Below, piece by piece: positions 1 to 64,000 of a stretch of 64,000 nt of DNA; position 1 is the stretch's first letter, and the number at the start of each line of letters is the position of its first letter. Location of the stretch: contig NZ_CP007151.1 in the NCBI RefSeq assembly GCF_000830985.1, positions 1,612,001-1,676,000 on the forward strand, given 5' to 3'. A program made the position numbers and the translations under genes. Source of the stretch: Marinobacter similis. Its GTDB lineage: Bacteria > Pseudomonadota > Gammaproteobacteria > Pseudomonadales > Oleiphilaceae. The notes beneath the pieces were generated by a model, which saw only the letters and a program-made list of their open reading frames with translations, was not told the DNA's origin and did not search any database.

Positions 1-1282
1 GGGCGACCAGCAGGTAGGCCTGCGCCAACTGATCGCTGTCCGGGAAGCGTTTGTGAAAGTCCTGGAGCAAGCGCAGCGCGGGTTTGTATTGGCCGCGGTG
101 GTACAGTGCTCGGGCGCAGCGTACCGCCAGTTCAGGGTCGTCGAGCCGGAACTGGGGTTCGGCGGTTTGCAGGGTGTCCAGCAATGCCGCCATGCTGTCG
201 CCGTCGTTGTGATCGGCCAGCCAGGCCAGCAATCGGGGGTGATAGCGGTAGAGCTCCGAGACGTTGTTGCGGGCGGTCAGCAACTGATGCAGCTGGCCGA
301 GGCGCTGGCTGTTATCCCGGTCCCGTTTCAGAGCCTCTTTCAGCATCGATTGAACCCGATCGTAATTGCCGTCTTTCAGATTCATGTCGATGTCCGCGTC
401 GAAGCGGGTGCTGCGGTCACGGTGCTGGCTGTCCTGCTGTTCCGCGCCGTCCTGCAGGTCTGAGGCAAAGCCCAGCTCCTCCTGATACTGGAACAGGAGG
501 TAACCGAGCATGTGGAACAGGATCAGGGTGAAGGTACTGTTCAGGAAGCCGGCCAGTGGCTGGGACACCCAGAACGGGAAATGATTAACGGCGAAATCCT
601 GGGCTGCCCCCGAGGCCAGAGTCAGCAGGATCAGGTAACCGTAAAGCAGGAAATAGGGGCTGCCGATCCGGGATATCAGCATGGCCAGGTTCATCGGGTT
701 GACCGCAGCACCCACCGAGCGCTCCATGGCCAGCACCATGATGCTGGCTGGCAGCGCCAGCACCACGAACGCCAGCGCCAGCATCATCAATAGCGGCCCG
801 CCCAGCATGCCGGCAGAGGCTACCAGGCCGCCCATCAACAGGAACACCAAAAACTGTAGCAGTACGATGCTGAAGCCACTACCGCTGAACGCCACGGAAA
901 CAGGCGGCGGTTTGAGGTGGCCCTCGGCGGTGTGGTTAATCACCGCATAGGTGTACTTGAACAGGGCCAGGGCCAGCAACACCCAGATCACGATGCCTAT
1001 GAGATTGGCGGGGGCGACAATCGGAACCAGGGTGCAGATGGCAATCACCACCAGCGGATCGCTGTGGAACGGGTACCGGAAAAATGCGCCGATGCGGTTC
1101 CAGAAGGGCACCACCTCGGTGGCGGCGCCCAGGTAGCGCATGGCCTTGCTGCATTGGGGGCAGAGTGCCCGGCGCTGGCGGGTGTCGGCATCGGGCATAC
1201 AACGAGTGCAGTAATGCATCTGGCACTCAGAGCAGTGCCACTTGGCAGGGTCGCCGGGGTGGTAATGGCAGTCGTGTTTCAC
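1..1282 (-). CDS. B-box zinc-finger / multi-pass membrane protein with TPR-like tail (3' end missing)
   Basis: The reading frame is open from the start codon to the left window edge, about 427 codons, so the C-terminus is missing. The N-terminus carries a B-box-like zinc pattern, C-x2-H-x8-C-x2-C-x4-C-x2-C, followed by a further CPQC pair. Next come several hydrophobic segments (roughly residues 75-280), then a soluble helical region with TPR-like spacing (YHRGQYKPALRLL). I infer a membrane protein with a cytosolic zinc-binding head and a protein-interaction tail; no enzymatic function is evident. A GTG at 1282 with AGGA about 10 nt upstream is my chosen start. An in-frame TTG at 1324 is possible. 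The gene is divergent from the ABC exporter gene. Confidence 0.7.
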   Translation of the reverse strand, partial: MKHDCHYHPGDPAKWHCSECQMHYCTRCMPDADTRQRRALCPQCSKAMRYLGAATEVVPFWNRIGAFFRYPFHSDPLVVIAICTLVPIVAPANLIGIVIWVLLALALFKYTYAVINHTAEGHLKPPPVSVAFSGSGFSIVLLQFLVFLLMGGLVASAGMLGGPLLMMLALAFVVLALPASIMVLAMERSVGAAVNPMNLAMLISRIGSPYFLLYGYLILLTLASGAAQDFAVNHFPFWVSQPLAGFLNSTFTLILFHMLGYLLFQYQEELGFASDLQDGAEQQDSQHRDRSTRFDADIDMNLKDGNYDRVQSMLKEALKRDRDNSQRLGQLHQLLTARNNVSELYRYHPRLLAWLADHNDGDSMAALLDTLQTAEPQFRLDDPELAVRCARALYHRGQYKPALRLLQDFHKRFPDSDQLAQAYLLVA

Positions 1283-1417
1283 AGCGGGTTTTGTTCCTGG
1301 TCCGTCAGAAAAAGCGTCGGTCAATCATGACAGAACTGATCGGCAATCGCAGCAATCCCGTGACACGGTAGACTGATGCTAGTCGCCATCGTATCGACCT
1401 TGGTAGGCACTCAATCC

Positions 1418-1423
1418 GGAGGA
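1418..1423 (+). promoter_or_regulatory. Ribosome binding site deciding the TTG start of the ABC exporter
   Basis: GGAGGA lies just before TTG at 1427. The spacing of 3 nt is short, but the upstream in-frame ATG at 1376 has no such motif and would add residues unlike an exporter N-terminus. Confidence 0.45.
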
Positions 1424-1426
1424 TTT

Positions 1427-3248
1427 TTGAACCAGTATCATCACCCCAGCCAGACCGCGGATCAGGACGCCGGCCAGCGCAAATACCAGTGGCGCGATGT
1501 CTTTCAGCTGGCGCTGAAGCACAAGCCGCGCCTGGTCAAGGCTAATGGCCTGGCGATCATGCGACACTTATGAGTGTGCCGGTGCCCCTGCTGTTGCCGG
1601 TGCTGGTGGATGAGGTGTTGCTTGAGGAGAGCGGGCCGGTGCTGCCGGTGATGGACCAGGTCTTGCCGGAGGCCTGGCAGCAGCCGTTGGTGTATATCGG
1701 GGTGATGGTGCTGGTGGCCTTTGGCCTGAGGCTGGCGGCGTTATCGTTTAATGTTCTGCAATCCCGGGAATTTTCCAAGGTCTCCAAGGACGTGGTTTTC
1801 CGGATCCGGTCGCGACTGCTCGGTCGTCTGCAGCGGGTGGCCATGTCCGAGTACGAGACCCGGGGCGCGGGCGGCATTAGCAGTCACTTCATCACCGACC
1901 TGGACACCATCGACCAGTTCCTGGGCACCACCATCAGCCGTTTTCTGGTGGCCAGTCTGACCGTGACCGGCACCGCCATGGTATTGCTGTGGGTGCACTG
2001 GCAATTGGCCCTGCTGATTCTGCTGTTTAACCCTCTGGTGATTTTTTCCACCATCCTGATCGGAAAGCGGGTCAAGGATCTGAAACGCCGGGAAAATGAG
2101 GCCTACGAGGAATTTCAGGGCGATCTCACCGAAACCCTCGATGCCATTCATCAGCTCCGGGCCGCCAACCGTGAAAAACACTACCTGCGCCACTTGATTG
2201 ATCGGGCACGGACGGTCCGGGATCACGCCATCCAGTTTGAATGGCGCAGCGATGCCGCCACCCGGGCCAGCTTTGCGTTGTTCCAGTTCGGCGTCGACGT
2301 GTTTCGCGGCGCAGCATGGTCACGGTGCTGTTTAGCGATCTGAGCATCGGCATGATGTTCGCTATTTTTGGCTATCTCTGGTTCATGCTGACCCCGGTGC
2401 AGGAAATGCTCAACATGCAGTACGCCTGGTTTGCTGCCAATGCCGCCCTGGGCCGGATCAACCGGTTGCTGGAGCTGAAGGAGGAGCCCCGTTATCCGGC
2501 CCTGGAAAACCCCTTCCGGGAACGGCATACCGTCAGCCTGACCCTCAGGGATGTGCACTTCAGTTACGACGACGAGGCGGTGCTACGCGGCATCAACCTG
2601 CACCTGAAGCCTGGTGAAAAAGTCGCCGTGGTCGGCACCAGTGGCGGTGGCAAGTCGACCCTGGTGCAGGTCATCCTGGGCATGTACACACCCCAGCGCG
2701 GGGAGATCCTGATTGATGACGTACCGGTGCAGAGAATCGGGTTGCCGTGCCTGCGGGAACACGTGGCTACGGTGCTGCAGCATCCGGCCTTGTTCAATGA
2801 CACCGTGCGCCAGAATCTAACCCTGGGCCGGGAAAAATCCGATACCGAGCTCTGGCAGGCGTTGCAGATTGCCCAGCTGGATAAAACCGTGATGGACATG
2901 CCCCAGCAGCTCAACACCATGGTTGGGCGCCAGGGTGTGCGGTTGTCCGGGGGGCAGCGCCAGCGCCTGGCCATCGCCCGAATGATTCTGTCGGATCCTT
3001 CGGTGGTTATTCTCGACGAAGCAACCTCGGCGCTGGATGCCGAGACTGAGTACCAGCTGCACCGGGATCTGGAAGCCTTCCTGAGCCAGCGCACTACCCT
3101 GATCATTGCGCACCGGCTCAGCGCCGTAAAACAGGCGGACCGGGCCTATGTCTTTGAGGACGGACGGATTATCGAAGAAGGCCATCACGATGAGCTGATC
3201 CGGCAAGATGGACTTTATGCGCAGCTGTACGGTGAGCGGCAATTGTAG
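1427..3248 (+). CDS. ABC exporter, fused transmembrane and ATPase domains (two frameshifts)
   Basis: This is an MsbA/LapB-type half-transporter: about six transmembrane helices (corrected residues 40-330) followed by an ATPase domain. The ATPase shows Walker A GTSGGGKST, signature LSGGQRQRLAIA, Walker B VVILDEATSALD and the switch histidine in IIAHRLS. It should export a lipid, peptide or drug across the inner membrane; the substrate cannot be told. Two frameshifts break the frame, near 1561 (GLAIM|LMSVPVP) and near 2310 (GVDVF|MVTVLFSDL). Adding one base at each gives 608 codons, normal for the family. I read these as sequence errors. It is a single gene followed by aconitase after 174 bp. 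Confidence 0.8.
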
Positions 3249-3422
3249 GTATCTTGGAGCAATGCAAAGACATTGCTCTAACGGCACTACTGCAAGGGCA
3301 CTATTCAGAAGGGCACTATTCAGCGGGCGAATGTCGAACATTCAGGAGTCCGCGGTTGAACTCTGTTTAATCGGTGCAATAGTTATCGCATCAGTCGGAA
3401 TACGACGCAAAGGAGGCAGACC

Positions 3423-6167
3423 ATGTCGAACGATAGCCTGAACACCTTGTCCAGCCTGGAAGCGGGAGGCAAGACCTACCACTATTACAGCCTGCCGAAG
3501 GCGGCCGAGACCCTAGGGGATCTCAACCGCCTGCCATTCTCACTGAAAGTTCTGTTGGAGAACCTGCTCCGCAACGAGGATGGCACCACGGTCGATCGTA
3601 GCCACATTGATGCCATGGTGCAGTGGCTGAAGGACCGGGGCTCCGACACCGAAATACAATTCCGTCCGGCCCGGGTGCTGATGCAGGACTTCACCGGCGT
3701 GCCCGGCGTGGTGGATCTGGCTGCCATGCGCGAAGCGGTCAAGAAGGCGGGCAAAGATCCCGCGATGATCAACCCGCTATCGCCGGTGGACCTGGTGATC
3801 GACCACTCGGTGATGGTGGACAAGTTTGGCGACGCCTCGTCATTCAAGGACAACGTGGCCATCGAGATGGAGCGTAACCAGGAACGTTACGAGTTCCTGC
3901 GCTGGGGACAGCAGGCGTTCGACAATTTCCGGGTGGTCCCGCCGGGCACCGGGATCTGTCACCAGGTCAATCTGGAGTATCTGGGTAAGACTGTGTGGTC
4001 AAAAGACCAGGACGGCAAAACCTTTGCCTACCCGGACACCCTGGTCGGTACCGACTCCCACACCACCATGATCAACGGCCTGGGCATCCTCGGGTGGGGT
4101 GTTGGTGGTATCGAGGCGGAAGCGGCCATGCTTGGTCAGCCGGTATCGATGCTGATTCCGGAAGTGGTGGGCTTCAAGGTCAGTGGCAAGCTGCGTGAAG
4201 GCATCACCGCCACCGACCTGGTGCTGACTGTTACCGAAATGCTGCGCAAGAAAGGCGTGGTTGGTAAGTTCGTCGAGTTTTATGGCGACGGCCTGAAAGA
4301 CATGCCCGTGGCCGATCGGGCCACCATCGCCAACATGGCGCCGGAGTACGGTGCTACCTGCGGCTTCTTCCCGGTGGACGACCAGACCCTGACCTACCTG
4401 CGCCTGACCGGACGCGAGGACGACCAGATTGCGCTGGTGGAAGCCTACGCCAAGGCCCAGGGCCTGTGGCGCGAACCGGGCCATGAGCCGGTATACACCG
4501 ATACCCTGGAACTGGACATGGGCGAAGTTGAGGCAAGTCTGGCCGGGCCCAAGCGGCCTCAGGACCGGGTCGCCCTGAAAAATATGAAAGCCTCGTTCGA
4601 ACTGCTGATGGAAACCGCTGAGGGCCCTGCAGAAGTTCGGGAGGGTAAGCTTGAGTCCGAAGGTGGTCAGACCGCCGTGGGCGTCGACGACAGCTACCGG
4701 CATGCCTCCAGTCAGCCCCTGGAGCTGGACGGTGAGCAATGCCGTCTTGATCCGGGCGCCGTGGTGATCGCCGCTATTACTTCCTGTACCAACACCTCCA
4801 ACCCGAGTGTCATGATGGCCGCTGGCCTGATTGCTCGCAAAGCGGTGGAAAAGGGCCTGAAAACCAAGCCCTGGGTGAAGACCTCCCTGGCCCCGGGTTC
4901 GAAGGTAGTCACCGACTACCTGAAAGTGGCTGAACTGGACGACGACCTCGACAAGCTCGGCTTCAACCTGGTGGGTTATGGCTGTACCACCTGCATCGGT
5001 AACTCCGGACCACTGCCAGACCCGGTAGAAAAAGCCATTAACGATGGCAATCTCACGGTCGCGTCAGTGTTGTCGGGTAACCGTAACTTCGAAGGTCGGG
5101 TTCATCCCCAGGTGAAAACCAACTGGCTGGCGTCGCCGCCCCTGGTGGTGGCTTATGCTTTGGCCGGTAACGTCCGCCTGGATCTGAGCAAGGATCCGTT
5201 GGGGAACGACACCGAAGGCAATCCGGTATACCTGAAGGATCTGTGGCCGAGCCAGCAGGAAATCGCCGAGGCGGTAGAGAAAGTGAAAACCGGCATGTTC
5301 CGCAAGGAATACGCCGAAGTCTTTGACGGCGATGCAATCTGGAAAGCCATCAAGGTGCCCGAGAGCAAGGTGTATGAGTGGTCTGACAAATCCACCTACA
5401 TCCAGCACCCGCCGTTCTTTGAAGGTCTGGGCGAGCAGCCGGACGCCATCGAGGATATCAAGGACGCCAACATCCTGGCGCTGCTAGGCGATTCGGTGAC
5501 TACCGATCACATCTCCCCGGCAGGCTCGTTCAAGCCCGACACGCCGGCGGGCAAGTACCTGCAGGAGCATGGTGTGGCACCCAAGGACTTCAACTCCTAT
5601 GGCTCCCGCCGGGGCAACCACGAGGTCATGATGCGGGGCACCTTTGCTAACGTGCGCATCCGCAACGAGATGCTGGATGGCGTTGAGGGCGGTTTCACCC
5701 GCCACGTGCCTAGCGGTGACGAAATGCCGATCTACGATGCGGCCATGAAGTACCAGGAAACCGACACGCCACTGGTCGTCATTGCCGGCAAGGAATACGG
5801 CACCGGCTCAAGCCGGGACTGGGCCGCCAAAGGCACGCGCCTGCTGGGTGTTAAAGCGGTGGTGGCGGAATCCTACGAGCGGATTCACCGGTCCAACCTG
5901 ATTGGTATGGGGGTCATGCCGCTGCAGTTCCCTGAGGGCACGGATCGCAAGAGCCTGAAGCTCACCGGGGAAGAGACCATCAGCATTGAGGGCTTGTCGG
6001 GTGACATCCAGCCCGGCCAGACTCTGACCATGACGGTGACCTACAAGGACGGCTCAACGACAAGCTGTGACCTGAAGTCGCGTATCGATACTGCCAACGA
6101 GGCGGTGTACTTCAAGCATGGCGGCATCCTGCACTACGTGGTGCGTGAGATGCTCAAGTCAGCTTAA
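3423..6167 (+). CDS. acnA: Aconitate hydratase A
   Basis: AcnA-type aconitase interconverts citrate and isocitrate in the TCA cycle, in the cytoplasm. At 914 residues it is full length and intact. The three [4Fe-4S] cysteines are visible: C455 in SCTNTSNPS, and C521 and C524 in [10 protein letters not shown]. The swivel domain near the C-terminus carries [10 protein letters not shown]. The start is supported by a strong AAAGGAGG a few bases upstream. The gene appears monocistronic: a 174-bp leader precedes it and a rho-independent terminator follows at once. The leader contains a 13-bp direct repeat (GGGCACTATTCAG twice, near 3297-3323) of unknown meaning. Confidence 0.97.
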
Positions 6168-6173
6168 GCCCGC

Positions 6174-6206
6174 AGCCCGGCAGGTGAGGCCTGCCGGGCT
6201 CTTTTA
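6174..6206 (+). terminator. Rho-independent terminator of acnA
   Basis: A perfect 11-bp stem, AGCCCGGCAGG at 6174-6184 with CCTGCCGGGCT at 6190-6200, has a 5-nt loop and is followed by CTTTT. It starts 6 bp after the acnA stop. Confidence 0.9.
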
Positions 6207-6228
6207 GCTCAATAGCCCTACCCGGTAC

Positions 6229-8171
6229 TCAATCCAGCGCCTGCTCGACGGCGCGATGAGCAATGGGAAGTTCCAGCCAGAACACCGCGCCTTCGCCTGG
6301 CGTCGAGGCGTAATCCACAGTGCCTTTCATGTTCAGCATCAGCTCGCGGGTAATGGCCAGGCCCAGTCCGGTGCCTCCGTTTGCCCGCCGATCCGAGGCA
6401 TCCGCCTGGGAGAATTTCTGGAAAATCCGCTCCCGGAATTCCGGAGCAATGCCCTCGCCATGATCGCGAATGCATAGCCTGACGCAGCCTTCGTGAGATT
6501 CCGTGAAGATATCGACTCGGGAATTCTTCGTGGAGAACTTTATGGCGTTGGACAAGAGGTTGGTGACCGCCTGATGGAAGCGATGCTGATCCACCTGCAC
6601 CTGAACATCCGCCATGTGGCCGATGTTGATCCTGACATCGCGATCCCGGGCATAGGGCTCAATGTTTTCCACGCATTCCCGGATTAATTGGGGCAGGGGG
6701 TATTCGTCGAGCACGAAGGGCATCTTGCCGGCGGCCAGCTTTTCAATATCCAGCAGGTCATTGATCAACAGGGCCAGCTGGCGACTGTTGCGATAGGCGA
6801 TGTTCGCCAGTTTGGAGGCCTTCTCCGGCAGCTGGCCTACAGCGTTGTTGGCAAGCAAACCCAGAGAGCCGGAAATGGAGGTCAGGGGGGTGCGCAGTTC
6901 GTGACTCACCGTGGAGACAAACTCGTTTTTCAGGCGGTCCGCTTGTTTCTGCTCCGAGATGTCCTCGGTAATCATCCAGACAACCGACTCGCTGTTGAGC
7001 GTCTCCAGCCGCAGACCCTGAAGCATCATGGGTTTTAGAGTCTGGTCGGGCCCCGGCAAGTACCCTTCCACACCACTGAAACTGACGTCGTTTTCCAGGC
7101 GCCGCTGAATGCCCAGGCCTCCTGGTATCGGCTGACCGTGCTGATCGAATCCGCGTTCGAAATATTGCAGCGAACTCGCCAGATTGCCAAAGCTTTGGTC
7201 GAACGCCCGGTTCGATCGCAGTAATGCCTTGCGATGCCTGCTGTAGAGTGCAATGCCGATGGGCGCCTGTTCGAACAGACCCAGAACCGGCGCTGCATTT
7301 CCCGGTCTTTCAGCATCAGGCTGGTAAGCCAGAAGGTGATCCCAGTTACCAGTAACACCATGGCGAAGAGCAGGCTCCGGGTCAGCAGGGCCGATTCCGG
7401 GTGGTCGGGCCACCCTTGTGCCGGCTCGGCGAACAGGGTCCAGCGGGTGCCGGGCATGTTCATGGTGGCGGCAACAGGGTCTTGCCAATCGGTCTTGGCA
7501 TTGCCCAGGAATATGTCGGCCTGGTTTTTTGGGTTATCCGATCTGGACAAGACAAACCTCATGCCGTCCTTCATCGGCAAGATGCCGGCGGCCTGATAGA
7601 TTCGCTCCAGATCCAGTATCACGGAAATAACGCCCCAGAAATCGCCGGAATCCCGTTCAAAAATGGGGATGCGCCCGGCCAGGCCCTGGCCGCCCTGAAC
7701 CAGATCGATGGGTCCGGAATAAACGGCCTGTCGGATCTCGAATAATTGCTCAATTTGCGCAGGGGGCAGGCTTCCGTTGCTCAGGTCCAAACCCAGGGCC
7801 GCCTCGTTGCCTTCCAGAGGATAAATGTGGCGGATGACAAAATCAGGCGCCAGACCAATGTTCCGGAGTTGCGGCGCTAACTGAAAAATAACCGAGGCCA
7901 GATCCCGGAATCGCTCATCTTTAATGTCGGGCTCGACAGCAACGTTGGCTGCCAGGCCCCAGACCGTCTGAATGTTCTGGATGATAGTGCTTTGCAGATT
8001 CAGGCTGACTTCATCCAGTTCGTTTTGCCACTGCTGCCTGACATCGGTTCGGTGGTTAGACGTCCCTGCCGCATCCAGCAGCAAAGACACCGCGACCATT
8101 AATATCAGAATGGCCAGCCGGGATGCCCAGATCAGAGTAAGGAATCGCGAGTCGCGATTAGTCGCCTTCAT
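6229..8171 (-). CDS. CHASE-domain sensor histidine kinase (one frameshift)
   Basis: This inner-membrane sensor kinase is the last of three kinase genes in a row. The N-terminus has one transmembrane helix (LAILILMVAVSLLL). A periplasmic CHASE domain follows, recognisable by IRHIYPLEGNEAALGLDL. Then come a second helix, a PAS-like region, HisKA (STVSHELRTPL, phospho-His codon at 6901-6903) and HATPase_c (DHGEGI, GGTGLGLAI). There is no receiver domain. The ATG at 8171 overlaps the upstream kinase gene by 14 nt, which suggests translational coupling. The frame breaks near 7280-7295 (DREMQRR|PVLGLFEQ); one added base restores 648 codons. CHASE domains usually bind small extracellular ligands; the ligand here is unknown. 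Confidence 0.83.
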
Positions 8172-11012
8172 AATTCGCATCCGACCGGGTGTCACTGGCT
8201 GAGGCTTGCAGCCAGAACGTGGCACCGTCGCCCTCAATGGATTCGAAGCCGACTGAACCGCCCATCTGAGTCATGATCTCACGGGTGATGGCCAGGCCCA
8301 GGCCGGTGCCGCCACGGCCCCGGGTATCGGAGCTGTCGGCCTGGGCGAACTTCTGGAAAATCCGGGATCGGAAATTTGCTGGAATGCCTGGACCATTATC
8401 CGAAACCTGAATGCGGAAATTCTGACCATCGAAGAGAGTCTCAACCACCACCTCGGAATGTTCGGGCGAGAATTTGATGGCATTGGACAACAGGTTCGCC
8501 AGGGCCTGATCGAGCCGGTTGCGGTCAACCAGGATGCGCTGTTGTGGATGATGATCCCTGAACCGGATGGAAACGCCTCGATCCACCGCGTAGGTGTGCA
8601 ACCGTTCAATACAGTCCTTGATTACGGGGCTGACGGTCTCTGATTGCATCCGGATCGACATCCGCCCGGAAATCAGTTTTTCCATATCGAGCAGATCGTC
8701 GATCAGACGTTTCAGTTGGTCGCTGTTGCGGGCAGCAATAGAAACCATGCGCTCGGCCTTTTCCGGCAGCTGGCCCAGTGCGCCTCCGGCCACCAGCCCG
8801 AGGGACCCGGCAATGGAGGTCAGCGGCGTGCGCAATTCATGGCTTACAGTGGAGATGAATTCGTTCTTCATCCGCTCGACCTTCTTGCGCTCCGAGATAT
8901 CCTCAATCAGCGACCAGACCAGCGCCCGGCCAGAGGCGTTGGTAATGCGCATGCCCTGAATCACAGCCGGATACACTGAGCCATTGCGGCGCACAATCTC
9001 CTGTTCGAAAGGGCCGAAACGCCCGGTGTTTTCAAGTTCGATCATGGCCCGATCACGGACCATTTCGATCCCCCCCGCGACCAAGTCACTCAGGTTGAGC
9101 GCCATCAGGTCTTCCCGTTTGTAGCCTGTGGGCGTAAGTAAGGCCTGATTAACGTCGAGGAACGCTGTGGAGTGGTAGTCGTTCAGGGCGATACCGATGG
9201 GCGACAGCTCAAACAGGCGGCGCAGCTGGTCCTCGCTTTCCTGGAGCGCGAGCTGGATCTTCTTCTTTTCGTCGATGTCGGTAATGTAGCCGTGCCACAT
9301 GGTGCTGTTGTCAGCCAGGTTCTCAGGCGTTGCCCGGCCTTCGATCCAGCGCCAATGGTCGCCGTTCCGGACTCTGTACTGCTGATGCCAGACCTCCAGG
9401 TTACGGGCCGAGTTGGTAATGCTGTCGCGAACCGATGGAAAGTCTTCGGGGTGAACCTGGCCGAAACAGGGGGTGGCGTCCTCGGCTACGTCTTCACTGG
9501 AAACGCCGAAAATGTCGCGAATCCCGGGGCTGGCGAACGGGATGGCTGATGAACCATCGGGCCAGAGTCGGTACTGGTACAGCATTCCGGGGGTCTGTTT
9601 TACCAGTTTGGTCAGCATCTGTACGCTCATCTGGCGCTCAATCACGCCGGCAATCCAGCGGGCCAGCAAGGTCACGAAGGTAACTTCGGTGTCGGAAAAG
9701 CCTGGAAGCGTGGGGTTGGGGACGAGAAGTTCAGGGTGCCAAACAGTTTGTTCTGCAAATAGATGGGGGCGGCGACGTAACTCTCCAGACCAAACTGGTT
9801 GTAGCAGCGATGACTTCGGTATGGGGACCGGGCCATGTGCTCAATAGACAGGCTCTCGTCGCAATCGACGGTGATGGAGCAGTAAGTGTCGCCCAGGGCA
9901 AAGCTTTGCCCCGCGCTGAGTCCGGCATCCTCTGGGGCATCGAACCATCGAACGGTATACACAGTGCCGGTGATTTCGCTGACAATGGCCAGTGGCAGGT
10001 CCAGGTAATCTGCGCCTAGTTTGAGCGCCTTGCGGATACGGGTGTCATCGTCGGTCTCGGGGTCCAGAGCGAGGTCGTTCAGGATGCTCAGTGCGGTGTT
10101 TTGCTGCTGCATCTTTTCAAGGTTCGCCATTTCCGCGGAGATATCGGCATGGGTTCCGTACATGCGCAGCGGTTGACCCTCGGAGGTCCATTCGAAGACC
10201 TGGCCACGGTCGTGTACCCATACCCAGTGGCCGTCTTTGTGGCGCATGCGGCACCGGTAGTCGTATTCATCCATTGCGCCGTCAAACAGGGCAGTGAGCA
10301 AGCGCTCTGATTCCGCCAGATCTTCCGGGTGCGCCAGATTTCGCCAGGTCTGTATGCTGACGGGTTCCAGTTCCTCAAGGCGATAACCGCAGATCTCGGC
10401 CCAGCGTTTGTTAAAGACCGTTTCCCCGGTTTGAACGTTCCATTCCCAAGTGCCAACCTTGGTGCCGTCGATTACTGCTCGCGCCCGGCGCTCGCTTCGC
10501 TTGAGGTCGATATAAAATTCCGAGGCTGCCTGAATATTGATTTCGCGCTCGATGCAGTCTGCCAACTCTCTTAGCAAGGCTTGATCCTCGCCGTCGAACC
10601 GGCGCGGTTTCCGATCAATCAGGCACATGGTGCCGAGTCGATATCCTTCGCTGTTGTGCAGGGGCGCGCCGGCGTAAAAGCGAATAAAGGGGGCGTCCCT
10701 TACCAGCGGGTTGTCGTTGAAGCGGTCGTCTTGGAGTGTGTCTTCGATGATGAACAGGTCGGAATGAAGGATGGCGTGACCACAGAATGAAATATCCCGG
10801 GGGGTTTCCGGGACGGCCAGCCCCTGGCAAGACTTGAACCACTGCCGGTTCCTATCGATCAGGCTGACCAGGGCAATGGGTACATCGAACATCTTGCAGG
10901 CCATACGGGTGAAGCGATCGAAGCGTTCCTCCGGATTTGAATCCAGCAATCCCGATTGGTCGAGGGCGAACTGGCGCTCCAGTTCATTCGACGGTATTTC
11001 CGGTGCTTTCAT
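8158..11012 (-). CDS. Cytosolic multi-sensor histidine kinase, GAF-PAS-GAF-PAS-PAS-HisKA-HATPase (one frameshift)
   Basis: This is a large soluble kinase of about 951 residues after correction. In order it has GAF (about 1-160, SFCGHAIL), PAS (175-300, ending in a PAC-like segment), GAF (310-460), PAS (465-590), PAS (590-710), HisKA (STVSHELRTPL, His codon 8839-8841) and HATPase_c (DNGPGI, GGTGLGLAI). No transmembrane helix is seen. The start at 11012 (MKAPEIPSNELE) lies 7 bp after the stop of the upstream kinase. The frame breaks at an AAAA run, 9696-9699 (TTTT on the coding strand), inside the second GAF; one added base joins QAF to SDTEVTFVT. The gene reads into the upstream frame only because of a second error near 11061. 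It is part of a three-kinase operon. Confidence 0.83.
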
Positions 11013-11019
11013 GGTCGAC

Positions 11020-12793
11020 TCAGGCCTTATTTCCGACAGACGGCAGCTCAACCCAGAAATGGGCGCTTGATCATAGTAGTAGCCCAAGCGTCCATTCATA
11101 AGGGCAGCAAGCTCGCGGCAAATTGCCAGTCCGAGCCCGGTTCCGGCGGTCGTTTTTGTATTTCCTGTATCCGCTTGCGAAAAACGATCAAACAGGTGCT
11201 CGACAAAGGTTTCTGGCACACCGTCACCATGGTCTTGAACGACAATTCGTGTAGAGCCTGCCGTTCCTGGCTCGACGAAAATCCTGACGTTTCCATTGGC
11301 CGGTGAGAACTTAATAGCATTGCTGACGAAATTGTCGAGTATTTGCCGTAATCGATGTGGATCGGTGATCACTTTCTGTCGGAGGTTGCCCTGTGCGGTC
11401 AGTACAACCTTGTTCTCATCGGCCATGGTTTGGTTGTCCAAAACCGTTGACTCGATAATCGGCTGCAGTAGCTCTGGCGCTAATGTGACCGACATCTGTC
11501 CTGCAGACAGTTTGCCGAAGTCCAGCAGGTCTGAGATCAAAAGTTGCAATCGCTGGCCGTTACGCAACGCGAGACTGTTCATGGCCTGGGCTCGCGCTGG
11601 CAGATTACCGGTGGCGCCTGAATCAATCAGACGAAGCGCACCATTGATGGAGGTCAGTGGCGTGCGCAGCTCATGACTGACGTTAGAGACGAACTGATCC
11701 TTCATTGTGCTGATGGCATCCCGTTCATCCATAAGGTGATTAAAGGCGATGGCCAGATTGCGAACCTCACTGGCCCCGCCCGGGTCCAGTCGATCTGTCT
11801 TGGATGGCGTCTGGACCATGCTGTTTATTTTCCGAGTCATTTGGTCCAGAGGACTGAGAGTAGAACGAGTCAAGAAATAACTGACGAGGGAAATCACCAG
11901 TGCGATGCCGAGACTGATCAAGACAAAATGGCTAAATGACTCCTTGGCCGGCGCGGTTGCCCATTTATAGGGTACCGCTCGAACAAATTGCCAGCCCAGG
12001 CGTTGCAGGTGCTGGTGGCGTATATGAGCTCCTGTCCTTCGGGGCCAACAGCGTGCCCCGACGTGATGCCCGAAAGCGCAGCATCGATCAGATCGTTCTC
12101 GCCAGGGGCGGGCAAGGGGGTAATGCCATTTTTGGCAATAACGCCGCCCTCGATATACAGGAAGTTTTCACTGTCGATGATCGTGAAGGTCGCCTCGTCG
12201 TTGGCGATTTCCTCCAACATGTCGACCGGGACAATGCTGGTTCTGCCCAAATTGATGGTGCCGCCCAGTAAGCCTAATAAATCTCCTTCGTCGGACTCTA
12301 TCGGTGCCAGAAGCGAAAGCAGTGGAACACCGGTCGTCCGACCAATAACAGGCCGGCTGATAACCGGCTTTCGGCTTTCTATGGCCCGACGGAAATGCTT
12401 TCGGTCGGCGTAGTTGGTACCAATCCGCCCGGGCGTGTACAAATTTTCGAAGATGGCGGTGGCATTGCTATCGAAAACCAGTATTCCGTCGGGTAACAGG
12501 GATCTGAGGAGTTCTTGTCGTTCCAGTTGGGTGGCCATTTCATTCTGGCTGACCAGTTGATTGCCGTCGCTGAGCAGGCTCGCAGATTCGGCCAATACAT
12601 CCAGTTTCAACTGCAACCGTTGATTGACTTCGCTGGCTATGCGACGGGTCTCATAAAGCTGTTGCTCGGTCAGAATGTCCTCGAAATCTTCTACCAGGGC
12701 GCCATAGGCCACGAACAGCACAGAACCAACGGTCGCGATGGTTCCCAGCAGAATGATCAGGGCGAGGCGTGTTCCGAGCGAAAGTGACGGCAA
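11020..12793 (-). CDS. dCache-HAMP sensor histidine kinase (two frameshifts)
   Basis: This is the first gene of the kinase operon: a transmembrane helix (LALIILLGTIATVGSVLFV), a periplasmic double-Cache sensor of about 240 residues, a second helix (LISLGIALVISLVSYF), HAMP, HisKA (SNVSHELRTPL, His codon 11674-11676) and HATPase_c. Frameshifts lie near 12010 (IYATS|LQRLGWQFV) and at a GGG run at 11061. Repairing the second gives a normal kinase end, FWVELPSVGNKA, then stop at 11020; unrepaired, the frame runs falsely into the next gene. The corrected length is 592 codons. A TTG at 12793 with AAGGAA upstream is preferred, because the longer ATG form (12919) would overlap the divergent GGDEF gene. 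Confidence 0.8.
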
Positions 12794-12799
12794 ATCAAA

Positions 12800-12805
12800 T
12801 TCCTT
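12800..12805 (-). promoter_or_regulatory. Ribosome binding site deciding the TTG start of the dCache kinase
   Basis: AAGGAA on the minus strand lies 6 nt before TTG at 12793. It supports this start over an upstream ATG inside the divergent gene. Confidence 0.5.
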
Positions 12806-12888
12806 GTGGCACTTTGGGGTAATTGTTGCTTTGATGTCTATAGTAGTCTGTCGTGAGTAATAGATGGAGTAGATTACATTGAAGAGCC

Positions 12889-14562
12889 ATGTCTGAAGAG
12901 AGTCTCTCTGAAGTAGCACGGAAGCTGGAACTTCTCAAGTTGCGTTTCAAGGACAAAGCGACAAAGGATATTGGTCTGTTGCAACAGGCGATAGATCAGT
13001 TTCGGGTCGGACGTTTTGGGCCCAATGATGTCGCTGCTGCCTATCATTCCCTGCACAGACTGGCGGGGTCGGCGGGTAGTTTTGGCTATTTGGCCCTGGG
13101 TGAGGAAGCCCGAGCACTGGAGGTCATGCTGAAGCCGCTGGCAGAAGCCAGTAATGAGGTTGCACCGGAGCAAGTTCAGAGTGTAATTGATGAGGCGTTC
13201 GCCTGGCGAGTGGCGCACCTGATTGATTTTTTGTCGCTGGATCAGGCCGTTGGTCAGAGAGCCGCAGCGGCATCTCTGCCGGTCAATGGGGAGATGGCAA
13301 CAGAGTCGTGTGTTCTGATCGTACATTCGGACCCGGACAGAGCCCAGGAGCTGGTTCAGGGCCTCGAGCTGCATGGTTTTGCCCCGCTCGCTCTGCCAAC
13401 TCTCCAGAAAGCCGCAGAATACGGCTTGTCAGACGTTACTGCCCTGATCGCACAAGATACGCAGATTCTCCGTGATGGTTGGCAACTGGAGAGCATTTCC
13501 GACACGCCACCGGTTATTAGCCTGGGCGCTGGCGATTCGTTCGATGAGCGCTACGCTCTGGCCGAGTGCGGGGTGGATGGTTTCCTCGGTGAGCCCGTCG
13601 ATATTCCGGTACTTGCCGATTATATGGAACGGCTGATTACGGAGCGTGAAGAGAGCGGTTCTGGTCGAGTCATGATCGTGGATGACGACCCTGAACTGTT
13701 GGAGCACTACGGCCTGGTGCTGGAAGCAGGCGGGCTTGAAGTCTGGCGGGTGAATGATCCTGCCGATATCCTGACTGCGCTCTCGGAATTCCGGCCAGAC
13801 ATCGTCCTTATGGATGTGCAGATGGGCAAGTACCGTGGCCCCAATCTCGCTCAGATGCTGCGTTTTGAACCCGGTTGGCTGGGTTTGCCGATTATTTACC
13901 TATCTTCAGAAGACGATCGGGAGTTCCAGGTCGAAGCCATGGCCAAGGGCGGCGATGACTTCCTCACCAAGCCAGTCTCTGATGACTTTCTGTTGCGGGC
14001 TGTCACTGTGCGCTGTTACCGGGCCCGGCAGCTGGACAAGCTGGCGTCGCGCGACAGTCTGACTGGTCTGCTCAAGCATTCACTGGCCAAATCTGAAATC
14101 CAGAACGAACATGCCCGCTGCCGGCGCCGGGGTGAACAGGCCGTGGTTGCCATGCTGGATCTGGATCATTTCAAACAGGTGAACGACCGCTTTGGCCATC
14201 GAGCCGGCGATTTGGTGATCAAGGGACTGGCCAACCTGCTGCGACACCAGCTTCGTAAATCGGATGTGATCGGTCGCTATGGCGGTGAAGAATTTGTGGT
14301 CGCGCTCCCGGACTGCTCGGTCGAGAATGCCCAAAGGATCATGCAGTCAGTGTGCAAGCATATGGCCGGGATAGAATTTCACAGCGACGATCAAGAGTTC
14401 ACGGTCACGTTGAGCGTTGGCATGGTGCCGTTACAGGATTTCCTCACCAGTGACGATGCCATCGATGCTGCCGACCAGGCGCTTTACCAGCAAAAGCAGG
14501 CGGGGCGCAACGGTGTTTGGGTTGGTGGAGACAAATCAGAACGGGTGAGGACACTTGGCTAA
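12889..14562 (+). CDS. HPt - degenerate receiver - receiver - GGDEF diguanylate cyclase
   Basis: The 557-residue intact protein begins with an HPt-like domain (LHRLAGSAGSFG; likely phospho-His H56). Next is a receiver-like region without the acceptor aspartate (about 105-245). A good receiver (about 260-375) has D309 in VLMDVQM and a KP motif, and a GGDEF domain follows (about 385-550). The catalytic motif GGEEF is at 465-469. An RxxD inhibitory site (RKSD, 456-459) lies exactly five residues before it, so it should make cyclic di-GMP with product inhibition. Because the neighbouring kinases lack receivers, this HPt/REC protein is a natural relay partner (inference). It is divergent from the kinases across 95 bp. 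Confidence 0.9.
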   Translation: MSEESLSEVARKLELLKLRFKDKATKDIGLLQQAIDQFRVGRFGPNDVAAAYHSLHRLAGSAGSFGYLALGEEARALEVMLKPLAEASNEVAPEQVQSVIDEAFAWRVAHLIDFLSLDQAVGQRAAAASLPVNGEMATESCVLIVHSDPDRAQELVQGLELHGFAPLALPTLQKAAEYGLSDVTALIAQDTQILRDGWQLESISDTPPVISLGAGDSFDERYALAECGVDGFLGEPVDIPVLADYMERLITEREESGSGRVMIVDDDPELLEHYGLVLEAGGLEVWRVNDPADILTALSEFRPDIVLMDVQMGKYRGPNLAQMLRFEPGWLGLPIIYLSSEDDREFQVEAMAKGGDDFLTKPVSDDFLLRAVTVRCYRARQLDKLASRDSLTGLLKHSLAKSEIQNEHARCRRRGEQAVVAMLDLDHFKQVNDRFGHRAGDLVIKGLANLLRHQLRKSDVIGRYGGEEFVVALPDCSVENAQRIMQSVCKHMAGIEFHSDDQEFTVTLSVGMVPLQDFLTSDDAIDAADQALYQQKQAGRNGVWVGGDKSERVRTLG

Positions 14563-14565
14563 CGC

Positions 14566-15762
14566 ATGGATGCATTGATTGTAGACGATGACGATTTAAT
14601 GGCGGACCTGCTGGAGACGGTAGTGGCCGGCCTTCATTCCGCCGTCACGGTGTTTAAGGCGGCAGGTTTTCATGAGGCCCTAACCCTGTGGCAAAAACGG
14701 AAGCCAGATCTGCTGATTGTCGATTGGGACCTTCCAGACGGTTCCGGGTTGGATTTCTTGCGCCAGGTCCGTGCCAGCGACAAGGATGTTGCCATCGTTA
14801 TGATAACCGGTCGTGCCGATCGGGAGTCAATTCTGAAAGCAGCGCATTACCGTATTAACGGCTACATCAGCAAGCCGTTCCAGGTAGACGTATTGCATCA
14901 ACGGTTGCTAGAGATGATTGGCAAGTTACTTCCCGAGGAGTTGGCCCCGGCTGCTTCGTTGGAGGTCCTTCTGTCGGAGGGTGTGAAGACAGTCATCCAG
15001 CTGCCAGTAAGCGCTGACGTTGCCAGCATGCTGGAGTTGGTGGGGCGCAGCGACGATATATCGGCGGCCCAGCTCTCCGAGCGCTGGCAGAGTGATCCCT
15101 CCTTATGCTCGCGCCTGCTGGACGTTGCTAACCGCTCGTCATACCGACGCACTGGACAGCCGGTGGTCACCCTGCGGGACGCGATAGCCTCCATTGGCGT
15201 GCCCATGGCGCTGAATCAGGGGCTGGCGTTGGCTCTGGATGTCAACGCCGCTCTGTCTTCTGAGGCACTGGTTTCCTGCGCCTCAGAAGCCCAGAAGCAG
15301 GCGAAGGCCGTGGCCCATGAGGCCCAGCGTGTCGCGCTATCACTGGGAAAACGGTCGTCACAGTTTTTCACGGCCGGGCTGTTGAGCCGCATCGGTGAAC
15401 TTGCGGTACTCAAAGTCATGGACCAGTTCCAGCGGCAGGGTGGCGAGTTGAGTGATGAGCAGGTGTCGCAGGCGCTTAGGGACTGGGCTCAGCCTTATGG
15501 TAATAAGTTGAAAATACAGTGGTTTATCCCTGTTGAATTGAGGAATCTCATTGGTGCAGTGCATTACCTGCCGCGGGAAAATGTCACTCAGGAACGGTTG
15601 ATAATGAGAGCCGGCGCGCTGATTGCGGGAGGCGCTGCGCCGGAGGCGGAACTGGGGAAGGTCTTACGACAGCTAGGATTGGAAGGTTGGCAGCAGCAAT
15701 CCAGTGAACACGAGCAGAAGGATGAGGATGATGGGAATGACGGAGACGGAAACCACGCTTGA
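14566..15762 (+). CDS. Response regulator with HDOD output domain
   Basis: The 398-residue protein has a receiver at 1-125: acidic pocket VDDDD (6-10), acceptor D53 in IVDWDLPDGSG, conserved lysine in ISKPF. An HDOD domain follows (about 145-370), the degenerate HD fold found in bacterial signalling proteins. The C-terminal tail is polar and acidic (HEQKDEDDGNDGDG). HDOD proteins are thought to act through protein contacts rather than hydrolysis, and no catalytic HD pair is seen here. It starts 4 bp after the GGDEF gene and overlaps the start of the next receiver gene, so the three plus-strand genes are probably one operon. Confidence 0.88.
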   Translation: MDALIVDDDDLMADLLETVVAGLHSAVTVFKAAGFHEALTLWQKRKPDLLIVDWDLPDGSGLDFLRQVRASDKDVAIVMITGRADRESILKAAHYRINGYISKPFQVDVLHQRLLEMIGKLLPEELAPAASLEVLLSEGVKTVIQLPVSADVASMLELVGRSDDISAAQLSERWQSDPSLCSRLLDVANRSSYRRTGQPVVTLRDAIASIGVPMALNQGLALALDVNAALSSEALVSCASEAQKQAKAVAHEAQRVALSLGKRSSQFFTAGLLSRIGELAVLKVMDQFQRQGGELSDEQVSQALRDWAQPYGNKLKIQWFIPVELRNLIGAVHYLPRENVTQERLIMRAGALIAGGAAPEAELGKVLRQLGLEGWQQQSSEHEQKDEDDGNDGDGNHA

Positions 15763-16150
15763 GCGCATCATGCTGGTGGAAGACGAAGAAGATATTCGGG
15801 CCGTAGCAGAGCTTGCGCTGGAAGCTGTGGGTGGATTCACCCTGACTACCTGCGCGTCGGGCCAGAAGGCGCTGGAAACCCTGGCCGATTTCAAGCCTCA
15901 ACTGATTGTGTTGGATGTGATGATGCCGGGTATGGATGGGCCAACCACCCTGAAAGCCATCCGCGAGCATCCCGCATTTGTCGATACGCCAGCCATCTTT
16001 ATGACCGCGAAGGTGCAGCCAGAAGAGGTCAATGGCTATCTGTCACAAGGCGCCGTCGCAGTGATTCCCAAACCGTTTGATCCCATGGCACTGTCAGACA
16101 AGATTCGAGACATCTGGAGCAATCTTGAGCCTGAACAGCGTTCAGCATAG
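15728..16150 (+). CDS. Single-domain response regulator (CheY-like)
   Basis: This stand-alone receiver has about 140 residues: acidic pocket VEDEED, acceptor D63 in IVLDVMMPGMDG, T/S switch in FMTAK, and lysine in IPKPFDP. It has no output domain, so it likely shuttles phosphate or acts by protein contact. The start lies inside the preceding HDOD gene. ATG 15728 follows AAGGA at a good distance, and ATG 15737 (MTETETTLERIM) is nearly as good. It is the third gene of the plus-strand half of the signalling island. Being a lone receiver beside hybrid-less kinases, it is a plausible first phosphate acceptor (inference). Confidence 0.85.
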   Translation: MMGMTETETTLERIMLVEDEEDIRAVAELALEAVGGFTLTTCASGQKALETLADFKPQLIVLDVMMPGMDGPTTLKAIREHPAFVDTPAIFMTAKVQPEEVNGYLSQGAVAVIPKPFDPMALSDKIRDIWSNLEPEQRSA

Positions 16151-16239
16151 GCTTCTGAACCGGTCTGCTCTGGTGTCCCGGCTGTCCATTCGGGTAACCT
16201 GTAGGATTGATCCAGCTGGCAATCTTGAGGCTCCGAATA

Positions 16240-16578
16240 ATGACGTCAGAATCTTCCAGAGATGAACTGAAAGCAAAACTGAATCTGGAAACTTCCCGCA
16301 TTCACTGGCACGACTTGCAAACCTACTTTGCCCGAGGCCATGTGGTCCGGGTTGCTCCGGACCTCGATCTGCTGGAGGTTGCCACGGAGCTAACCGCCGA
16401 TAACAAGACCCGGTTCGAGCAGTGGATGGCAGACGGCAAGGTGGGTGAAGTTCCACTAGACCTGGCCCAATCCTGGTATGACAACAACACAGAACTCTGG
16501 GCCGTGGTCATCGCGCCTGGGTACTGGTACAGGATCGATCCGATCATGCCTTGCATTGACGCCTCGGATTCGCTGTGA
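16240..16578 (+). CDS. DUF2288 family protein
   Basis: The 112-residue soluble protein matches what I know of the DUF2288 family: LETSRIHWHDLQTYFARG near the N-terminus, then VAPDLDLLEVA and a conserved WYDNN stretch. Function is unknown. The ATG at 16240 is preferred over an upstream TTG because GAGG lies about 9 nt before it. Its stop codon overlaps the GTG of the next gene (GTGA), so the two are probably co-translated. Confidence 0.75.
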   Translation: MTSESSRDELKAKLNLETSRIHWHDLQTYFARGHVVRVAPDLDLLEVATELTADNKTRFEQWMADGKVGEVPLDLAQSWYDNNTELWAVVIAPGYWYRIDPIMPCIDASDSL

Positions 16579-16946
16579 AGCTGCATTATTTCCATGGCCG
16601 TGAGCCCATCCGGGTGCTTGTTATGGTGCGTCAGCAGCAGCGCCTCGAGCTGTTTATCAAACCCTTGGGCGAACAGGCCTGGGGTTTGGTGGTTCTGGCC
16701 GGACCCGACCAGGGGCGGCCGGAACGCCAGCAGTGCCAGGGGCCCTGGAAGACTCTGGCGCAAGCCGAGTCGGCACTGCGAAGAACGGCTGGCGCCCTGA
16801 TGGGTAATGGCTACGAAGCTCGTCCCTCCGATTACGTAGTCTGGTCGGTAACCGCTCAGCGGCTGTCACGGACCATACAAACCGATCAGAGAATCCGGGT
16901 GACCACCGAATCAGTGGACCCAGACCAGTTCGAACCTCTCGTCTAA
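16575..16946 (+). CDS. Hypothetical protein, translationally coupled to DUF2288
   Basis: I do not recognise this 123-residue protein. It is soluble, basic and rich in Gln and Arg in the middle, with no signal peptide, membrane segment or cysteine motif. The N-terminus (KLHYFHGREPIRVLVMVRQQ) is predicted to form beta strands. Translation starts at a GTG that overlaps the DUF2288 stop by 4 nt, so the pair may act together. The frame is open and codon use matches its neighbours, so I consider it real, but no function can be given. Confidence 0.6.
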   Translation: MKLHYFHGREPIRVLVMVRQQQRLELFIKPLGEQAWGLVVLAGPDQGRPERQQCQGPWKTLAQAESALRRTAGALMGNGYEARPSDYVVWSVTAQRLSRTIQTDQRIRVTTESVDPDQFEPLV

Positions 16947-16980
16947 AAACGCACTCCCTTAATGCCTTCTCGAGGATTTT

Positions 16981-17889
16981 ATGCTGACCGGCGCATTGTT
17001 AATTCTTGCCCCGTTGTTTCTGGGCTTTGCTTTGCCATTAAAGAATCGCCAGGCGATGACGGTGATCCATTACTCGGTGGAGGCACTGGTGTATTTCATT
17101 CTGGGCTTGCTTGGTCTTGGCCTGGGTCAGATGGAAGGCCTGGCGGACCAGCTGAGCGGTATGGCCGTGCAAGTACTGGTGCTGGTGGCCGCCCTGTTCG
17201 TGGCCAACATGGCTGGGTTGTGGCTGTTTCATCGCTGGCAGCCCATGGCGCCGGCTGAGGGCGAGGCCGTTGGCAACCCGAGTTACCGGCGGCTGTTCCT
17301 GGCGGGTCTGAAGCCTATGCTGGCGGTCCTGACGGGCCTGCTGGCGGGTTATTACCTGCTGCCGCCCCTGCCTATGGCCGAATCCATAGCCACGGGCGCA
17401 TTGATGTTGCTGCTGTTTTTAATCGGCCTTCAGCTCCGGAATGCAGGATTGTCCTTGCGCAAATTGCTGATGAACCGGCAGGGATTGGGTATTGCACTGG
17501 CACTGACGCTCAGCTCATTGCTTGCCGGGGTTCTGCTGATCCCGATACTGGCATTGCCCTGGCACGATGTGCTGGCGCTGGCGTCCGGATTTGGCTGGTA
17601 CTCGTTGTCGGGTATCGTCATCGGTGACGCCTTGGGGCCGGCCTGGGGTGGTGTCGCCTTCCTGAACGATGTCATCCGCGAGATCATCGCCCTGGCCATC
17701 ATTCCCCTGCTGATCAGTGCCCGGCCGGCCATGGCGATCGGCTATGGCGGCGCTACCGCCATGGATTTCACGCTGCCAGTCATTCGTAGCAGCGGTGGCT
17801 TGGCATGCGTGCCTGTGGCGATTGCCTCTGGCTTCTTGCTGTCGTTCCTGTCACCGGTATTGATGGGGGTGTTTCTATCCCTCGGCTAA
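16981..17889 (+). CDS. lysO: LysO-family lysine exporter
   Basis: The 302-residue inner-membrane protein has about eight hydrophobic segments. It resembles LysO (YbjE, DUF340), the lysine and thialysine exporter of E. coli. Family-typical stretches near the C-terminal half are SGFGWYSLSG and GATAMDFTLP, plus the RNAGLS segment after helix five. GAGGA precedes the ATG. The leader is only about 34 bp long, too short for a lysine riboswitch. The 3' end overlaps the convergent Na/Pi cotransporter gene by 15 bp. Confidence 0.83.
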   Translation: MLTGALLILAPLFLGFALPLKNRQAMTVIHYSVEALVYFILGLLGLGLGQMEGLADQLSGMAVQVLVLVAALFVANMAGLWLFHRWQPMAPAEGEAVGNPSYRRLFLAGLKPMLAVLTGLLAGYYLLPPLPMAESIATGALMLLLFLIGLQLRNAGLSLRKLLMNRQGLGIALALTLSSLLAGVLLIPILALPWHDVLALASGFGWYSLSGIVIGDALGPAWGGVAFLNDVIREIIALAIIPLLISARPAMAIGYGGATAMDFTLPVIRSSGGLACVPVAIASGFLLSFLSPVLMGVFLSLG

Positions 17890-19484
17890 CACCGCCGGGG
17901 TGGCGCTTGCCGATGCTTCGGTCGTGGGGAACCAGTTCAGGGCTTTGTACCATTGATCGGATAACCGTCGCACCGCACTGAGATCATCCAATGACCGTTC
18001 GCCGTTTTCGATGGGTAAGGACTGCTGGACAACTAATCTGAGCATGGAAGATTTCAGGCGATGGTAAGCATGTTCCGCCTCGGCGAATTGCTCCGGTGTA
18101 GCAACATCCGCTGAAATCAGCTGGCGAAGCTCGGTCAGATAGTCCGTTAGTTCCTGTCTAAGTGTTGCCCCTTCAGGCAAATCGACGGCTGCCCTTATGC
18201 GCAGGAGTGCTGGGGCTGAATAGATGGCTTCTGTTAGATAACGGCAGGTCACGAAACCACGGGCAAGCGCTTCGACAGTGCTGGCCTGCATTCTCTCGGA
18301 ACGCAGCCTGGAAATGTAATCGGTGATTGCAGTGGTTAGATTCAGCGCAGCCTCGGACTTTGGCTGGATCTGGTGGACCTTCAAAGCTTCCCGGTCAATG
18401 CAGACCCTCAGTAGTCCGCGGGTGAGATCGATCAGGCGTTTCATTTCCTGGTCGACCGCGGCTATGGCCAGTTCCGGTGTTTTTACCAGTGTCTTGTCCA
18501 GATAACGGGGTTCGGCGTTGTCTTCTTCCTGGCCCCGAAACATGCGGCTCAGCAGGTGGGCAAATCGGGGAACGAACGGCAACATGATCATTGCGCCGAG
18601 CACATTGAACAGGGTGTGAAACAGCGCCAAGGATATTGCCGGGTGGGCGCCCAGCTCAAACCAGTTGGCCAGGGTGGCTACCAGCCACAACATTAAGGGT
18701 AATATCGCCAGGGCAATGAGGCCGGTGACCAGGTTAAAGATGACATGCCCGAGCGCCAACCTTCTGGCATTGGCCGTTGCGCCCAGCACCGCAAGGGCCG
18801 CGGTGGAGGTGGTGCCCAGATTGGCTCCGATGACGGCGGCAGCGGCGTTATCCAGAGTTAACAGGTTGCTGGCGGCGGCACTGAGAATGATGGCGAGGGC
18901 TGCGCTGGAGGACTGGGTCAGCATTGTCGCCAGCAAGCCGAAGAGGACATAAAGCGGTAATCCATAAGCTTGCCCCACTATCCCTTCACCGTTGAATTCG
19001 TCCGTCAGCCCGCCGAGCGAGTCTTTCAGCAGTGATAGCGCGAGGAAAAACAGGGCGAAACCAGCTAGCGCATCGCCTAAAGACTTACTGCGATGGCCTG
19101 GACCAAGCAGCTTGAGCGCCATCCGGTGGCGAGCAAGGGCATGGCGAAAGCCTCAATCTTTATGCCGAAACCAACCAGACTGACCAGCCAGCCGGTCATC
19201 GTAGTGCCGACGTTGGCACCAAAGACGACCCCCAGTGATTGGCTGATGTTCAGCAGGCCTGCATTGACAAAGCCGATGGTGGCAACGGTCACGGCACTGG
19301 AAGATTGCACAATGCCGGTGATGAGTACGCCGGTACCAAATCCTTTCAGTGGCGTCTTGGTCCAGACCCCAAGAATGTGGCGCAGTTGATGTCCCGCCGA
19401 ATTTTTCAGTCCGTCGGTCATCATTCCCATGGCTAATAGAAACAAGGCCAAACCGCCGAGAATCTGGAAGAGAGTGTTAATCAC
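17875..19484 (-). CDS. Na/Pi cotransporter with C-terminal PhoU-like domain (one frameshift)
   Basis: This is an NptA/PF02690-type sodium-phosphate cotransporter. The duplicated core motifs are visible as QSSSAVTVA with GANVGTT in the first half and QSSSAALAI with GANLGTT in the second. A C-terminal helical PhoU-like region follows (about 350-510). It should import or balance inorganic phosphate across the inner membrane. The start is a GTG at 19484 (VINTLFQILGG). The frame breaks near 19123 (PLLATG|MALKLLG); one added base gives 537 codons, normal for this fusion. It converges on and overlaps lysO by 15 bp. With the pst operon and PPK2 elsewhere in the window it adds to a phosphate theme. 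Confidence 0.85.
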
Positions 19485-19578
19485 TGGGATTCCGCCGCAG
19501 AGGTTTTATGACAGCTTAGCAGGCTGGTGTCAGGGGGCGTGACTGTGGGGAATGGCGGTGAGCAGGAGTGGAGTGCGC

Positions 19579-20787
19579 TTAGACCATGAATTTGCGGACG
19601 TCGATCCGGTAATCGGCCGGGTCGACTGCACGCAAAATACGGTCCTGAGTGCCGGGTTTGGCCAAATCCAGGGTCTCGACCGGAATCGCCATGCGAAACT
19701 TGGTGTGGTACATCACCCGGACGACCGGCAGGCGCTGGTCTTTCTCGTTGGCTTCCACTACAGCGGCCAGGCGGCCACTTTCGAGCAGAACCAGGCTGCC
19801 CACCGGATAAAGGCCGATGCAGCGAATGAACTGTTTGACCATGGTGGGGTCCAGGTGGTCGCCGCTCCACTCTACCAGTTTCTTCAGGCCCTGGGTGGGT
19901 GTGAGTCCCTTGTGGTAGACCCGGTCCGCGGTGATGGCGTCGTAGACGTCGGTGATGGCAACCATGCGTCCGTATTCGGAGATCTCATCGCCTTTCAGCC
20001 CCTCCGGATAGCCGGAGCCGTCCAGGCGTTCATGGTGCTGGGCAGCGGTGATTACGCTCAGTTCCCCGATGCCTTCGGTGCTGGCCAGGATATCCCGAGA
20101 GTGTCGGGCGTGCAGTTTCATGACTTCGAATTCCTCGGCGCTCAAACGCCCCGGCTTGTGCAGGATTTCATCCGGGGTCATTATTTTTCCGAGGTCGTGC
20201 AGCAAGGCACCCACGATTGTCTGGTGCAAAATGTCGGCGGGTAGGGATCGATAATTGCCGAACAGCGACATCAGCACACTAAGGTTGACCGAGTGTTCGA
20301 GCAGGTAGTTGTCTTTTTCCCGAATCCGGCCCAGGCAACCGAGCGCATTGGCGTTGCGCAGAACCGAGTTCTGAAGCTCGTCTGCAAGCTGATGAATAGG
20401 CGCGACTTCAACGGCGCCGCCAATCTTCACGTTATTCAGGAAACTGCCCACCAGTCCCTGAGCCTGGTTGTGGATGCGTTGCGCCACCACCAGCTCTTCT
20501 TCCATGGGAACGTGTGCTCTCAGACCTTGTGTTTGCTCGCCGGCCTGCTGCAAGGCGGCTTCGTTGCGGCGGTCTACTTCAGCGGCAGTTTCTGAATCCT
20601 GGGTGTCGAGCCCCCTGGACGCATCGATATAAACGAACGTGACCCCCATACGCCGGATCTTCTCGATGGTTTCCTCTTTTTTGATCACACCCTGCTTACG
20701 CTGGCTGTTGTGAGGAATCCAGTCGTTGTTGAGGTCGGTGATGTACATACCGACTCTCAGGGCAGATATGGGGATGCGCTTGATCAT
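19579..20787 (-). CDS. HD-GYP cyclic-di-GMP phosphodiesterase with N-terminal DUF3391
   Basis: The 402-residue intact protein has an N-terminal DUF3391 region (about 1-130, starting IKRIPISALRVGMYI) and an HD-GYP domain (about 150-340). Metal and catalytic motifs are present: HDLGK, HARHSRD, HHERLDGSGYPEG (the HD-GYP signature) and DVYDA. It is predicted to hydrolyse cyclic di-GMP, so it opposes the GGEEF cyclase some 6 kb away. Its ATG overlaps the tatD stop by 4 nt (ATGA), so tatD and this gene are one transcription unit. Confidence 0.92.
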   Translation of the reverse strand: MIKRIPISALRVGMYITDLNNDWIPHNSQRKQGVIKKEETIEKIRRMGVTFVYIDASRGLDTQDSETAAEVDRRNEAALQQAGEQTQGLRAHVPMEEELVVAQRIHNQAQGLVGSFLNNVKIGGAVEVAPIHQLADELQNSVLRNANALGCLGRIREKDNYLLEHSVNLSVLMSLFGNYRSLPADILHQTIVGALLHDLGKIMTPDEILHKPGRLSAEEFEVMKLHARHSRDILASTEGIGELSVITAAQHHERLDGSGYPEGLKGDEISEYGRMVAITDVYDAITADRVYHKGLTPTQGLKKLVEWSGDHLDPTMVKQFIRCIGLYPVGSLVLLESGRLAAVVEANEKDQRLPVVRVMYHTKFRMAIPVETLDLAKPGTQDRILRAVDPADYRIDVRKFMV

Positions 20788-21592
20788 TGTTCCGGGAAGA
20801 ACGTCCTCAAACTGTTGTGATAGGTCGTGGCTACCACCTCATCCAGCGGCAACTCCTTGACCTCGGCGATCTTCTCGGCCACGAACGGCAGATAGAACGG
20901 GGCGTTTTCGCGCCCGCGGTAAGGGACCGGTGTCAGGAAGGGTGCGTCCGTTTCCAGCAGAATCTGCTCGATGGGCGACATGCGCACGATGTCACGCACA
21001 TTCTCCGCCTTGTTGAAGGTGGTGATGCCGTTAAAGCCCAGGCACCAGCCCTGATCCAGGGCGTACTGCGCCAAGCCTGGGCCGGAGGTGAAGCTGTGAA
21101 TCACGCCCCGGCGGGTCAGCGACTGCTCGAATTCCTTGAGAATTTCGATGGTATCGTCATCCGCCTCACGGCTGTGGATAACCACGGGGCGATTGGTGTC
21201 ACAGGCGATCTGCAGCTGACGCCGAAACACGTCCCGCTGTACGCTCCGGTCAGCGTTGTCGTAAAAGTAGTCCAGACCGATTTCACCGACCGCGACAATC
21301 TTGCTGTCACCGGCATGGGTGCGGATTTCCGCTTCTGTGGCGTCGGAGTACTGCTCAGCCTCATGGGGGTGAATACCTGGGTGCCATACAGCCACGGGGT
21401 CATGTTGCTCAGTTCCCGAACTCGGGCAAGGTTGTCCGGGGAGACCGCAATGGTGATCACTTTTTCAATATTGACCCGCTGACTTTGCTCCAGGGTTTCC
21501 TCTAGAGGGCGATCCTTGAGGTAATCCAGATGACAGTGGGTTTCAATGATTGGGTGATCGAAGACGGGAATCTCACGTCGTTTTTTACTCAT
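20784..21592 (-). CDS. tatD: TatD-family metal-dependent DNase (one frameshift)
   Basis: The TatD-type hydrolase has 269 residues after correction. Metal ligands are visible: HxH in ETHCHLDYL, the glutamate in VGEIGLDYF, histidines in GIHPHEA and VIHSREADDD, and the aspartate in LLETDAPFL. The family acts on DNA 3' ends. The ATG at 21592 (MSKKRREIPVFDH) gives a normal N-terminus; longer forms run into the divergent promoter region. The frame breaks near 21377 in the stretch GTQ|GIHPHEA, where one missing G in a short run explains it. Overlapped by the downstream HD-GYP gene. Confidence 0.85.
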
Positions 21593-21710
21593 TGCAGTAC
21601 GGTCTACTCCATCGCAGTCACAGGAGACTGCTACGCTGAAAAATGAATGTGTAGATACTAACAGTTTGTACGACTGTTGGCCTCTATATAGACCATAGGA
21701 AATTTCCAGC

Positions 21711-22541
21711 ATGTATATATCGGTTTTTGCAAAGCGTTGGCGTTTCAATACCGGCCTGGCCCGACTGGATGGTTACCCGACTGTGCTGGAAGAGGACGAG
21801 AATCTGCCGGCACTGGAGGCCAGTCTTGAAGAGATTGGGGAATACCAGCGACGGCTCTGGGCCAATCGGGCTCGGGCGTTGCTTCTGGTGATCCATGGCC
21901 CGGACACCAGCGGCAAGGACAGCCTGATCCGGACTCTGGCGACTTACACCGATCCTGCTGGCTTCCATGCCTGGTCGTTCAGTCGGCCCCGGGGCGCCGC
22001 CACCTGCCACGACTTCCTGTGGCGGGTGACGCCCCTGCTGCCAGGCTTCGGCGAAATGGTGGCGTTCAATCGCAGTCATCACGAGGCGGTTATGGCGGAG
22101 CGGGTCTGGCCGGTACACCCACCGGAGACCTACAATTGGCGCAGCCGCTACCGGTCCATCCGTAACTTTGAGCGCCACCTCGTGGAGGAGGGCACAACGG
22201 TGGTAAAAATCTGGCTGAACCTGTCGGAGGATGAGCATCGCCGCCGCTTGTTAACGCGTCTGGACAAACCCCGCAAGCGCTGGAAGTTCGAACAATCCGA
22301 TATCGACGGCTGGGTAAAGCGGAGTCAGTATCAGACTTATGCGGAAGAGGCGCTTGCGCAGACTCATACCGCGGAAGCACCTTGGTTCATTGTACCTGGC
22401 GACCGAAAACCCCAGGCCCGGGCGATTGTGGCGGCGATTCTGGCCGAGCAGCTGCAACACCTTGCGCCGGATTATCCAAAAGAGGACCAGACGGTGCTTG
22501 ATGAATACCGCAAGTTATTAGCCCGGAATGGGGTTAAATAG
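21711..22541 (+). CDS. PPK2-family polyphosphate kinase / phosphotransferase
   Basis: The 276-residue protein is intact. It shows the PPK2 pattern: Walker A-like GPDTSGKDS (about 64-72), lid-region HDFLWR, FNRSHHEAV and the NFERHLVEEGTTVVKIWLNL stretch typical of the family. PPK2 enzymes transfer phosphate between polyphosphate and nucleotides; which nucleotide is used here cannot be told. The family more often has a glycine and methionine around DTSGKD (GMDTSGKDG), so the flanking P and S are variants. The gene is divergent from tatD and precedes dadA by 79 bp. Confidence 0.82.
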   Translation: MYISVFAKRWRFNTGLARLDGYPTVLEEDENLPALEASLEEIGEYQRRLWANRARALLLVIHGPDTSGKDSLIRTLATYTDPAGFHAWSFSRPRGAATCHDFLWRVTPLLPGFGEMVAFNRSHHEAVMAERVWPVHPPETYNWRSRYRSIRNFERHLVEEGTTVVKIWLNLSEDEHRRRLLTRLDKPRKRWKFEQSDIDGWVKRSQYQTYAEEALAQTHTAEAPWFIVPGDRKPQARAIVAAILAEQLQHLAPDYPKEDQTVLDEYRKLLARNGVK

Positions 22542-22620
22542 GGCTAAATGGGGGTAAGTTGGCCTAAGTTCCCCGAAATTCTGTTAAATGGCGGGACGTC
22601 ACCAGTAAAGGGAGTTTTGC

Positions 22621-23889
22621 ATGCGCATTGTTGTCGTCGGTGGTGGGGTCGTTGGTGTCACCACGGCGTACGAATTGAATCGCCGCGGTCACGAGGTGAC
22701 AGTGCTGGAGCGACACTCAATCGCCGGTAATGAAACCAGCAAGGGTAACGCCGCCCAGCGTTCCTACGGAGTGGTTTACCCCTGGGCCGATCCGAAGATG
22801 GTGCTGAAAGCAGTGCCCTGGCTGCTGAAGCAAGACGGCCCACTGAAGTGGCGAATGCCGCCCTCCCTGGAAGCCATTCGCTTCATGATGTCCACCTTGC
22901 GTTACGCCTGGGCGCCTGGATTATTTGGGCTGAACCGCCGCGCCATGCTGCGATTGGGCGTGCACAGCCGGGAACGGTTCGAGGCTCTGGAAAACGAACT
23001 TGATCTGGCCTTCGATGGTGATCACCGTGGTTTGCTGCACCTGGCCAGCACCCCGGAGGCGCTGGATGGCTATCGCCAGACCCAAGGGCTGCTGGCGGAA
23101 CTGGTATAGCGTCCCGATTGCTGACACCGGAGCAGGTACGCGCCGCCGAGCCGGGCATGGTTGGCAGTGGGCCCCTATACGGAGCCCTGAGTTATGACAC
23201 CGATGGCACGGGCGACTGCCACCAGTTTTCCCAGGCGCTGGCCGGTGAATGCGAGGCCCGGGGTGTCCATTTTCGCTATCAGGTGGAAGCCCAGAGTCTG
23301 GTGGCCAATGACCATGCCGTTGAGGCTATTAACATCACCACCGAGGACGGTGACCGGGAGCTGATAGAGGCCGATGCCTTTGTTATTAGTGCCGGGTGCT
23401 GGTCCGATCATCTGGTTCGGCCATTGGGGTTGGGGTTGCCGATCTATCCGGTCAAAGGCTACAGCCTGACCGTGCCACTGAGTAACTCCGACCATGCGCC
23501 GGTTTCAACGGTTCATGATGACAACTACAAGGTGGTATCGACGGTTGGGGAATCGCCTGCGGGCCACTGGGTTTGTCGAGCTGGCGGACTTCAATCGGGA
23601 CATTCCGGAGGCCCGGCTAGACACCATCCGGAAATCCGTGAACTCTCGGTTTCCCGGCTGTGCCGATCTGGAGGCCGCTGAAACCTGGACCGGTTTTCGC
23701 CCGATGACACCGGACGGCCCCGCCATCATTGGCCGTGGCCCGCGGGATAACCTGTTCCTCAATACCGGTCACGGCACCTTCGGCTGGACCTTGTCGGCCG
23801 GCAGTGCCGATCTGATTGCCCAGGTGATCGATGGCGAGGCGCCGTCAGTGTGCCTGGATGCCTTCCGCCCCGGTCGTTTCAGCGAGTAG
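22621..23889 (+). CDS. D-amino-acid dehydrogenase-like FAD oxidoreductase (two frameshifts)
   Basis: The protein is DadA-like: N-terminal Rossmann motif VVVGGGVVGVTTAYEL with the FAD-binding glutamate in TVLER, central YPVKGYSLTVPL, and C-terminal TGFRPMTPDGPAIIG and GHGTFGWTLSAGS. Such enzymes oxidise D-amino acids and pass electrons to the respiratory chain. Two breaks occur: near 23104 (LLAEL|GIASRLLTPEQ, one base missing in a GG run) and near 23542 (NYKVVST|RLGNRLRATG, two bases missing). The corrected length is 424 codons, normal for DadA. AAAGGGAG precedes the ATG. Confidence 0.83.
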
Positions 23890-23938
23890 CCGGTCAACGG
23901 CAGGAACTATTGGTTCAACGAGAGCAAAGGCCAATTGC

Positions 23939-25194
23939 ATGACAGTACTTCCGGCCGCGAGTTTAAACGACCCTGCCGAATCGTTTTATAGCCACTGGAT
24001 GGCGCTTAACGACTGGCTGCGTGAGCATCGTGGGTTTTGGCAGCCGGCGCCGTTCAAGGAGCCGGAACCGCCATGGGCCAGACAGTATCCGGACCTGGCC
24101 CGGCTCATCGCTAAGGTGAGTGACGAGCAATGTCAGATTTTGGAAGATGCACCAGCAAGGTTGGCGGCCATGGTCGGAGTGCAGGTGCCCTCGCTGGCAC
24201 GATACGAGCACCTGACCGCAGTGGCCGATCTGCGACCGGCTGCGTCTGAGGTCAGTCAGGCCACCTTGCCGGAGGTTCGGGCGGCGGACATGCCGGGGCG
24301 CAAGCGCGGTCAGTCCGGTGCGTTTGCGGCGGCCATTCGGCCCCTGGAACAGTCGGTGCTGGACTGGTGCTGTGGCAAGGGCCATCTTGCTCGCACGCTG
24401 GCGGCGGTGTGCGAGGAGCCTGTTCAAGGACTGGAATGGAATGCCGAACTAGTGCGTGAAGGCAATCGGCTGGCGGTCAAATACGGCGATGCCGTATCGC
24501 TGCAGTGTCAGGATGTCCTGGCGGAAGATCTGGTCTTGCCGCCCGGATTCCACGGTGTCGCCCTGCACGCCTGTGGCGACCTGCACCGAGGCCTGATGCG
24601 CCGGGGCAGCGAGGCGGGTCTGCCCCGGTTGAGTGTCTCGCCTTGTTGTTATCATCTGACCGATGCGGATACTTATCGGCCAATGTCGCGTCGGGCGGTC
24701 AGCCATAATGGAATCCTGCTCTGTCCAAAAGTGACTTGCGCCTTGCGGTGCGGGAAACGGTGACCGCGCCGGCCCGGGTACGAGAGCAGACCCGGCTGGT
24801 GAGCCAGTGGCGATTGGGCTTTGATAGCCTGCAGCGGGAGTTACGGGGCGTGGATGAGTATCTGGCCGTGCCTTCGCATCCCTCCAAAGTGATCCATGAG
24901 GGCTTTGCTGGCTTCTGTCGCTGGGCCGCCAACAAGAAGGCAATAGCCTTGTCGCCGGATATCGACTTCGACGCCTGGGAAGCGGAGGGTGTTCGGCGTT
25001 GGCAGCAAGTGCGCCGCCACGAACTGGTTCGCCACCTGTTCCGCCGTCCGTTGGAGCTGTGGATGGTGCTGGACTACGCGCTCTACCTTGAGGAGCAGGG
25101 CTATCGGGTGCGGCTTGGGGAATTCTGTGACCGGTCCCTGACCCCTAGGAATCTTTTACTGGATGCGGTTAGGACTTCCCAAGCGGACAATTAA
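23939..25194 (+). CDS. METTL25/RRNAD1-like methyltransferase (Methyltransf_32, one frameshift)
   Basis: This SAM-dependent methyltransferase has motif I as VLDWCCGKGHLAR, then LHACGDLHRGLM and SPCCYHL. That combination (GKGHL, H-CGDL, CCYH) is how I recognise the Methyltransf_32 family, which includes eukaryotic METTL25/RRNAD1. The substrate is unknown. About 150 residues precede motif I, and the C-terminal part is helical. The frame breaks near 24721 (HNGILL|SKSDLRLAVRET); adding one base gives 419 codons. AAAGG precedes the ATG. It follows dadA by 49 bp and ends in a strong bidirectional terminator. Confidence 0.75.
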
Positions 25195-25222
25195 AAAAGG
25201 CGCCCATGAGGGCGCCTTTTTT
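25193..25222. terminator. Bidirectional rho-independent terminator
   Basis: A perfect 13-bp stem (AAAAAAGGCGCCC at 25193-25205, GGGCGCCTTTTTT at 25210-25222) with a 4-nt loop has A and T runs on both sides. It separates the methyltransferase gene from the convergent ompA gene. Confidence 0.95.
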
Positions 25223-25246
25223 GTTACTGCAGCAGTATTCGGCGTA

Positions 25247-26437
25247 TCACTGCTTAACTTTGATACGAGCCTCAACCCGGCGATTAGTCGCGCGGCCTTC
25301 GGCCGTGTCGTTGGAGGCGATGGGCTGTGTTTCGCCATAGCCTGTGGCGCTGACGCGTGCCGGGTTTACCCCAAGGGCATCAGTCAGGCGTGCGGCGACG
25401 GCTTCGGCGCGCAGCTGCGACAGGTTCTGGTTGTAGTCCGCGGCGCCTGTGCTGTCGGAATGGCCGGCAATCTCAACGATGGTTTCAGGGTTGGCCTTCA
25501 GGAAGTCCGCAACCCGGCGAATTTCGTCATCGTACGAATCACCGATTTCGGCGCTGTTGAGCGGGAACTGTACTTCGATTTCGAAGGTCTCGATGGTCTT
25601 GGTGATGCCTTCGCAGCCTTTGGCATCTACCTTGGCGCCAGCAGCGGTGTTCGGGCATTCGTCGATGCTGTTTACAACGCCGTCGTTGTCGCTGTCGAGT
25701 TCACAGCCGCGACCATCCACTTTGGCACCGCGTGGGGTGTTGGGGCAGGCGTCACGGGCATCGACAACGCCATCCTGGTCGCCATCAAGCTGGCAACCGG
25801 TGCGGTCGACTTTGGCGCCGGCAGGCGTGTTGGGGCACTGGTCTGCGCTGTCGATAACGCCGTCGTTGTCAGCGTCGGGCGGTGGAGGTGTGGCGTGCAC
25901 GAACGCCAGGCTCAGGCCCAGGGAAACCTGTGCGTCGAAGGTGCTGTCTTCAACGCCGTGGAATTTCCGAAGGTCGGCGCGCAGGGACACGATGTCGGTG
26001 ATGTTGTAACGCACACCGGCGCCTACATTGAATCGGGTTTCATCGTGGTTGCTGCCTGCGGTTCGTGGCGCTGCTGCGTCAGTGCCGAAATCGGCATGAC
26101 CGGCACCGGCTGACAGGTACGGGTTCCAGGCTTCTTCAGGCCCGGCGAAGTAGTAGATGGCGTCCATGCGGATTTCTTCGAAATCGGAAGAACCCAGCGC
26201 ACCTTCGCGATCGGCATCGGCCCGGGAGAACAGGGCTTCCACAGCCCAATTTGGAGTGAAGCGGTATTCAGCACCCACACCAAACGTACCGGTCTCGCTG
26301 AGCTCACGCTCATTGTCGAAGAACTGGTAGGCGGTAAACGGATTGATGTAGGTGGTAGCCTGGCGGTCTTCAGCCATTGCCGGTGATGCCAAGGTAGCCG
26401 TGACGGCAGCCATGACACATGATCGCATGATGCTCAT
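25247..26437 (-). CDS. OmpA-family outer membrane protein, copy 1
   Basis: The 396-residue protein has a signal peptide (MSIMRSCVMAAVTATLASPA, cleaved before AED). An eight-stranded-type beta-barrel follows (about 25-200). Three thrombospondin type-3 calcium-binding repeats come next (DADNDGVIDSADQCPNTPAG and two more), then a C-terminal OmpA peptidoglycan-binding domain with the GHSDSTGAADYNQNLSQLRA stretch. It should tether the outer membrane to peptidoglycan and may affect envelope stability. The start is fixed by AGGAGG before ATG 26437. It lies downstream of a paralogue with the same leader and signal peptide pattern. Confidence 0.93.
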   Translation of the reverse strand: MSIMRSCVMAAVTATLASPAMAEDRQATTYINPFTAYQFFDNERELSETGTFGVGAEYRFTPNWAVEALFSRADADREGALGSSDFEEIRMDAIYYFAGPEEAWNPYLSAGAGHADFGTDAAAPRTAGSNHDETRFNVGAGVRYNITDIVSLRADLRKFHGVEDSTFDAQVSLGLSLAFVHATPPPPDADNDGVIDSADQCPNTPAGAKVDRTGCQLDGDQDGVVDARDACPNTPRGAKVDGRGCELDSDNDGVVNSIDECPNTAAGAKVDAKGCEGITKTIETFEIEVQFPLNSAEIGDSYDDEIRRVADFLKANPETIVEIAGHSDSTGAADYNQNLSQLRAEAVAARLTDALGVNPARVSATGYGETQPIASNDTAEGRATNRRVEARIKVKQ

Positions 26438-26662
26438 GCAGAGCCTCCTGTCGAGTGGGTAGTAAAGAGCCGCAGATGCGGTAACGTCGGGTAATCCGAG
26501 AATTGGGTCAGTACAGCTGAAAAAGGTAACTGGCACTGAGGGTTATATCTGTACTAGCACGCAACGGGAGGTCATTTGGTTCCAGTCGTTTTGGGCCTTT
26601 GGCGTAAAGCTGGAGATAAGCTGAAAGGGAAGCTGAGAAATCAAAGAACGGTCGTGGTGAGC

Positions 26663-26694
26663 AAAAAAAGCGCCCAGGGTAGTGAGCGCTTTTT
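26663..26694 (-). terminator. Rho-independent terminator of ompA copy 2
   Basis: Complementary arms AAAAAGCGC (26665-26673) and GCGCTTTTT (26686-26694) flank a 12-nt loop. A seven-A run at 26663-26669 becomes the U-tract on the minus strand. It lies just after the copy 2 stop, so the two ompA genes are probably transcribed separately. Confidence 0.75.
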
Positions 26695-26715
26695 AGTTGC
26701 TGAGATGTTAGCGCA

Positions 26716-27854
26716 TTAACGCTGTACCTGGATGCGCGCCTCCACCCTGCGATTGGCTGCGCGGCCTTCGGCGGTGGTGTTGCTCGCTACGGGTTCTGTT
26801 TCACCGTAGCCCACTGCGGTAACGCGCTCGGGATCAATGCCGAGCGCGTCGGTAAGACGATCAGCAACGGCTTGGGCGCGGCGTTTGGACAGCGTCTGGT
26901 TGTAGTCCGCATCACCACGGTCGTCACTATGGCCACCAATTTCTACCACTGTCTCGGGGTGGGCCTTCACGAAATCGGCTACGCGACGAATTTCATTATC
27001 GTATTTGTTGCCAATAACGGAGCTGTTGGTCGGAAACTGTACCTCTACCTCGAAAGTTTCAATGGTTTCAGTCACACCTTCGCAACCGGTCGCATCGACA
27101 TCCGCTCCGGCAGTGGTGTTCGGGCACTGGTCGGCACTGTTGACGACACCATCGTTGTCAGCGTCCAGCTCACATCCGGCAGTGTTCACGCTATGCCAGC
27201 CTTGGTGCCGGGGCACTGGTCACGGCTATCGATCACGCCATCGTTATCGCTATCTGCAGGCTTCGCGGGAACCGGGGCAGGAGTCGGAGCAGGAGAGGGG
27301 GATGTTGTGGTTCGGGCAAACGCCAGGCTGAAGCCAAGCGAAACCTGAGTGTCGAATGTGCTTTCGTCGATACCGTGGAATTCACGGAGATCCCCGCGCA
27401 GCGAGAATTTGTCTGTGACGTTGTATCGCACGCCGGTACCCACGTTCACGCGTGTTTCATCGTGGTTACTGCCGGAGGTGCCCATGCGGGACGAGTCGTT
27501 ACCGAAATCAGCATGCCCGGCACCGAGCGATACGTAAGGGTTCCATTTTTCTTCCGGACCGGCAAAGTAGTAGGTGCCGTCCACACGAACTTCTTCAAAA
27601 TCGGAATCGCCGCTGCCGTATTTATGGTCGGCGTTGGCGCGAGAGTACACGCCCTCAATCGCCCAGTGCGGCAGGAAGCGGTATTCAACGCCAAAACCGT
27701 AAGTGGCGCTCTCGTCCAGGGACCGTTTGTCATCAAAGTACTGAAATCCCGCAAAGGGGTTGATGTAAATCGTGTCCCGGCGTTCTTCGGCTATAGCTGG
27801 CGTGACCAACGTGGCGGCAACCGCAGCCATGGCACATGATCGCATGATGCTCAT
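26716..27854 (-). CDS. OmpA-family outer membrane protein, copy 2 (one frameshift)
   Basis: This is a paralogue of the downstream OmpA: similar signal peptide (MSIMRSCAMAAVAATL), the same AGGAGG leader, barrel, thrombospondin type-3 repeats and OmpA domain (GGHSDDRGDADYNQTLSKRR). It differs by a Pro-rich linker (SPSPAPTPAPVPAKP) after the barrel and by one fewer calcium repeat. The frame breaks near 27195 (GTKAG|SVNTAGCELD); one added base gives 380 codons. The pair is a tandem duplication. The C-terminal domains are close and the barrels more diverged. Confidence 0.87.
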
Positions 27855-28009
27855 GCAGAACCTCCTGTCCGACTTTTTGAGTTGAGTTCGCAGGTGCGAA
27901 GCGGGCGCAGTTTGGCATAAACCTGCCGCATATTTTAGTGCTTAACTGTGCGCGCGCATTCGAAACTCATTATTTTTACGTAATAAAAGTCGGATTGGTT
28001 TCAGTCGTT

Positions 28010-30280
28010 TTAGGCCAAAGGCGAAAAATAAAGGTGAGCACTCTTTTTGCTGAAGTTCAGGGTGTCGCCGTTGTCGAAGCGTACCTCGAAGGCGCTTTCG
28101 TCTTCGCTGACCACGCTGCCGGCACCGAAGATGGCGTGGCTCAGGCGTTGTCGGTGCCAGAGCACGCTTGTGGAGTCGGTCTGGGTTACTTCAGAGCCGT
28201 TCAGGGAGATGCCCTCCCGTTCGGCGTAACGCAGACTCACGGGCGTGATCGGAGCCGACAGTTCGATGGCGCTGTCCGTTTTGTGGTTGCCTTCATCAAG
28301 CAGGCGCCCGAGTTCGTGGGCCAGATCGAAGCAGAATTCCTCGACAAACCGGCTCGGGCCCTGATCGCCCTCCAGGTGGGGTTGGGCACTCACCGGTCGG
28401 CTAAGCAGGTGTAACTGCTGGCGGGAACGGGTCATGGCGACGTACAGCAGGCGCCGTTCGCTTTCGAGGATCGCCCGGGCGTCGTCTTCGGCCCTTGGAC
28501 TGTAAGGCAGGTACTTTTCCTGCAGGCCGGGGATGATCACCCGTGGCCACTCCAGCCCCTTGGTGCGGTGAATGGTGGAGAGCAAAACACCGCCCTGCTG
28601 GTTCTCGCCCGCCTGCTGTTTCAATGTTTTCAGATGATCCAGGGCACCATTGGCATCCACATCCAGACTTTTCAGGTACTCGCGGAAACCATGCACGGTG
28701 TCGATGCGTTCCTCGGCGCTCTCGTGAGTCAACGCCAGGCTGCGAATGCCTTCGTACAGGTCGGTGTGCTCGGCATACCCGCTGATCAGTCCGGCCACCG
28801 GGCCCTTGTAATCGCGCAGCTGGGCCAGTACCTCGCCGAGTTTTCGAAGCTTGCGACCGGCCATGGGTGACAGAGCGTCGTAGTCCATGGCTAGCAGGCG
28901 TTCGTGCCAGTCGTTGGCGAAGCCGGACAGGAAACGGGCCAGCTGTTCCAGTTCCGGTTCTTTCAGGCCCACGTGCGGGAAACGCAGTAACTGTCGTGCT
29001 ACCTCGAGCCGGTCGGTGTCAGGCAGGTTGCTCAATCGGCCGGTCACTACCATCAGCACGGAGATGATGGCCTGAACCTCCCGGCTGAACAGGGCGCCCT
29101 TGCCGGCGTCGATGCGGTAAGGAATCTGCCGGGCCAGCAGTTTCAGCTCGATCGGCACGCTCTGGCTCCAGACCCGGAACAGAATGGCGGTGTCGCTGAG
29201 GTTTGCCTCTGGTGTCTGCTGCAGAATCCGGACAACGGCGTCGCTGTCACTGTCGACCCGGTGCAGCTCCACTTCAGTGGCGGGTGTTGAGGGGTGAGAG
29301 TGGCACAGCACATCTTTGCGACCGGTGTTGTGGCAGATCAGATGATTGGCCAGCAGGGCTACTCGGTGACCGTAGCGAAAGGTGTAGCTGAGCGTCTGCT
29401 CCAGCGGGCTCTCAAATTCGTCGCTGAACCGTTTCAGGATGAATTCCGGCTTGGCGCCCCGGAATTCGTAGATGGTCTGGTCGGGATCGCCAACCACGGT
29501 GACCCGGGCCCGGTCACCGGCCACATAGCGCAGCAGCAGATGCTGGATTTCGTTGGTGTCCTGATACTCGTCGACCAGAATAAGGTCCATCTTGTTACCC
29601 ACCAACCGCTGAAGTGGCGGATTCTGGTGAATTGCCATCACCGGCTCGTAGAGCATGTCGGCGTAGCTGATGCGGCTCTGGCTTTTGCGCCATTGTTCGA
29701 AGCTGTGGAACAGGTCGATCAGGTATCGGTGCTTGTCGGCGTACCCCAGCTCTTCGAACACGATTTCCGCTGGCGACAAGGTCGTTTTCACCAGATCAAT
29801 GAAGCCGGTGGCGGTTTCCACGAAATCCTTCTTGTTGCGGCGAATCTCGTCGGCCAGGTCCTCGGGCGCCAGGCGGCGGGTCAGTTGCCAGGCCTGGAAG
29901 CTAATTTCCTGTTCGGTCAGGATCTTGTCTGAAAAGCCCGGCAGGTAGCCCTCGCGGACGAATCGTTTGTACAGCCGTAACCCCATGGCGTGATAGGTGC
30001 GGATCTCCGGCAGTGCCAGCCCGCTCTGGTGGCAGACCTCCTGGAGTTTGCGTCCGAAATCCACCCGCGCGCTGCGGTTGAACATCAGTACCAGCATGCG
30101 ATCCGGATCGTGGCCTTGTTGCAGCAGGTAGCGAATGCGCCAGGCGAGAGTGGAGGTCTTGCCGCTACCAGCTACGGCGGTGATAACGGAGTGCTCGTAA
30201 CCGGCGGTGATGATCGCCCGTTGCTCGTCGGTGAGAAAATCTGGCAGATCGAGGGCGGCGTGTTGGGGTTTGGTTGGCAT
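28010..30280 (-). CDS. UvrD/Rep-family superfamily 1 DNA helicase
   Basis: The 756-residue intact ATP-dependent helicase has Walker A AVAGSGKTSTLAWRI (about 36-44), Walker B LVDEYQDTNEIQ, motif III DPDQTIYEFRGA, motif V STIHRTKGLEW and motif VI YVAMTRSRQQ. It is distinct from the second, true UvrD at 41.3 kb. The C-terminal SH3-like tail (FGAGSVVSEDESAFEVRF) resembles the PcrA/UvrD tail that contacts RNA polymerase. I start at ATG 30280 (MPTKPQHAALDLPDF); the longer form at 30328 adds an unlikely leader. No good SD is seen. A hairpin repeat lies about 100 bp upstream. Confidence 0.88.
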   Translation of the reverse strand: MPTKPQHAALDLPDFLTDEQRAIITAGYEHSVITAVAGSGKTSTLAWRIRYLLQQGHDPDRMLVLMFNRSARVDFGRKLQEVCHQSGLALPEIRTYHAMGLRLYKRFVREGYLPGFSDKILTEQEISFQAWQLTRRLAPEDLADEIRRNKKDFVETATGFIDLVKTTLSPAEIVFEELGYADKHRYLIDLFHSFEQWRKSQSRISYADMLYEPVMAIHQNPPLQRLVGNKMDLILVDEYQDTNEIQHLLLRYVAGDRARVTVVGDPDQTIYEFRGAKPEFILKRFSDEFESPLEQTLSYTFRYGHRVALLANHLICHNTGRKDVLCHSHPSTPATEVELHRVDSDSDAVVRILQQTPEANLSDTAILFRVWSQSVPIELKLLARQIPYRIDAGKGALFSREVQAIISVLMVVTGRLSNLPDTDRLEVARQLLRFPHVGLKEPELEQLARFLSGFANDWHERLLAMDYDALSPMAGRKLRKLGEVLAQLRDYKGPVAGLISGYAEHTDLYEGIRSLALTHESAEERIDTVHGFREYLKSLDVDANGALDHLKTLKQQAGENQQGGVLLSTIHRTKGLEWPRVIIPGLQEKYLPYSPRAEDDARAILESERRLLYVAMTRSRQQLHLLSRPVSAQPHLEGDQGPSRFVEEFCFDLAHELGRLLDEGNHKTDSAIELSAPITPVSLRYAEREGISLNGSEVTQTDSTSVLWHRQRLSHAIFGAGSVVSEDESAFEVRFDNGDTLNFSKKSAHLYFSPLA

Positions 30281-30378
30281 AGGGCGTATTGTACTGGCCA
30301 ACTGGTAGAGCGGGTACCCGTCCCGCATAATTGAAAAAACCTATTCAAAGTCATTTAACTACAACTCCGGGACCTGTC

Positions 30379-30487
30379 GCAGCCTTTTGGTTCGCTTTCC
30401 AAAACCCGCTCAAGCACGTCCATGTGACGCTTGAGCTCCGCCATCCATGGCTCCGCACAGTTTTGGAAAGCCGAACCAAAAGCCTGC
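30379..30487. repeat. Hairpin repeat element, copy A
   Basis: Inverted arms at 30379-30405 and 30460-30487 (27-28 nt, one bulge, one mismatch) flank a 54-nt core (30406-30459). The core holds two smaller hairpins with TCCA loops (CGTCCATGTG and GCCATCCATGGC). The core is identical, in inverted orientation, to that of copy C; the arms differ in sequence. It lies between the divergent helicase and DUF2237 genes. Confidence 0.85.
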
Positions 30488-30514
30488 TCACTTCTGGAGA
30501 TAGAGGACAAACCC

Positions 30515-30892
30515 ATGCAAATATCCGAATCCGTCAACGTACTTGGCGAAACCCTGGAAACCTGTGGCACCGATCCGAAAACCGGGTTCTACCGTGACGG
30601 CTGCTGCAACACCGGACCAGACGACCTGGGCTTTCACACCGTATGCGCGGTGGTTACCGATGCGTTTCTTGAATTCTCCAAAGCCAAGGGCAACGACCTG
30701 AGCACACCCCGGCCAGAATTCGGTTTCCCTGGCCTGCGGGAAGGTGACAGCTGGTGCCTGTGCGCGGCGCGCTGGCAGGAAGCCTTTGAAGCCGGCGCCG
30801 CCCCGCGGGTGCGGTTGAGGGCGACTCATCAGGCTACTCTGGAAATGTGCGAACTGAACGACCTGAAACGTCATTCGGTGGATCTCAGCTAA
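30515..30892 (+). CDS. DUF2237 family protein
   Basis: The 125-residue soluble protein matches the DUF2237 family closely: NVLGETLETC, DPKTGFYRDGCCNTG, GNDLSTPRPEFGFPGL and WCLCAARWQEA. Function is unknown; five conserved cysteines suggest metal or redox chemistry (inference). GAGG lies before the ATG. Its TAA shares one base with the tmcA ATG (TAATG), so the two genes are probably translationally coupled, which hints at a link to tRNA modification or translation. Confidence 0.88.
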   Translation: MQISESVNVLGETLETCGTDPKTGFYRDGCCNTGPDDLGFHTVCAVVTDAFLEFSKAKGNDLSTPRPEFGFPGLREGDSWCLCAARWQEAFEAGAAPRVRLRATHQATLEMCELNDLKRHSVDLS

Positions 30893-33043
30893 TGACTCCG
30901 GGTGTGCTCACGGCTGAGGAACTCGGCGCCTGGCAGTTATTCCAGCGTGGGCTGGTGCGGCGTGGTGAGCGCCGTCTTGTGCTGATTGAGGGTGGGCGCG
31001 CCCAGGCTCTGAGCTGGCTGGCGACGCTGTTGCCAGCGCTGGCCAAGGAGACTGGTGTCTGGGTGGGGGCTGACGCGGATCGGCCCGATTCAGCATTAAC
31101 ACCCATCGCATCCAAGCAAATTCGGCAATGGCTGGGCCGTGAGACTTCGGTGGTGGTCTGGGATGGCTGGCACGGCAATCCGCCAGATGCCTTTGCCGCT
31201 CTGTCGGGCACGCTGAAGGCGGGAGGCCTGCTGTTCTGGCTGATGCCGCCCCTGGATGAGTGGTCGAATTTCCCCGATCCGGATTACGCCCGAACCGGTC
31301 TGGATGACCTTCCTGAGCATCCCTTTGCCGCGCGAATGGCGGATTTGCTGGCGGCTGACTCAGAGGTAACTCGGGTAAAACCTGGCCAGTCGGCGTCAGT
31401 TGCTCTGCCCGTGCTGGCGGAACCGGATCAGCCATTTTCCGTGCAGACGACCGATGATCAGCGTGATCTGATTGATCGATTGGTGCGGTTTGGTCTGGGG
31501 CGGCGCCGCCGGCCAGTGGTTGTCACGGCGGACCGGGGCCGTGGTAAATCCGCAGCCCTGGGGATGGCCGCGGCCGAATTGCTGCGCCAGGGCCGGCGCC
31601 AGATTCTGGTAACTGCGCCGTCTCGGGACAATGTGGCGACACTGTTTCGCCACGCCCAGCACAGCCTTGGCGACGATATCCTCACAGTAACAGCGTCGAC
31701 ACTCGAAACCCGTGCGGGTGGCGGCGTGCGGTTCCTGGCTGCTCGGGATCTGCTGGCGGAGAAGCCGGAAGCCGAGGTGGTGCTGGTGGATGAGGCGGCA
31801 GCCCTGCCAGCGCCGCTGTTGAAGCAGATTTTGTTGGGTTGGCCACGGGTGGCTTTTGCGTCCACCGTGCATGGCTATGAGGGTGCCGGCCGTGGTTTCG
31901 CCATTCGTTTCCGGCAGGTTCTGGATCGGGAAACACCGCACTGGCAAGCGATGACTCTTAGCGCTCCGATTCGCTGGTCCGCCACCGATGCCCTGGAACC
32001 GTTAATCTCCCGCCTGTTCCTGCTGGCGGCTGAAAGTCCTGAGTTGGCGCCCGAGACCTTGGACGCAGCCGACGTCATTATCGAACCCATTGAGCCCCGG
32101 CACTTGGACGATCAACAATTGTCGGAGGCGTTCGGGTTGTTGGTGGACGCGCACTACCGCACTACGCCAGCGGATCTCCGGCAATGGCTGGATGCGACAG
32201 CTGTGCGCAGTTGGCGCGCCCGGGTTGGTAATACTACCGTGGGAATTCTCTGGGGTGTAATTGAGGGTGGCCTCAGCCTGAACTGGCGGAACAGGTAACC
32301 CTGGGTCAACGACGGCTTCGTGGTCACCTGTTGCCGCAATCGCTGGCCAGTCACAGCGGGTTCCCGGAAGCAGCCAGTCAGCAATGCTTGCGAATTACCC
32401 GGATTGCTGTGGCTGACCAGGCTCGTCGGCTGGGTGTTGGCCGCCGGTTGGTGGCTGCGGCAAGGCAGGCCGTCATGCAGGAAGGTCTGGATACGCTTGG
32501 CACCAGCTTTGGTGGCAGTGAGGAATTGCTGCAGTTCTGGCGTGCCTGCGATTTGGTCCCGGTGCGCCTGGGCCTGAATCAGGAAGCTAGCAGCGGCGAG
32601 TATCCGCTGCAGATGCTGGACGGCCTCAGTGCTGTCGGCCAGGAGCTGGTTGCGCGCCTGCAGCAACGCCTGGCCGAACACTGGCCAACCTTGCTGCCGT
32701 TGCCTGGCCGGCGCTGAATGCCCGGCTGGCGGCAGCCCTGAGTGCTCAGTTGCCTGCCACCAGTCGTCTCTGTGACGATGACCGGCGAGACTTGCACAGT
32801 TTTGCCCATGGCCATCGTGGCTTTCTGCTCTCGTTGCCTGTCCTGCGTAAGACCTGTGCCGTGTCGGGCGTGGCCTCCTGGCTGGAAGCCCAGGACGAAT
32901 TGCCGCTGTGGATTGCTGCCGTCCAGCAACAACAGAGCTGGCCGACGCTGCAGGGGCAGGGCCTGTGTCTGGGGCAGCGCGATGGAGAAGATCGACTGCG
33001 GGCATTGGTTCGTCAACTTCTGCAAAACGGCCCGGAGTTGTGA
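30892..33043 (+). CDS. tmcA: tRNA(Met) cytidine acetyltransferase TmcA (two frameshifts)
   Basis: TmcA makes N4-acetylcytidine at the wobble base of elongator tRNA-Met, using acetyl-CoA and ATP. Visible parts are the helicase-like ATPase (Walker A TADRGRGKSAALG; Walker B VLVDEAAALP), the GNAT acetyltransferase domain (RITRIAVADQARRLGVGRRL) and the C-terminal tRNA-binding region. Two frameshifts: near 32278 (GGLS|PELAEQVTLG, one C missing) and near 32702 (TLLPL|AWPALNARL, one G missing). The corrected length is 718 codons, against about 670 in E. coli. It overlaps the DUF2237 stop by one base. Confidence 0.88.
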
Positions 33044-33114
33044 CCCGCTCGATTTAATTCTGCCGCGCCGCTGCCCAGAATAGGCTCACTCCAAACCGAT
33101 TGAGACCGTTTGTT

Positions 33115-33810
33115 ATGGCCAAGGGAACCGGCTACTCCCGCTGTCTGTTGTTGTCCTGTGTTGTGATCTTCGCTTGGCTGTCCGGCTGCGCCACCTCCGT
33201 TGAACCCACCAATCTGACCCAGGAAACCTCTACCATTGCCGCCACGCCGTTGATGGCGGCAGCCGCCTCTGGAAACCTGGATCGGGTCGCGGCACTGACT
33301 GAAGCGGGTGAATCACTCAATACTCTGACCGAAAACGGCTCGCCACTGATGGCTGCGGTTGCGGCCAAACAAGATCGGATTGTCTGGTATCTGCTGTCGG
33401 AGGGGGCGGCGCCGGATTTGGCTGCAGTGGGTGCCCAAACGCCGTTGATGGTGGCGTCGGCGCAGGGGAGTCGGCGTCTGGTGCAATTACTGTTATCGGC
33501 CGGGGCCCAGGTTAATGCCAGCAACGCTGATGGCTATAGCCCGGTCATGCGTGCCGCTGAGCAGGGCCATTTGTCCGTGGTGAAGGTACTGCTGGCGGCG
33601 GGGGCGAACGTTAATGTCAGTCAGGGCGGTGAGTCGTTGCTGATGAAGATTGTTGGCAGTGGCGACCTGCTGACCGCAGAAATGCTGTTGGCCGCAGGCG
33701 CTGATGTGAACTATCGGTCGCCGCAAGGCCGCACGGCGCTGGATGTGGCCCGGGCCAACAACAGTCAGGATCTTGATATGTTGCTGGTCCAGGCGGGCGC
33801 CAGGCACTAA
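33115..33810 (+). CDS. Ankyrin-repeat lipoprotein
   Basis: The 231-residue protein has a lipoprotein signal: basic N-terminus, hydrophobic LLLSCVVIFAW and lipobox LSGC, so a lipid-anchored periplasmic protein. Five ankyrin-like repeats follow (TPLMAAAASGNLDRV, SPLMAAVAAKQDRI, TPLMVASAQGSRRL, SPVMRAAEQGHLSV, then a TALDVARANN ending). Ankyrin repeats mediate protein binding; the partner is unknown. ATG 33115 gives the natural signal peptide. The gene converges on the enoyl-CoA hydratase-family gene with only 3 bp between them. Confidence 0.85.
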   Translation: MAKGTGYSRCLLLSCVVIFAWLSGCATSVEPTNLTQETSTIAATPLMAAAASGNLDRVAALTEAGESLNTLTENGSPLMAAVAAKQDRIVWYLLSEGAAPDLAAVGAQTPLMVASAQGSRRLVQLLLSAGAQVNASNADGYSPVMRAAEQGHLSVVKVLLAAGANVNVSQGGESLLMKIVGSGDLLTAEMLLAAGADVNYRSPQGRTALDVARANNSQDLDMLLVQAGARH

Positions 33811-33813
33811 GCC

Positions 33814-34917
33814 TCAGCCGAGCTGCATGGGGTCGGTCTGGTCGTCCCATTCCGGTTGAAAGTGTGCCTCCACTACCTCGGCGGGAACGTCGCTAACCGA
33901 GTTGTACGACCAGATTGGTCGTTGATCCTTGTCCACCAATCGCGCCCGAATGCCTTCCGGCAGATCCGGGCGCCGAGTGCATTCCATCGCCATCGCCAAT
34001 TCCATGCGCAGCACATCCTTGAAGGACATTTGCTGGGCTTTTTGGAGTTGGCTCCAAACCAGCCAGGCCGTAACCGGGCAGCCGCTCCGCAGGTTGCTCA
34101 TGCAGGCATTCCACCATTCGCTGTCGATTTCCGCTGACAGCAGTTGGTCGACAATTTCCGGCAGTTCATCACCTGCGCTCAGCCGGGCAATGTGCTGTTC
34201 GTGCTGCTCCAGATTGCTGCGCTGAAGGCTGCGATAGTCCGGAGCATGCATCTGGCTCAACAGCCGGAACAGACGGTTGTCATCTGCGGCTGCCTGGCCG
34301 GTCCAGCGTTGGTCCTGCAAGGTGCGGAGCATGAGGTCGCGGTCTTCCGGCTGCAACACCATGTCGGCGAGGCCAATTCGAATACTGTCGGTAATGTTCA
34401 GCCGCGCCCCGGTCAGGCCCATGAAAAGACCGATCCGGCCCGGCAGGCGGTTCAGAAACCAGCTGGCGCCGACGTCGGGAAACAGTCCAATCGAGATTTC
34501 GGGCATGGCCATGGTCACGTCCGGCGTTGCCAGCCGGTAGCGGCAGGCCGACAACAGTCCGAGACCACCACCCATGACCGCACCGTGGGCTACGCCCACC
34601 ACTGGTTTCGGAAACCGGTGCAAGCTGTCGATCAGTCGGTACTCATTGGTGAAAAAGCGTGCCGGTGCATCGGGTTCGCCAGCGCCACGGATAGCGCTGT
34701 ACAGCTTGCGGATATTGCCACCGGCGCAAAACGCTCGCTCCCCTTCGCCCTGCAGCACCACCAGGCAGATCTGGTCGTCCTCCGCCCAGCCGTCGAGGGC
34801 GCATTGGAGGTCATTGACCATGGCCTCTGTGAGCGAGTTGAGTGAGGCGGGGGCATTCAGTGTCAGCAGGCCAATTCGGCCTTCCAGGCATTCAAGTTCC
34901 TGAACTGCTATGGACAT
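33814..34917 (-). CDS. Enoyl-CoA hydratase/isomerase family, probable 3-hydroxyisobutyryl-CoA hydrolase
   Basis: The 367-residue crotonase-fold protein has FCAGGNIRKLYSA (oxyanion-hole region), GAVMGGGLGLL and TMAMPEISIGLFPDVGASW. The length, the IGLFPDVG segment and the C-terminal extension fit 3-hydroxyisobutyryl-CoA hydrolase (valine breakdown) better than a plain enoyl-CoA hydratase of about 260 residues. ATG 34917 (MSIAVQELECLEG) follows GGAG; the longer form is unlikely. No other valine catabolic gene is adjacent, so the substrate is inferred from the family only. Confidence 0.82.
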   Translation of the reverse strand: MSIAVQELECLEGRIGLLTLNAPASLNSLTEAMVNDLQCALDGWAEDDQICLVVLQGEGERAFCAGGNIRKLYSAIRGAGEPDAPARFFTNEYRLIDSLHRFPKPVVGVAHGAVMGGGLGLLSACRYRLATPDVTMAMPEISIGLFPDVGASWFLNRLPGRIGLFMGLTGARLNITDSIRIGLADMVLQPEDRDLMLRTLQDQRWTGQAAADDNRLFRLLSQMHAPDYRSLQRSNLEQHEQHIARLSAGDELPEIVDQLLSAEIDSEWWNACMSNLRSGCPVTAWLVWSQLQKAQQMSFKDVLRMELAMAMECTRRPDLPEGIRARLVDKDQRPIWSYNSVSDVPAEVVEAHFQPEWDDQTDPMQLG

Positions 34918-35079
34918 TGAGGGAGTCTCCGGTGTTCGAGAATCATCTGGGCGCAAAAGCTATTGTTTTAACGCGTTTGGCTGGGCCGTGCTCTGTGTTA
35001 TAAGAACACAGCAGGTTATAAAACCAGTATCCACTACCGGTGGGCAAAAACCAAAAACGAAGAAGAGAGGGTAAAGACA

Positions 35080-35414
35080 ATGGAACTGAAACACTACGCC
35101 GTTGCGGGAATTTTTGCGCTCAGTGCCGCCATTCCGGGCTTCGCCACTGCGGCTGACGCTGCCGCAGGTAAGGCCAAGGCCGCCGTATGTGCTGCCTGCC
35201 ATGGCCAGAATGGCATTGCCAGATTCCGACTTACCCGAATTTGGCGGGCCAGAACGAACAATACCTGGTCGCTGCTATCAAAGCCTATAAGAACAAGCAG
35301 CGCACCGGTGGTCAGGCCGCCATCATGCAGGGCCAAGCCGCGGCTTTGAGCGACACGGACATTGCCAATCTGGCGGCCTATTTCGCCAGCCTGCCGGCGG
35401 ATGGCGGTAAGTAA
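35080..35414 (+). CDS. Small class I cytochrome c (one frameshift)
   Basis: The secreted monohaem cytochrome has about 111 residues after correction. A signal peptide ([20 protein letters not shown], cleaved after ATA) precedes the haem-binding CAACHGQNG. The distal Met lies in the [11 protein letters not shown] region, and the end LAAYFASLP is typical of cytochrome c4/c5-like proteins. It should carry electrons in the periplasm. The frame breaks near 35220 ([15 protein letters not shown]), where one C is missing. It is divergent from the hydrolase gene, and GAGAGGG precedes the ATG. Confidence 0.85.
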
Positions 35415-35455
35415 GGCCGCTCCACCGAGGGCTGTTTAACGGTCAGTGTGGCGGT

Positions 35456-36838
35456 TCAATCCGCCTCACTGACGATGCGATAGCTGGGGTGGTACGCCGA
35501 AGAGCCGGGCAGCTTCATCCGGTTCTGCGCCACAAACTGAGCCAGCATGGCTTCCAGGGGTTTGATCAGCGTGGGGTCGCCGGCGATTTCGAACGGTCCC
35601 CGGGCCTGAACCTGACGAATACCATCCTCTTTGACGTTACCCGCAACAATGCCGCTGAAGGCTTTGCGCAGATTCGCTGCAATCAGGTGTACCGGCTGGT
35701 CGCGGTGCAATTCCAGGTCACGCATGTTTTCGTGATTGGGGTGGAAGGGTAGCTGGAACACCGGATCGATTTTCAGCATCCAATTGAAGTAGTACGCGTC
35801 CTGCATGGCACGCCGGAAGGTTTCCACATCCTTCATACCTTTCTTCATGGTCTGGGCTACCCGCACCGGATCATCAATGATGATTTCGTACTTCTTGGCC
35901 GCTTCGTCGCCCAGGGCGTTACGAATGAACTTGTCGATCATTTCGAAGTATTCCGCGTTTTCCTGCTTGCCGGTAAAGACCACCGGGAAGGGCAGGTCGG
36001 CGTTGTCCGGGTGCAGAAGAATACCGAGGAGGTACAGGATTTCTTCAGCGGTGCCCACGCCGCCGGGGAACACGATCACCCCGTGGCCACAACGAATAAA
36101 GGCTTCAAGCCGTTTTTCGATGTCCGGCATGATCACCAGCTCGTTGACGATCGGGTTCGGCGCCTCGGCACCGATGATGCCGGGTTCGGTGATGCCGATG
36201 TAGCGTCCGTTCTTCACTCGTTGCTTGGCGTGGGCGATGGTGGCGCCTTTCATCGGGCCTTTCATGGCGCCGGGGCCACAGCCGGTGATGATGCTCAGTC
36301 CACGCAGGCCCAGTTGGTGTCCCACTTCCTTGCTGTACTGGTACTCATCGTGGCTGATGGAGTGACCACCCCAGCACACCACCAGATCCGGCTGACGACC
36401 GGCTTCCAGAACCCGGGCATTGCGCAGCACGTGGAACACCAGGTTGGTCAGGTCCTCGGGATCGTCGCGGCGGAAACCGCTGGCAGACTGGGGAATCGAG
36501 TGGGAATAGATGATGTCCCGAAGCACCGAGAACAGGTGCTCGCGGATGGCTCTCAGCATTTCTCCGTCGACAAAGGCGTGGGCCGGCGCATTGACCAGCT
36601 CCAGCTTCAGTCCGCGCGGCTGCGGCACCAGGTGCACGTCAAAGTCTGCGTGGGCTTCCATCAGGGCCTTACAGTCGTCGGTTTCTACGCCGGTGTTGAG
36701 GACCGCCAGGGCGCATTGGCGGAATAATCTGTACAGGCCGCCCTCGCTTCGGTCCTTAAGGCGATTCACCTCATGGTTGGAGAGAATTTCAAGGCTGCCT
36801 TCTGGTGATACCAAAGCATTGATGGTGGGTTCTTGCAT
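35456..36838 (-). CDS. ppnN: Nucleotide 5'-monophosphate nucleosidase PpnN
   Basis: The 460-residue intact PpnN (YgdH) resembles the E. coli enzyme in length (454). Its LOG-type core shows GGHSISHDEYQ, GCGPGAMKGPMKGA and PGGVGTAEEILYL, which bind the nucleotide phosphate and form the active site. PpnN cleaves purine and pyrimidine monophosphates to base and ribose 5-phosphate and is stimulated by (p)ppGpp in E. coli. N- and C-terminal extensions beyond the LOG fold match PpnN rather than plain cytokinin-type LOG proteins. It is divergent from thiI. Confidence 0.93.
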   Translation of the reverse strand: MQEPTINALVSPEGSLEILSNHEVNRLKDRSEGGLYRLFRQCALAVLNTGVETDDCKALMEAHADFDVHLVPQPRGLKLELVNAPAHAFVDGEMLRAIREHLFSVLRDIIYSHSIPQSASGFRRDDPEDLTNLVFHVLRNARVLEAGRQPDLVVCWGGHSISHDEYQYSKEVGHQLGLRGLSIITGCGPGAMKGPMKGATIAHAKQRVKNGRYIGITEPGIIGAEAPNPIVNELVIMPDIEKRLEAFIRCGHGVIVFPGGVGTAEEILYLLGILLHPDNADLPFPVVFTGKQENAEYFEMIDKFIRNALGDEAAKKYEIIIDDPVRVAQTMKKGMKDVETFRRAMQDAYYFNWMLKIDPVFQLPFHPNHENMRDLELHRDQPVHLIAANLRKAFSGIVAGNVKEDGIRQVQARGPFEIAGDPTLIKPLEAMLAQFVAQNRMKLPGSSAYHPSYRIVSEAD

Positions 36839-36986
36839 GAACGAAACAACTCCTGAATGTTGCCGGCCGGGCGGGGAAGGTTGCCAAACGGGCCGGTGTC
36901 TCGGCTATGCCTGATTTTGAGGCATGGTATTTAAAAGGTAGACTAAGTGCTTTAAACCTTATACGCCACTCGACAATATTCCGATT

Positions 36987-38440
36987 ATGAAATTACTTAT
37001 TCGTCCCGCCCCAGAAGTCGCTATCAAGAGCAAGCCGGTGCGCCGACAGCAGATGCGGCACCTGCGGCAGAATATCCGAAAGCTACTGGCTCGGCTGGAT
37101 AGTGCCATCGTAGTTGAGGGCACCTGGGACCGGGTAACGGTTGAGTTTCCCGATGATCGCGGTTTGTCCGGGATGGTGTTGGACGCCCTGCTGCGCATTC
37201 CCGGGATTTCCACCATTCAGGAAATTGGCGTGTTCCCGTTTGTGGATCTTGATGACATCGCGGACAAGGCGGTGGAAGCGTTTGCCGAGCGGCTGAAAGG
37301 GCAGACCTTTGGAGTTCGGGTCCGTCGGCACGGCGACCACAAATTCCGCTCCAGTGAATTGGAGCGGATTGTCGGCTCGGCTCTGATGCAGGCCTCCGAG
37401 GCCGCAGGCGTGAACCTGAAATCGCCCGATGTGGAAGTGCGGATCGAGGTGCAGGATGACCACTTTCACATCGCCCACCGCAAACACCGCGGGCTCGGCG
37501 GCTATCCCCTGGGCAGCGTCGAAACCGTGATGACGTTGATTTCCGGCGGTTACGACTCATCGGTGGCCGCTTACCTGATGATGCGTCGAGGTCTGCGCAG
37601 TCACTTCCTGTTCTTCAACCTCGGCGGTACTGCCCACGAGGTGGGGGTGCGCCAAGTGGTGCATTACCTGTGGGAGCAGTATGGCGCGTCCCACAGTGCC
37701 AAGTTTATTTCAGTGCCGTTTGATGGCGTGATTGCGGAAATCATGCGTTCGGTCAATCACCGCCATTGGGGCGTGGTACTGAAGCGCCAGATGCTGAAGC
37801 GGCCGCCGAGATCGCAAAAAAGAACAACGCCATTGGCCTGGTGACCGGCGATGCGGTGGCCCAGGTTTCGAGTCAGACCCTGAGTAACCTCAACGTGGTG
37901 GATCGCGCCAGTGACGAGGTTGTTCTGCGCCCGCTGGTGTCCATGGACAAGGAAACCATCATCAACATTGCCCGTGAGATTGGTACCGAGTCATTCGCTC
38001 GCAACATGCCGGAGTACTGCGGGGTCATCTCCCAGAAGCCGGCGACCCGCGCCAAGTTGCACAAAGTCGAAGCGGATGAGGAAGAGATGGACGCAGCGGT
38101 TCTGGCCAGCGCGGTCGAGGCTCGTGAAGAAACGGCCATCAGCCGCCTGCTGGATACCACCACCACGCCAGAAGATGTCGAGCTGGTGGAAACGCCGGGA
38201 GTGGAGGACGTGATTATCGACGTCCGTCACCCGTTCGAGGGCGAACAATCACCGCTGAAGCTGACCAATAACGAGGTGATGAAAATTCCGTTTTATAAGC
38301 TGAATCAGAGAGTTGCGGAATTGCCCGGCGACCGCCAGTACCTGTTGTACTGCGACCGCGGAGCCATGAGCCGGATGCACGCCGGCCATCTGAAGTCTGA
38401 AGGGCACGCCAACATCAAGGTTTACGCGCCCGCCTCCTGA
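36987..38440 (+). CDS. thiI: tRNA 4-thiouridine synthase ThiI with rhodanese domain (one frameshift)
   Basis: ThiI inserts sulfur at U8 of tRNA and supplies sulfur for thiazole. In order it has a ferredoxin-like region and THUMP (about 1-170), the PP-loop ATP-binding motif SGGYDSSVA (about 187-195), the AANH domain and a C-terminal rhodanese (about 385-484). Both functional cysteines are present: EYCGVISQKP (disulfide partner) and YLLYCDRGAMS (persulfide carrier). The frame breaks near 37799 (KRQMLK|AAEIAKKNN), one G missing; the corrected length is 484 residues, normal for the long form. Confidence 0.93.
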
Positions 38441-38444
38441 GCCT

Positions 38445-39458
38445 TTAGCCGGCAAGACCCTTGAAGAACTGCTGGACGTTTTCGCTCAGCGTTTCCAGAT
38501 CATAGCCGCCCTCCTGCACCACCAGCGTTGGTAATCCCAGCTGGCGGATGTGGGAGCTGAGCCGGCAAAAGCCTTCCGACGTGACCGAAACCTTAGCTTG
38601 CGGGTCGTTCTGGTAGATATCGAAGCCCAGTGCGAGCACCAGCACGTCGGGCTGGTACAGCTTGAGCGCCGCCAGTGACTCGTCCAGCTTGTCGAAGAAA
38701 TCGTCTTCCGATGCGCCGTGGGGCATCGGCATATTGATGTTGTAACCGAAGCCGTCGCCTTCTCCGCGCTCGTTTTCAAAGCCGGTCACCACCGGGTAGA
38801 AATTGGTCGGGTCGCCGTGGATCGAGATGTACAGCACGTCACTGCGATCGTAGAAAATCTCCTGAATCCCCTGGCCGTGGTGCATGTCGGTATCGAGGAT
38901 GGCGATGCGCGGGAACCGGGTCTTCAGGTGCTCGGCGGCAATGGCGGCGTTGTTCAGGTAGCAGAAACCGCCGGCGGCGTCCTTACGGGCGTGGTGGCCT
39001 GGCGGGCGACACACGGCGTAGGCGGTACGATCACCAGCAATCAGGGCGTCGGCGGCTCCGAGTGCGGTTTGTGCAGACCAGTAGGCGGCATTCCAGGTAT
39101 TGGCGCCAATGGGGCAGCTGCCGTCGGCCTGGTAGCGGGCGGCTTCCGCCAGGATGCCGGTCAGGTGGTTCGGTGACCGAACAAAGATGTTGGAAATCAC
39201 CTCCTCGCCCCAGTCGTCCATCTTCATCCAACGCCGATGCGCCGATTCCAGGAAGCGCAGGTAGCCGAGGTCGTGCACCTTGGAGATCGGCGCGGCGCCC
39301 TGGTCGGCCGGCTGCAGAACCGGAATCCCCATCTCCTTCAGGCCTTCCAGCATCTGACCGGTGCGATCGGGTACCTCCTGCGGCTGGCGCATCTGCCCGC
39401 GAGTGAAGTAGGTCTGCGGAATATGCTGATCCTGGGCAGGATGGAAAAACGCTTTCAT
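38445..39458 (-). CDS. Histone deacetylase-family hydrolase, probable acetylpolyamine amidohydrolase
   Basis: The 337-residue intact zinc hydrolase has PPGHHARKDAAGGFCYLNN (active-site histidine pair), DTDMHHGQG (zinc ligands) and the EGGYD segment. The opening (FHPAQDQHIPQTYF) and the long insert fit bacterial acetylpolyamine amidohydrolases (AphA type) better than AcuC. It would deacetylate acetylputrescine or similar. It is divergent from gabD across 171 bp. Acetylputrescine to putrescine to GABA to succinate semialdehyde would lead straight to GabD, so a shared polyamine role is plausible (inference). Confidence 0.82.
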   Translation of the reverse strand: MKAFFHPAQDQHIPQTYFTRGQMRQPQEVPDRTGQMLEGLKEMGIPVLQPADQGAAPISKVHDLGYLRFLESAHRRWMKMDDWGEEVISNIFVRSPNHLTGILAEAARYQADGSCPIGANTWNAAYWSAQTALGAADALIAGDRTAYAVCRPPGHHARKDAAGGFCYLNNAAIAAEHLKTRFPRIAILDTDMHHGQGIQEIFYDRSDVLYISIHGDPTNFYPVVTGFENERGEGDGFGYNINMPMPHGASEDDFFDKLDESLAALKLYQPDVLVLALGFDIYQNDPQAKVSVTSEGFCRLSSHIRQLGLPTLVVQEGGYDLETLSENVQQFFKGLAG

Positions 39459-39629
39459 TAGCTGACCTCCTAGGTTCTACAAGCCCCTGAGTGTGGGTGC
39501 CTCAGAGGGCGATTAAAAGCCCGGCCATCGACTTTACAGCCAGTGATTCAGCATCCACTATGGAAGACATATTCAACCTACGCAACTGTGTCCCGCAGGA
39601 TATGGCTACTGACAGAAAGAGGAGCCAAG

Positions 39630-41081
39630 ATGATCGAGTCACCACTGCTGGAAAAGCTCAATGGCTATATCGGCGGTCGCTGGACGGATAATGCACAGGG
39701 CAACACCTTTGATGTGTTCAATCCGGCGACGGGCGATGTGATCGCAAAAGTCGCTTCCATGTCGGAATCCGAGGTGGAAGATGCCGTTGCTGCTGGCAAG
39801 TCGGCTTTGCGCCTGACCAGCCCCTACTCCATCGAAACCCGCCGCAAGTGGCTGGAAGACATCCGGGATGCGCTGAAGGCGAACAAGGAAGAGGTCGGCC
39901 GGATTCTGTGCATGGAACACGGCAAGCCGTTGCACGAAGCCCAGGGTGAGGTGGATTACGCAGCGGGATTCTTCGATTACTGCTCCAAGCACATTCAGGC
40001 GCTGGACGCCCACACCATTCCGGAAAAGCCGAAAGACTGCACCTGGACGGTTCACTACCGCCCGGTGGGCGTAACCGGATTGATCACGCCCTGGAACTTC
40101 CCGATCGGTATGATCGCCAAGAAGCTGTCAGCCGCGCTGGCGGCGGGCTGCCCGTCGGTGATCAAACCGGCCAGTGAGACACCGCTGACCATGATTGCCC
40201 TGTTCACGCTTATGGACCAGCACACCGACATGCCTGATGGCATGGTTAACCTGGTGATGGGCAAGGCCAGCGTGATCGGCAAGGTGCTGTGCGAGAGCCC
40301 GGACGTGCCGATGCTGAGCTTTACCGGGTCCACTGAAGTGGGCCGGAAACTGATCGTCGACACCGCCGATCAGGTCAAGAAGCTGGCGTTGGAACTGGGC
40401 GGGAACGCACCGTTCATCGTCTTCGACGACGCCGACCTGGACGCCGCCGCCGATAACCTGATCGCCAATAAGTTCCGCGGTGGTGGCCAGACCTGCGTCT
40501 GTGCCAACCGTATCTTCGTGCATGAAAAGGTGGCCGACGCCTTCGGTGAAAAACTCGCCGAGCGCGTGAACAAGATGACCGTGGGCGATGGCATCAACGG
40601 TGATGTCGATCTTGGCCCGCTGATCAACAAGGCCGGTTTCGACAAGGTGAAGCGGCACCTGGAAGACGCGCTCGAGCAGGGCGCCAGCCTGGTGGCCGGC
40701 AAGCAGCCGGGCGATCTGGGTGATGGTCTGTTCTTCCCGCCGACGGTTATTACCGACGTCACCCGGGATATGTGCTGCTACCGCGAGGAAACCTTCGGGC
40801 CGCTGGTTCCGATGGCGCTGTTCCGCACCGAAGAGGAAGTTATCGAAGCCGGTAACGATACCGAGTTCGGTCTGGCCTCTTACGTGTTCACCGGTGACGC
40901 CGAGCGCGCCCAGCGCGTGGCTGCCGGCCTGCGCTTTGGCCACTGCGGCTGGAATACCGGTACCGGTCCCACGCCGGAAGCGCCATTTGGCGGCATGAAG
41001 GCCTCAGGCACTGGTCGCGAAGGCGGCCTGGAAGGTCTGTTCGAGTTTGTCGAAGCGCAGACGGTGCCGCGCGGTTTTTAA
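39630..41081 (+). CDS. gabD: NAD(P)-dependent succinate-semialdehyde dehydrogenase
   Basis: The 483-residue intact aldehyde dehydrogenase oxidises succinate semialdehyde to succinate. Catalytic E255 (LELGGNAPF) and C289 (GGGQTCVCANR) are in place, and NAD(P) contacts occur in TPWNFP and FTGSTEVG. The neighbouring C291 is the residue used for redox control in some GabD enzymes. Length and the SFTGSTEVGR pattern fit GabD. ATG 39630 with AAGAGGAG upstream is preferred; a longer frame begins at 39543. It is followed by a hairpin repeat with a T-run. Confidence 0.93.
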   Translation: MIESPLLEKLNGYIGGRWTDNAQGNTFDVFNPATGDVIAKVASMSESEVEDAVAAGKSALRLTSPYSIETRRKWLEDIRDALKANKEEVGRILCMEHGKPLHEAQGEVDYAAGFFDYCSKHIQALDAHTIPEKPKDCTWTVHYRPVGVTGLITPWNFPIGMIAKKLSAALAAGCPSVIKPASETPLTMIALFTLMDQHTDMPDGMVNLVMGKASVIGKVLCESPDVPMLSFTGSTEVGRKLIVDTADQVKKLALELGGNAPFIVFDDADLDAAADNLIANKFRGGGQTCVCANRIFVHEKVADAFGEKLAERVNKMTVGDGINGDVDLGPLINKAGFDKVKRHLEDALEQGASLVAGKQPGDLGDGLFFPPTVITDVTRDMCCYREETFGPLVPMALFRTEEEVIEAGNDTEFGLASYVFTGDAERAQRVAAGLRFGHCGWNTGTGPTPEAPFGGMKASGTGREGGLEGLFEFVEAQTVPRGF

Positions 41082-41122
41082 CCTAAAAGCAGAAGCTGGC
41101 AGCCCTTAAGTATTGAGCTGTC

Positions 41123-41234
41123 GCACGGGGGAACGTCCCCTTCAGGACACGCTACGAGCACATCCATGTGCGCTTGGGTGTGGCCATCCCTGGCCACACA
41201 CAGTCCTGAAGGAGACGTTCCCCCGCGCTTTTTC
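41123..41234. repeat. Hairpin repeat element, copy B (ends in a T-run)
   Basis: Inverted arms (41123-41148 and 41203-41228, near-perfect over 22 bp) flank a 54-nt core (41149-41202). The core aligns with copies A and C with one gap each way. It contains hairpins GCACATCCATGTGC and GTGTGGCCATCCCTGGCCACAC. The right arm is followed by TTTTT (41229-41233), so it could terminate gabD transcription. Confidence 0.82.
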
Positions 41235-41341
41235 TGACACTCGGTGATGGCTTATCGGAACTTTCGCCCCTCGCGGAAATCCCCTTTTTCTCCTGTTATA
41301 CTTCCACTCCTGTTTATTTAACCAGTAGCGAACGTTTTCCT

Positions 41342-43506
41342 ATGGATGTCTCTCACATAATCGACCCTCTCAATGATGCCCAGCGCGAGGCCGTCACCGC
41401 CCAGAACGATCACCTGCTGGTGCTGGCAGGGGCCGGCAGTGGCAAGACCCGGGTACTGGTGCATCGAATTGCGTGGTTGATGACGGTGGACCGGGTGCCG
41501 CCGACTGGCATCCTGGCGGTGACCTTTACCAACAAGGCCTCCAAGGAAATGCGTTACCGCATCGAACAGATGATGGACATCCCGGCTCGTGGCCTCTGGT
41601 TCGGCACCTTCCACGGCATTGCTCACCGATTGCTGCGCTCACATTGGCAGGACGCAGGGTTACCGGAGAACTTCCAGGTGTTGGACAGCGACGACCAGCT
41701 GAGGATGGTCAAGCGGGTAATGCGGGAAAACCAGATTGATGAGAGCAAGTGGCCGCCCAAGCAGGCGCAATGGTTTATCAACAGCCAGAAAGATGAAGGC
41801 TTGCGGGCGGACCACATTCAGGATAATCCGGGCGATCACTTCACCTCAACAATGCTGAAGATCTATCGCCAGTACGAAACCCTGTGCCAGCAGGGCGGCC
41901 TGGTGGATTTCGGGGAGCTGCTGCTGCGCTCCCACGAACTCTGGCTGCACCGACCGGAACTACTCGCCCATTACCAGAAGCGGTTCCAGCATATTCTGGT
42001 GGACGAGTTCCAGGATACCAACACCATTCAGTACGCTTGGCTGCAGGTGCTGGCTAGCCAGCAGGTGCCGCTGACGGTCGTTGGTGATGATGACCAGTCC
42101 ATCTATGGCTGGCGCGGCGCCAAGGTTGAGAATATCCAGCAGTACCAGCGCGATTTCCCCAATGCCCGTTTGGTGCGGCTGGAGCAGAATTACCGATCCA
42201 CACAGATGATCCTGAAGGCGGCCAACGCGGTGATCGCCAATAACCAGGGCCGGCTGGGCAAAGAGTTGTGGACCGACGGACCTGACGGCGAGCCCATCAG
42301 CCTGTATGCCGCTTTTAACGAGCAGGACGAAGCTAACTACATTGCCGATAGCATCTCCGCCTGGGTTCAGGACGGCAACCTGCGTAGTGAGTCGGCCATT
42401 CTCTATCGCTCTAATGCCCAGTCACGAGTGCTGGAAGAAGCGTTGATGCGCCAGGGTATTCCGTACCGGGTCTACGGCGGCCTTCGGTTCTATGATCGCC
42501 AGGAAATCCGTAACGCGCTGGCCTACCTGCGCCTGGTCCAGTATCGCCGCGACGATGCCGCATTCGAACGGGTGGTAAACCTCCCGCCCCGGGGCATAGG
42601 CGCCAAGAGCCTGGCTGAGCTGCGGGAATATGCGACTGAACAGAGCATTTCGCTCTGGGAGTCGGCGGAACGGCTACTGGAAGCCGGTCAGGTTAAAGGC
42701 CGGGCCAAGACCGGATTGCAGTCCTTTATCTCGATCATTGAGGGTCTGTCCGGCATGGTGGGCGATGCCAGCCTGCATGGCTTGATGAAGCAGACCATCG
42801 AAGACAGCGGCCTGAAGAACTACCACGCCAGTGAAAAGGGCGAGAAAGGTCAGGCCCGGGTGGAGAACCTGGAAGAATTGGTTAACGCGCTGTCGGATTA
42901 CGAGGTAGAAGACGGTGTCGACCCGATGGCCGAGTTCATTGCCCAAGCCGCCCTGGATGCGGGCGAGGCTCAGGCGGAGGCCCATGAGGACAGTGTTCAG
43001 CTGATGACGCTGCACTCCGCCAAGGGCCTGGAATTCCCGATGGTGTTCCTGGCTGGCGTTGAGGAGGGCTTGTTCCCCCATGCATGTCGCTGGAAGAGCC
43101 GGGACGCATGGAAGAAGAGCGCCGCTTGGCCTATGTCGGTATTACCCGTGCCATGCAAAAGCTGGTGCTCACTTACGCTGAATCCCGCCGCTTATACGGC
43201 CAGGAAAAGTTCAACGCGCTGTCCCGGTTCGTGCGTGAAATTCCTGCCGACTGTCTACAGGAAGTCCGGCTGCGCAATACCGTCACGCGCCCGGCGATGC
43301 TGGAACGCCCCAATGAGAGCATGTTCAGCCAGGATTCCGCCCAACAGTCCGGGTTTAGCCTGGGTCAGCGGGTACGGCATCCGAAGTTTGGCGAGGGTGT
43401 GGTGATGAATTCGGAAGGAAGCGGGCATCATACCCGGGTGCAGGTGAACTTTGACGACGGTGCCAAGTGGTTGGTGCTGGCGTATGCGCCTTTGGAAGCC
43501 TGCTAG
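41342..43506 (+). CDS. uvrD: DNA helicase II UvrD (one frameshift)
   Basis: UvrD unwinds DNA in nucleotide-excision and mismatch repair. It shows Walker A GAGSGKTRVLVHRI, Walker B LVDEFQDTNTIQ, motif III DDDQSIYGWRGA, motif V LHSAKGLEF and motif VI YVGITRAMQ. A C-terminal tail (LGQRVRHPKFGEGVVMN) matches the UvrD/PcrA RNA-polymerase-binding Tudor-like region. The corrected length is 721 residues, as in E. coli (720). The frame breaks near 43082 (EEGLFPH|MSLEEPGR). No strong SD precedes ATG 41342. Hairpin repeats lie on both sides of the gene. Confidence 0.95.
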
Positions 43507-43528
43507 TTTCGGGCTATTCGGAGATCGC

Positions 43529-43638
43529 GCAGGCGTCGGGTAAAGCTTCCCAAAACTGTGCGGAGCCATGGATGGCGGAGCTCAAGCGTCACATGGACGT
43601 GCTTGAGCGGGTTTTGGGGAGCTTTACCCGATGCCTGC
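43529..43638. repeat. Hairpin repeat element, copy C
   Basis: Arms of 28 nt (43529-43556 and 43611-43638) pair along their whole length with two G-U type positions. The 54-nt core (43557-43610) is the exact reverse complement of the copy A core, although the arm sequences are different. It lies between the convergent uvrD and uppP genes. Confidence 0.88.
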
Positions 43639-43662
43639 TTCCCCAAGGCCGAGCTTAAGACC

Positions 43663-44460
43663 TCACATTAAGACTGCGTAAATCACACCCGCCAGAACGA
43701 TTCGATAGATCACATACGGCCACATGCCAACGGTGTTCAGCCATTTCAGGAAGAAGTGGATGGCGGTGATGGCCATGATAAAGGACGTCACGCCGCCGAG
43801 CAGGAAGCCGCTCCAGTCGACGATGATATCCGAGGTGGCCACTTCCAGCAGTTTAACTGCCGACGCCAGCACGATAATGGGAATGGCCAGCAGGAAGGAG
43901 AACCGTGAGGCGGTGTGACGGGTCATGCCCAGGAACAGGCCGGCGGTGATGGTGACGCCGGAGCGGGAGGTGCCGGGTACCAGAGCCATGGCCTGGGCGA
44001 TGCCGACCACAATGGCGTCTTTCCAGTTCAGCTGGTCCAGGGTGCGCTGGCGCTTGGGCAGCCAGTCGGCGATGCCCAGCAGCAGGCCGAACACCAGGGT
44101 GGTGGTAAAGATCACTTCCACGGCCCGCAGTTCATTGTCGATCATGTCCAGCAACGCCAGACCCGCCAAACCGGCCGGGATGGTGCCTATCACCAGATAA
44201 AGTGCCAGCGCGCCCTGGCCGACCAGCTTGCGCCGGGTGACCGACAGCAATCCGTCCCGGGCAATGCCGAACACGTCGTGTCGGAAGTAGAGCACCACTG
44301 CCAGCAGAGTCCCCAGGTGTACCGACAGATCAAATCCCACGCCCTGATCGGTCCAGCCAAAAAATGCTGGTGTCAGAATCAGGTGAGCGGAGCTGGAGAT
44401 CGGCAGGAATTCGGTCAGTCCCTGTAAAAGGCCGAGAAAGAGGGCCTGAAAAGCATCCAT
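43663..44460 (-). CDS. uppP: Undecaprenyl-diphosphate phosphatase
   Basis: The 265-residue BacA/UppP-type membrane phosphatase recycles undecaprenyl pyrophosphate for cell-wall synthesis. Signatures are GLLQGLTEFLPISSSAH near the N-terminus and VPGTSRSGVTIT in the middle; both contribute to the active site facing the periplasm. About eight hydrophobic helices are seen. I start at ATG 44460 (MDAFQALFLGLLQG), the usual family N-terminus; the open frame extends further upstream without homology. It faces the MFS gene divergently. Confidence 0.95.
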   Translation of the reverse strand: MDAFQALFLGLLQGLTEFLPISSSAHLILTPAFFGWTDQGVGFDLSVHLGTLLAVVLYFRHDVFGIARDGLLSVTRRKLVGQGALALYLVIGTIPAGLAGLALLDMIDNELRAVEVIFTTTLVFGLLLGIADWLPKRQRTLDQLNWKDAIVVGIAQAMALVPGTSRSGVTITAGLFLGMTRHTASRFSFLLAIPIIVLASAVKLLEVATSDIIVDWSGFLLGGVTSFIMAITAIHFFLKWLNTVGMWPYVIYRIVLAGVIYAVLM

Positions 44461-44656
44461 ATGGCAAATCCGTTGTCTGACTGGGGCAGTGTTACAAGCA
44501 GGCACGGATAGTAGCAGGGCACCCGGGGGCTGAACAGTCCGGCCCGGCGAGCCTGGAGGAGCCAGGCGCGAGCACTCAGCACACAAAGTAGGGTATGGTC
44601 GGGTTTTTAAGGACCATAGGCTGGCGCTCGCCGGCCAACATTAAAGATCGGACTCT

Positions 44657-45847
44657 ATGATTGCACTGCTTCGTCGTTACCCTTTGGCCGTGATCGTGCT
44701 TGCCCAGTTGTTCGGAACCTCGCTCTGGTTCAGCGTGAATGGTGTCTGGTTGTCGCTCTCACAGGAGCTGGGGCTCAGTGAGACCGATCTCGGGTTGCTG
44801 ACCCTGGCGGTGCAGGCCGGCTTTATTGCCGGCACCCTGACGCTTGCGGTTACCGGCCTGGCCGACCGGTTCGGCGCCAGCCATATTTTTGCGTTGTCCA
44901 GTCTGCTCGGGGCACTGGTGAACGGCGGCTTTATTCTGGTGGCTTCGTACCCGCCACTCGATCTGTTATTGCGATTCGCCACCGGGCTTTGTTTGGCGGG
45001 CATCTACCCCCTGGGCATGAAAATGGTCATTGCATGGACGCCAAAGCATGCCGGCGTGGCACTGGCGTGGCTGGTAGGCATGCTCACGCTTGGCACCGCG
45101 CTGCCGCATCTGATGCGCGGAGCCACTCTGGGGCTGCCCTGGCAGTGGCCGTTATTTGGGGCCTCCGGGTTGGCGCTGGTCGGCGGTGCCCTGGTATTTC
45201 TGCTGGGTGAAGGGCCTCACTTGCCCAAGAGCGCTGGCCGCGTGCCCCTCAGGCAGGGACTGGCTGCTCTGCGAGCGCCCAAGTTTCGGGCGGCTGTGGG
45301 CGGGTATGTCGGTCATATGTGGGAGCTCTATGCCTTCTGGGTACTGGTGCCCCTGTTGGCCGGGCGTGAATTGGCGCGCTTGGGTATGGGAGATGATTTC
45401 CTGCCCTGGTTCGCCTTCGCCATCATCGCCTCGGGCGCGGCCGGTTGTATTGGCGGTGGCTGGCTGAGTCGGCGACGGGGTAGTGAGTGGGTGGCACGGA
45501 TGGCATTGGCGACATCGGGGCTGGTTTGTCTGATTTACCCGTTTTTATCCGGATTTTCCCCAGTCCTGCTGGCACTGTTATTGATGGTGTGGGGTGTTGC
45601 GGTGGTGGCCGATTCGCCCCAGTTCTCAGCGTTGGCAGCGGCTCGGGCGCCACAAGCCTTCGTGGGGTCATCGCTGGCGGTCATGAACGCCATTGGCTTT
45701 GGCGTGACTCTGCCTGCGATCTGGCTGACCAGTTGGCTGTGGGAATTCCAGGGCGTTTGGGTGGTGTGCCTACTGCTGCCCGGGCCAGTTTTCGGGTTGC
45801 TCGCACTGACGGCGCCAGAGCGCCGCGCCCGGAAACTGGCCGGCTGA
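44657..45847 (+). CDS. Major facilitator superfamily transporter
   Basis: The 396-residue protein has about twelve transmembrane segments. The loop between helices 2 and 3 carries a variant MFS signature (GLADRFGASHIF), and helix 4 has GIYPLGMKM. It is probably a small-molecule exporter or nitrate/nitrite-like permease; the substrate cannot be told from sequence. The frame is intact. It stands alone, divergent from uppP and convergent with the thioesterase gene 24 bp away. Confidence 0.82.
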   Translation: MIALLRRYPLAVIVLAQLFGTSLWFSVNGVWLSLSQELGLSETDLGLLTLAVQAGFIAGTLTLAVTGLADRFGASHIFALSSLLGALVNGGFILVASYPPLDLLLRFATGLCLAGIYPLGMKMVIAWTPKHAGVALAWLVGMLTLGTALPHLMRGATLGLPWQWPLFGASGLALVGGALVFLLGEGPHLPKSAGRVPLRQGLAALRAPKFRAAVGGYVGHMWELYAFWVLVPLLAGRELARLGMGDDFLPWFAFAIIASGAAGCIGGGWLSRRRGSEWVARMALATSGLVCLIYPFLSGFSPVLLALLLMVWGVAVVADSPQFSALAAARAPQAFVGSSLAVMNAIGFGVTLPAIWLTSWLWEFQGVWVVCLLLPGPVFGLLALTAPERRARKLAG

Positions 45848-45871
45848 GACTGAGTAGCGACTAAGCTCGGG

Positions 45872-46276
45872 TCAGAGGTTTTGTTCAGGCACTTCCCGAA
45901 TGCGGCCGTGCTCGTCAATCGCCACGTAAACGAACATGCCCTCGGTAACCTTGCGCGGGTGCTTGGCAGTGCGGTCCCGAGTCCATACTTCCACCCGGAG
46001 CTTCATGGAGCTCCGACCAATCTCCACCACCTCACAGTAGCAGCCTACCTGTGAACCCACGCGCAACGGTGACAGAAATTCCATGCGATCCATCGCCACA
46101 GTCGCGTTCCGACCCTGGGAAATGCGGCCGGCCATGGTGGCGGCAGCGATATCCATCTGTTTGACCAGCCAGCCCGCGAACACGTCGCCGTTGGGGTTGG
46201 TGTCAGAGGGAAGGGGCACAATCTGGAGGGTCAACTCACCGCGAGGGGTGGGTTTGTCATCGTCTAAAGCCGTCAT
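45872..46276 (-). CDS. Acyl-CoA thioesterase, YciA-like hotdog fold
   Basis: The 134-residue single hotdog-domain protein has LPSDTNPNGDVFAGWLVKQMD, the conserved Asn-Gly-Asp catalytic region of YciA/BACH-type thioesterases, and RMEFLSPLRVGSQV. These enzymes hydrolyse acyl-CoA esters in the cytoplasm. ATG 46276 gives the normal N-terminus; the frame extends to 46399, which would reach into the Pho box of pstS. It is divergent from pstS. Confidence 0.85.
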   Translation of the reverse strand: MTALDDDKPTPRGELTLQIVPLPSDTNPNGDVFAGWLVKQMDIAAATMAGRISQGRNATVAMDRMEFLSPLRVGSQVGCYCEVVEIGRSSMKLRVEVWTRDRTAKHPRKVTEGMFVYVAIDEHGRIREVPEQNL

Positions 46277-46381
46277 GGAAGTCTGCCTTGGTGTTAAGTC
46301 TCGAATTGTTATATCCCGCATGTTAGCGGCGTTAGCTAGGGCTGCAAGCAGATTTGCACTTTTCCGACTATATTTCCGTAT

Positions 46382-46412
46382 CTGTAACAAAGTTGTCATA
46401 GAGCTTCATTAT
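46382..46412 (+). promoter_or_regulatory. Pho box and likely -10 element of the pst operon
   Basis: CTGTAAC (46382-46388), a 4-nt AT-rich spacer, and TTGTCAT (46393-46399) match the PhoB consensus of two CTGTCAT repeats 11 bp apart. CATTAT at 46407-46412 is a plausible -10 at the usual distance. It lies 73 bp before the pstS GTG, so PhoB control under phosphate limitation is expected. Confidence 0.75.
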
Positions 46413-46472
46413 TCTTCACTCATCGGCAAAGTTCATTCATACAAATTGTCCAACCGATCTTGGAGACTCAAC

Positions 46473-47516
46473 GTGATTAAACTGAACAAAACACTCGCAA
46501 CTTTCGCACTGGCTGGCTCTGTAGCCGCGATGTCCGCACCTGCCATGGCTCGTGACACCATCAGCATCGTCGGTTCTTCTACCGTTTACCCATTTGCGAC
46601 GGTTGTTGCTGAGCGCTTTGGCACCAAGACTGATTTTAAAACCCCGAAGCTTGAATCAACCGGTTCCGGTGGTGGCATGAAGCTGTTTTGTCAGGGTATC
46701 GGTACCCAGCACCCGGACATCACCAACGCTTCACGTCGGATGAAGACGTCAGAGTATGAGCTGTGCCAGAAGAACGGCGTAACTGACATCACCGAATTCC
46801 GTATTGGTTCTGACGGTATTGTTATCGCCAGCTCCAAAGATGCCGAGAATTTGGACATCACCCTGAAACAGCTGTTCCTGGCCCTGGGTTCCAAGGTGCC
46901 GGTCGATGGTAAGTGGGTTGCCAACCCGAACAAGAACTGGAGCGATGTTGATTCCAGCCTGCCAAACAAGCCGATCCGTGTAATGGGTCCGCCGCCGACC
47001 TCTGGTACTCGTGACTCTTTTAACGAGCTGGCACTGGCCGCGGGTTGCGACGAACTGCCTGAAGCGGCAAACCTGGGCAAAGATGAGCACGGCGCTATCT
47101 GTGAAAGCGTCCGTGAAGACGGCGCCTTCATTGAAGCTGGTGAGAACGACAACCTGATCGTGCAAAAACTGATCGGCGATACGGACATGTACGGTGTGTT
47201 TGGTTACAGCTTCCTGGAAGAAAATGCAGATCGTCTGCAGGCTGCTACCTTGAACGGCATGGTTCCGACCGCCGAAGATATCGCTGCTGACAAGTATCCG
47301 GTAGCTCGTTCCCTGTTCTTCTATGTGAAGAAGGCGCACGTTGGCGTGGTTCCGGGTATCCAGGAATACGTTAGTGAGTTCACCAGCAACGCCGCCATGG
47401 GCCAGAACGGCTACCTGAAGGACGTTGGTCTGATCGTCCCGCCGCGGGACCAGCTGATGAATCTGATGGACAAGTCAGAGAACATGCCTAACTTGGCCAT
47501 GGAAGAACTGAAGTAA
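46473..47516 (+). CDS. pstS: Phosphate ABC transporter, periplasmic binding protein PstS
   Basis: The 347-residue phosphate-binding protein is the first gene of the pst operon. Signal peptide: IKLNKTLATFALAGSVAAMS, cleaved after AMA. Phosphate-loop motifs GSSTVYPF, STGSGGGMK and SGTRDSF line the binding site. It captures phosphate for PstCAB. The GTG start at 46473 is supported by GGAG upstream and by the signal peptide; the open frame extends 390 bp further upstream, across the Pho box. Frame intact. A strong stem-loop follows the gene, which may lower expression of the permease genes relative to pstS. Confidence 0.95.
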   Translation: MIKLNKTLATFALAGSVAAMSAPAMARDTISIVGSSTVYPFATVVAERFGTKTDFKTPKLESTGSGGGMKLFCQGIGTQHPDITNASRRMKTSEYELCQKNGVTDITEFRIGSDGIVIASSKDAENLDITLKQLFLALGSKVPVDGKWVANPNKNWSDVDSSLPNKPIRVMGPPPTSGTRDSFNELALAAGCDELPEAANLGKDEHGAICESVREDGAFIEAGENDNLIVQKLIGDTDMYGVFGYSFLEENADRLQAATLNGMVPTAEDIAADKYPVARSLFFYVKKAHVGVVPGIQEYVSEFTSNAAMGQNGYLKDVGLIVPPRDQLMNLMDKSENMPNLAMEELK

Positions 47517-47538
47517 CCCGAAGGAATCGGGATTAAGC

Positions 47539-47572
47539 AAGGGTGCGGGTCCTCAAAGGGCCCGCACCCTTT
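47539..47572 (+). terminator. Intra-operon stem-loop between pstS and pstC
   Basis: A stem of 11 perfect pairs (AAGGGTGCGGG at 47539-47549, CCCGCACCCTT at 47561-47571) extends to 14 with one G-U pair. The loop is small and only TTT follows, so termination is probably partial. It may also protect the pstS transcript 3' end. Confidence 0.65.
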
Positions 47573-47658
47573 CGCACGTTCAGGAAGACCATCTGGTGTC
47601 ACGAGCTGTTCCAATCTGTAAACTAGGCGCCTAATTGAGGTCGTAGACAGGATTTTTC

Positions 47659-49046
47659 ATGCAACCGGCTAACTTGTTATTGCTCACCCTTGTGTTCGCC
47701 GTTGTGGCTTATGGTCTGGGGTATGCCCGGTCACGGTCATTGGCGGCGCCACTGGGCGGCATTCGTCATCTGAAATCCCTGCCGTTCTACTATGGCGCGC
47801 GTGCTGCGCTGTGGAGCGGTATCCCCGCGCTGATCGTGCTCGGCTGCTGGGCCGCTTTTCAGGGTAAGGTGATTCAGCTCATCATTGTTGGCGGATTGCC
47901 GCCGGAACTGATTCCCGAGACCGAAGGCCAGGCCAGCCTGCTGCTCAGCAAAATCAGCAACGTCGCCAGCGGCGCCCTGCCGGCCGGCTTCGTAGAAGCG
48001 CCAATCGCTGAAGCGGCGGAACGCCTGGAGCATTGCGGGCGCAAAGCCGGTTGCTGATGTCGACTCTCGTGGTTTCAGTCTCGGTACTTGCCGGGTTCTT
48101 GGGCTGGTTGCGGATTCGGCCACGGCTTAATGCCCGGTCCCAGGTCGAGTCCATCCTGAAGTGGCTGTTCTTTGCTTGTGCCGCCCTGGCTATCCTGACC
48201 ACGGTTGGCATCATCTTCTCAGTGGCTTTTGAAACCTTCCGGTTCTTCGGCAAGGTTCCGTTTACCGAATTTATCTTTGGTTCCCAGTGGAGCCCTCAGA
48301 CCGCCCTGCGAGCGGATCAGGTGGCCGCCGAGGGCGCCTTTGGCATGATTCCGCTGTTCACCGGCACCCTGCTGATCTCAGCCATTGCCATGGTGGTGGC
48401 GGTACCGGTTGGTCTGCTGTCGGCGATCTACCTGTCGGAATACGCCAACAAGAGAGTCCGGGGTGTGGTGAAGCCGCTGCTGGAAATGCTGGCCGGTATT
48501 CCTACCGTGGTTTATGGCTTCTTCGCCGCGCTCACCGTGGCTCCGTTCATCAGCGACCTTGCCGCCTCCCTTGGCATTGAAGCGTCTTCCCAGAGTGCGC
48601 TGGCTGCAGGCGGTGTCATGGGCATCATGATCATCCCGTTTGTGTCTTCGCTGTCGGACGACGTGATCAACGCGGTGCCGCAAACACTTCGTGATGGGTC
48701 GCTGGCCCTGGGTGCTACCCAGTCCGAGACCATGAAAAAGGTCATCTTCCCGGCTGCCTTGCCGGGCATCATGGGCGGCGTTTTGCTGGCGGTGTCCCGG
48801 GCGATTGGCGAAACCATGATCGTGGTGATGGCCGCTGGCCTGGCTGCAAACCTGACCGCAAACCCGCTCGAAACCGTCACCACCGTGACCGTGCAGATTG
48901 TGACCCTGCTGACCGGGGATCAGGAATTCGACAGCGCCAAGACTTTGGCTGCCTTTGCACTGGGCGCCATGCTCTTCCTGTCTACCCTGCTGCTCAACGT
49001 AATAGCCCTGAAAATCGTGCGCAAATATCGGGAACAGTATGACTGA
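47659..49046 (+). CDS. pstC: Phosphate ABC transporter permease PstC (one frameshift)
   Basis: This long-form PstC has about 462 residues after correction. It begins with an N-terminal extension of two or three hydrophobic segments and a soluble insert. The usual permease core follows (helices from about residue 165; the EAA-type loop near SLALGATQSETMKKVIFPAALPG contacts PstB). It forms the membrane channel with PstA. The frame breaks near 48028 (EAAERL|RAQSRLLMSTLVV), one base missing. The stop overlaps the pstA start by 8 bp (ATGACTGA). Confidence 0.92.
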
Positions 49047-50311
49047 CCAACGTTCACAGGCGGAGATTGTCCGCCAGTCGCTCAAACGCCGGTATCGCAA
49101 GGAGCGTCGATTCCGCGCCTACGGCATCCTCGCCATTGGTATCGCCCTGTCGGCGCTGGTGATCCTGTTTACCGATATCATCGGTAAGGGCTACACCGGC
49201 TTCATGAAAACCACCATCACCATGGAGGTGAACTTGGATGGGGACATGATGTATCTGGACGATCCGACCGACAGTCGCCAGCTCAAGATGGCAGACTTTG
49301 TCGAGCCGCTGGTGCAGGCGCTGATCAAGGAAATTCCAGGTGCCACAGAAGAGGATCGTGAGGATGTTCGGGGGCTGATCAACCCCTATGCTTCGGTGAC
49401 CCTGCGTGACGCCTTGAAGGAAAATCCGGACTGGCTGAACACCACCCGGACCTTGACCTTCCTGTCCCACACCGACGTCGACGTGTATGTAAAACACGCC
49501 GGTGATGCCGCCTATTCAATCAAGCTCAACGACCGGCAGAAAACCTGGGTTGAGACCTTGCGTGAGCGCGGCGCGATCGATACCTCGTTCAACGACACCT
49601 TCTTCAGCGGTGGTGATTCGCGGGATCCGTCCAAGGCGGGCATCCTGGGTGCCATTGTCGGCTCCCTGCTGACGATGTTCGTCACCCTGATCCTGTCGTT
49701 CCCGATTGGTGTTGCCGCGGCCATCTATCTGGAGGAGTTTGCGCCCCAGAATAAGTTCACCGATTTCATCGAGGTGAACATCAACAACCTGGCGGCGGTA
49801 CCGTCGATTATCTTCGGTCTGCTCGGTCTGGCGGTGTTCATTAACCTGTTCGGGATGCCGCGCTCCGTGCCGGTGGTCGGCGGGCTGGTGCTGACACTCA
49901 TGACCCTGCCCACCATCATCATTTCCAGCCGGGCCGCGATCAAGAGTGTGCCGCCCTCCATTCGGGAAGCCGCGGAAGGAATCGGCGCCTCGAAAATGCA
50001 GGTGGTGCTGCATCACGTGCTGCCGCTGGCCATGCCGGGCATGCTTACCGGCTCCATTATCGGTATGGCCCAGGCCCTGGGTGAAACAGCGCCGCTACTC
50101 CTTATTGGCATGGTGCTTTCATCGTCGATGTGCCCGGTGGATTTTTCGACTCTGCAACGGTTTTGCCAGTGCAGGTGTTCCTGTGGGCCGGCAGCCTGAA
50201 TTGGCTTTCATTGAACGTGCGTCAGCCGCCATTATGGTGCTGTTGGCCTTCCTGATCAGTATGAATGCATTGGCCATTTGGCTGCGCAAACGCCTCGAAC
50301 GCCGGTGGTAA
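49039..50311 (+). CDS. pstA: Phosphate ABC transporter permease PstA (two frameshifts)
   Basis: This long-form PstA has 424 residues after correction: an N-terminal cytosolic part and helix, a periplasmic domain of about 150 residues, then the permease core with the EAA-type loop [20 protein letters not shown]. Two single-base losses lie at the 3' end, near 50113 ([15 protein letters not shown]) and near 50196 ([15 protein letters not shown]). Together they give the normal C-terminus ending [10 protein letters not shown] at 50311. The gene lies 11 bp before pstB. Confidence 0.92.
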
Positions 50312-50322
50312 GGAGAATTGAG

Positions 50323-51210
50323 ATGAATAGCATGAACCAAAGTATCGCCAATGAAGTGCCCTCCGAGGATGACTCAGTCGCACCGGTGGCAGAGAGTCAG
50401 CCCGCTGATACTGTAATTGAGGAAGGCAAGACCGTCGGCAAGCCGTTCGCAGACAATGCCAAGTTTTCCTTGCGCGATGTTGAAGTGTTCTATGGTGAAA
50501 GCCGGGCCATCAAGAAGATCAGCCTGGACATTGCCCGGAACCAGGTCATGGCGTTTATCGGGCCGTCAGGCTGCGGCAAGTCCACGTTCCTGCGTTGTCT
50601 GAACCGGATGAACGACAGTATTGAAATCTGTAAGGTCAAGGGTTCTTTGCAGCTGGACGGTCAGGATATTTACGATTCCAAGCGCGACGTGGTGGAGCTG
50701 CGTGCTCGGGTGGGCATGGTGTTCCAGAAGCCTAACCCGTTCCCGAAATCGATCTATGACAACGTCGCTTACGGCCCCCGGATCCATGGCCTTGCCAACC
50801 GTAAGGCCGACCTTGATGAAATCGTGGAAAACAGCCTGCGCAAGGCGGGGCTGTGGGAAGAGGTAAAAGATCGGCTGGAGGCTAATGCCACCGGCATGTC
50901 CGGTGGTCAGCAGCAGCGTTTGTGCATTGCCCGCGCCATCGCCGTTAATCCGGAAGTGGTGTTGATGGATGAGCCCTGTTCAGCACTGGACCCGATCGCT
51001 ACGGCAAAAGTTGAAGAACTGATCGCCGAGCTGTCCGAGAGTTACACCATTGTGATCGTGACTCACTCCATGCAGCAGGCTGCTCGGGTTTCCCATCGCA
51101 CGGCTTACTTCCACCTTGGGCACCTGGTGGAAGTGAACGAGACCAACAAGGTATTTACTTCGCCGCAACACGAACTGACTGAATCCTACATTACCGGTCG
51201 CTTCGGCTGA
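50323..51210 (+). CDS. pstB: Phosphate ABC transporter ATPase PstB
   Basis: The 295-residue intact ATPase energises phosphate import. Walker [11 protein letters not shown]-loop [11 protein letters not shown], signature [14 protein letters not shown], Walker [14 protein letters not shown] and switch histidine VTHSMQQA are all present. An N-terminal tail of about 45 residues precedes the usual PstB start. AAGGAG lies just before ATG 50323, which decides this start over the longer frame. It is followed by phoU after 33 bp. Confidence 0.97.
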
Positions 51211-51243
51211 TCCCGGCGCAGAGGAACATTGGAGAACAAACGT

Positions 51244-51966
51244 ATGCCTATAAAGAAGGACGATGTTTACGGGGATCATATTTCCCACAAGTTCAATGAC
51301 GAACTGATGGAGCTCAAAACCGAGTTCCTGAAAATGGGCGGAATGGTCGAATCCCAGGTCGAGCACGCCATTCAGGCTCTGATGGACAGCGATGGTCACC
51401 TGGCCGAAGAGATTCGGGCCAAGGATAAGCGTGTCGACCAGATGGAAGTGGCCATCGACGAGGAAGCCACCCTGATCATTGCGCGCCGGCAGCCGACTGC
51501 GCGGGATCTGCGCCTGGTGATTTCGGTCATCAAGATGGTAGCAGACCTGGAGCGGGTTGGTGACGAGGCCAAGAAGATCGCCAAACTGGCAATCAAGCTG
51601 TCAGAGGAAGGCCAGGCCCCGCGTGGCTATGTGGAAGTGCGCCATATCAGCACGCACGTTCTGACCATGCTGCACGATGCGCTGGACGCCTTTGCCCGTC
51701 TTGATTCCGAGCAGGCGCTGCGGATTATGAAGGAAGACAAGCGGGTGGACGAAGAGTATCAGGCCGCGGCCCGGACCCTGCTGACGTTCATGATGGAAGA
51801 CACGCGCAACATCTCTCGCTGCATGTCAGTGATGTGGGTGCTGCGCGCGTTGGAGCGGGTTGGTGATCACGCCTGCAACATCGCGGAGAATGTGATCTTC
51901 ATGGTGAAGGGCGAGGACGTCCGTCACACCTCGGTCGAAGAAGCCGAGCGGGTGGTGGGGCGCTAA
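51244..51966 (+). CDS. phoU: Phosphate signalling protein PhoU
   Basis: The 240-residue intact protein has two three-helix PhoU repeats. The family metal-binding motifs are visible as E/DxxxD in RVGDEAKKIAK (first repeat) and RVGDHACNIAENV (second). PhoU links the Pst transporter to the PhoR kinase and keeps the Pho regulon off when phosphate is plentiful. ATG 51244 has GGAG at good spacing. It is the last gene of the operon; phoB and phoR are not in the window. Confidence 0.96.
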   Translation: MPIKKDDVYGDHISHKFNDELMELKTEFLKMGGMVESQVEHAIQALMDSDGHLAEEIRAKDKRVDQMEVAIDEEATLIIARRQPTARDLRLVISVIKMVADLERVGDEAKKIAKLAIKLSEEGQAPRGYVEVRHISTHVLTMLHDALDAFARLDSEQALRIMKEDKRVDEEYQAAARTLLTFMMEDTRNISRCMSVMWVLRALERVGDHACNIAENVIFMVKGEDVRHTSVEEAERVVGR

Positions 51967-51993
51967 GCCCCACTCAGTCCCTGTTTTTTCAGA

Positions 51994-52359
51994 CTACGCC
52001 TGCTTCATCCGGTCGGTGTAGGGCGGCCAGCCCATAGGTTTGCCAGCCAGCAGGTGCAGATGGATGTGAAACACCGTCTGCCCTGAATTCTCCCCGCAGT
52101 TCATCACCGTACGATAGCCGTCTTCGGCGAACCCCATCTCTTTAGCCAGTTTGCCAGCGACCCAGTAGAGGTGGCCGACCAGTTCGCGGTCGTCTTCACC
52201 GATGTCGTTGATGGTGGCGATGGCTTTTTTCGGGATCACCAGCAGGTGCACCGGTGCCTGGGGGTTGATATCCCGGAATGCCAGGCTGATGTCATCTTCG
52301 TAGACGATATCTGCCGGGATTTCCCGGTTGATGATCTTGGTAAACAGCGTTTCTGACAT
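51994..52359 (-). CDS. HIT-family nucleotide hydrolase (HinT-like)
   Basis: The 121-residue histidine-triad protein has the catalytic motif VFHIHLHLLAG near the C-terminus and the HinT-type start LFTKIINREIPADIVYED. HinT enzymes hydrolyse adenosine phosphoramidates. The frame is intact and length is normal. It converges on phoU with 27 bp between them. Confidence 0.93.
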   Translation of the reverse strand: MSETLFTKIINREIPADIVYEDDISLAFRDINPQAPVHLLVIPKKAIATINDIGEDDRELVGHLYWVAGKLAKEMGFAEDGYRTVMNCGENSGQTVFHIHLHLLAGKPMGWPPYTDRMKQA

Positions 52360-52420
52360 GGTGGCTCCTGAATGATGCTGGGTTTGCTCGTGAGCGTAAA
52401 TAGTGCTGTGTCTCCGGCCG

Positions 52421-53716
52421 TCAGAGCTGACGCAGGCCGGGAATCCGGTCGATCAGCTGGCTGAGCCCGGCCGGTAATCTTTCATCAATGCCCATAGCAT
52501 AGCGCGCCACCTGATTGCGGGCGAAGGGCAGGGCGCGGGCGGCGCCGAGACCCAGGTTGCGCAGCAGGTGCAGGGGTGGCACGCGATTGCTGAACAGATG
52601 ATAGAACAGGTCCATGGTCATCATCATCCGCCGGTTGGCCGGACGTCGCAGTGCTTCATACTGCTGTAACCAGGCCGGATCGGCCAGGTCCGTGTTGGCC
52701 CGGGCGGCCTCTTTGAGCTGCCCCTGCAGGCACTGGGCATCCTGAAAACCGAGATTCACGCCCTGGCCTGCCAGGGGATTGATCGTATGGGCAGAATCGC
52801 CGGCCAATACCACCCGGCCCGAGAAGTAGCGTTTGGCGTGTTGGCGCGCAATGGGAAAGCTTGCTCGGGCCTCGAGGTGCGTGAGCTGGGGCAGTTCCGG
52901 CGGGAACGCTGTCTGGATGTCCTGCAGCAAATGTTCTTCGGGCAGCGCCTTGAGCCGCGCTAATTCCTCCGGAGAGTCGTACCAGACCAGTGATGCCCAA
53001 CTTTCGCCCGGGTGGTCGGGTTCGGCGCTGTGCAGTGGCAGGAAGGCTCTGGGCCCGCTGGGACAGAATCCCTGCCAGGTGATGTCATCCACCGGACCCT
53101 GGTAGCGCACCGACATCACCATGGCCTGCTGCGCATACTGATTGCGGTTGATGCCAATACCAGCCAGGTCCCGGATTTTTGATTGTGCGCCGTCGGCGCC
53201 CACGACCAGTTGTGCCTCCAATCGCTGGCCGTCATCCAGAATCAGGGTGGCGGTCGTGTCGTTTTCTTCCAGCGCGACGACGCTCAATCCGGTCAGTGTC
53301 GTGACGGTGTCCTGCGCTTGTGCTGATTGCCAGAGCGCCCGTTGGGTCACCGAGTTTTCGACGATGTGGCCCAAGTGGCTGCCGCCCAGGCCGGCAGCGT
53401 CAAATTCGACGCGGGTCAGTTGGCGGGGCATCAGCTTGCTGAGCGGGTGACGGGTTTCGTCCCAGACGGCGAGTCGGCGGTAGGGGGTGCTGCGCATGCT
53501 GGTGATCTGGTCCCATGCGTCCAGGCTATCGAGATAGCGTTGGCTGCCGGCGCTGAGTGCCGACACCCGGATATCTGGCGCTGCGTCTGGGTCAAAGGCT
53601 GGGGCTTCCAGGCGGTCGATCAAACAGACCCGGAAGCCTTGTTGGCCCAGGCCGGTTGCGAGGGCGGCGCCGACCATGCCAGCGCCAACCACCACTATGT
53701 CAAATGCGTGCGTCAT
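52421..53716 (-). CDS. UbiH/UbiF/UbiI-family FAD-dependent hydroxylase
   Basis: The 431-residue flavin monooxygenase has an N-terminal FAD motif VVVGAGMVGAALATGL, the central VVGADGAQSKIRDLAGI and the C-terminal GDSAHTINPLAGQGVNLGFQD. This family hydroxylates the ring of ubiquinone precursors. Which position (UbiH, UbiI or UbiF type) cannot be settled without alignment. Intact, normal length. It may share a transcript with the HIT gene 61 bp downstream. Confidence 0.88.
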   Translation of the reverse strand: MTHAFDIVVVGAGMVGAALATGLGQQGFRVCLIDRLEAPAFDPDAAPDIRVSALSAGSQRYLDSLDAWDQITSMRSTPYRRLAVWDETRHPLSKLMPRQLTRVEFDAAGLGGSHLGHIVENSVTQRALWQSAQAQDTVTTLTGLSVVALEENDTTATLILDDGQRLEAQLVVGADGAQSKIRDLAGIGINRNQYAQQAMVMSVRYQGPVDDITWQGFCPSGPRAFLPLHSAEPDHPGESWASLVWYDSPEELARLKALPEEHLLQDIQTAFPPELPQLTHLEARASFPIARQHAKRYFSGRVVLAGDSAHTINPLAGQGVNLGFQDAQCLQGQLKEAARANTDLADPAWLQQYEALRRPANRRMMMTMDLFYHLFSNRVPPLHLLRNLGLGAARALPFARNQVARYAMGIDERLPAGLSQLIDRIPGLRQL

Positions 53717-53795
53717 ATTGGGTTCCTGTCTGAAGCCACCAGTTTACGCGATGGCACAGCTCAGACAAGCGACCCGAGGGGGCAGTCGTGTAGCT

Positions 53796-54349
53796 TTAGT
53801 AGCCGGCCACAGTGGGTTCACTGGGTCGCAGATCTTCAGGGCGCCGCCGACCTTTCGCCAGCCACGCGGGTTTCTTGGTTCCTGGTTTTTTGAAGCCTGA
53901 TTCAAGATCATCGGCTGGACCAGAGTAAGGAAGTCGGATGTTTTCATGTGCACCGATTCGGTATGACTGCCGGCGGCAAAGGCCAGCTCTGGTTGTTCAG
54001 TCAATGCCTCACTGCAGTAGACCGACATGCCGAACAGGTTGCCGAAGGGCGGCATGGCCCCCACTTCACAGTTCGGGAAGCGGTCCTTGAACTCCTGTTC
54101 GTCAGCCAGATCAATGAAGTCGGTGTCGAGGATTCGGGATAGGCGGTCCCAGCGAATACGCCAGGTCGCGGGCATGACCAGCATGGCCATCTTGCCGTCC
54201 AGCTCGATGATGACGGTTTTAACAACACGGTCGCCGGCTATTTTTACGTGGTGCGCCAGTTCCTGGGCGGTAAACGCAGGGGGGTGTGAGAGGCACATGT
54301 ACTCCACGGCGGCCTCATCGAGAAAGTCCTTCAACTGCTGTGCGGGCAT
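53796..54349 (-). CDS. YbaK/EbsC-family aminoacyl-tRNA deacylase-like protein (probable frameshift near the 3' end)
   Basis: The YbaK fold covers about residues 1-150: FTAQELAHHVKIAGDRVVKT, then MPPFGNLFGM and AAGSHTESVHM. Members remove mischarged amino acids from tRNA or act on related substrates. As read, the frame continues to 53744 with an odd tail. One base added near 53909 gives instead a Lys/Arg-rich end (MDLESGFKKPGTKKPAWLAK, then to VAGY) stopping at 53796. I prefer that form, since it fits the window-wide pattern of lost bases; the uncorrected end is the alternative. Confidence 0.75.
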
Positions 54350-54420
54350 AGTGACAGCCTCCTACCAGCAATGACAGCGTTTCGGGGCCGTTGTGATGTC
54401 TGTGACGGGCCCGGACGGCC

Positions 54421-54444
54421 TGGTGGAGCCCGTAAACTCCACCA
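54421..54444. other. Stem-loop in the mscS-ybaK intergenic region
   Basis: A perfect 8-bp stem (TGGTGGAG at 54421-54428, CTCCACCA at 54437-54444) has an 8-nt loop and no T-run on either strand. It lies downstream of mscS and could be a weak or rho-assisted terminator. Confidence 0.4.
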
Positions 54445-54531
54445 TTAACCGTCATCTTAGTCGAGGATCCGCGGTTTGCGAGTAACCAGATGTATCAAAG
54501 CGCAACGGTGTTTGCCGATTACTCTTGCTGA

Positions 54532-55365
54532 TCACTCGGCCTTGTACATGTGCACGTCGCGCTGCGGGAACGGAATGGTGATGCCTTCGGCGTCAAAGGC
54601 TTTCTTCACTTTTTCCTGCATGTCCCAGTAGTATGGCCACAAGTCATCAGTAGGTACCCAGACTCGGAACATCAGATTGACGGAGCTGTCTCCGAGACTG
54701 CCGACGCAAATACGGGGAGCCGGATCCGTGAGGCTGCGATCGTCTTCTTCCATTAAGCGCTTCAGTATGGATTTGGCCTTATCGATGTCGTCGTCGTAGC
54801 CGATGCCGAAAGTCATGTCGCAGCGGCGATTCTCATAGATGCTGACGTTCACCAGGGTGGCATTGGAAAGGCTGCCATTGGGGATCACGATACGACGGTT
54901 ATCGAAGGTGTTAACGATGGTGTAAAGAATGCTGATCTCGTCAACGGCACCCAGGAATCCCTGAGCTTCGATGGTATCGCCCACCTTGAACGGCTTGAAG
55001 ATCAGTATCAGTACACCGCCTGCGAAGTTGGAGAGGCTGCCCTGCAGAGCGAAACCAATTGCCAGGCCGGCGGCACCAATGATGGCGACGAAGGAGGTGG
55101 TGGCGATGCCCACCATGGAGGCCACGGAAATGAGCAGAAGAATCTTGAGGACCGCACTGATCAGGCCACACAGGAACTTGTTCAGGGTTGGGTCTTTCTT
55201 GCCAAGCTTGACGTCGAGCACGCCGACAAAGCGGTTGATCAGCCACAGGCCAATGAACAGCGTAACGATGGCCAGAACGACTTTGGGTGCGTAAGTCATT
55301 GTCAGGGAAATGGCTTGCTCGATCAGCTCTGAAGCACTGCCTTCAGATCCGAATAGGTCTTCCAT
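54532..55365 (-). CDS. mscS: Small-conductance mechanosensitive channel MscS
   Basis: The 277-residue intact channel has three transmembrane segments. The pore-lining helix is glycine/alanine-rich (IIGAAGLAIGFALQGSLSNF). The cytosolic vestibule begins with GVLILIFKPFKVGDTI. It opens under membrane tension to release solutes during osmotic downshock. AAGGAG precedes ATG 55365. Length is close to E. coli MscS (286). Confidence 0.95.
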   Translation of the reverse strand: MEDLFGSEGSASELIEQAISLTMTYAPKVVLAIVTLFIGLWLINRFVGVLDVKLGKKDPTLNKFLCGLISAVLKILLLISVASMVGIATTSFVAIIGAAGLAIGFALQGSLSNFAGGVLILIFKPFKVGDTIEAQGFLGAVDEISILYTIVNTFDNRRIVIPNGSLSNATLVNVSIYENRRCDMTFGIGYDDDIDKAKSILKRLMEEDDRSLTDPAPRICVGSLGDSSVNLMFRVWVPTDDLWPYYWDMQEKVKKAFDAEGITIPFPQRDVHMYKAE

Positions 55366-55562
55366 AGGGGGACTCCTTGTTCGTTAGTTTTGAGATTGAC
55401 CCAAGGGTAAGGGAAATAGGCTCATGAAAAAAATGCGTTTTCTGCATTGTTTATAGCAGACAAATGTTTTACCGGCCTGCCCGCAGGATCTTGGTTGGAT
55501 CCTGATAGTGCCTTGCATGAACCTTCAGAAGATCCTGATCGGAACTTGGGTTACGGCCGGGT

Positions 55563-56666
55563 CTACGCAGTTGCGCCAGAATTGGCCCACTCGATGATGG
55601 TTTTCGGGCCTCCTCGGACAAGAATTCGACCCTGTTTCTTGTTCAACTGGTAGTCGTACATGGGGTCGTAGTAGTCCTGGAGCAGGGCCTGAATCCAGAC
55701 ATCGTGGCCGCTGAGGTCGTGCTGGCGGTGCTGAAGGGTCAGGGCGTCTTCCATCACTTTCCTGAGCTTTTGATGGCGTTCACCGCCTAGTCGTTTGCGA
55801 ATGCGGTCAAGGGCGCTCAGCAGATACTCCTGGAAATTCAGCCAGCCATTTTCCTCGCCATCGCGGGAAAGGTAGTCGGCACACATGCCCTCGACGTAAT
55901 CCTCGCGGATGATGGTGGTGCGTTCTTCCAGCGAGCGTTCCAGTACCAGCAGGGGGGTCGCTGAAATCCGCTCGCGCAGAGTCTCCGGCAACGCACAGCG
56001 CCCTACAAGGCGGCTCTCGTCTTCGAGCTGCACGGGCCCGGTCTGGAAGTGATGGGCCTTCAGCAGGGCAATCGCGAGACGGTTCTCAAAATCGATCTGT
56101 GACGGCTGCGGGGTAACCTGGCGACCAAAACTTGAACCGCGATGGTTGGCCAGGCCTTCGAGATCCACCGGGTTGGGCATCTTCTGCAGAACCCGGGTTT
56201 TGCCGGTACCGGTCCGGCCACTCAGGACCTGGAATTCGCCAGCTTCAAGACGCTGCTCCAGGCTGTCGATGAGAAAACGCCGCAGGGCCTTGTAGCCGCC
56301 CTGAACCAGTGGGTAGTCAATGCCTGAATCCTTGATCCACTGTTGGGTCAGGCGTGAGCGCAAACCGCCGCGAAAACAGAACAGGTAGCCTTCCGGGTGT
56401 TGTCGGACGAATTGCTTCCAGGCCTCAATTCTCTCGGCCTTGATGTCGCCGTTGACAAGCTGGTGCCCCAGTTCGATGGCCTTGTCCTGCCCCTGCTCCT
56501 TGTAGCAGATGCCCACCTGATGGCGTTCGTCATCATTCATCAGCGGGGCATTTTCGGCAGTTGGAAAACTGCCTCTGGCGAACTCTACCGGTGCCCGGAC
56601 GTCCATCAGCGGGACATCATTCAGGAACAGTGACAGGTAGTCGTCGGTGTCGGGTCTGGTTGCCAT
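55563..56666 (-). CDS. mnmH: tRNA 2-selenouridine/geranyl-2-thiouridine synthase MnmH
   Basis: The 367-residue MnmH (SelU/YbbB) replaces sulfur with selenium at wobble 2-thiouridine. It shows an N-terminal rhodanese domain with catalytic cysteine in YLFCFRGGLRS and a P-loop GRTGTGKTRVL; RGSSFGR and YDYQLNKKQGRI near the end are typical. I start at ATG 56666 (MATRPDTDDYLSLF); the frame stays open upstream but enters the divergent methyltransferase leader. The selenium donor gene selD is not in the window. Confidence 0.92.
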   Translation of the reverse strand: MATRPDTDDYLSLFLNDVPLMDVRAPVEFARGSFPTAENAPLMNDDERHQVGICYKEQGQDKAIELGHQLVNGDIKAERIEAWKQFVRQHPEGYLFCFRGGLRSRLTQQWIKDSGIDYPLVQGGYKALRRFLIDSLEQRLEAGEFQVLSGRTGTGKTRVLQKMPNPVDLEGLANHRGSSFGRQVTPQPSQIDFENRLAIALLKAHHFQTGPVQLEDESRLVGRCALPETLRERISATPLLVLERSLEERTTIIREDYVEGMCADYLSRDGEENGWLNFQEYLLSALDRIRKRLGGERHQKLRKVMEDALTLQHRQHDLSGHDVWIQALLQDYYDPMYDYQLNKKQGRILVRGGPKTIIEWANSGATA

Positions 56667-56802
56667 TTCAGGGTGTAACCGGTTGCGGAAAATGAGGCGC
56701 CAGTATAGCCGAACTGGCGTTTTTCTGCTCGCCGAGCGCTGTGCCACCCCCGAGAGCTGGGTACAATGGCGAGCCCAAGAAACCAATCAGTGCGGAGAGC
56801 GG

Positions 56803-57476
56803 ATGTCCCCCGAGTGTCTTGATCAGCATTTGCGCAAAACCCTGAGCCGGGGCCGGGTGGCGGTGTCGCGGCCGGCCGGTTGTTCAAGGATTCCACTGCA
56901 TCTTTTTGATCCGTCGGTGTTGGAAGGCCCGCTTAGCCACGATGAAGCCCAGGCGGTGGTGGCAGAACCGGCGTATTGGTCGTTTTGCTGGGCCAGCGGT
57001 CAGGTTCTGGCAAGCTGGATACTGGAAAATCCCGGCTCGGTGGCGGATAAGCGGGTGCTGGATTTCGGTTCGGGCTCCGGCATCGTTGCGATCGCCGCTG
57101 CTCTCGCCGGTGCCCGCGAGGTGATTGCCTGTGATCTTGATCCGGCTTCTCTGGATGCAGTGGCGGCGAACGCGGCTTTGAACGAAGTGTCGGTGACCTT
57201 GTGCGACGACTGGCAAGCCCGGCCCGATGGTATCGATGTGATGACCGCGGCAGATGTGCTGTACGATCCTGAAAATCGGCCATTGCTGAAGGTTTTCCGA
57301 AGTGCAGTGCCAACGGTTCTGCTGGCAGATTCGAGAGTCCGGGATCTGGGTGACGATGCCTATGAGCAACAGACTGTCGTGGAGGCGCGAACCTGGCCGG
57401 ATCTGAACGAGTTTGGAGAGTTCAATCGGGTGCGAATTTACGTGGCGGAGCATGATTCTGGCGGGGTAAAAAATAA
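56803..57476 (+). CDS. METTL20/ETFB-lysine-methyltransferase-like protein (probable frameshift at 3' end)
   Basis: This class I methyltransferase has motif I VLDFGSGSGIVAIAAALAGA, then ACDLDPASLDAVAANAALN and TAADVLYD, as in METTL20-type lysine methyltransferases and bacterial relatives. The substrate is unproven. As read, the frame runs on to 57705 with an 80-residue tail of low similarity to anything. One base added in the GGGG run at 57463-57466 gives a stop at 57476, right at a terminator hairpin, and a normal length of 224 residues. ATG 56803 follows GGAG. Confidence 0.75.
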
Positions 57477-57502
57477 AGGGCAGCGCTCAGGCTACCCTTT
57501 TC
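57475..57502 (+). terminator. Terminator of the METTL20-like gene
   Basis: AAAGGGCAGC (57475-57484) pairs with GCTACCCTTT (57491-57500) with one mismatch and a 6-nt loop, followed by T. Its position supports the corrected stop at 57476 rather than the longer open frame. Confidence 0.65.
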
Positions 57503-57889
57503 AATGCTTTGTCGAAACAAGTCGGCGCTTCCTTGCGCAAAGGGCAACAACCTTGTTGCGAGTCCCTGTGCCGCTCCCTGGTGCTGGCGTCCTAGCCGGC
57601 GTTCCGAATCTACCCTTTAAGCGAGGCGTCCATGTGTCCCTGCCTCTCCCTGCAATCCTTGCAGGGGTGCGTCCAATGCGTCGTCCTTATCCTTCTCATC
57701 CTTGATGTAAACACTATAGCAATTCCTGCTTTACAGACTTGTGACGCGAGTCCGCGAGTTTTTGACACGAATTGGGCGCTATGGAATTAAATCGCTGGTA
57801 TTCAATTAGTTGGCGATCTCTTGGCTGATGGGTTTCCAAGCTGCGTACGTAATTTCGCTGTATCGTCTTACGTACATGTAGGAAATATC
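57503..57889. other. Gene-free stretch with a possible degenerate hairpin-repeat relative
   Basis: I see no gene here. At 57626-57636 GCGTCCATGTG is followed by a 7-bp hairpin, CCCTGCA (57648-57654) with TGCAGGG (57660-57666) and an ATCCT loop. The order and spacing resemble the core of the hairpin repeats A-C, but there are no complementary outer arms. The rest is AT-richer, with nothing further recognised. Confidence 0.35.
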
Positions 57890-58294
57890 TCACAAGGATT
57901 TGGGCGAATCTCTCAAGTCCGGGTTTTCGGCCTGTCGTAGTCCGGGCCAGGGCAACAATCCGAGTGCGATACCGGCGCCGTCAGCGGCAAGGTCCGCTAA
58001 TGAAAATTCCCGGTAGGGTAGGCCGGCCTGGATACCTTCAATCGCCAGGCCAAACAGCAGTAATGCCGGGGCGAACCACAGGGCCTTGACCTCGGGCCAG
58101 GACAGGCGCGTAAGCAGGGTCAGCTCGATAAACGCGATCACGTGGTTGACCTTGTCGCTGGCCGAGGCCGGCACGGGGTAGGGGTTCGCCGTGGTAGCCA
58201 GGAACAGGATGGCTACCACGGAAATGAGCAGGGCAATTCGCCATAGTGGCCGACAGCGAAGGAGGGTTAGAACCTGGTGTTTCAAATCTGCCAT
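57890..58294 (-). CDS. VanZ-like membrane protein
   Basis: The 134-residue protein has about four hydrophobic segments. The VanZ pattern is visible: DKVNHVIAFIELTLLTRL and GLAIEGIQAGLPYREFSLADLAADGAGIALG. Function is unknown in this context; VanZ itself gives low-level teicoplanin resistance in enterococci, and most VanZ-like proteins are uncharacterised. ATG 58294 (MADLKHQV) is preferred over the longer form at 58342. It is divergent from cysZ. Confidence 0.8.
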   Translation of the reverse strand: MADLKHQVLTLLRCRPLWRIALLISVVAILFLATTANPYPVPASASDKVNHVIAFIELTLLTRLSWPEVKALWFAPALLLFGLAIEGIQAGLPYREFSLADLAADGAGIALGLLPWPGLRQAENPDLRDSPKSL

Positions 58295-58391
58295 GGGGGA
58301 ATTTCCGTAGGCGGCCTCGGGCTGTGGGAATGGTGGCAACATGATATGCTTTGCGCCCCGTCACTGTCATTGAAGCGGAGGGCCTACCGGA

Positions 58392-59141
58392 ATGCTCAAG
58401 GGTAATTTTTTTCGAGGACTGGGCTATCTGGGAGAAGGCTTCCGGCTGATTCGACAGCCTGGCCTGCGCCTGTTTGTCATCATCCCCCTGGTTATAAACG
58501 TCCTGCTGTTTGGGCTGCTGTTCTATTTCCTGGCCGAAATGTTCGCCGGACTGATTGCCGCTGCCATGGGCTGGTTGCCTGACTGGGCCTGGTTGCAGGC
58601 GCTGGACTGGCTGTTCTGGCTGCTCTATGGCGCGGTCATCCTGCTGATGCTGGCCTACGGTTTTGTGATCGTGGCCAACCTGATTGGGGCGCCTTTCTAC
58701 GGCTACCTGGCCGAACTCACCGAAAAACACCTCACCGGTCAGGAAGTGACCACAGAAGACAGCTGGGCTGCCATCGTCAAAGACATCCCCCGGGTGCTGC
58801 TGCGCGAGGTGCAGAAAATCCTGTACTACCTGCCGCGGGCTCTTGGATTGTTGATCATTGGTCTGATTCCGGTGGTTAACCTGGTTGCGGCCGTGCTGTG
58901 GTTCCTGTTCAACAGCTGGATGATGGCGTTGCAGTACGTCGATTACCCGGCCGACAACCACAAGGTCAGCTTCAAGGCGCTGCGGGGACTGCTGGGTGAT
59001 ACCCGGTTGTCGGCCTTCGGTTTTGGTTTGCCGGTTGCCCTGGCGGCCATGGTGCCGGTTCTTAATCTTGTGGTCGTGCCCGCGGCGGTATGCGGTGCCA
59101 CGGCCTACTGGGTGCGCGAAAACGGCGCTACCCGACACTAA
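58392..59141 (+). CDS. cysZ: Sulfate transporter CysZ
   Basis: The 249-residue intact membrane protein resembles CysZ, the high-affinity sulfate permease that feeds cysteine synthesis. It shows the typical opening FFRGLGYLGEGFRLIRQPGL, then VANLIGAPFYGYLAE and NSWMMALQYVDYPADNHK. Several hydrophobic helices are present. It precedes rapA by 18 bp and could share its transcript. No other sulfur-assimilation gene is near. Confidence 0.9.
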   Translation: MLKGNFFRGLGYLGEGFRLIRQPGLRLFVIIPLVINVLLFGLLFYFLAEMFAGLIAAAMGWLPDWAWLQALDWLFWLLYGAVILLMLAYGFVIVANLIGAPFYGYLAELTEKHLTGQEVTTEDSWAAIVKDIPRVLLREVQKILYYLPRALGLLIIGLIPVVNLVAAVLWFLFNSWMMALQYVDYPADNHKVSFKALRGLLGDTRLSAFGFGLPVALAAMVPVLNLVVVPAAVCGATAYWVRENGATRH

Positions 59142-59150
59142 TTTCTGTTT

Positions 59151-59155
59151 GGAGG
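59151..59155 (+). promoter_or_regulatory. Ribosome binding site deciding the TTG start of rapA
   Basis: A perfect GGAGG lies 4 nt before TTG at 59160. The following residues (DTSEFVIGQRWVSHSD) match the usual RapA N-terminus, so TTG is the real start. Confidence 0.8.
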
Positions 59156-59159
59156 TTTC

Positions 59160-62021
59160 TTGGATACGTCGGAATTTGTCATCGGTCAGCGTTGGGTCAG
59201 TCACAGTGATACCGCTCTGGGCTTGGGGATCGTCACCGATATCTCCGGCCGTCGAGTCACCCTGGGCTTCCCGGCCGCCGACGAGGAGCGCACCTACGCC
59301 ATCGACAACGCGCCCCTGTCCCGGATCATTTACCAAATGGGCGAGGAGATCGAGACCTACGACGGCGAGCACTATGTCGTGCAGGCCGTTGAAGATATTG
59401 GTGGCGTGTTGATGTACCACGCCGATGACGGCGAAAACATCCAGCAAATTTCGGAAGTTAAGCTGAGCAGCTCGGTGAACTTTTCGGCACCTCACCAGCG
59501 CCTGTTTGCTGGCCAGTTCGATCGCAATGGGGCGTTCCGCCTGCGCATGGCCACGGTTCAGCACCAGGACCGGCTACGTGCCTCGCCGGCCCAGGGCCTG
59601 ATCGGCGCCCGGACTCAGCACCTGCCGCACCAGATCTACATCGCTCACGAAGTGGCCAAGCGACACGCGCCTCGGGTGCTGCTGGCGGATGAAGTTGGTC
59701 TGGGTAAAACCATTGAGGCCGGCCTGATCCTGCACTACCAGCTGCATACCAACCGCGCCAAGCGGGCACTGGTGGTGGTGCCGGATTCGCTGCTGCACCA
59801 GTGGCTGGTGGAAATGCTGCGCCGGTTCAACCTGCGCTTCTCGCTGATTGACCAGGAGCGCTACGACGCGCTCAAAGACGATCAGGACGACGTCGATGCC
59901 CTGATGAGTCACATCTTCGGTGAAGAAGAGGCCGTCAATCCGTTCGAGACCGAGCAACTGGTGCTGTGCAGTCTGGATTTCCTGACCAGCAACGAGCAGG
60001 CACAGAAAGATGCGGTTGCAGCGGGCTGGGACCTGATGATTGTCGATGAGGCCCATCATCTGGCCTGGAGCCCGGAGGAAACCAGCACCGAGTACCAGGT
60101 GGTTGAGGAACTCTCCGCCGCCAGTCGTGGCCTGTTGTTGCTGACCGCGACCCCGGAACAGGTCGGCGTGGCCAGCCACTTTGCCCGATTACGGCTGCTG
60201 GATCCGGCGCGCTTCCACGACCTGGAGACGTTCAAGCAGGAAGAGCAGCAGTACGAGGCTATTAATGCCGTGGTTCGGCGCCTGCAGGACGAAGGCTCGG
60301 AGATGACCGCCGATGACCGTGCGGCGCTTCAGGCCTGGCTCGGGGATGAGCTGGATCAGCTGTTGGCCGGCGATCAGCCGCATCAGGCCATCATCGATGC
60401 GCTGCTGGACCGTCATGGGACCGGCCGGGTGCTGTTTCGCAATACCCGGGCCGCGATCCAGGGCTTCCCGGAGCGTCGCCCCTTGCCAGCACCGCTGCCG
60501 TGCCCGGAGATGTACCAGGGCCAGGCCTGGGGCCAAGATGGCCTGGCGCCGGAACAAGCCGTGGAGGAAGACCAATGGCTGTCTGACGACCCCCGCGTGG
60601 CTTGGCTGGAGAAGACACTGGCAGGCCTGCGTCCGGCCAAGGTGGTCGTGATCTGTGCCCGGGCCGAGACCGCCATAGCGCTCGAGCATTACCTGCAGCT
60701 GCGCGCAGGTATCCGCAGTGCCGCTTTCCACGAACACCTGAGCCTGATTGAGCGGGACCGGGCGGCAGCCTATTTCGCTGATACCGAGCAGGGCGCCCAA
60801 GCGCTGATTTGCTCTGAAATCGGCAGTGAAGGCCGTAATTTCCAGTTCGCGCACCACCTGGTGCTGTTCGACGTGCCGGCCAACCCGGATCTGTTGGAGC
60901 AGCGCATCGGTCGTCTGGACCGTATTGGCCAGACCGACACCGTCGATATTCACATTCCCTACCTGCAGGGCACCGCCCAGGAAGTGCAGTACCGCTGGTT
61001 CCACGAGGGCCTGAATGCTTTTGCCGAGAGTTGCGCCGTTGGCGTCGCCGTGCAGGAGCAGGTTCAGGGTCAGTGGCAGAGCGCCCTGGACGGTGACACC
61101 GCTCAGCTGGATGGCCTGGTGGCGGCCACGGCCGAAGAAGCCGCGCGCCTGCGCACGATGCTGCAGAACGGCCGCGATGCCCTGATTGAGCTGAATTCGT
61201 GCCGCCGGGACGTTGCCGATCAGCTTATCGACGATATCGACGCGGAGGAGAACTCCGCTCAGGTCCGTGATTACATGATGGAAGCGTTCGACATACTGGG
61301 CGTGGATGTGGAGGATCACAGCGATCATTCCGATGTCTTGCGTCCGGGCGAGCAGTATCACGCCGGGCACGTGGCCGAGCTGCCGGAAGAGGGGATCACC
61401 GTGACCTGGGATCGGCAGCAGGCCCTGGAGCGGGAAGATCTGGCGTTCATGAGCTGGGAGCACCCAATGGTCACCGGCGTAATGGACTCGGTAACCAGTT
61501 CCGGCCTGGGCAAGGCCGCCCTGGCTAATCTCTCGGTCAAGGCGTTGCCGGCCGGCACGCTGCTGATGGAAGCGCTGTATACCGTGCATTGCCCGGCGCC
61601 AGAATCGTTGCAGCTGTCGCGCTATCTGCCGGTCTCGCCCCTGCGCCTGCTGGTGGATGTGAATGGCAAGGAATTGTCCAAGGCGTTGCCCCATGACCAG
61701 CTGAACAAACTCAGCTCCAACATCCGGCGCCGAACCGCTCAGGCCATCGTGCCGCAGATCCGGCCCCAGGTTGAAACCATGGTCGATCACGCCGAGCGTC
61801 TGTCGGAGCCCCATCTCGAACCCTTGAAAAAGCAGGCTCTGGAGCGGGTAGAGGCAAGTTTTGAGCCTGAAATTCGTCGATTGGAGGCGTTAAAGGCCGT
61901 AAATCCGGCGATCCGGGATGAGGAGATCGATTATTTCCGCACCCAGCTTGACGCCGCCCGGGATGCCATAGGCAGCGCCAGTCTGGCGCTTGAGGGCATT
62001 CGGGTGATCGTCACCTCCTGA
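59160..62021 (+). CDS. rapA: RNA polymerase-associated ATPase RapA
   Basis: The 953-residue intact Swi2/Snf2-family ATPase binds RNA polymerase and helps recycle it (E. coli RapA is 968). The N-terminal Tudor-like region (FVIGQRWVSHSD) is followed by Walker A LLADEVGLGKTIEAG, motif II IVDEAHHLAW and LLLTATP. The C-terminal helicase motif is RIGRLDRIGQ, and RapA-specific C-terminal domains follow to YFRTQLDAARDAIG. It uses a TTG start with an ideal SD. At 2.9 kb it is the longest gene here without a frameshift. Confidence 0.96.
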   Translation: MDTSEFVIGQRWVSHSDTALGLGIVTDISGRRVTLGFPAADEERTYAIDNAPLSRIIYQMGEEIETYDGEHYVVQAVEDIGGVLMYHADDGENIQQISEVKLSSSVNFSAPHQRLFAGQFDRNGAFRLRMATVQHQDRLRASPAQGLIGARTQHLPHQIYIAHEVAKRHAPRVLLADEVGLGKTIEAGLILHYQLHTNRAKRALVVVPDSLLHQWLVEMLRRFNLRFSLIDQERYDALKDDQDDVDALMSHIFGEEEAVNPFETEQLVLCSLDFLTSNEQAQKDAVAAGWDLMIVDEAHHLAWSPEETSTEYQVVEELSAASRGLLLLTATPEQVGVASHFARLRLLDPARFHDLETFKQEEQQYEAINAVVRRLQDEGSEMTADDRAALQAWLGDELDQLLAGDQPHQAIIDALLDRHGTGRVLFRNTRAAIQGFPERRPLPAPLPCPEMYQGQAWGQDGLAPEQAVEEDQWLSDDPRVAWLEKTLAGLRPAKVVVICARAETAIALEHYLQLRAGIRSAAFHEHLSLIERDRAAAYFADTEQGAQALICSEIGSEGRNFQFAHHLVLFDVPANPDLLEQRIGRLDRIGQTDTVDIHIPYLQGTAQEVQYRWFHEGLNAFAESCAVGVAVQEQVQGQWQSALDGDTAQLDGLVAATAEEAARLRTMLQNGRDALIELNSCRRDVADQLIDDIDAEENSAQVRDYMMEAFDILGVDVEDHSDHSDVLRPGEQYHAGHVAELPEEGITVTWDRQQALEREDLAFMSWEHPMVTGVMDSVTSSGLGKAALANLSVKALPAGTLLMEALYTVHCPAPESLQLSRYLPVSPLRLLVDVNGKELSKALPHDQLNKLSSNIRRRTAQAIVPQIRPQVETMVDHAERLSEPHLEPLKKQALERVEASFEPEIRRLEALKAVNPAIRDEEIDYFRTQLDAARDAIGSASLALEGIRVIVTS

Positions 62022-62146
62022 TTTTGGATGAGGCAGGGATAACATACTGATTTGCGACCGCTGTTAAGCGCTCATCTGATGAGGTAGTGTGGGCGTACCT
62101 ACTTTCGTCTAAGTATGTTACGAACCATGGATGACTGAGAGAACCT

Positions 62147-64000
62147 ATGATGACCTTCATTCTGTTTGTTGTGGCGTTGGCCGGCCTGCTGGTCGTGATG
62201 CGTCGTGAATCTGGTGCCACGCCGGCTATTGGCGTGATGGTTGTGACGGGACTGCTTTCCTGGATTTTTGCCTCCGGTTGGCTGGCCCTGATTTTGTTTG
62301 TCGGAGCAGGTGTTACTGCTGCAGCAGGCCTGCCGGGCTTCCGGCAGAGCTGGCTGACACCGAAAATCTTCGCCACCTTCAAGAAAGTGGCGCCGAAAGT
62401 GTCAGACACCGAAAAGGTCGCCCTTGAAGCGGGTACCGTCGGCTGGGACGGCGAGCTGTTCACCGGTCAGCCCGACTGGCACAACCTGTTGATCAACCGT
62501 CACACCGGATTGAGTGAAGAGGAACAGGCGTTTGTCGACAACCAGTGCGCCCAGGCTATTTCCATGTGCAATGCCTGGGATCTGGCGGTTGAACGCGCCG
62601 ATTTGCCGAAGGAACTGTGGGACTTCCTGAAGAAAGAGAAGTTCTTCGGCATGATCATTCCAAAGGAATACGGCGGTCTTGAGTTCTCTGCGAAAGCCCA
62701 GACGGCAGTGCTGCAGAAACTGGCCGCCAACGAAATGCTGATGGTGTCGGTCGGGGTACCCAATTCCCTCGGCCCAGGCGAGCTGCTGCTCAAGTACGGC
62801 ACCGACGAACAGAAGAACCATTACCTGCCGCGTTTGGCCGATGGCCGTGAGATTCCTTGCTTCGGCTTGACTGGCCCTCGCGCCGGATCGGATGCCACGT
62901 CGCTGCCGGATGCCGGTATCGTCTGTAAGGGCGAGTTTAATGGCAAGGAAGTGGTGGGCATCAAGCTCAATTTCGAAAAGCGCTGGATCACCCTGGCACC
63001 CATTGCCACGGTGGTGGGGCTGGCGTTCCGTATGTTCGATCCGGATGGTCTTCTGGGCGAGCAGAAGGATTACGGCATTACCTGTGCCTGATTCCCCGTG
63101 ATACCGACGGCATGGAAATTGGCCGCCGGCACTGCCCGATCGGTACGCCGTTCCTGAACGGTCCTATCAAGGGCAAAGACGTGTTCATTCCGCTGGAATA
63201 CATCATCGGTGGCCAGGAAATGGCAGGCCAGGGTTGGCGTATGCTGGTTGAGTGCCTGTCTGTCGGACGCTGCATCACCCTGCCGTCCGGTGCTGCAGGC
63301 GCAGCCGCCTATTCGGTGGGTACCGCTGGTGGCTTCACCCGTATTCGACGCCAGTTCAACACTCCGGTGGCCGACATGGAAGGCGTTCAGGAGCCGCTGG
63401 CCCGGATCGCGGGCAAGACATACATTTCTCAGGCCGCCGTTAACCACACCGCGAACATGATCGATCGGGGTGAGAAACCGGCGGTGCCGTCAGCGATCCT
63501 GAAATACCACCTGACTGAGTTCCAGCGTGGTGTCCTGTCCGACGCCATGGACGTGCACGGTGGCAAGACCGTCACCCTGGGGCCGCGCAACTACCTGGGC
63601 ATTGGCTTCAGTGGTTCGCCGGTGTCGATTACCGTCGAAGGCGCCAACATCATGACCCGCAGCCTGATGATCTTTGGTCAGGGTGCCATCCGCTGTCATC
63701 CGTACGTGCTGAAAGAATTGGCGGCCAAGGACGCCGATGATATCAAGGCGTTCGACGAGGCCTTCTTCGGTCACGCCGGCCTGATCTTCGGCAACGCCGC
63801 CCGAGCCTTTACCCAGGCGTTGGGTCTGGGCAAAGCCGACGTACCGTTCGACAGTGCCAGTCGCCGGTACGCCCAGGCAGTGGCTCGCTTCAGTGCGGCC
63901 TTCGGTCTGTGTGCCGATGCTGCCATGACCACGCTGGGCAGCGAATTGAAGATGCGCGAGCTGATCTCCGCACGCCTCGGTGACATGCTGTCTAACCTCT
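62147..64000 (+). CDS. fadE: Acyl-CoA dehydrogenase FadE (3' end missing, one frameshift)
   Basis: FadE catalyses the first oxidation step of fatty-acid beta-oxidation. As in E. coli FadE, an N-terminal membrane anchor (MTFILFVVALAGLLVVM and a second hydrophobic stretch) precedes the dehydrogenase, with EKFFGMIIPKEYGGLEFS and CFGLTGPRAGSDA (flavin-contact region). The frame breaks near 63088 (DYGITCA|LIPRDTDGME, one C missing) and then stays open to the window edge; about 620 of the usual 815 residues are visible. No clear FadR or PsrA site is seen in the 125-bp leader. Confidence 0.92.

What the first reader, a model, noticed from the sequence alone, without database searches (positions are those of the whole stretch)
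30379..43638. A family of intergenic hairpin elements with a fixed 54-nt core and variable but self-complementary arms
Copies lie at 30379-30487, 41123-41234 and 43529-43638. The 54-nt cores of the first and third are identical, in opposite orientation; the second has a 54-nt core that aligns with one gap each way. The outer arms (22-28 bp) differ in sequence between copies yet pair within each copy, and mismatches in copy C are of the G-U type. Core 2 keeps its own hairpin (GTGTGGCCA/TGGCCACAC) although the bases changed. Pairing kept while sequence changes points to selection on structure: a palindromic mobile repeat (REP/MITE-like), a structured RNA, or a processing or termination signal. 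I do not know a named family that fits.
Basis: partly seen in the sequence, partly recalled or inferred. Interest (0 to 1): 0.78.

Follow-up and report, generated by a model that had tools for sequence, protein, structure and literature searches.

The report
Interspersed twin CsrA-site hairpin repeats
This bacterium, likely a Marinobacter, carries 52 copies of a hairpin element, mostly just past the ends of genes, whose two loops match the known binding site of the RNA-binding regulator CsrA while its long stem keeps pairing as its sequence changes; it is predicted to act as an RNA that binds CsrA, which would make a scattered repeat family part of a global regulatory circuit.

Summary
The three hairpins belong to a family with 52 clear copies in this genome and copies in all 37 sampled genomes of the genus (likely Marinobacter). 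Each copy has a stem of about 29 bp, unique in sequence, carrying two small hairpins.

The structure is conserved: 96.8% of cells pair (67.3% in shuffles). One strand matters: on the strand with GGA loops, arm mispairs are G-U 193 times and A-C 12 times, in every gene orientation, and the bias also shows in recent point changes.

The loops read CANGGANG, the published RsmE/CsrA consensus. Between two species the N positions changed at 32 of 148 sites, the six fixed ones at 1 of 444.

Closest known: Rfam TwoAYGGAY, already proposed to bind CsrA; every copy that matched it scored below its cut-off.

Best explanation: a dispersed CsrA-binding RNA element, likely a distributed CsrA sink. Binding and transcription are untested; absence of strand preference relative to genes speaks against a simple cis role. 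No Y1/RAYT transposase was detected.

Unexplained: the core can invert in place, close pairs have one arrangement (22 of 22), and arms plus flanks are rewritten as a block at over half of orthologous sites.

The parts
30378..30492 (-). copy 1 of the element (whole hairpin, GGA strand is minus)
   Evidence: R1 match G000:C1:1642378-1642492, 115.1 bits
30442..30449 (-). copy 1, hairpin A loop site CATGGATG
30417..30424 (-). copy 1, hairpin B loop site CATGGACG
41120..41235 (-). copy 2 of the element (second subtype of core; GGA strand is minus)
   Evidence: R1 match G000:C1:1653120-1653235, 95.1 bits
41185..41192 (-). copy 2, hairpin A loop site CAGGGATG
41161..41168 (-). copy 2, hairpin B loop site CATGGATG
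43524..43639 (+). copy 3 of the element (GGA strand is plus)
   Evidence: R1 match G000:C1:1655524-1655639, 126.2 bits; TwoAYGGAY 32.9 bits, below cut-off 43
43567..43574 (+). copy 3, hairpin A loop site CATGGATG
43592..43599 (+). copy 3, hairpin B loop site CATGGACG

Best explanation
These repeats are likely a dispersed family of CsrA-binding RNA elements: the strand with GGA loops, once transcribed, is predicted to fold into a stem of about 29 bp topped by two hairpins whose loops match the CsrA/RsmA site and would hold one CsrA dimer. Shown by calls: the family, its copy number, arms that pair but are free in sequence, selection on the GGA strand in particular, and loops conserved at the six fixed positions of CANGGANG. 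The stem's sequence would be free because it only has to clamp the two hairpins side by side. How copies spread and how arms are rewritten is not explained.
For: 96.8% of cells paired, 564 cells changed on both sides against 158 in shuffles. Non-Watson-Crick arm pairs on the GGA strand: G-U 193, A-C 12, other 95, in 96 of 99 copies (without the filter 199:15), in all four gene contexts (66:2, 40:5, 62:3, 24:2); 52:4 in the 25 seed copies found by pattern alone; one-sided changes at 16 kept loci WC-GU 18, WC-AC 3. GGA strand more stable as RNA in 50 of 52, 43 of 47 and, in other genera, 16 of 18. CANGGANG in both hairpins in 51 of 52 and 44 of 47 copies. N positions changed 32 of 148, fixed positions 1 of 444, rest of core 63 of 1332. 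Site spacing 23-25 nt in 95 copies, inside the published 10-63 nt bridging range (PMC7652899); consensus as published (PMC6849547). CsrA in 40 of 41 genus genomes; own CsrA intact.
Against: No strand preference relative to genes: sense 17, antisense 12 here; 14 and 12 in G028; nearest stop codon 19:13 and 18:16. No promoter signal upstream of the GGA strand. In some other genera one loop is CACGACG, without GGA (L155, L160). G-T over A-C would also be expected for a single-stranded DNA hairpin. No expression or binding data.
Confidence: 0.6

Rival explanations
1. A selfish mobile repeat whose single-stranded (RNA or DNA) GGA-strand hairpin is read by its own or a borrowed mobility protein; the loops are its recognition site and host CsrA is irrelevant or hijacked.
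For: High and variable copy number across the genus, occupied and empty orthologous sites, no orientation rule relative to genes, strict minus-plus order of close pairs, selected strand independent of gene direction.
Against: Selection acts in place on copies kept since two species split (core 0.986 against flank 0.914). No two copies share arms, so no recent copying was seen. No Y1/RAYT gene in four copy-rich genomes, no repeated flanking gene in 30 loci each of two genomes, no match in phage or plasmid records.
Confidence: 0.2
2. A 3'-end hairpin that stops transcription or shields mRNA 3' ends from exonucleases; the loops are secondary.
For: Median 24 nt (36 of 42 within 60 nt) behind the nearest stop codon; 42 of 52 copies have one within 400 nt. 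Convergent contexts 16, divergent 7. T is somewhat enriched after the stem on the TCC strand (4.87 against 3.17 in 18 nt); copy 2 has TTTTT there.
Against: No T-run on the GGA strand, the selected one. Loop positions are the most constrained part, which a stem-only role does not need.
Confidence: 0.12
3. A DNA cruciform kept paired by palindrome correction or template switching, without RNA function.
For: At rewritten loci most arm differences are both-sided and paired: 181 both-sided paired, 20 both-sided unpaired, 94 one-sided in 38 of 44 usable pairs. The core inverts between the arms.
Against: A cruciform is symmetric between strands, but G-U exceeds A-C 16 to 1 on one strand, also among one-sided changes at kept loci, which are seldom corrected there.
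Confidence: 0.08

Closest known systems
TwoAYGGAY RNA, Rfam RF01731 (Weinberg 2010 PMC2864571, one table passage seen; CsrA proposal in PMC4333381, passages seen)
   Same: Two adjacent hairpins with A-N-GGA-N loops inside a poorly conserved outer stem; gammaproteobacteria; proposed CsrA binding.
   Different: 17 matches in 16 of 20 loci, best 39.6 bits, all below the 43-bit cut-off. N in the loops is not only Y. Here high-copy, in either orientation, invertible.
CsrB/RsmZ-type CsrA sponge RNAs
   Same: Several GGA-loop hairpins on one RNA, predicted CsrA titration.
   Different: Not one promoter-driven sRNA gene but 52 dispersed copies with two sites each; no promoter signal; RF00018 and RF00166 do not match the genus (0 of 21 genomes each).
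REP/BIME/REPIN elements (REPIN paper PMC3116915: abstract and outline seen)
   Same: Extragenic palindromic repeats in high copy, often as inverted pairs, predicted to fold as single strands.
   Different: No Y1/RAYT gene detected in this and three other copy-rich genomes; conserved core inside non-conserved arms; no arms shared between copies.

Membership tests
TwoAYGGAY RNA (RF01731) | score at or above the gathering cut-off of 43 bits | tested here: not met
   best 39.6 bits; 17 matches in 16 of 20 loci, many with weak E-values up to 7.8; own genome 1 match, 36.4 bits, with stricter filters
TwoAYGGAY RNA (RF01731) | two hairpins with AYGGAY loops | tested here: met
   two ANGGAN loops in 51 of 52 copies; the Y positions are often but not always Y
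CsrA/RsmA-bound RNA | ANGGAN hexaloop hairpins, two sites 10-63 nt apart | tested here: met
   definition from PMC7652899 passages
CsrA/RsmA-bound RNA | GGA-dependent binding of CsrA | not testable with these tools
   needs gel shift or CLIP
CsrB/RsmZ-type sponge | own promoter-driven small RNA gene | tested here: not met
   no sigma70-like enrichment upstream of the GGA strand: 5.84 against 5.75 downstream, 99 copies; matrix from memory
REP/REPIN | associated RAYT (Y1) transposase | tested here: not met
   PF01797: 0 in G000, G028, G001, G019; present in 23 of 41 genus genomes
MITE | target-site duplication | tested here: inconclusive
   none seen in G000-only sites L037, L199, L208; sites differ by about 30 nt more than the element on each side
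intrinsic terminator | T-run directly after the stem | tested here: not met
   GGA strand 3.17 T in 18 nt; other strand 4.87, a mild excess

The most novel reading that the evidence does not exclude
The genus has replaced or supplemented a CsrB/RsmZ-type sponge by a genome-wide repeat: dozens of invertible twin-site elements past gene ends titrate CsrA in proportion to total transcription, each copy able to flip between a CsrA-binding (GGA) and a silent (UCC) form in the local transcript, with a local process that rewrites both arms at once.
Probability: 0.25. Interest if true: 0.85.

Novelty: new variant of a known kind. Interest (0 to 1): 0.64.

Why it matters
If right, a dispersed repeat, a class often filed as junk or selfish DNA, carries selected binding sites for a global RNA regulator, and the unexplained Rfam family TwoAYGGAY gains a natural history (dispersed, invertible, strand-selected) and a test system. 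The stems that always pair, never repeat and change in blocks pose a separate open question about how such stems are renewed.

Tried and rejected
RAYT-driven REP: rejected as required driver, because PF01797 gave 0 matches in four copy-rich genomes. Rfam at gathering: no match in the window.

Arms copied from other copies or elsewhere: longest common runs equal a column-shuffled control in G000 and in G028. A search with 28 nt of each of the 52 arms found the arms, their partners and orthologues, and three hits of chance quality in G028 (E 0.2-0.7); in G000 only 40 of 70 candidate places were scored. Arms derived from the target: not seen at the empty sites read.

Replacement by an unrelated copy: disfavoured, because locus-specific core variants stay while arms and flanks change (L211/L227, L056/L146), though L034/L150 changed subtype. 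Import from a distant strain: disfavoured, because sequence 40-120 nt away is 90-100% identical at clean loci (L205, L034, L197, L056, L211, L036, L038).

Strand-specific deamination as cause of the G-U excess: C/T 11 and A/G 10. Replication-strand bias: looked at by eye only, origin unknown, no call. Own promoter: no signal. Helper gene: no repeated DNA besides elements and overlapping loci in 30 loci each of G000 and G028. Phage and plasmid collections: no match to a 76-nt query.

Literature: the listings showed no paper on an interspersed repeat with CsrA sites; only open-licence papers are held.

Caveats: gene calls come from a codon model of my own. Copies of G000 and G028 are mostly orthologous, so not independent. 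conditions on the motif in G000 and uses 37 of 44 pairs. In one search the per-column tables use only copies with exactly two motif matches. R1 was built on the GGA strand. Several genes in the window are split between frames, so G000 may hold indel errors. Some of the 23 'rewritten' loci (L039, L049, L050, L057, L232) involve extended or paired elements and align poorly. RsmX, RsmY, RsmW and CsrC were not searched; the RsmZ search had no ringing control over cut-off. Eight copies had no orthologous element: one was then found as an extended form (L204 minus copy), one as a deletion remnant (L200), three as absent (L037, L199, L208), three were not resolved (L031, L051, L045).

Full report
WHAT IS THERE. 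The three hairpins are real. Their core motif occurs elsewhere in the genome. From 25 copies found by that pattern I made an alignment (A1) and a covariance model (R1, 116 positions, 38 pairs). R1 finds 54 matches in the own genome at E <= 0.01; I use the 52 below 1e-12 and drop two weak ones. Of 58 genomes searched as relatives (own included) 40 are positive: all 37 of the own genus, with 2 to 64 matches where 64 was the number scored, and 3 of 21 from other families of the order. An identical 62-nt core occurs in two named contigs, both Marinobacter, so the genus is most likely Marinobacter; the species was not established.

ANATOMY. On the strand with GGA in the loops: an outer stem of median 29 bp (52 copies), hairpin A with most often CATGGATG and hairpin B with most often CATGGATG or CATGGACG, 23-25 nt apart in 95 copies. 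The outer 28 nt of the arms are no more alike between copies than column-shuffled controls. On 52 distinct copies 96.8% of cells pair, 564 cells are changed on both sides (shuffles 158), covariation score 0.778 (shuffles 0.197, slid registers at most 0.161). That alignment is fitted to the structure; the MAFFT seed alignment gives 30 of 38 predicted pairs with a both-sided change.

ONE STRAND IS SELECTED. On the GGA strand the arm pairs that are not Watson-Crick are G-U 193 times, A-C 12 and other 95, in 96 of 99 copies of G000 and its nearest sampled relative G028; three copies with fewer than 18 Watson-Crick pairs were left out, and with them it is 199 and 15. It holds in co-directional sense (66:2), co-directional antisense (40:5), convergent (62:3) and divergent (24:2) contexts. 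The 25 seed copies, found without a structure model, give 52:4. In 16 orthologous copies with few changes one-sided differences are WC-GU 18, WC-AC 3, WC-other 7, made of C/T 11 and A/G 10 among others, so this is not a deamination bias. As RNA the GGA strand is more stable in 50 of 52 and 43 of 47 copies, and in 16 of 18 RF01731 matches from other genera, one of them a 31-nt piece; 2 of 20 loci were not usable. What is kept is the fold of one single strand, RNA or single-stranded DNA, whichever way the neighbouring genes point.

THE LOOPS ARE CsrA-TYPE SITES. Both hairpins carry CANGGANG in 51 of 52 copies here and 44 of 47 in G028; background 0.037 per 116 nt and strand. In 37 of 44 orthologue pairs, conditioned on the motif in G000 only, N positions changed 32 of 148, the six fixed positions 1 of 444, the rest of the core 63 of 1332. 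Published: the RsmE consensus (A/U)CANGGANG(U/A) (PMC6849547 and PMC6692469, passages); ANGGAN hexaloop and bridging of sites 10-63 nt apart, best above 18 (PMC7652899, passages). CsrA is found in 40 of 41 genus genomes, the one without being 62% complete. The own CsrA is a 65-aa protein that aligns with solved CsrA chains over residues 1-57. The CsrB and RsmZ models find nothing in 21 genus genomes; the CsrB control rings in E. coli, the RsmZ search has no control over cut-off.

RELATION TO RFAM. Copy 3 matches TwoAYGGAY (RF01731) with 32.9 bits, E = 0.0012 in a 271-base search, cut-off 43. In 20 loci there are 17 matches at 16 loci, best 39.6 bits, E from 0.008 to 7.8, all below cut-off; 4 loci have none. 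In 369 genomes of the class RF01731 is found in 24 (15 over cut-off; 0 of 14 controls), in 6 of them at the limit of 7 scored, with adjacent inverted copies: TwoAYGGAY itself looks like a dispersed repeat there. PMC4333381 (passages) had proposed that TwoAYGGAY binds CsrA and says that its external stem is not well conserved. So the CsrA idea for this kind of RNA is not mine; the strand evidence, the loop rates and the repeat behaviour are what is added. In some genera one loop reads CACGACG, without GGA (L155, L160), which speaks against a uniform CsrA role.

CONTEXT. By codon-model gene calls copies lie close behind stop codons: median 24 nt, 36 of 42 within 60 nt, while 10 of 52 have no stop within 400 nt; in G028 median 23 nt, 35 of 42, 5 of 47 without. 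Here co-directional 29, convergent 16, divergent 7. The GGA strand is sense 17 and antisense 12 times in co-directional contexts here, 14 and 12 in G028: no clear preference, the main evidence against a simple cis 3'-UTR role.

TURNOVER. Against G028 (flanking sequence mostly 92-96% identical), 44 of 52 copies have an orthologous element, 41 in the same and 3 in the opposite orientation. Eighteen are kept (arms 0.949, core 0.986, flank 0-40 nt 0.914); 23 in the same orientation are rewritten (arms 0.643, core 0.879, flank 0-40 nt 0.571, flank 40-80 nt 0.842); intermediate cases exist. Control: 21 element-free intergenic regions of the window are 0.75-1.00 identical to G028. At 38 of 44 usable pairs 181 arm pairs changed on both sides and still pair, 20 changed on both sides and do not, 94 changed on one side; at kept loci one-sided changes are nearly the only kind. 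In the eight loci displayed, edges lie some 20-45 nt outside the arms and several keep a locus-specific core. The arms were not found elsewhere in either genome (partial scoring). In 7 G001/G019 element pairs displayed, 3 cores are inverted in place, one with three arm pairs changed on both sides. At uvrD-uppP, where both genes could be anchored, copies are kept, re-armed, inverted, doubled or absent. One locus lost the core by deletion and kept part of the arms (L200/L237). I have no mechanism for block rewriting.

PAIRS. In four genomes 22 of 22 close pairs (starts within 300 nt) have the order minus then plus, so that transcripts from either side would read a UCC form first and a GGA form last; at 300-1200 nt it is 9 of 10. 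Some pairs are orthologous, so the number of independent pairs is smaller. In the printed RF01731 list four pairs within 300 nt (G219, G329 twice, G423) have the same order, counted by eye.

MECHANISM AND CONFIDENCE. Most likely a dispersed RNA element that presents two CsrA sites on a rigid stem (0.6). Shown: fold, strand, loops, copy number. Inferred: transcription, binding, titration. Rivals: a selfish repeat read as a single strand (0.2), a 3'-end protection or termination hairpin (0.12), a DNA cruciform (0.08). It works like a CsrA-binding RNA and resembles TwoAYGGAY, but does not meet that family's cut-off: a new variant of a known kind.

Noticed in passing
L138, L139, L244 (G028); L241 (G000): Extended form of the element: about 80-100 nt with further small hairpins sit inside the hairpin B loop, at the same place in several loci. 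Ancestral long form or nested insertion is open.
   Followed up: partly
pairs such as L032, L049, L051, L057 (G000): Close inverted pairs always in the order minus-plus (22 of 22 within 300 nt in four genomes). No explanation.
   Followed up: partly
window 41342-43506, 36987-38440, 49039-50311, 1570-3248, 22621-23889: Several genes (uvrD-, thiI-, pstA-, ABC-transporter-like, FAD-oxidoreductase-like by eye) are split between reading frames in the ORF list: assembly indels or pseudogenes.
   Followed up: no
window 25242-27869: Two adjacent OmpA-like paralogues, about 70% alike in DNA (name by eye).
   Followed up: no
L002:1732-2017 (-), L018:2525-2706 (-): Rfam matches over cut-off near two copies: 5_ureB_sRNA (116.4 bits) and 6S RNA (87.8 bits).
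   Followed up: no
L155, L160 (other genera): RF01731 elements with one ANGGAN loop and one CACGACG loop, a lineage variant without GGA in one hairpin.
   Followed up: partly
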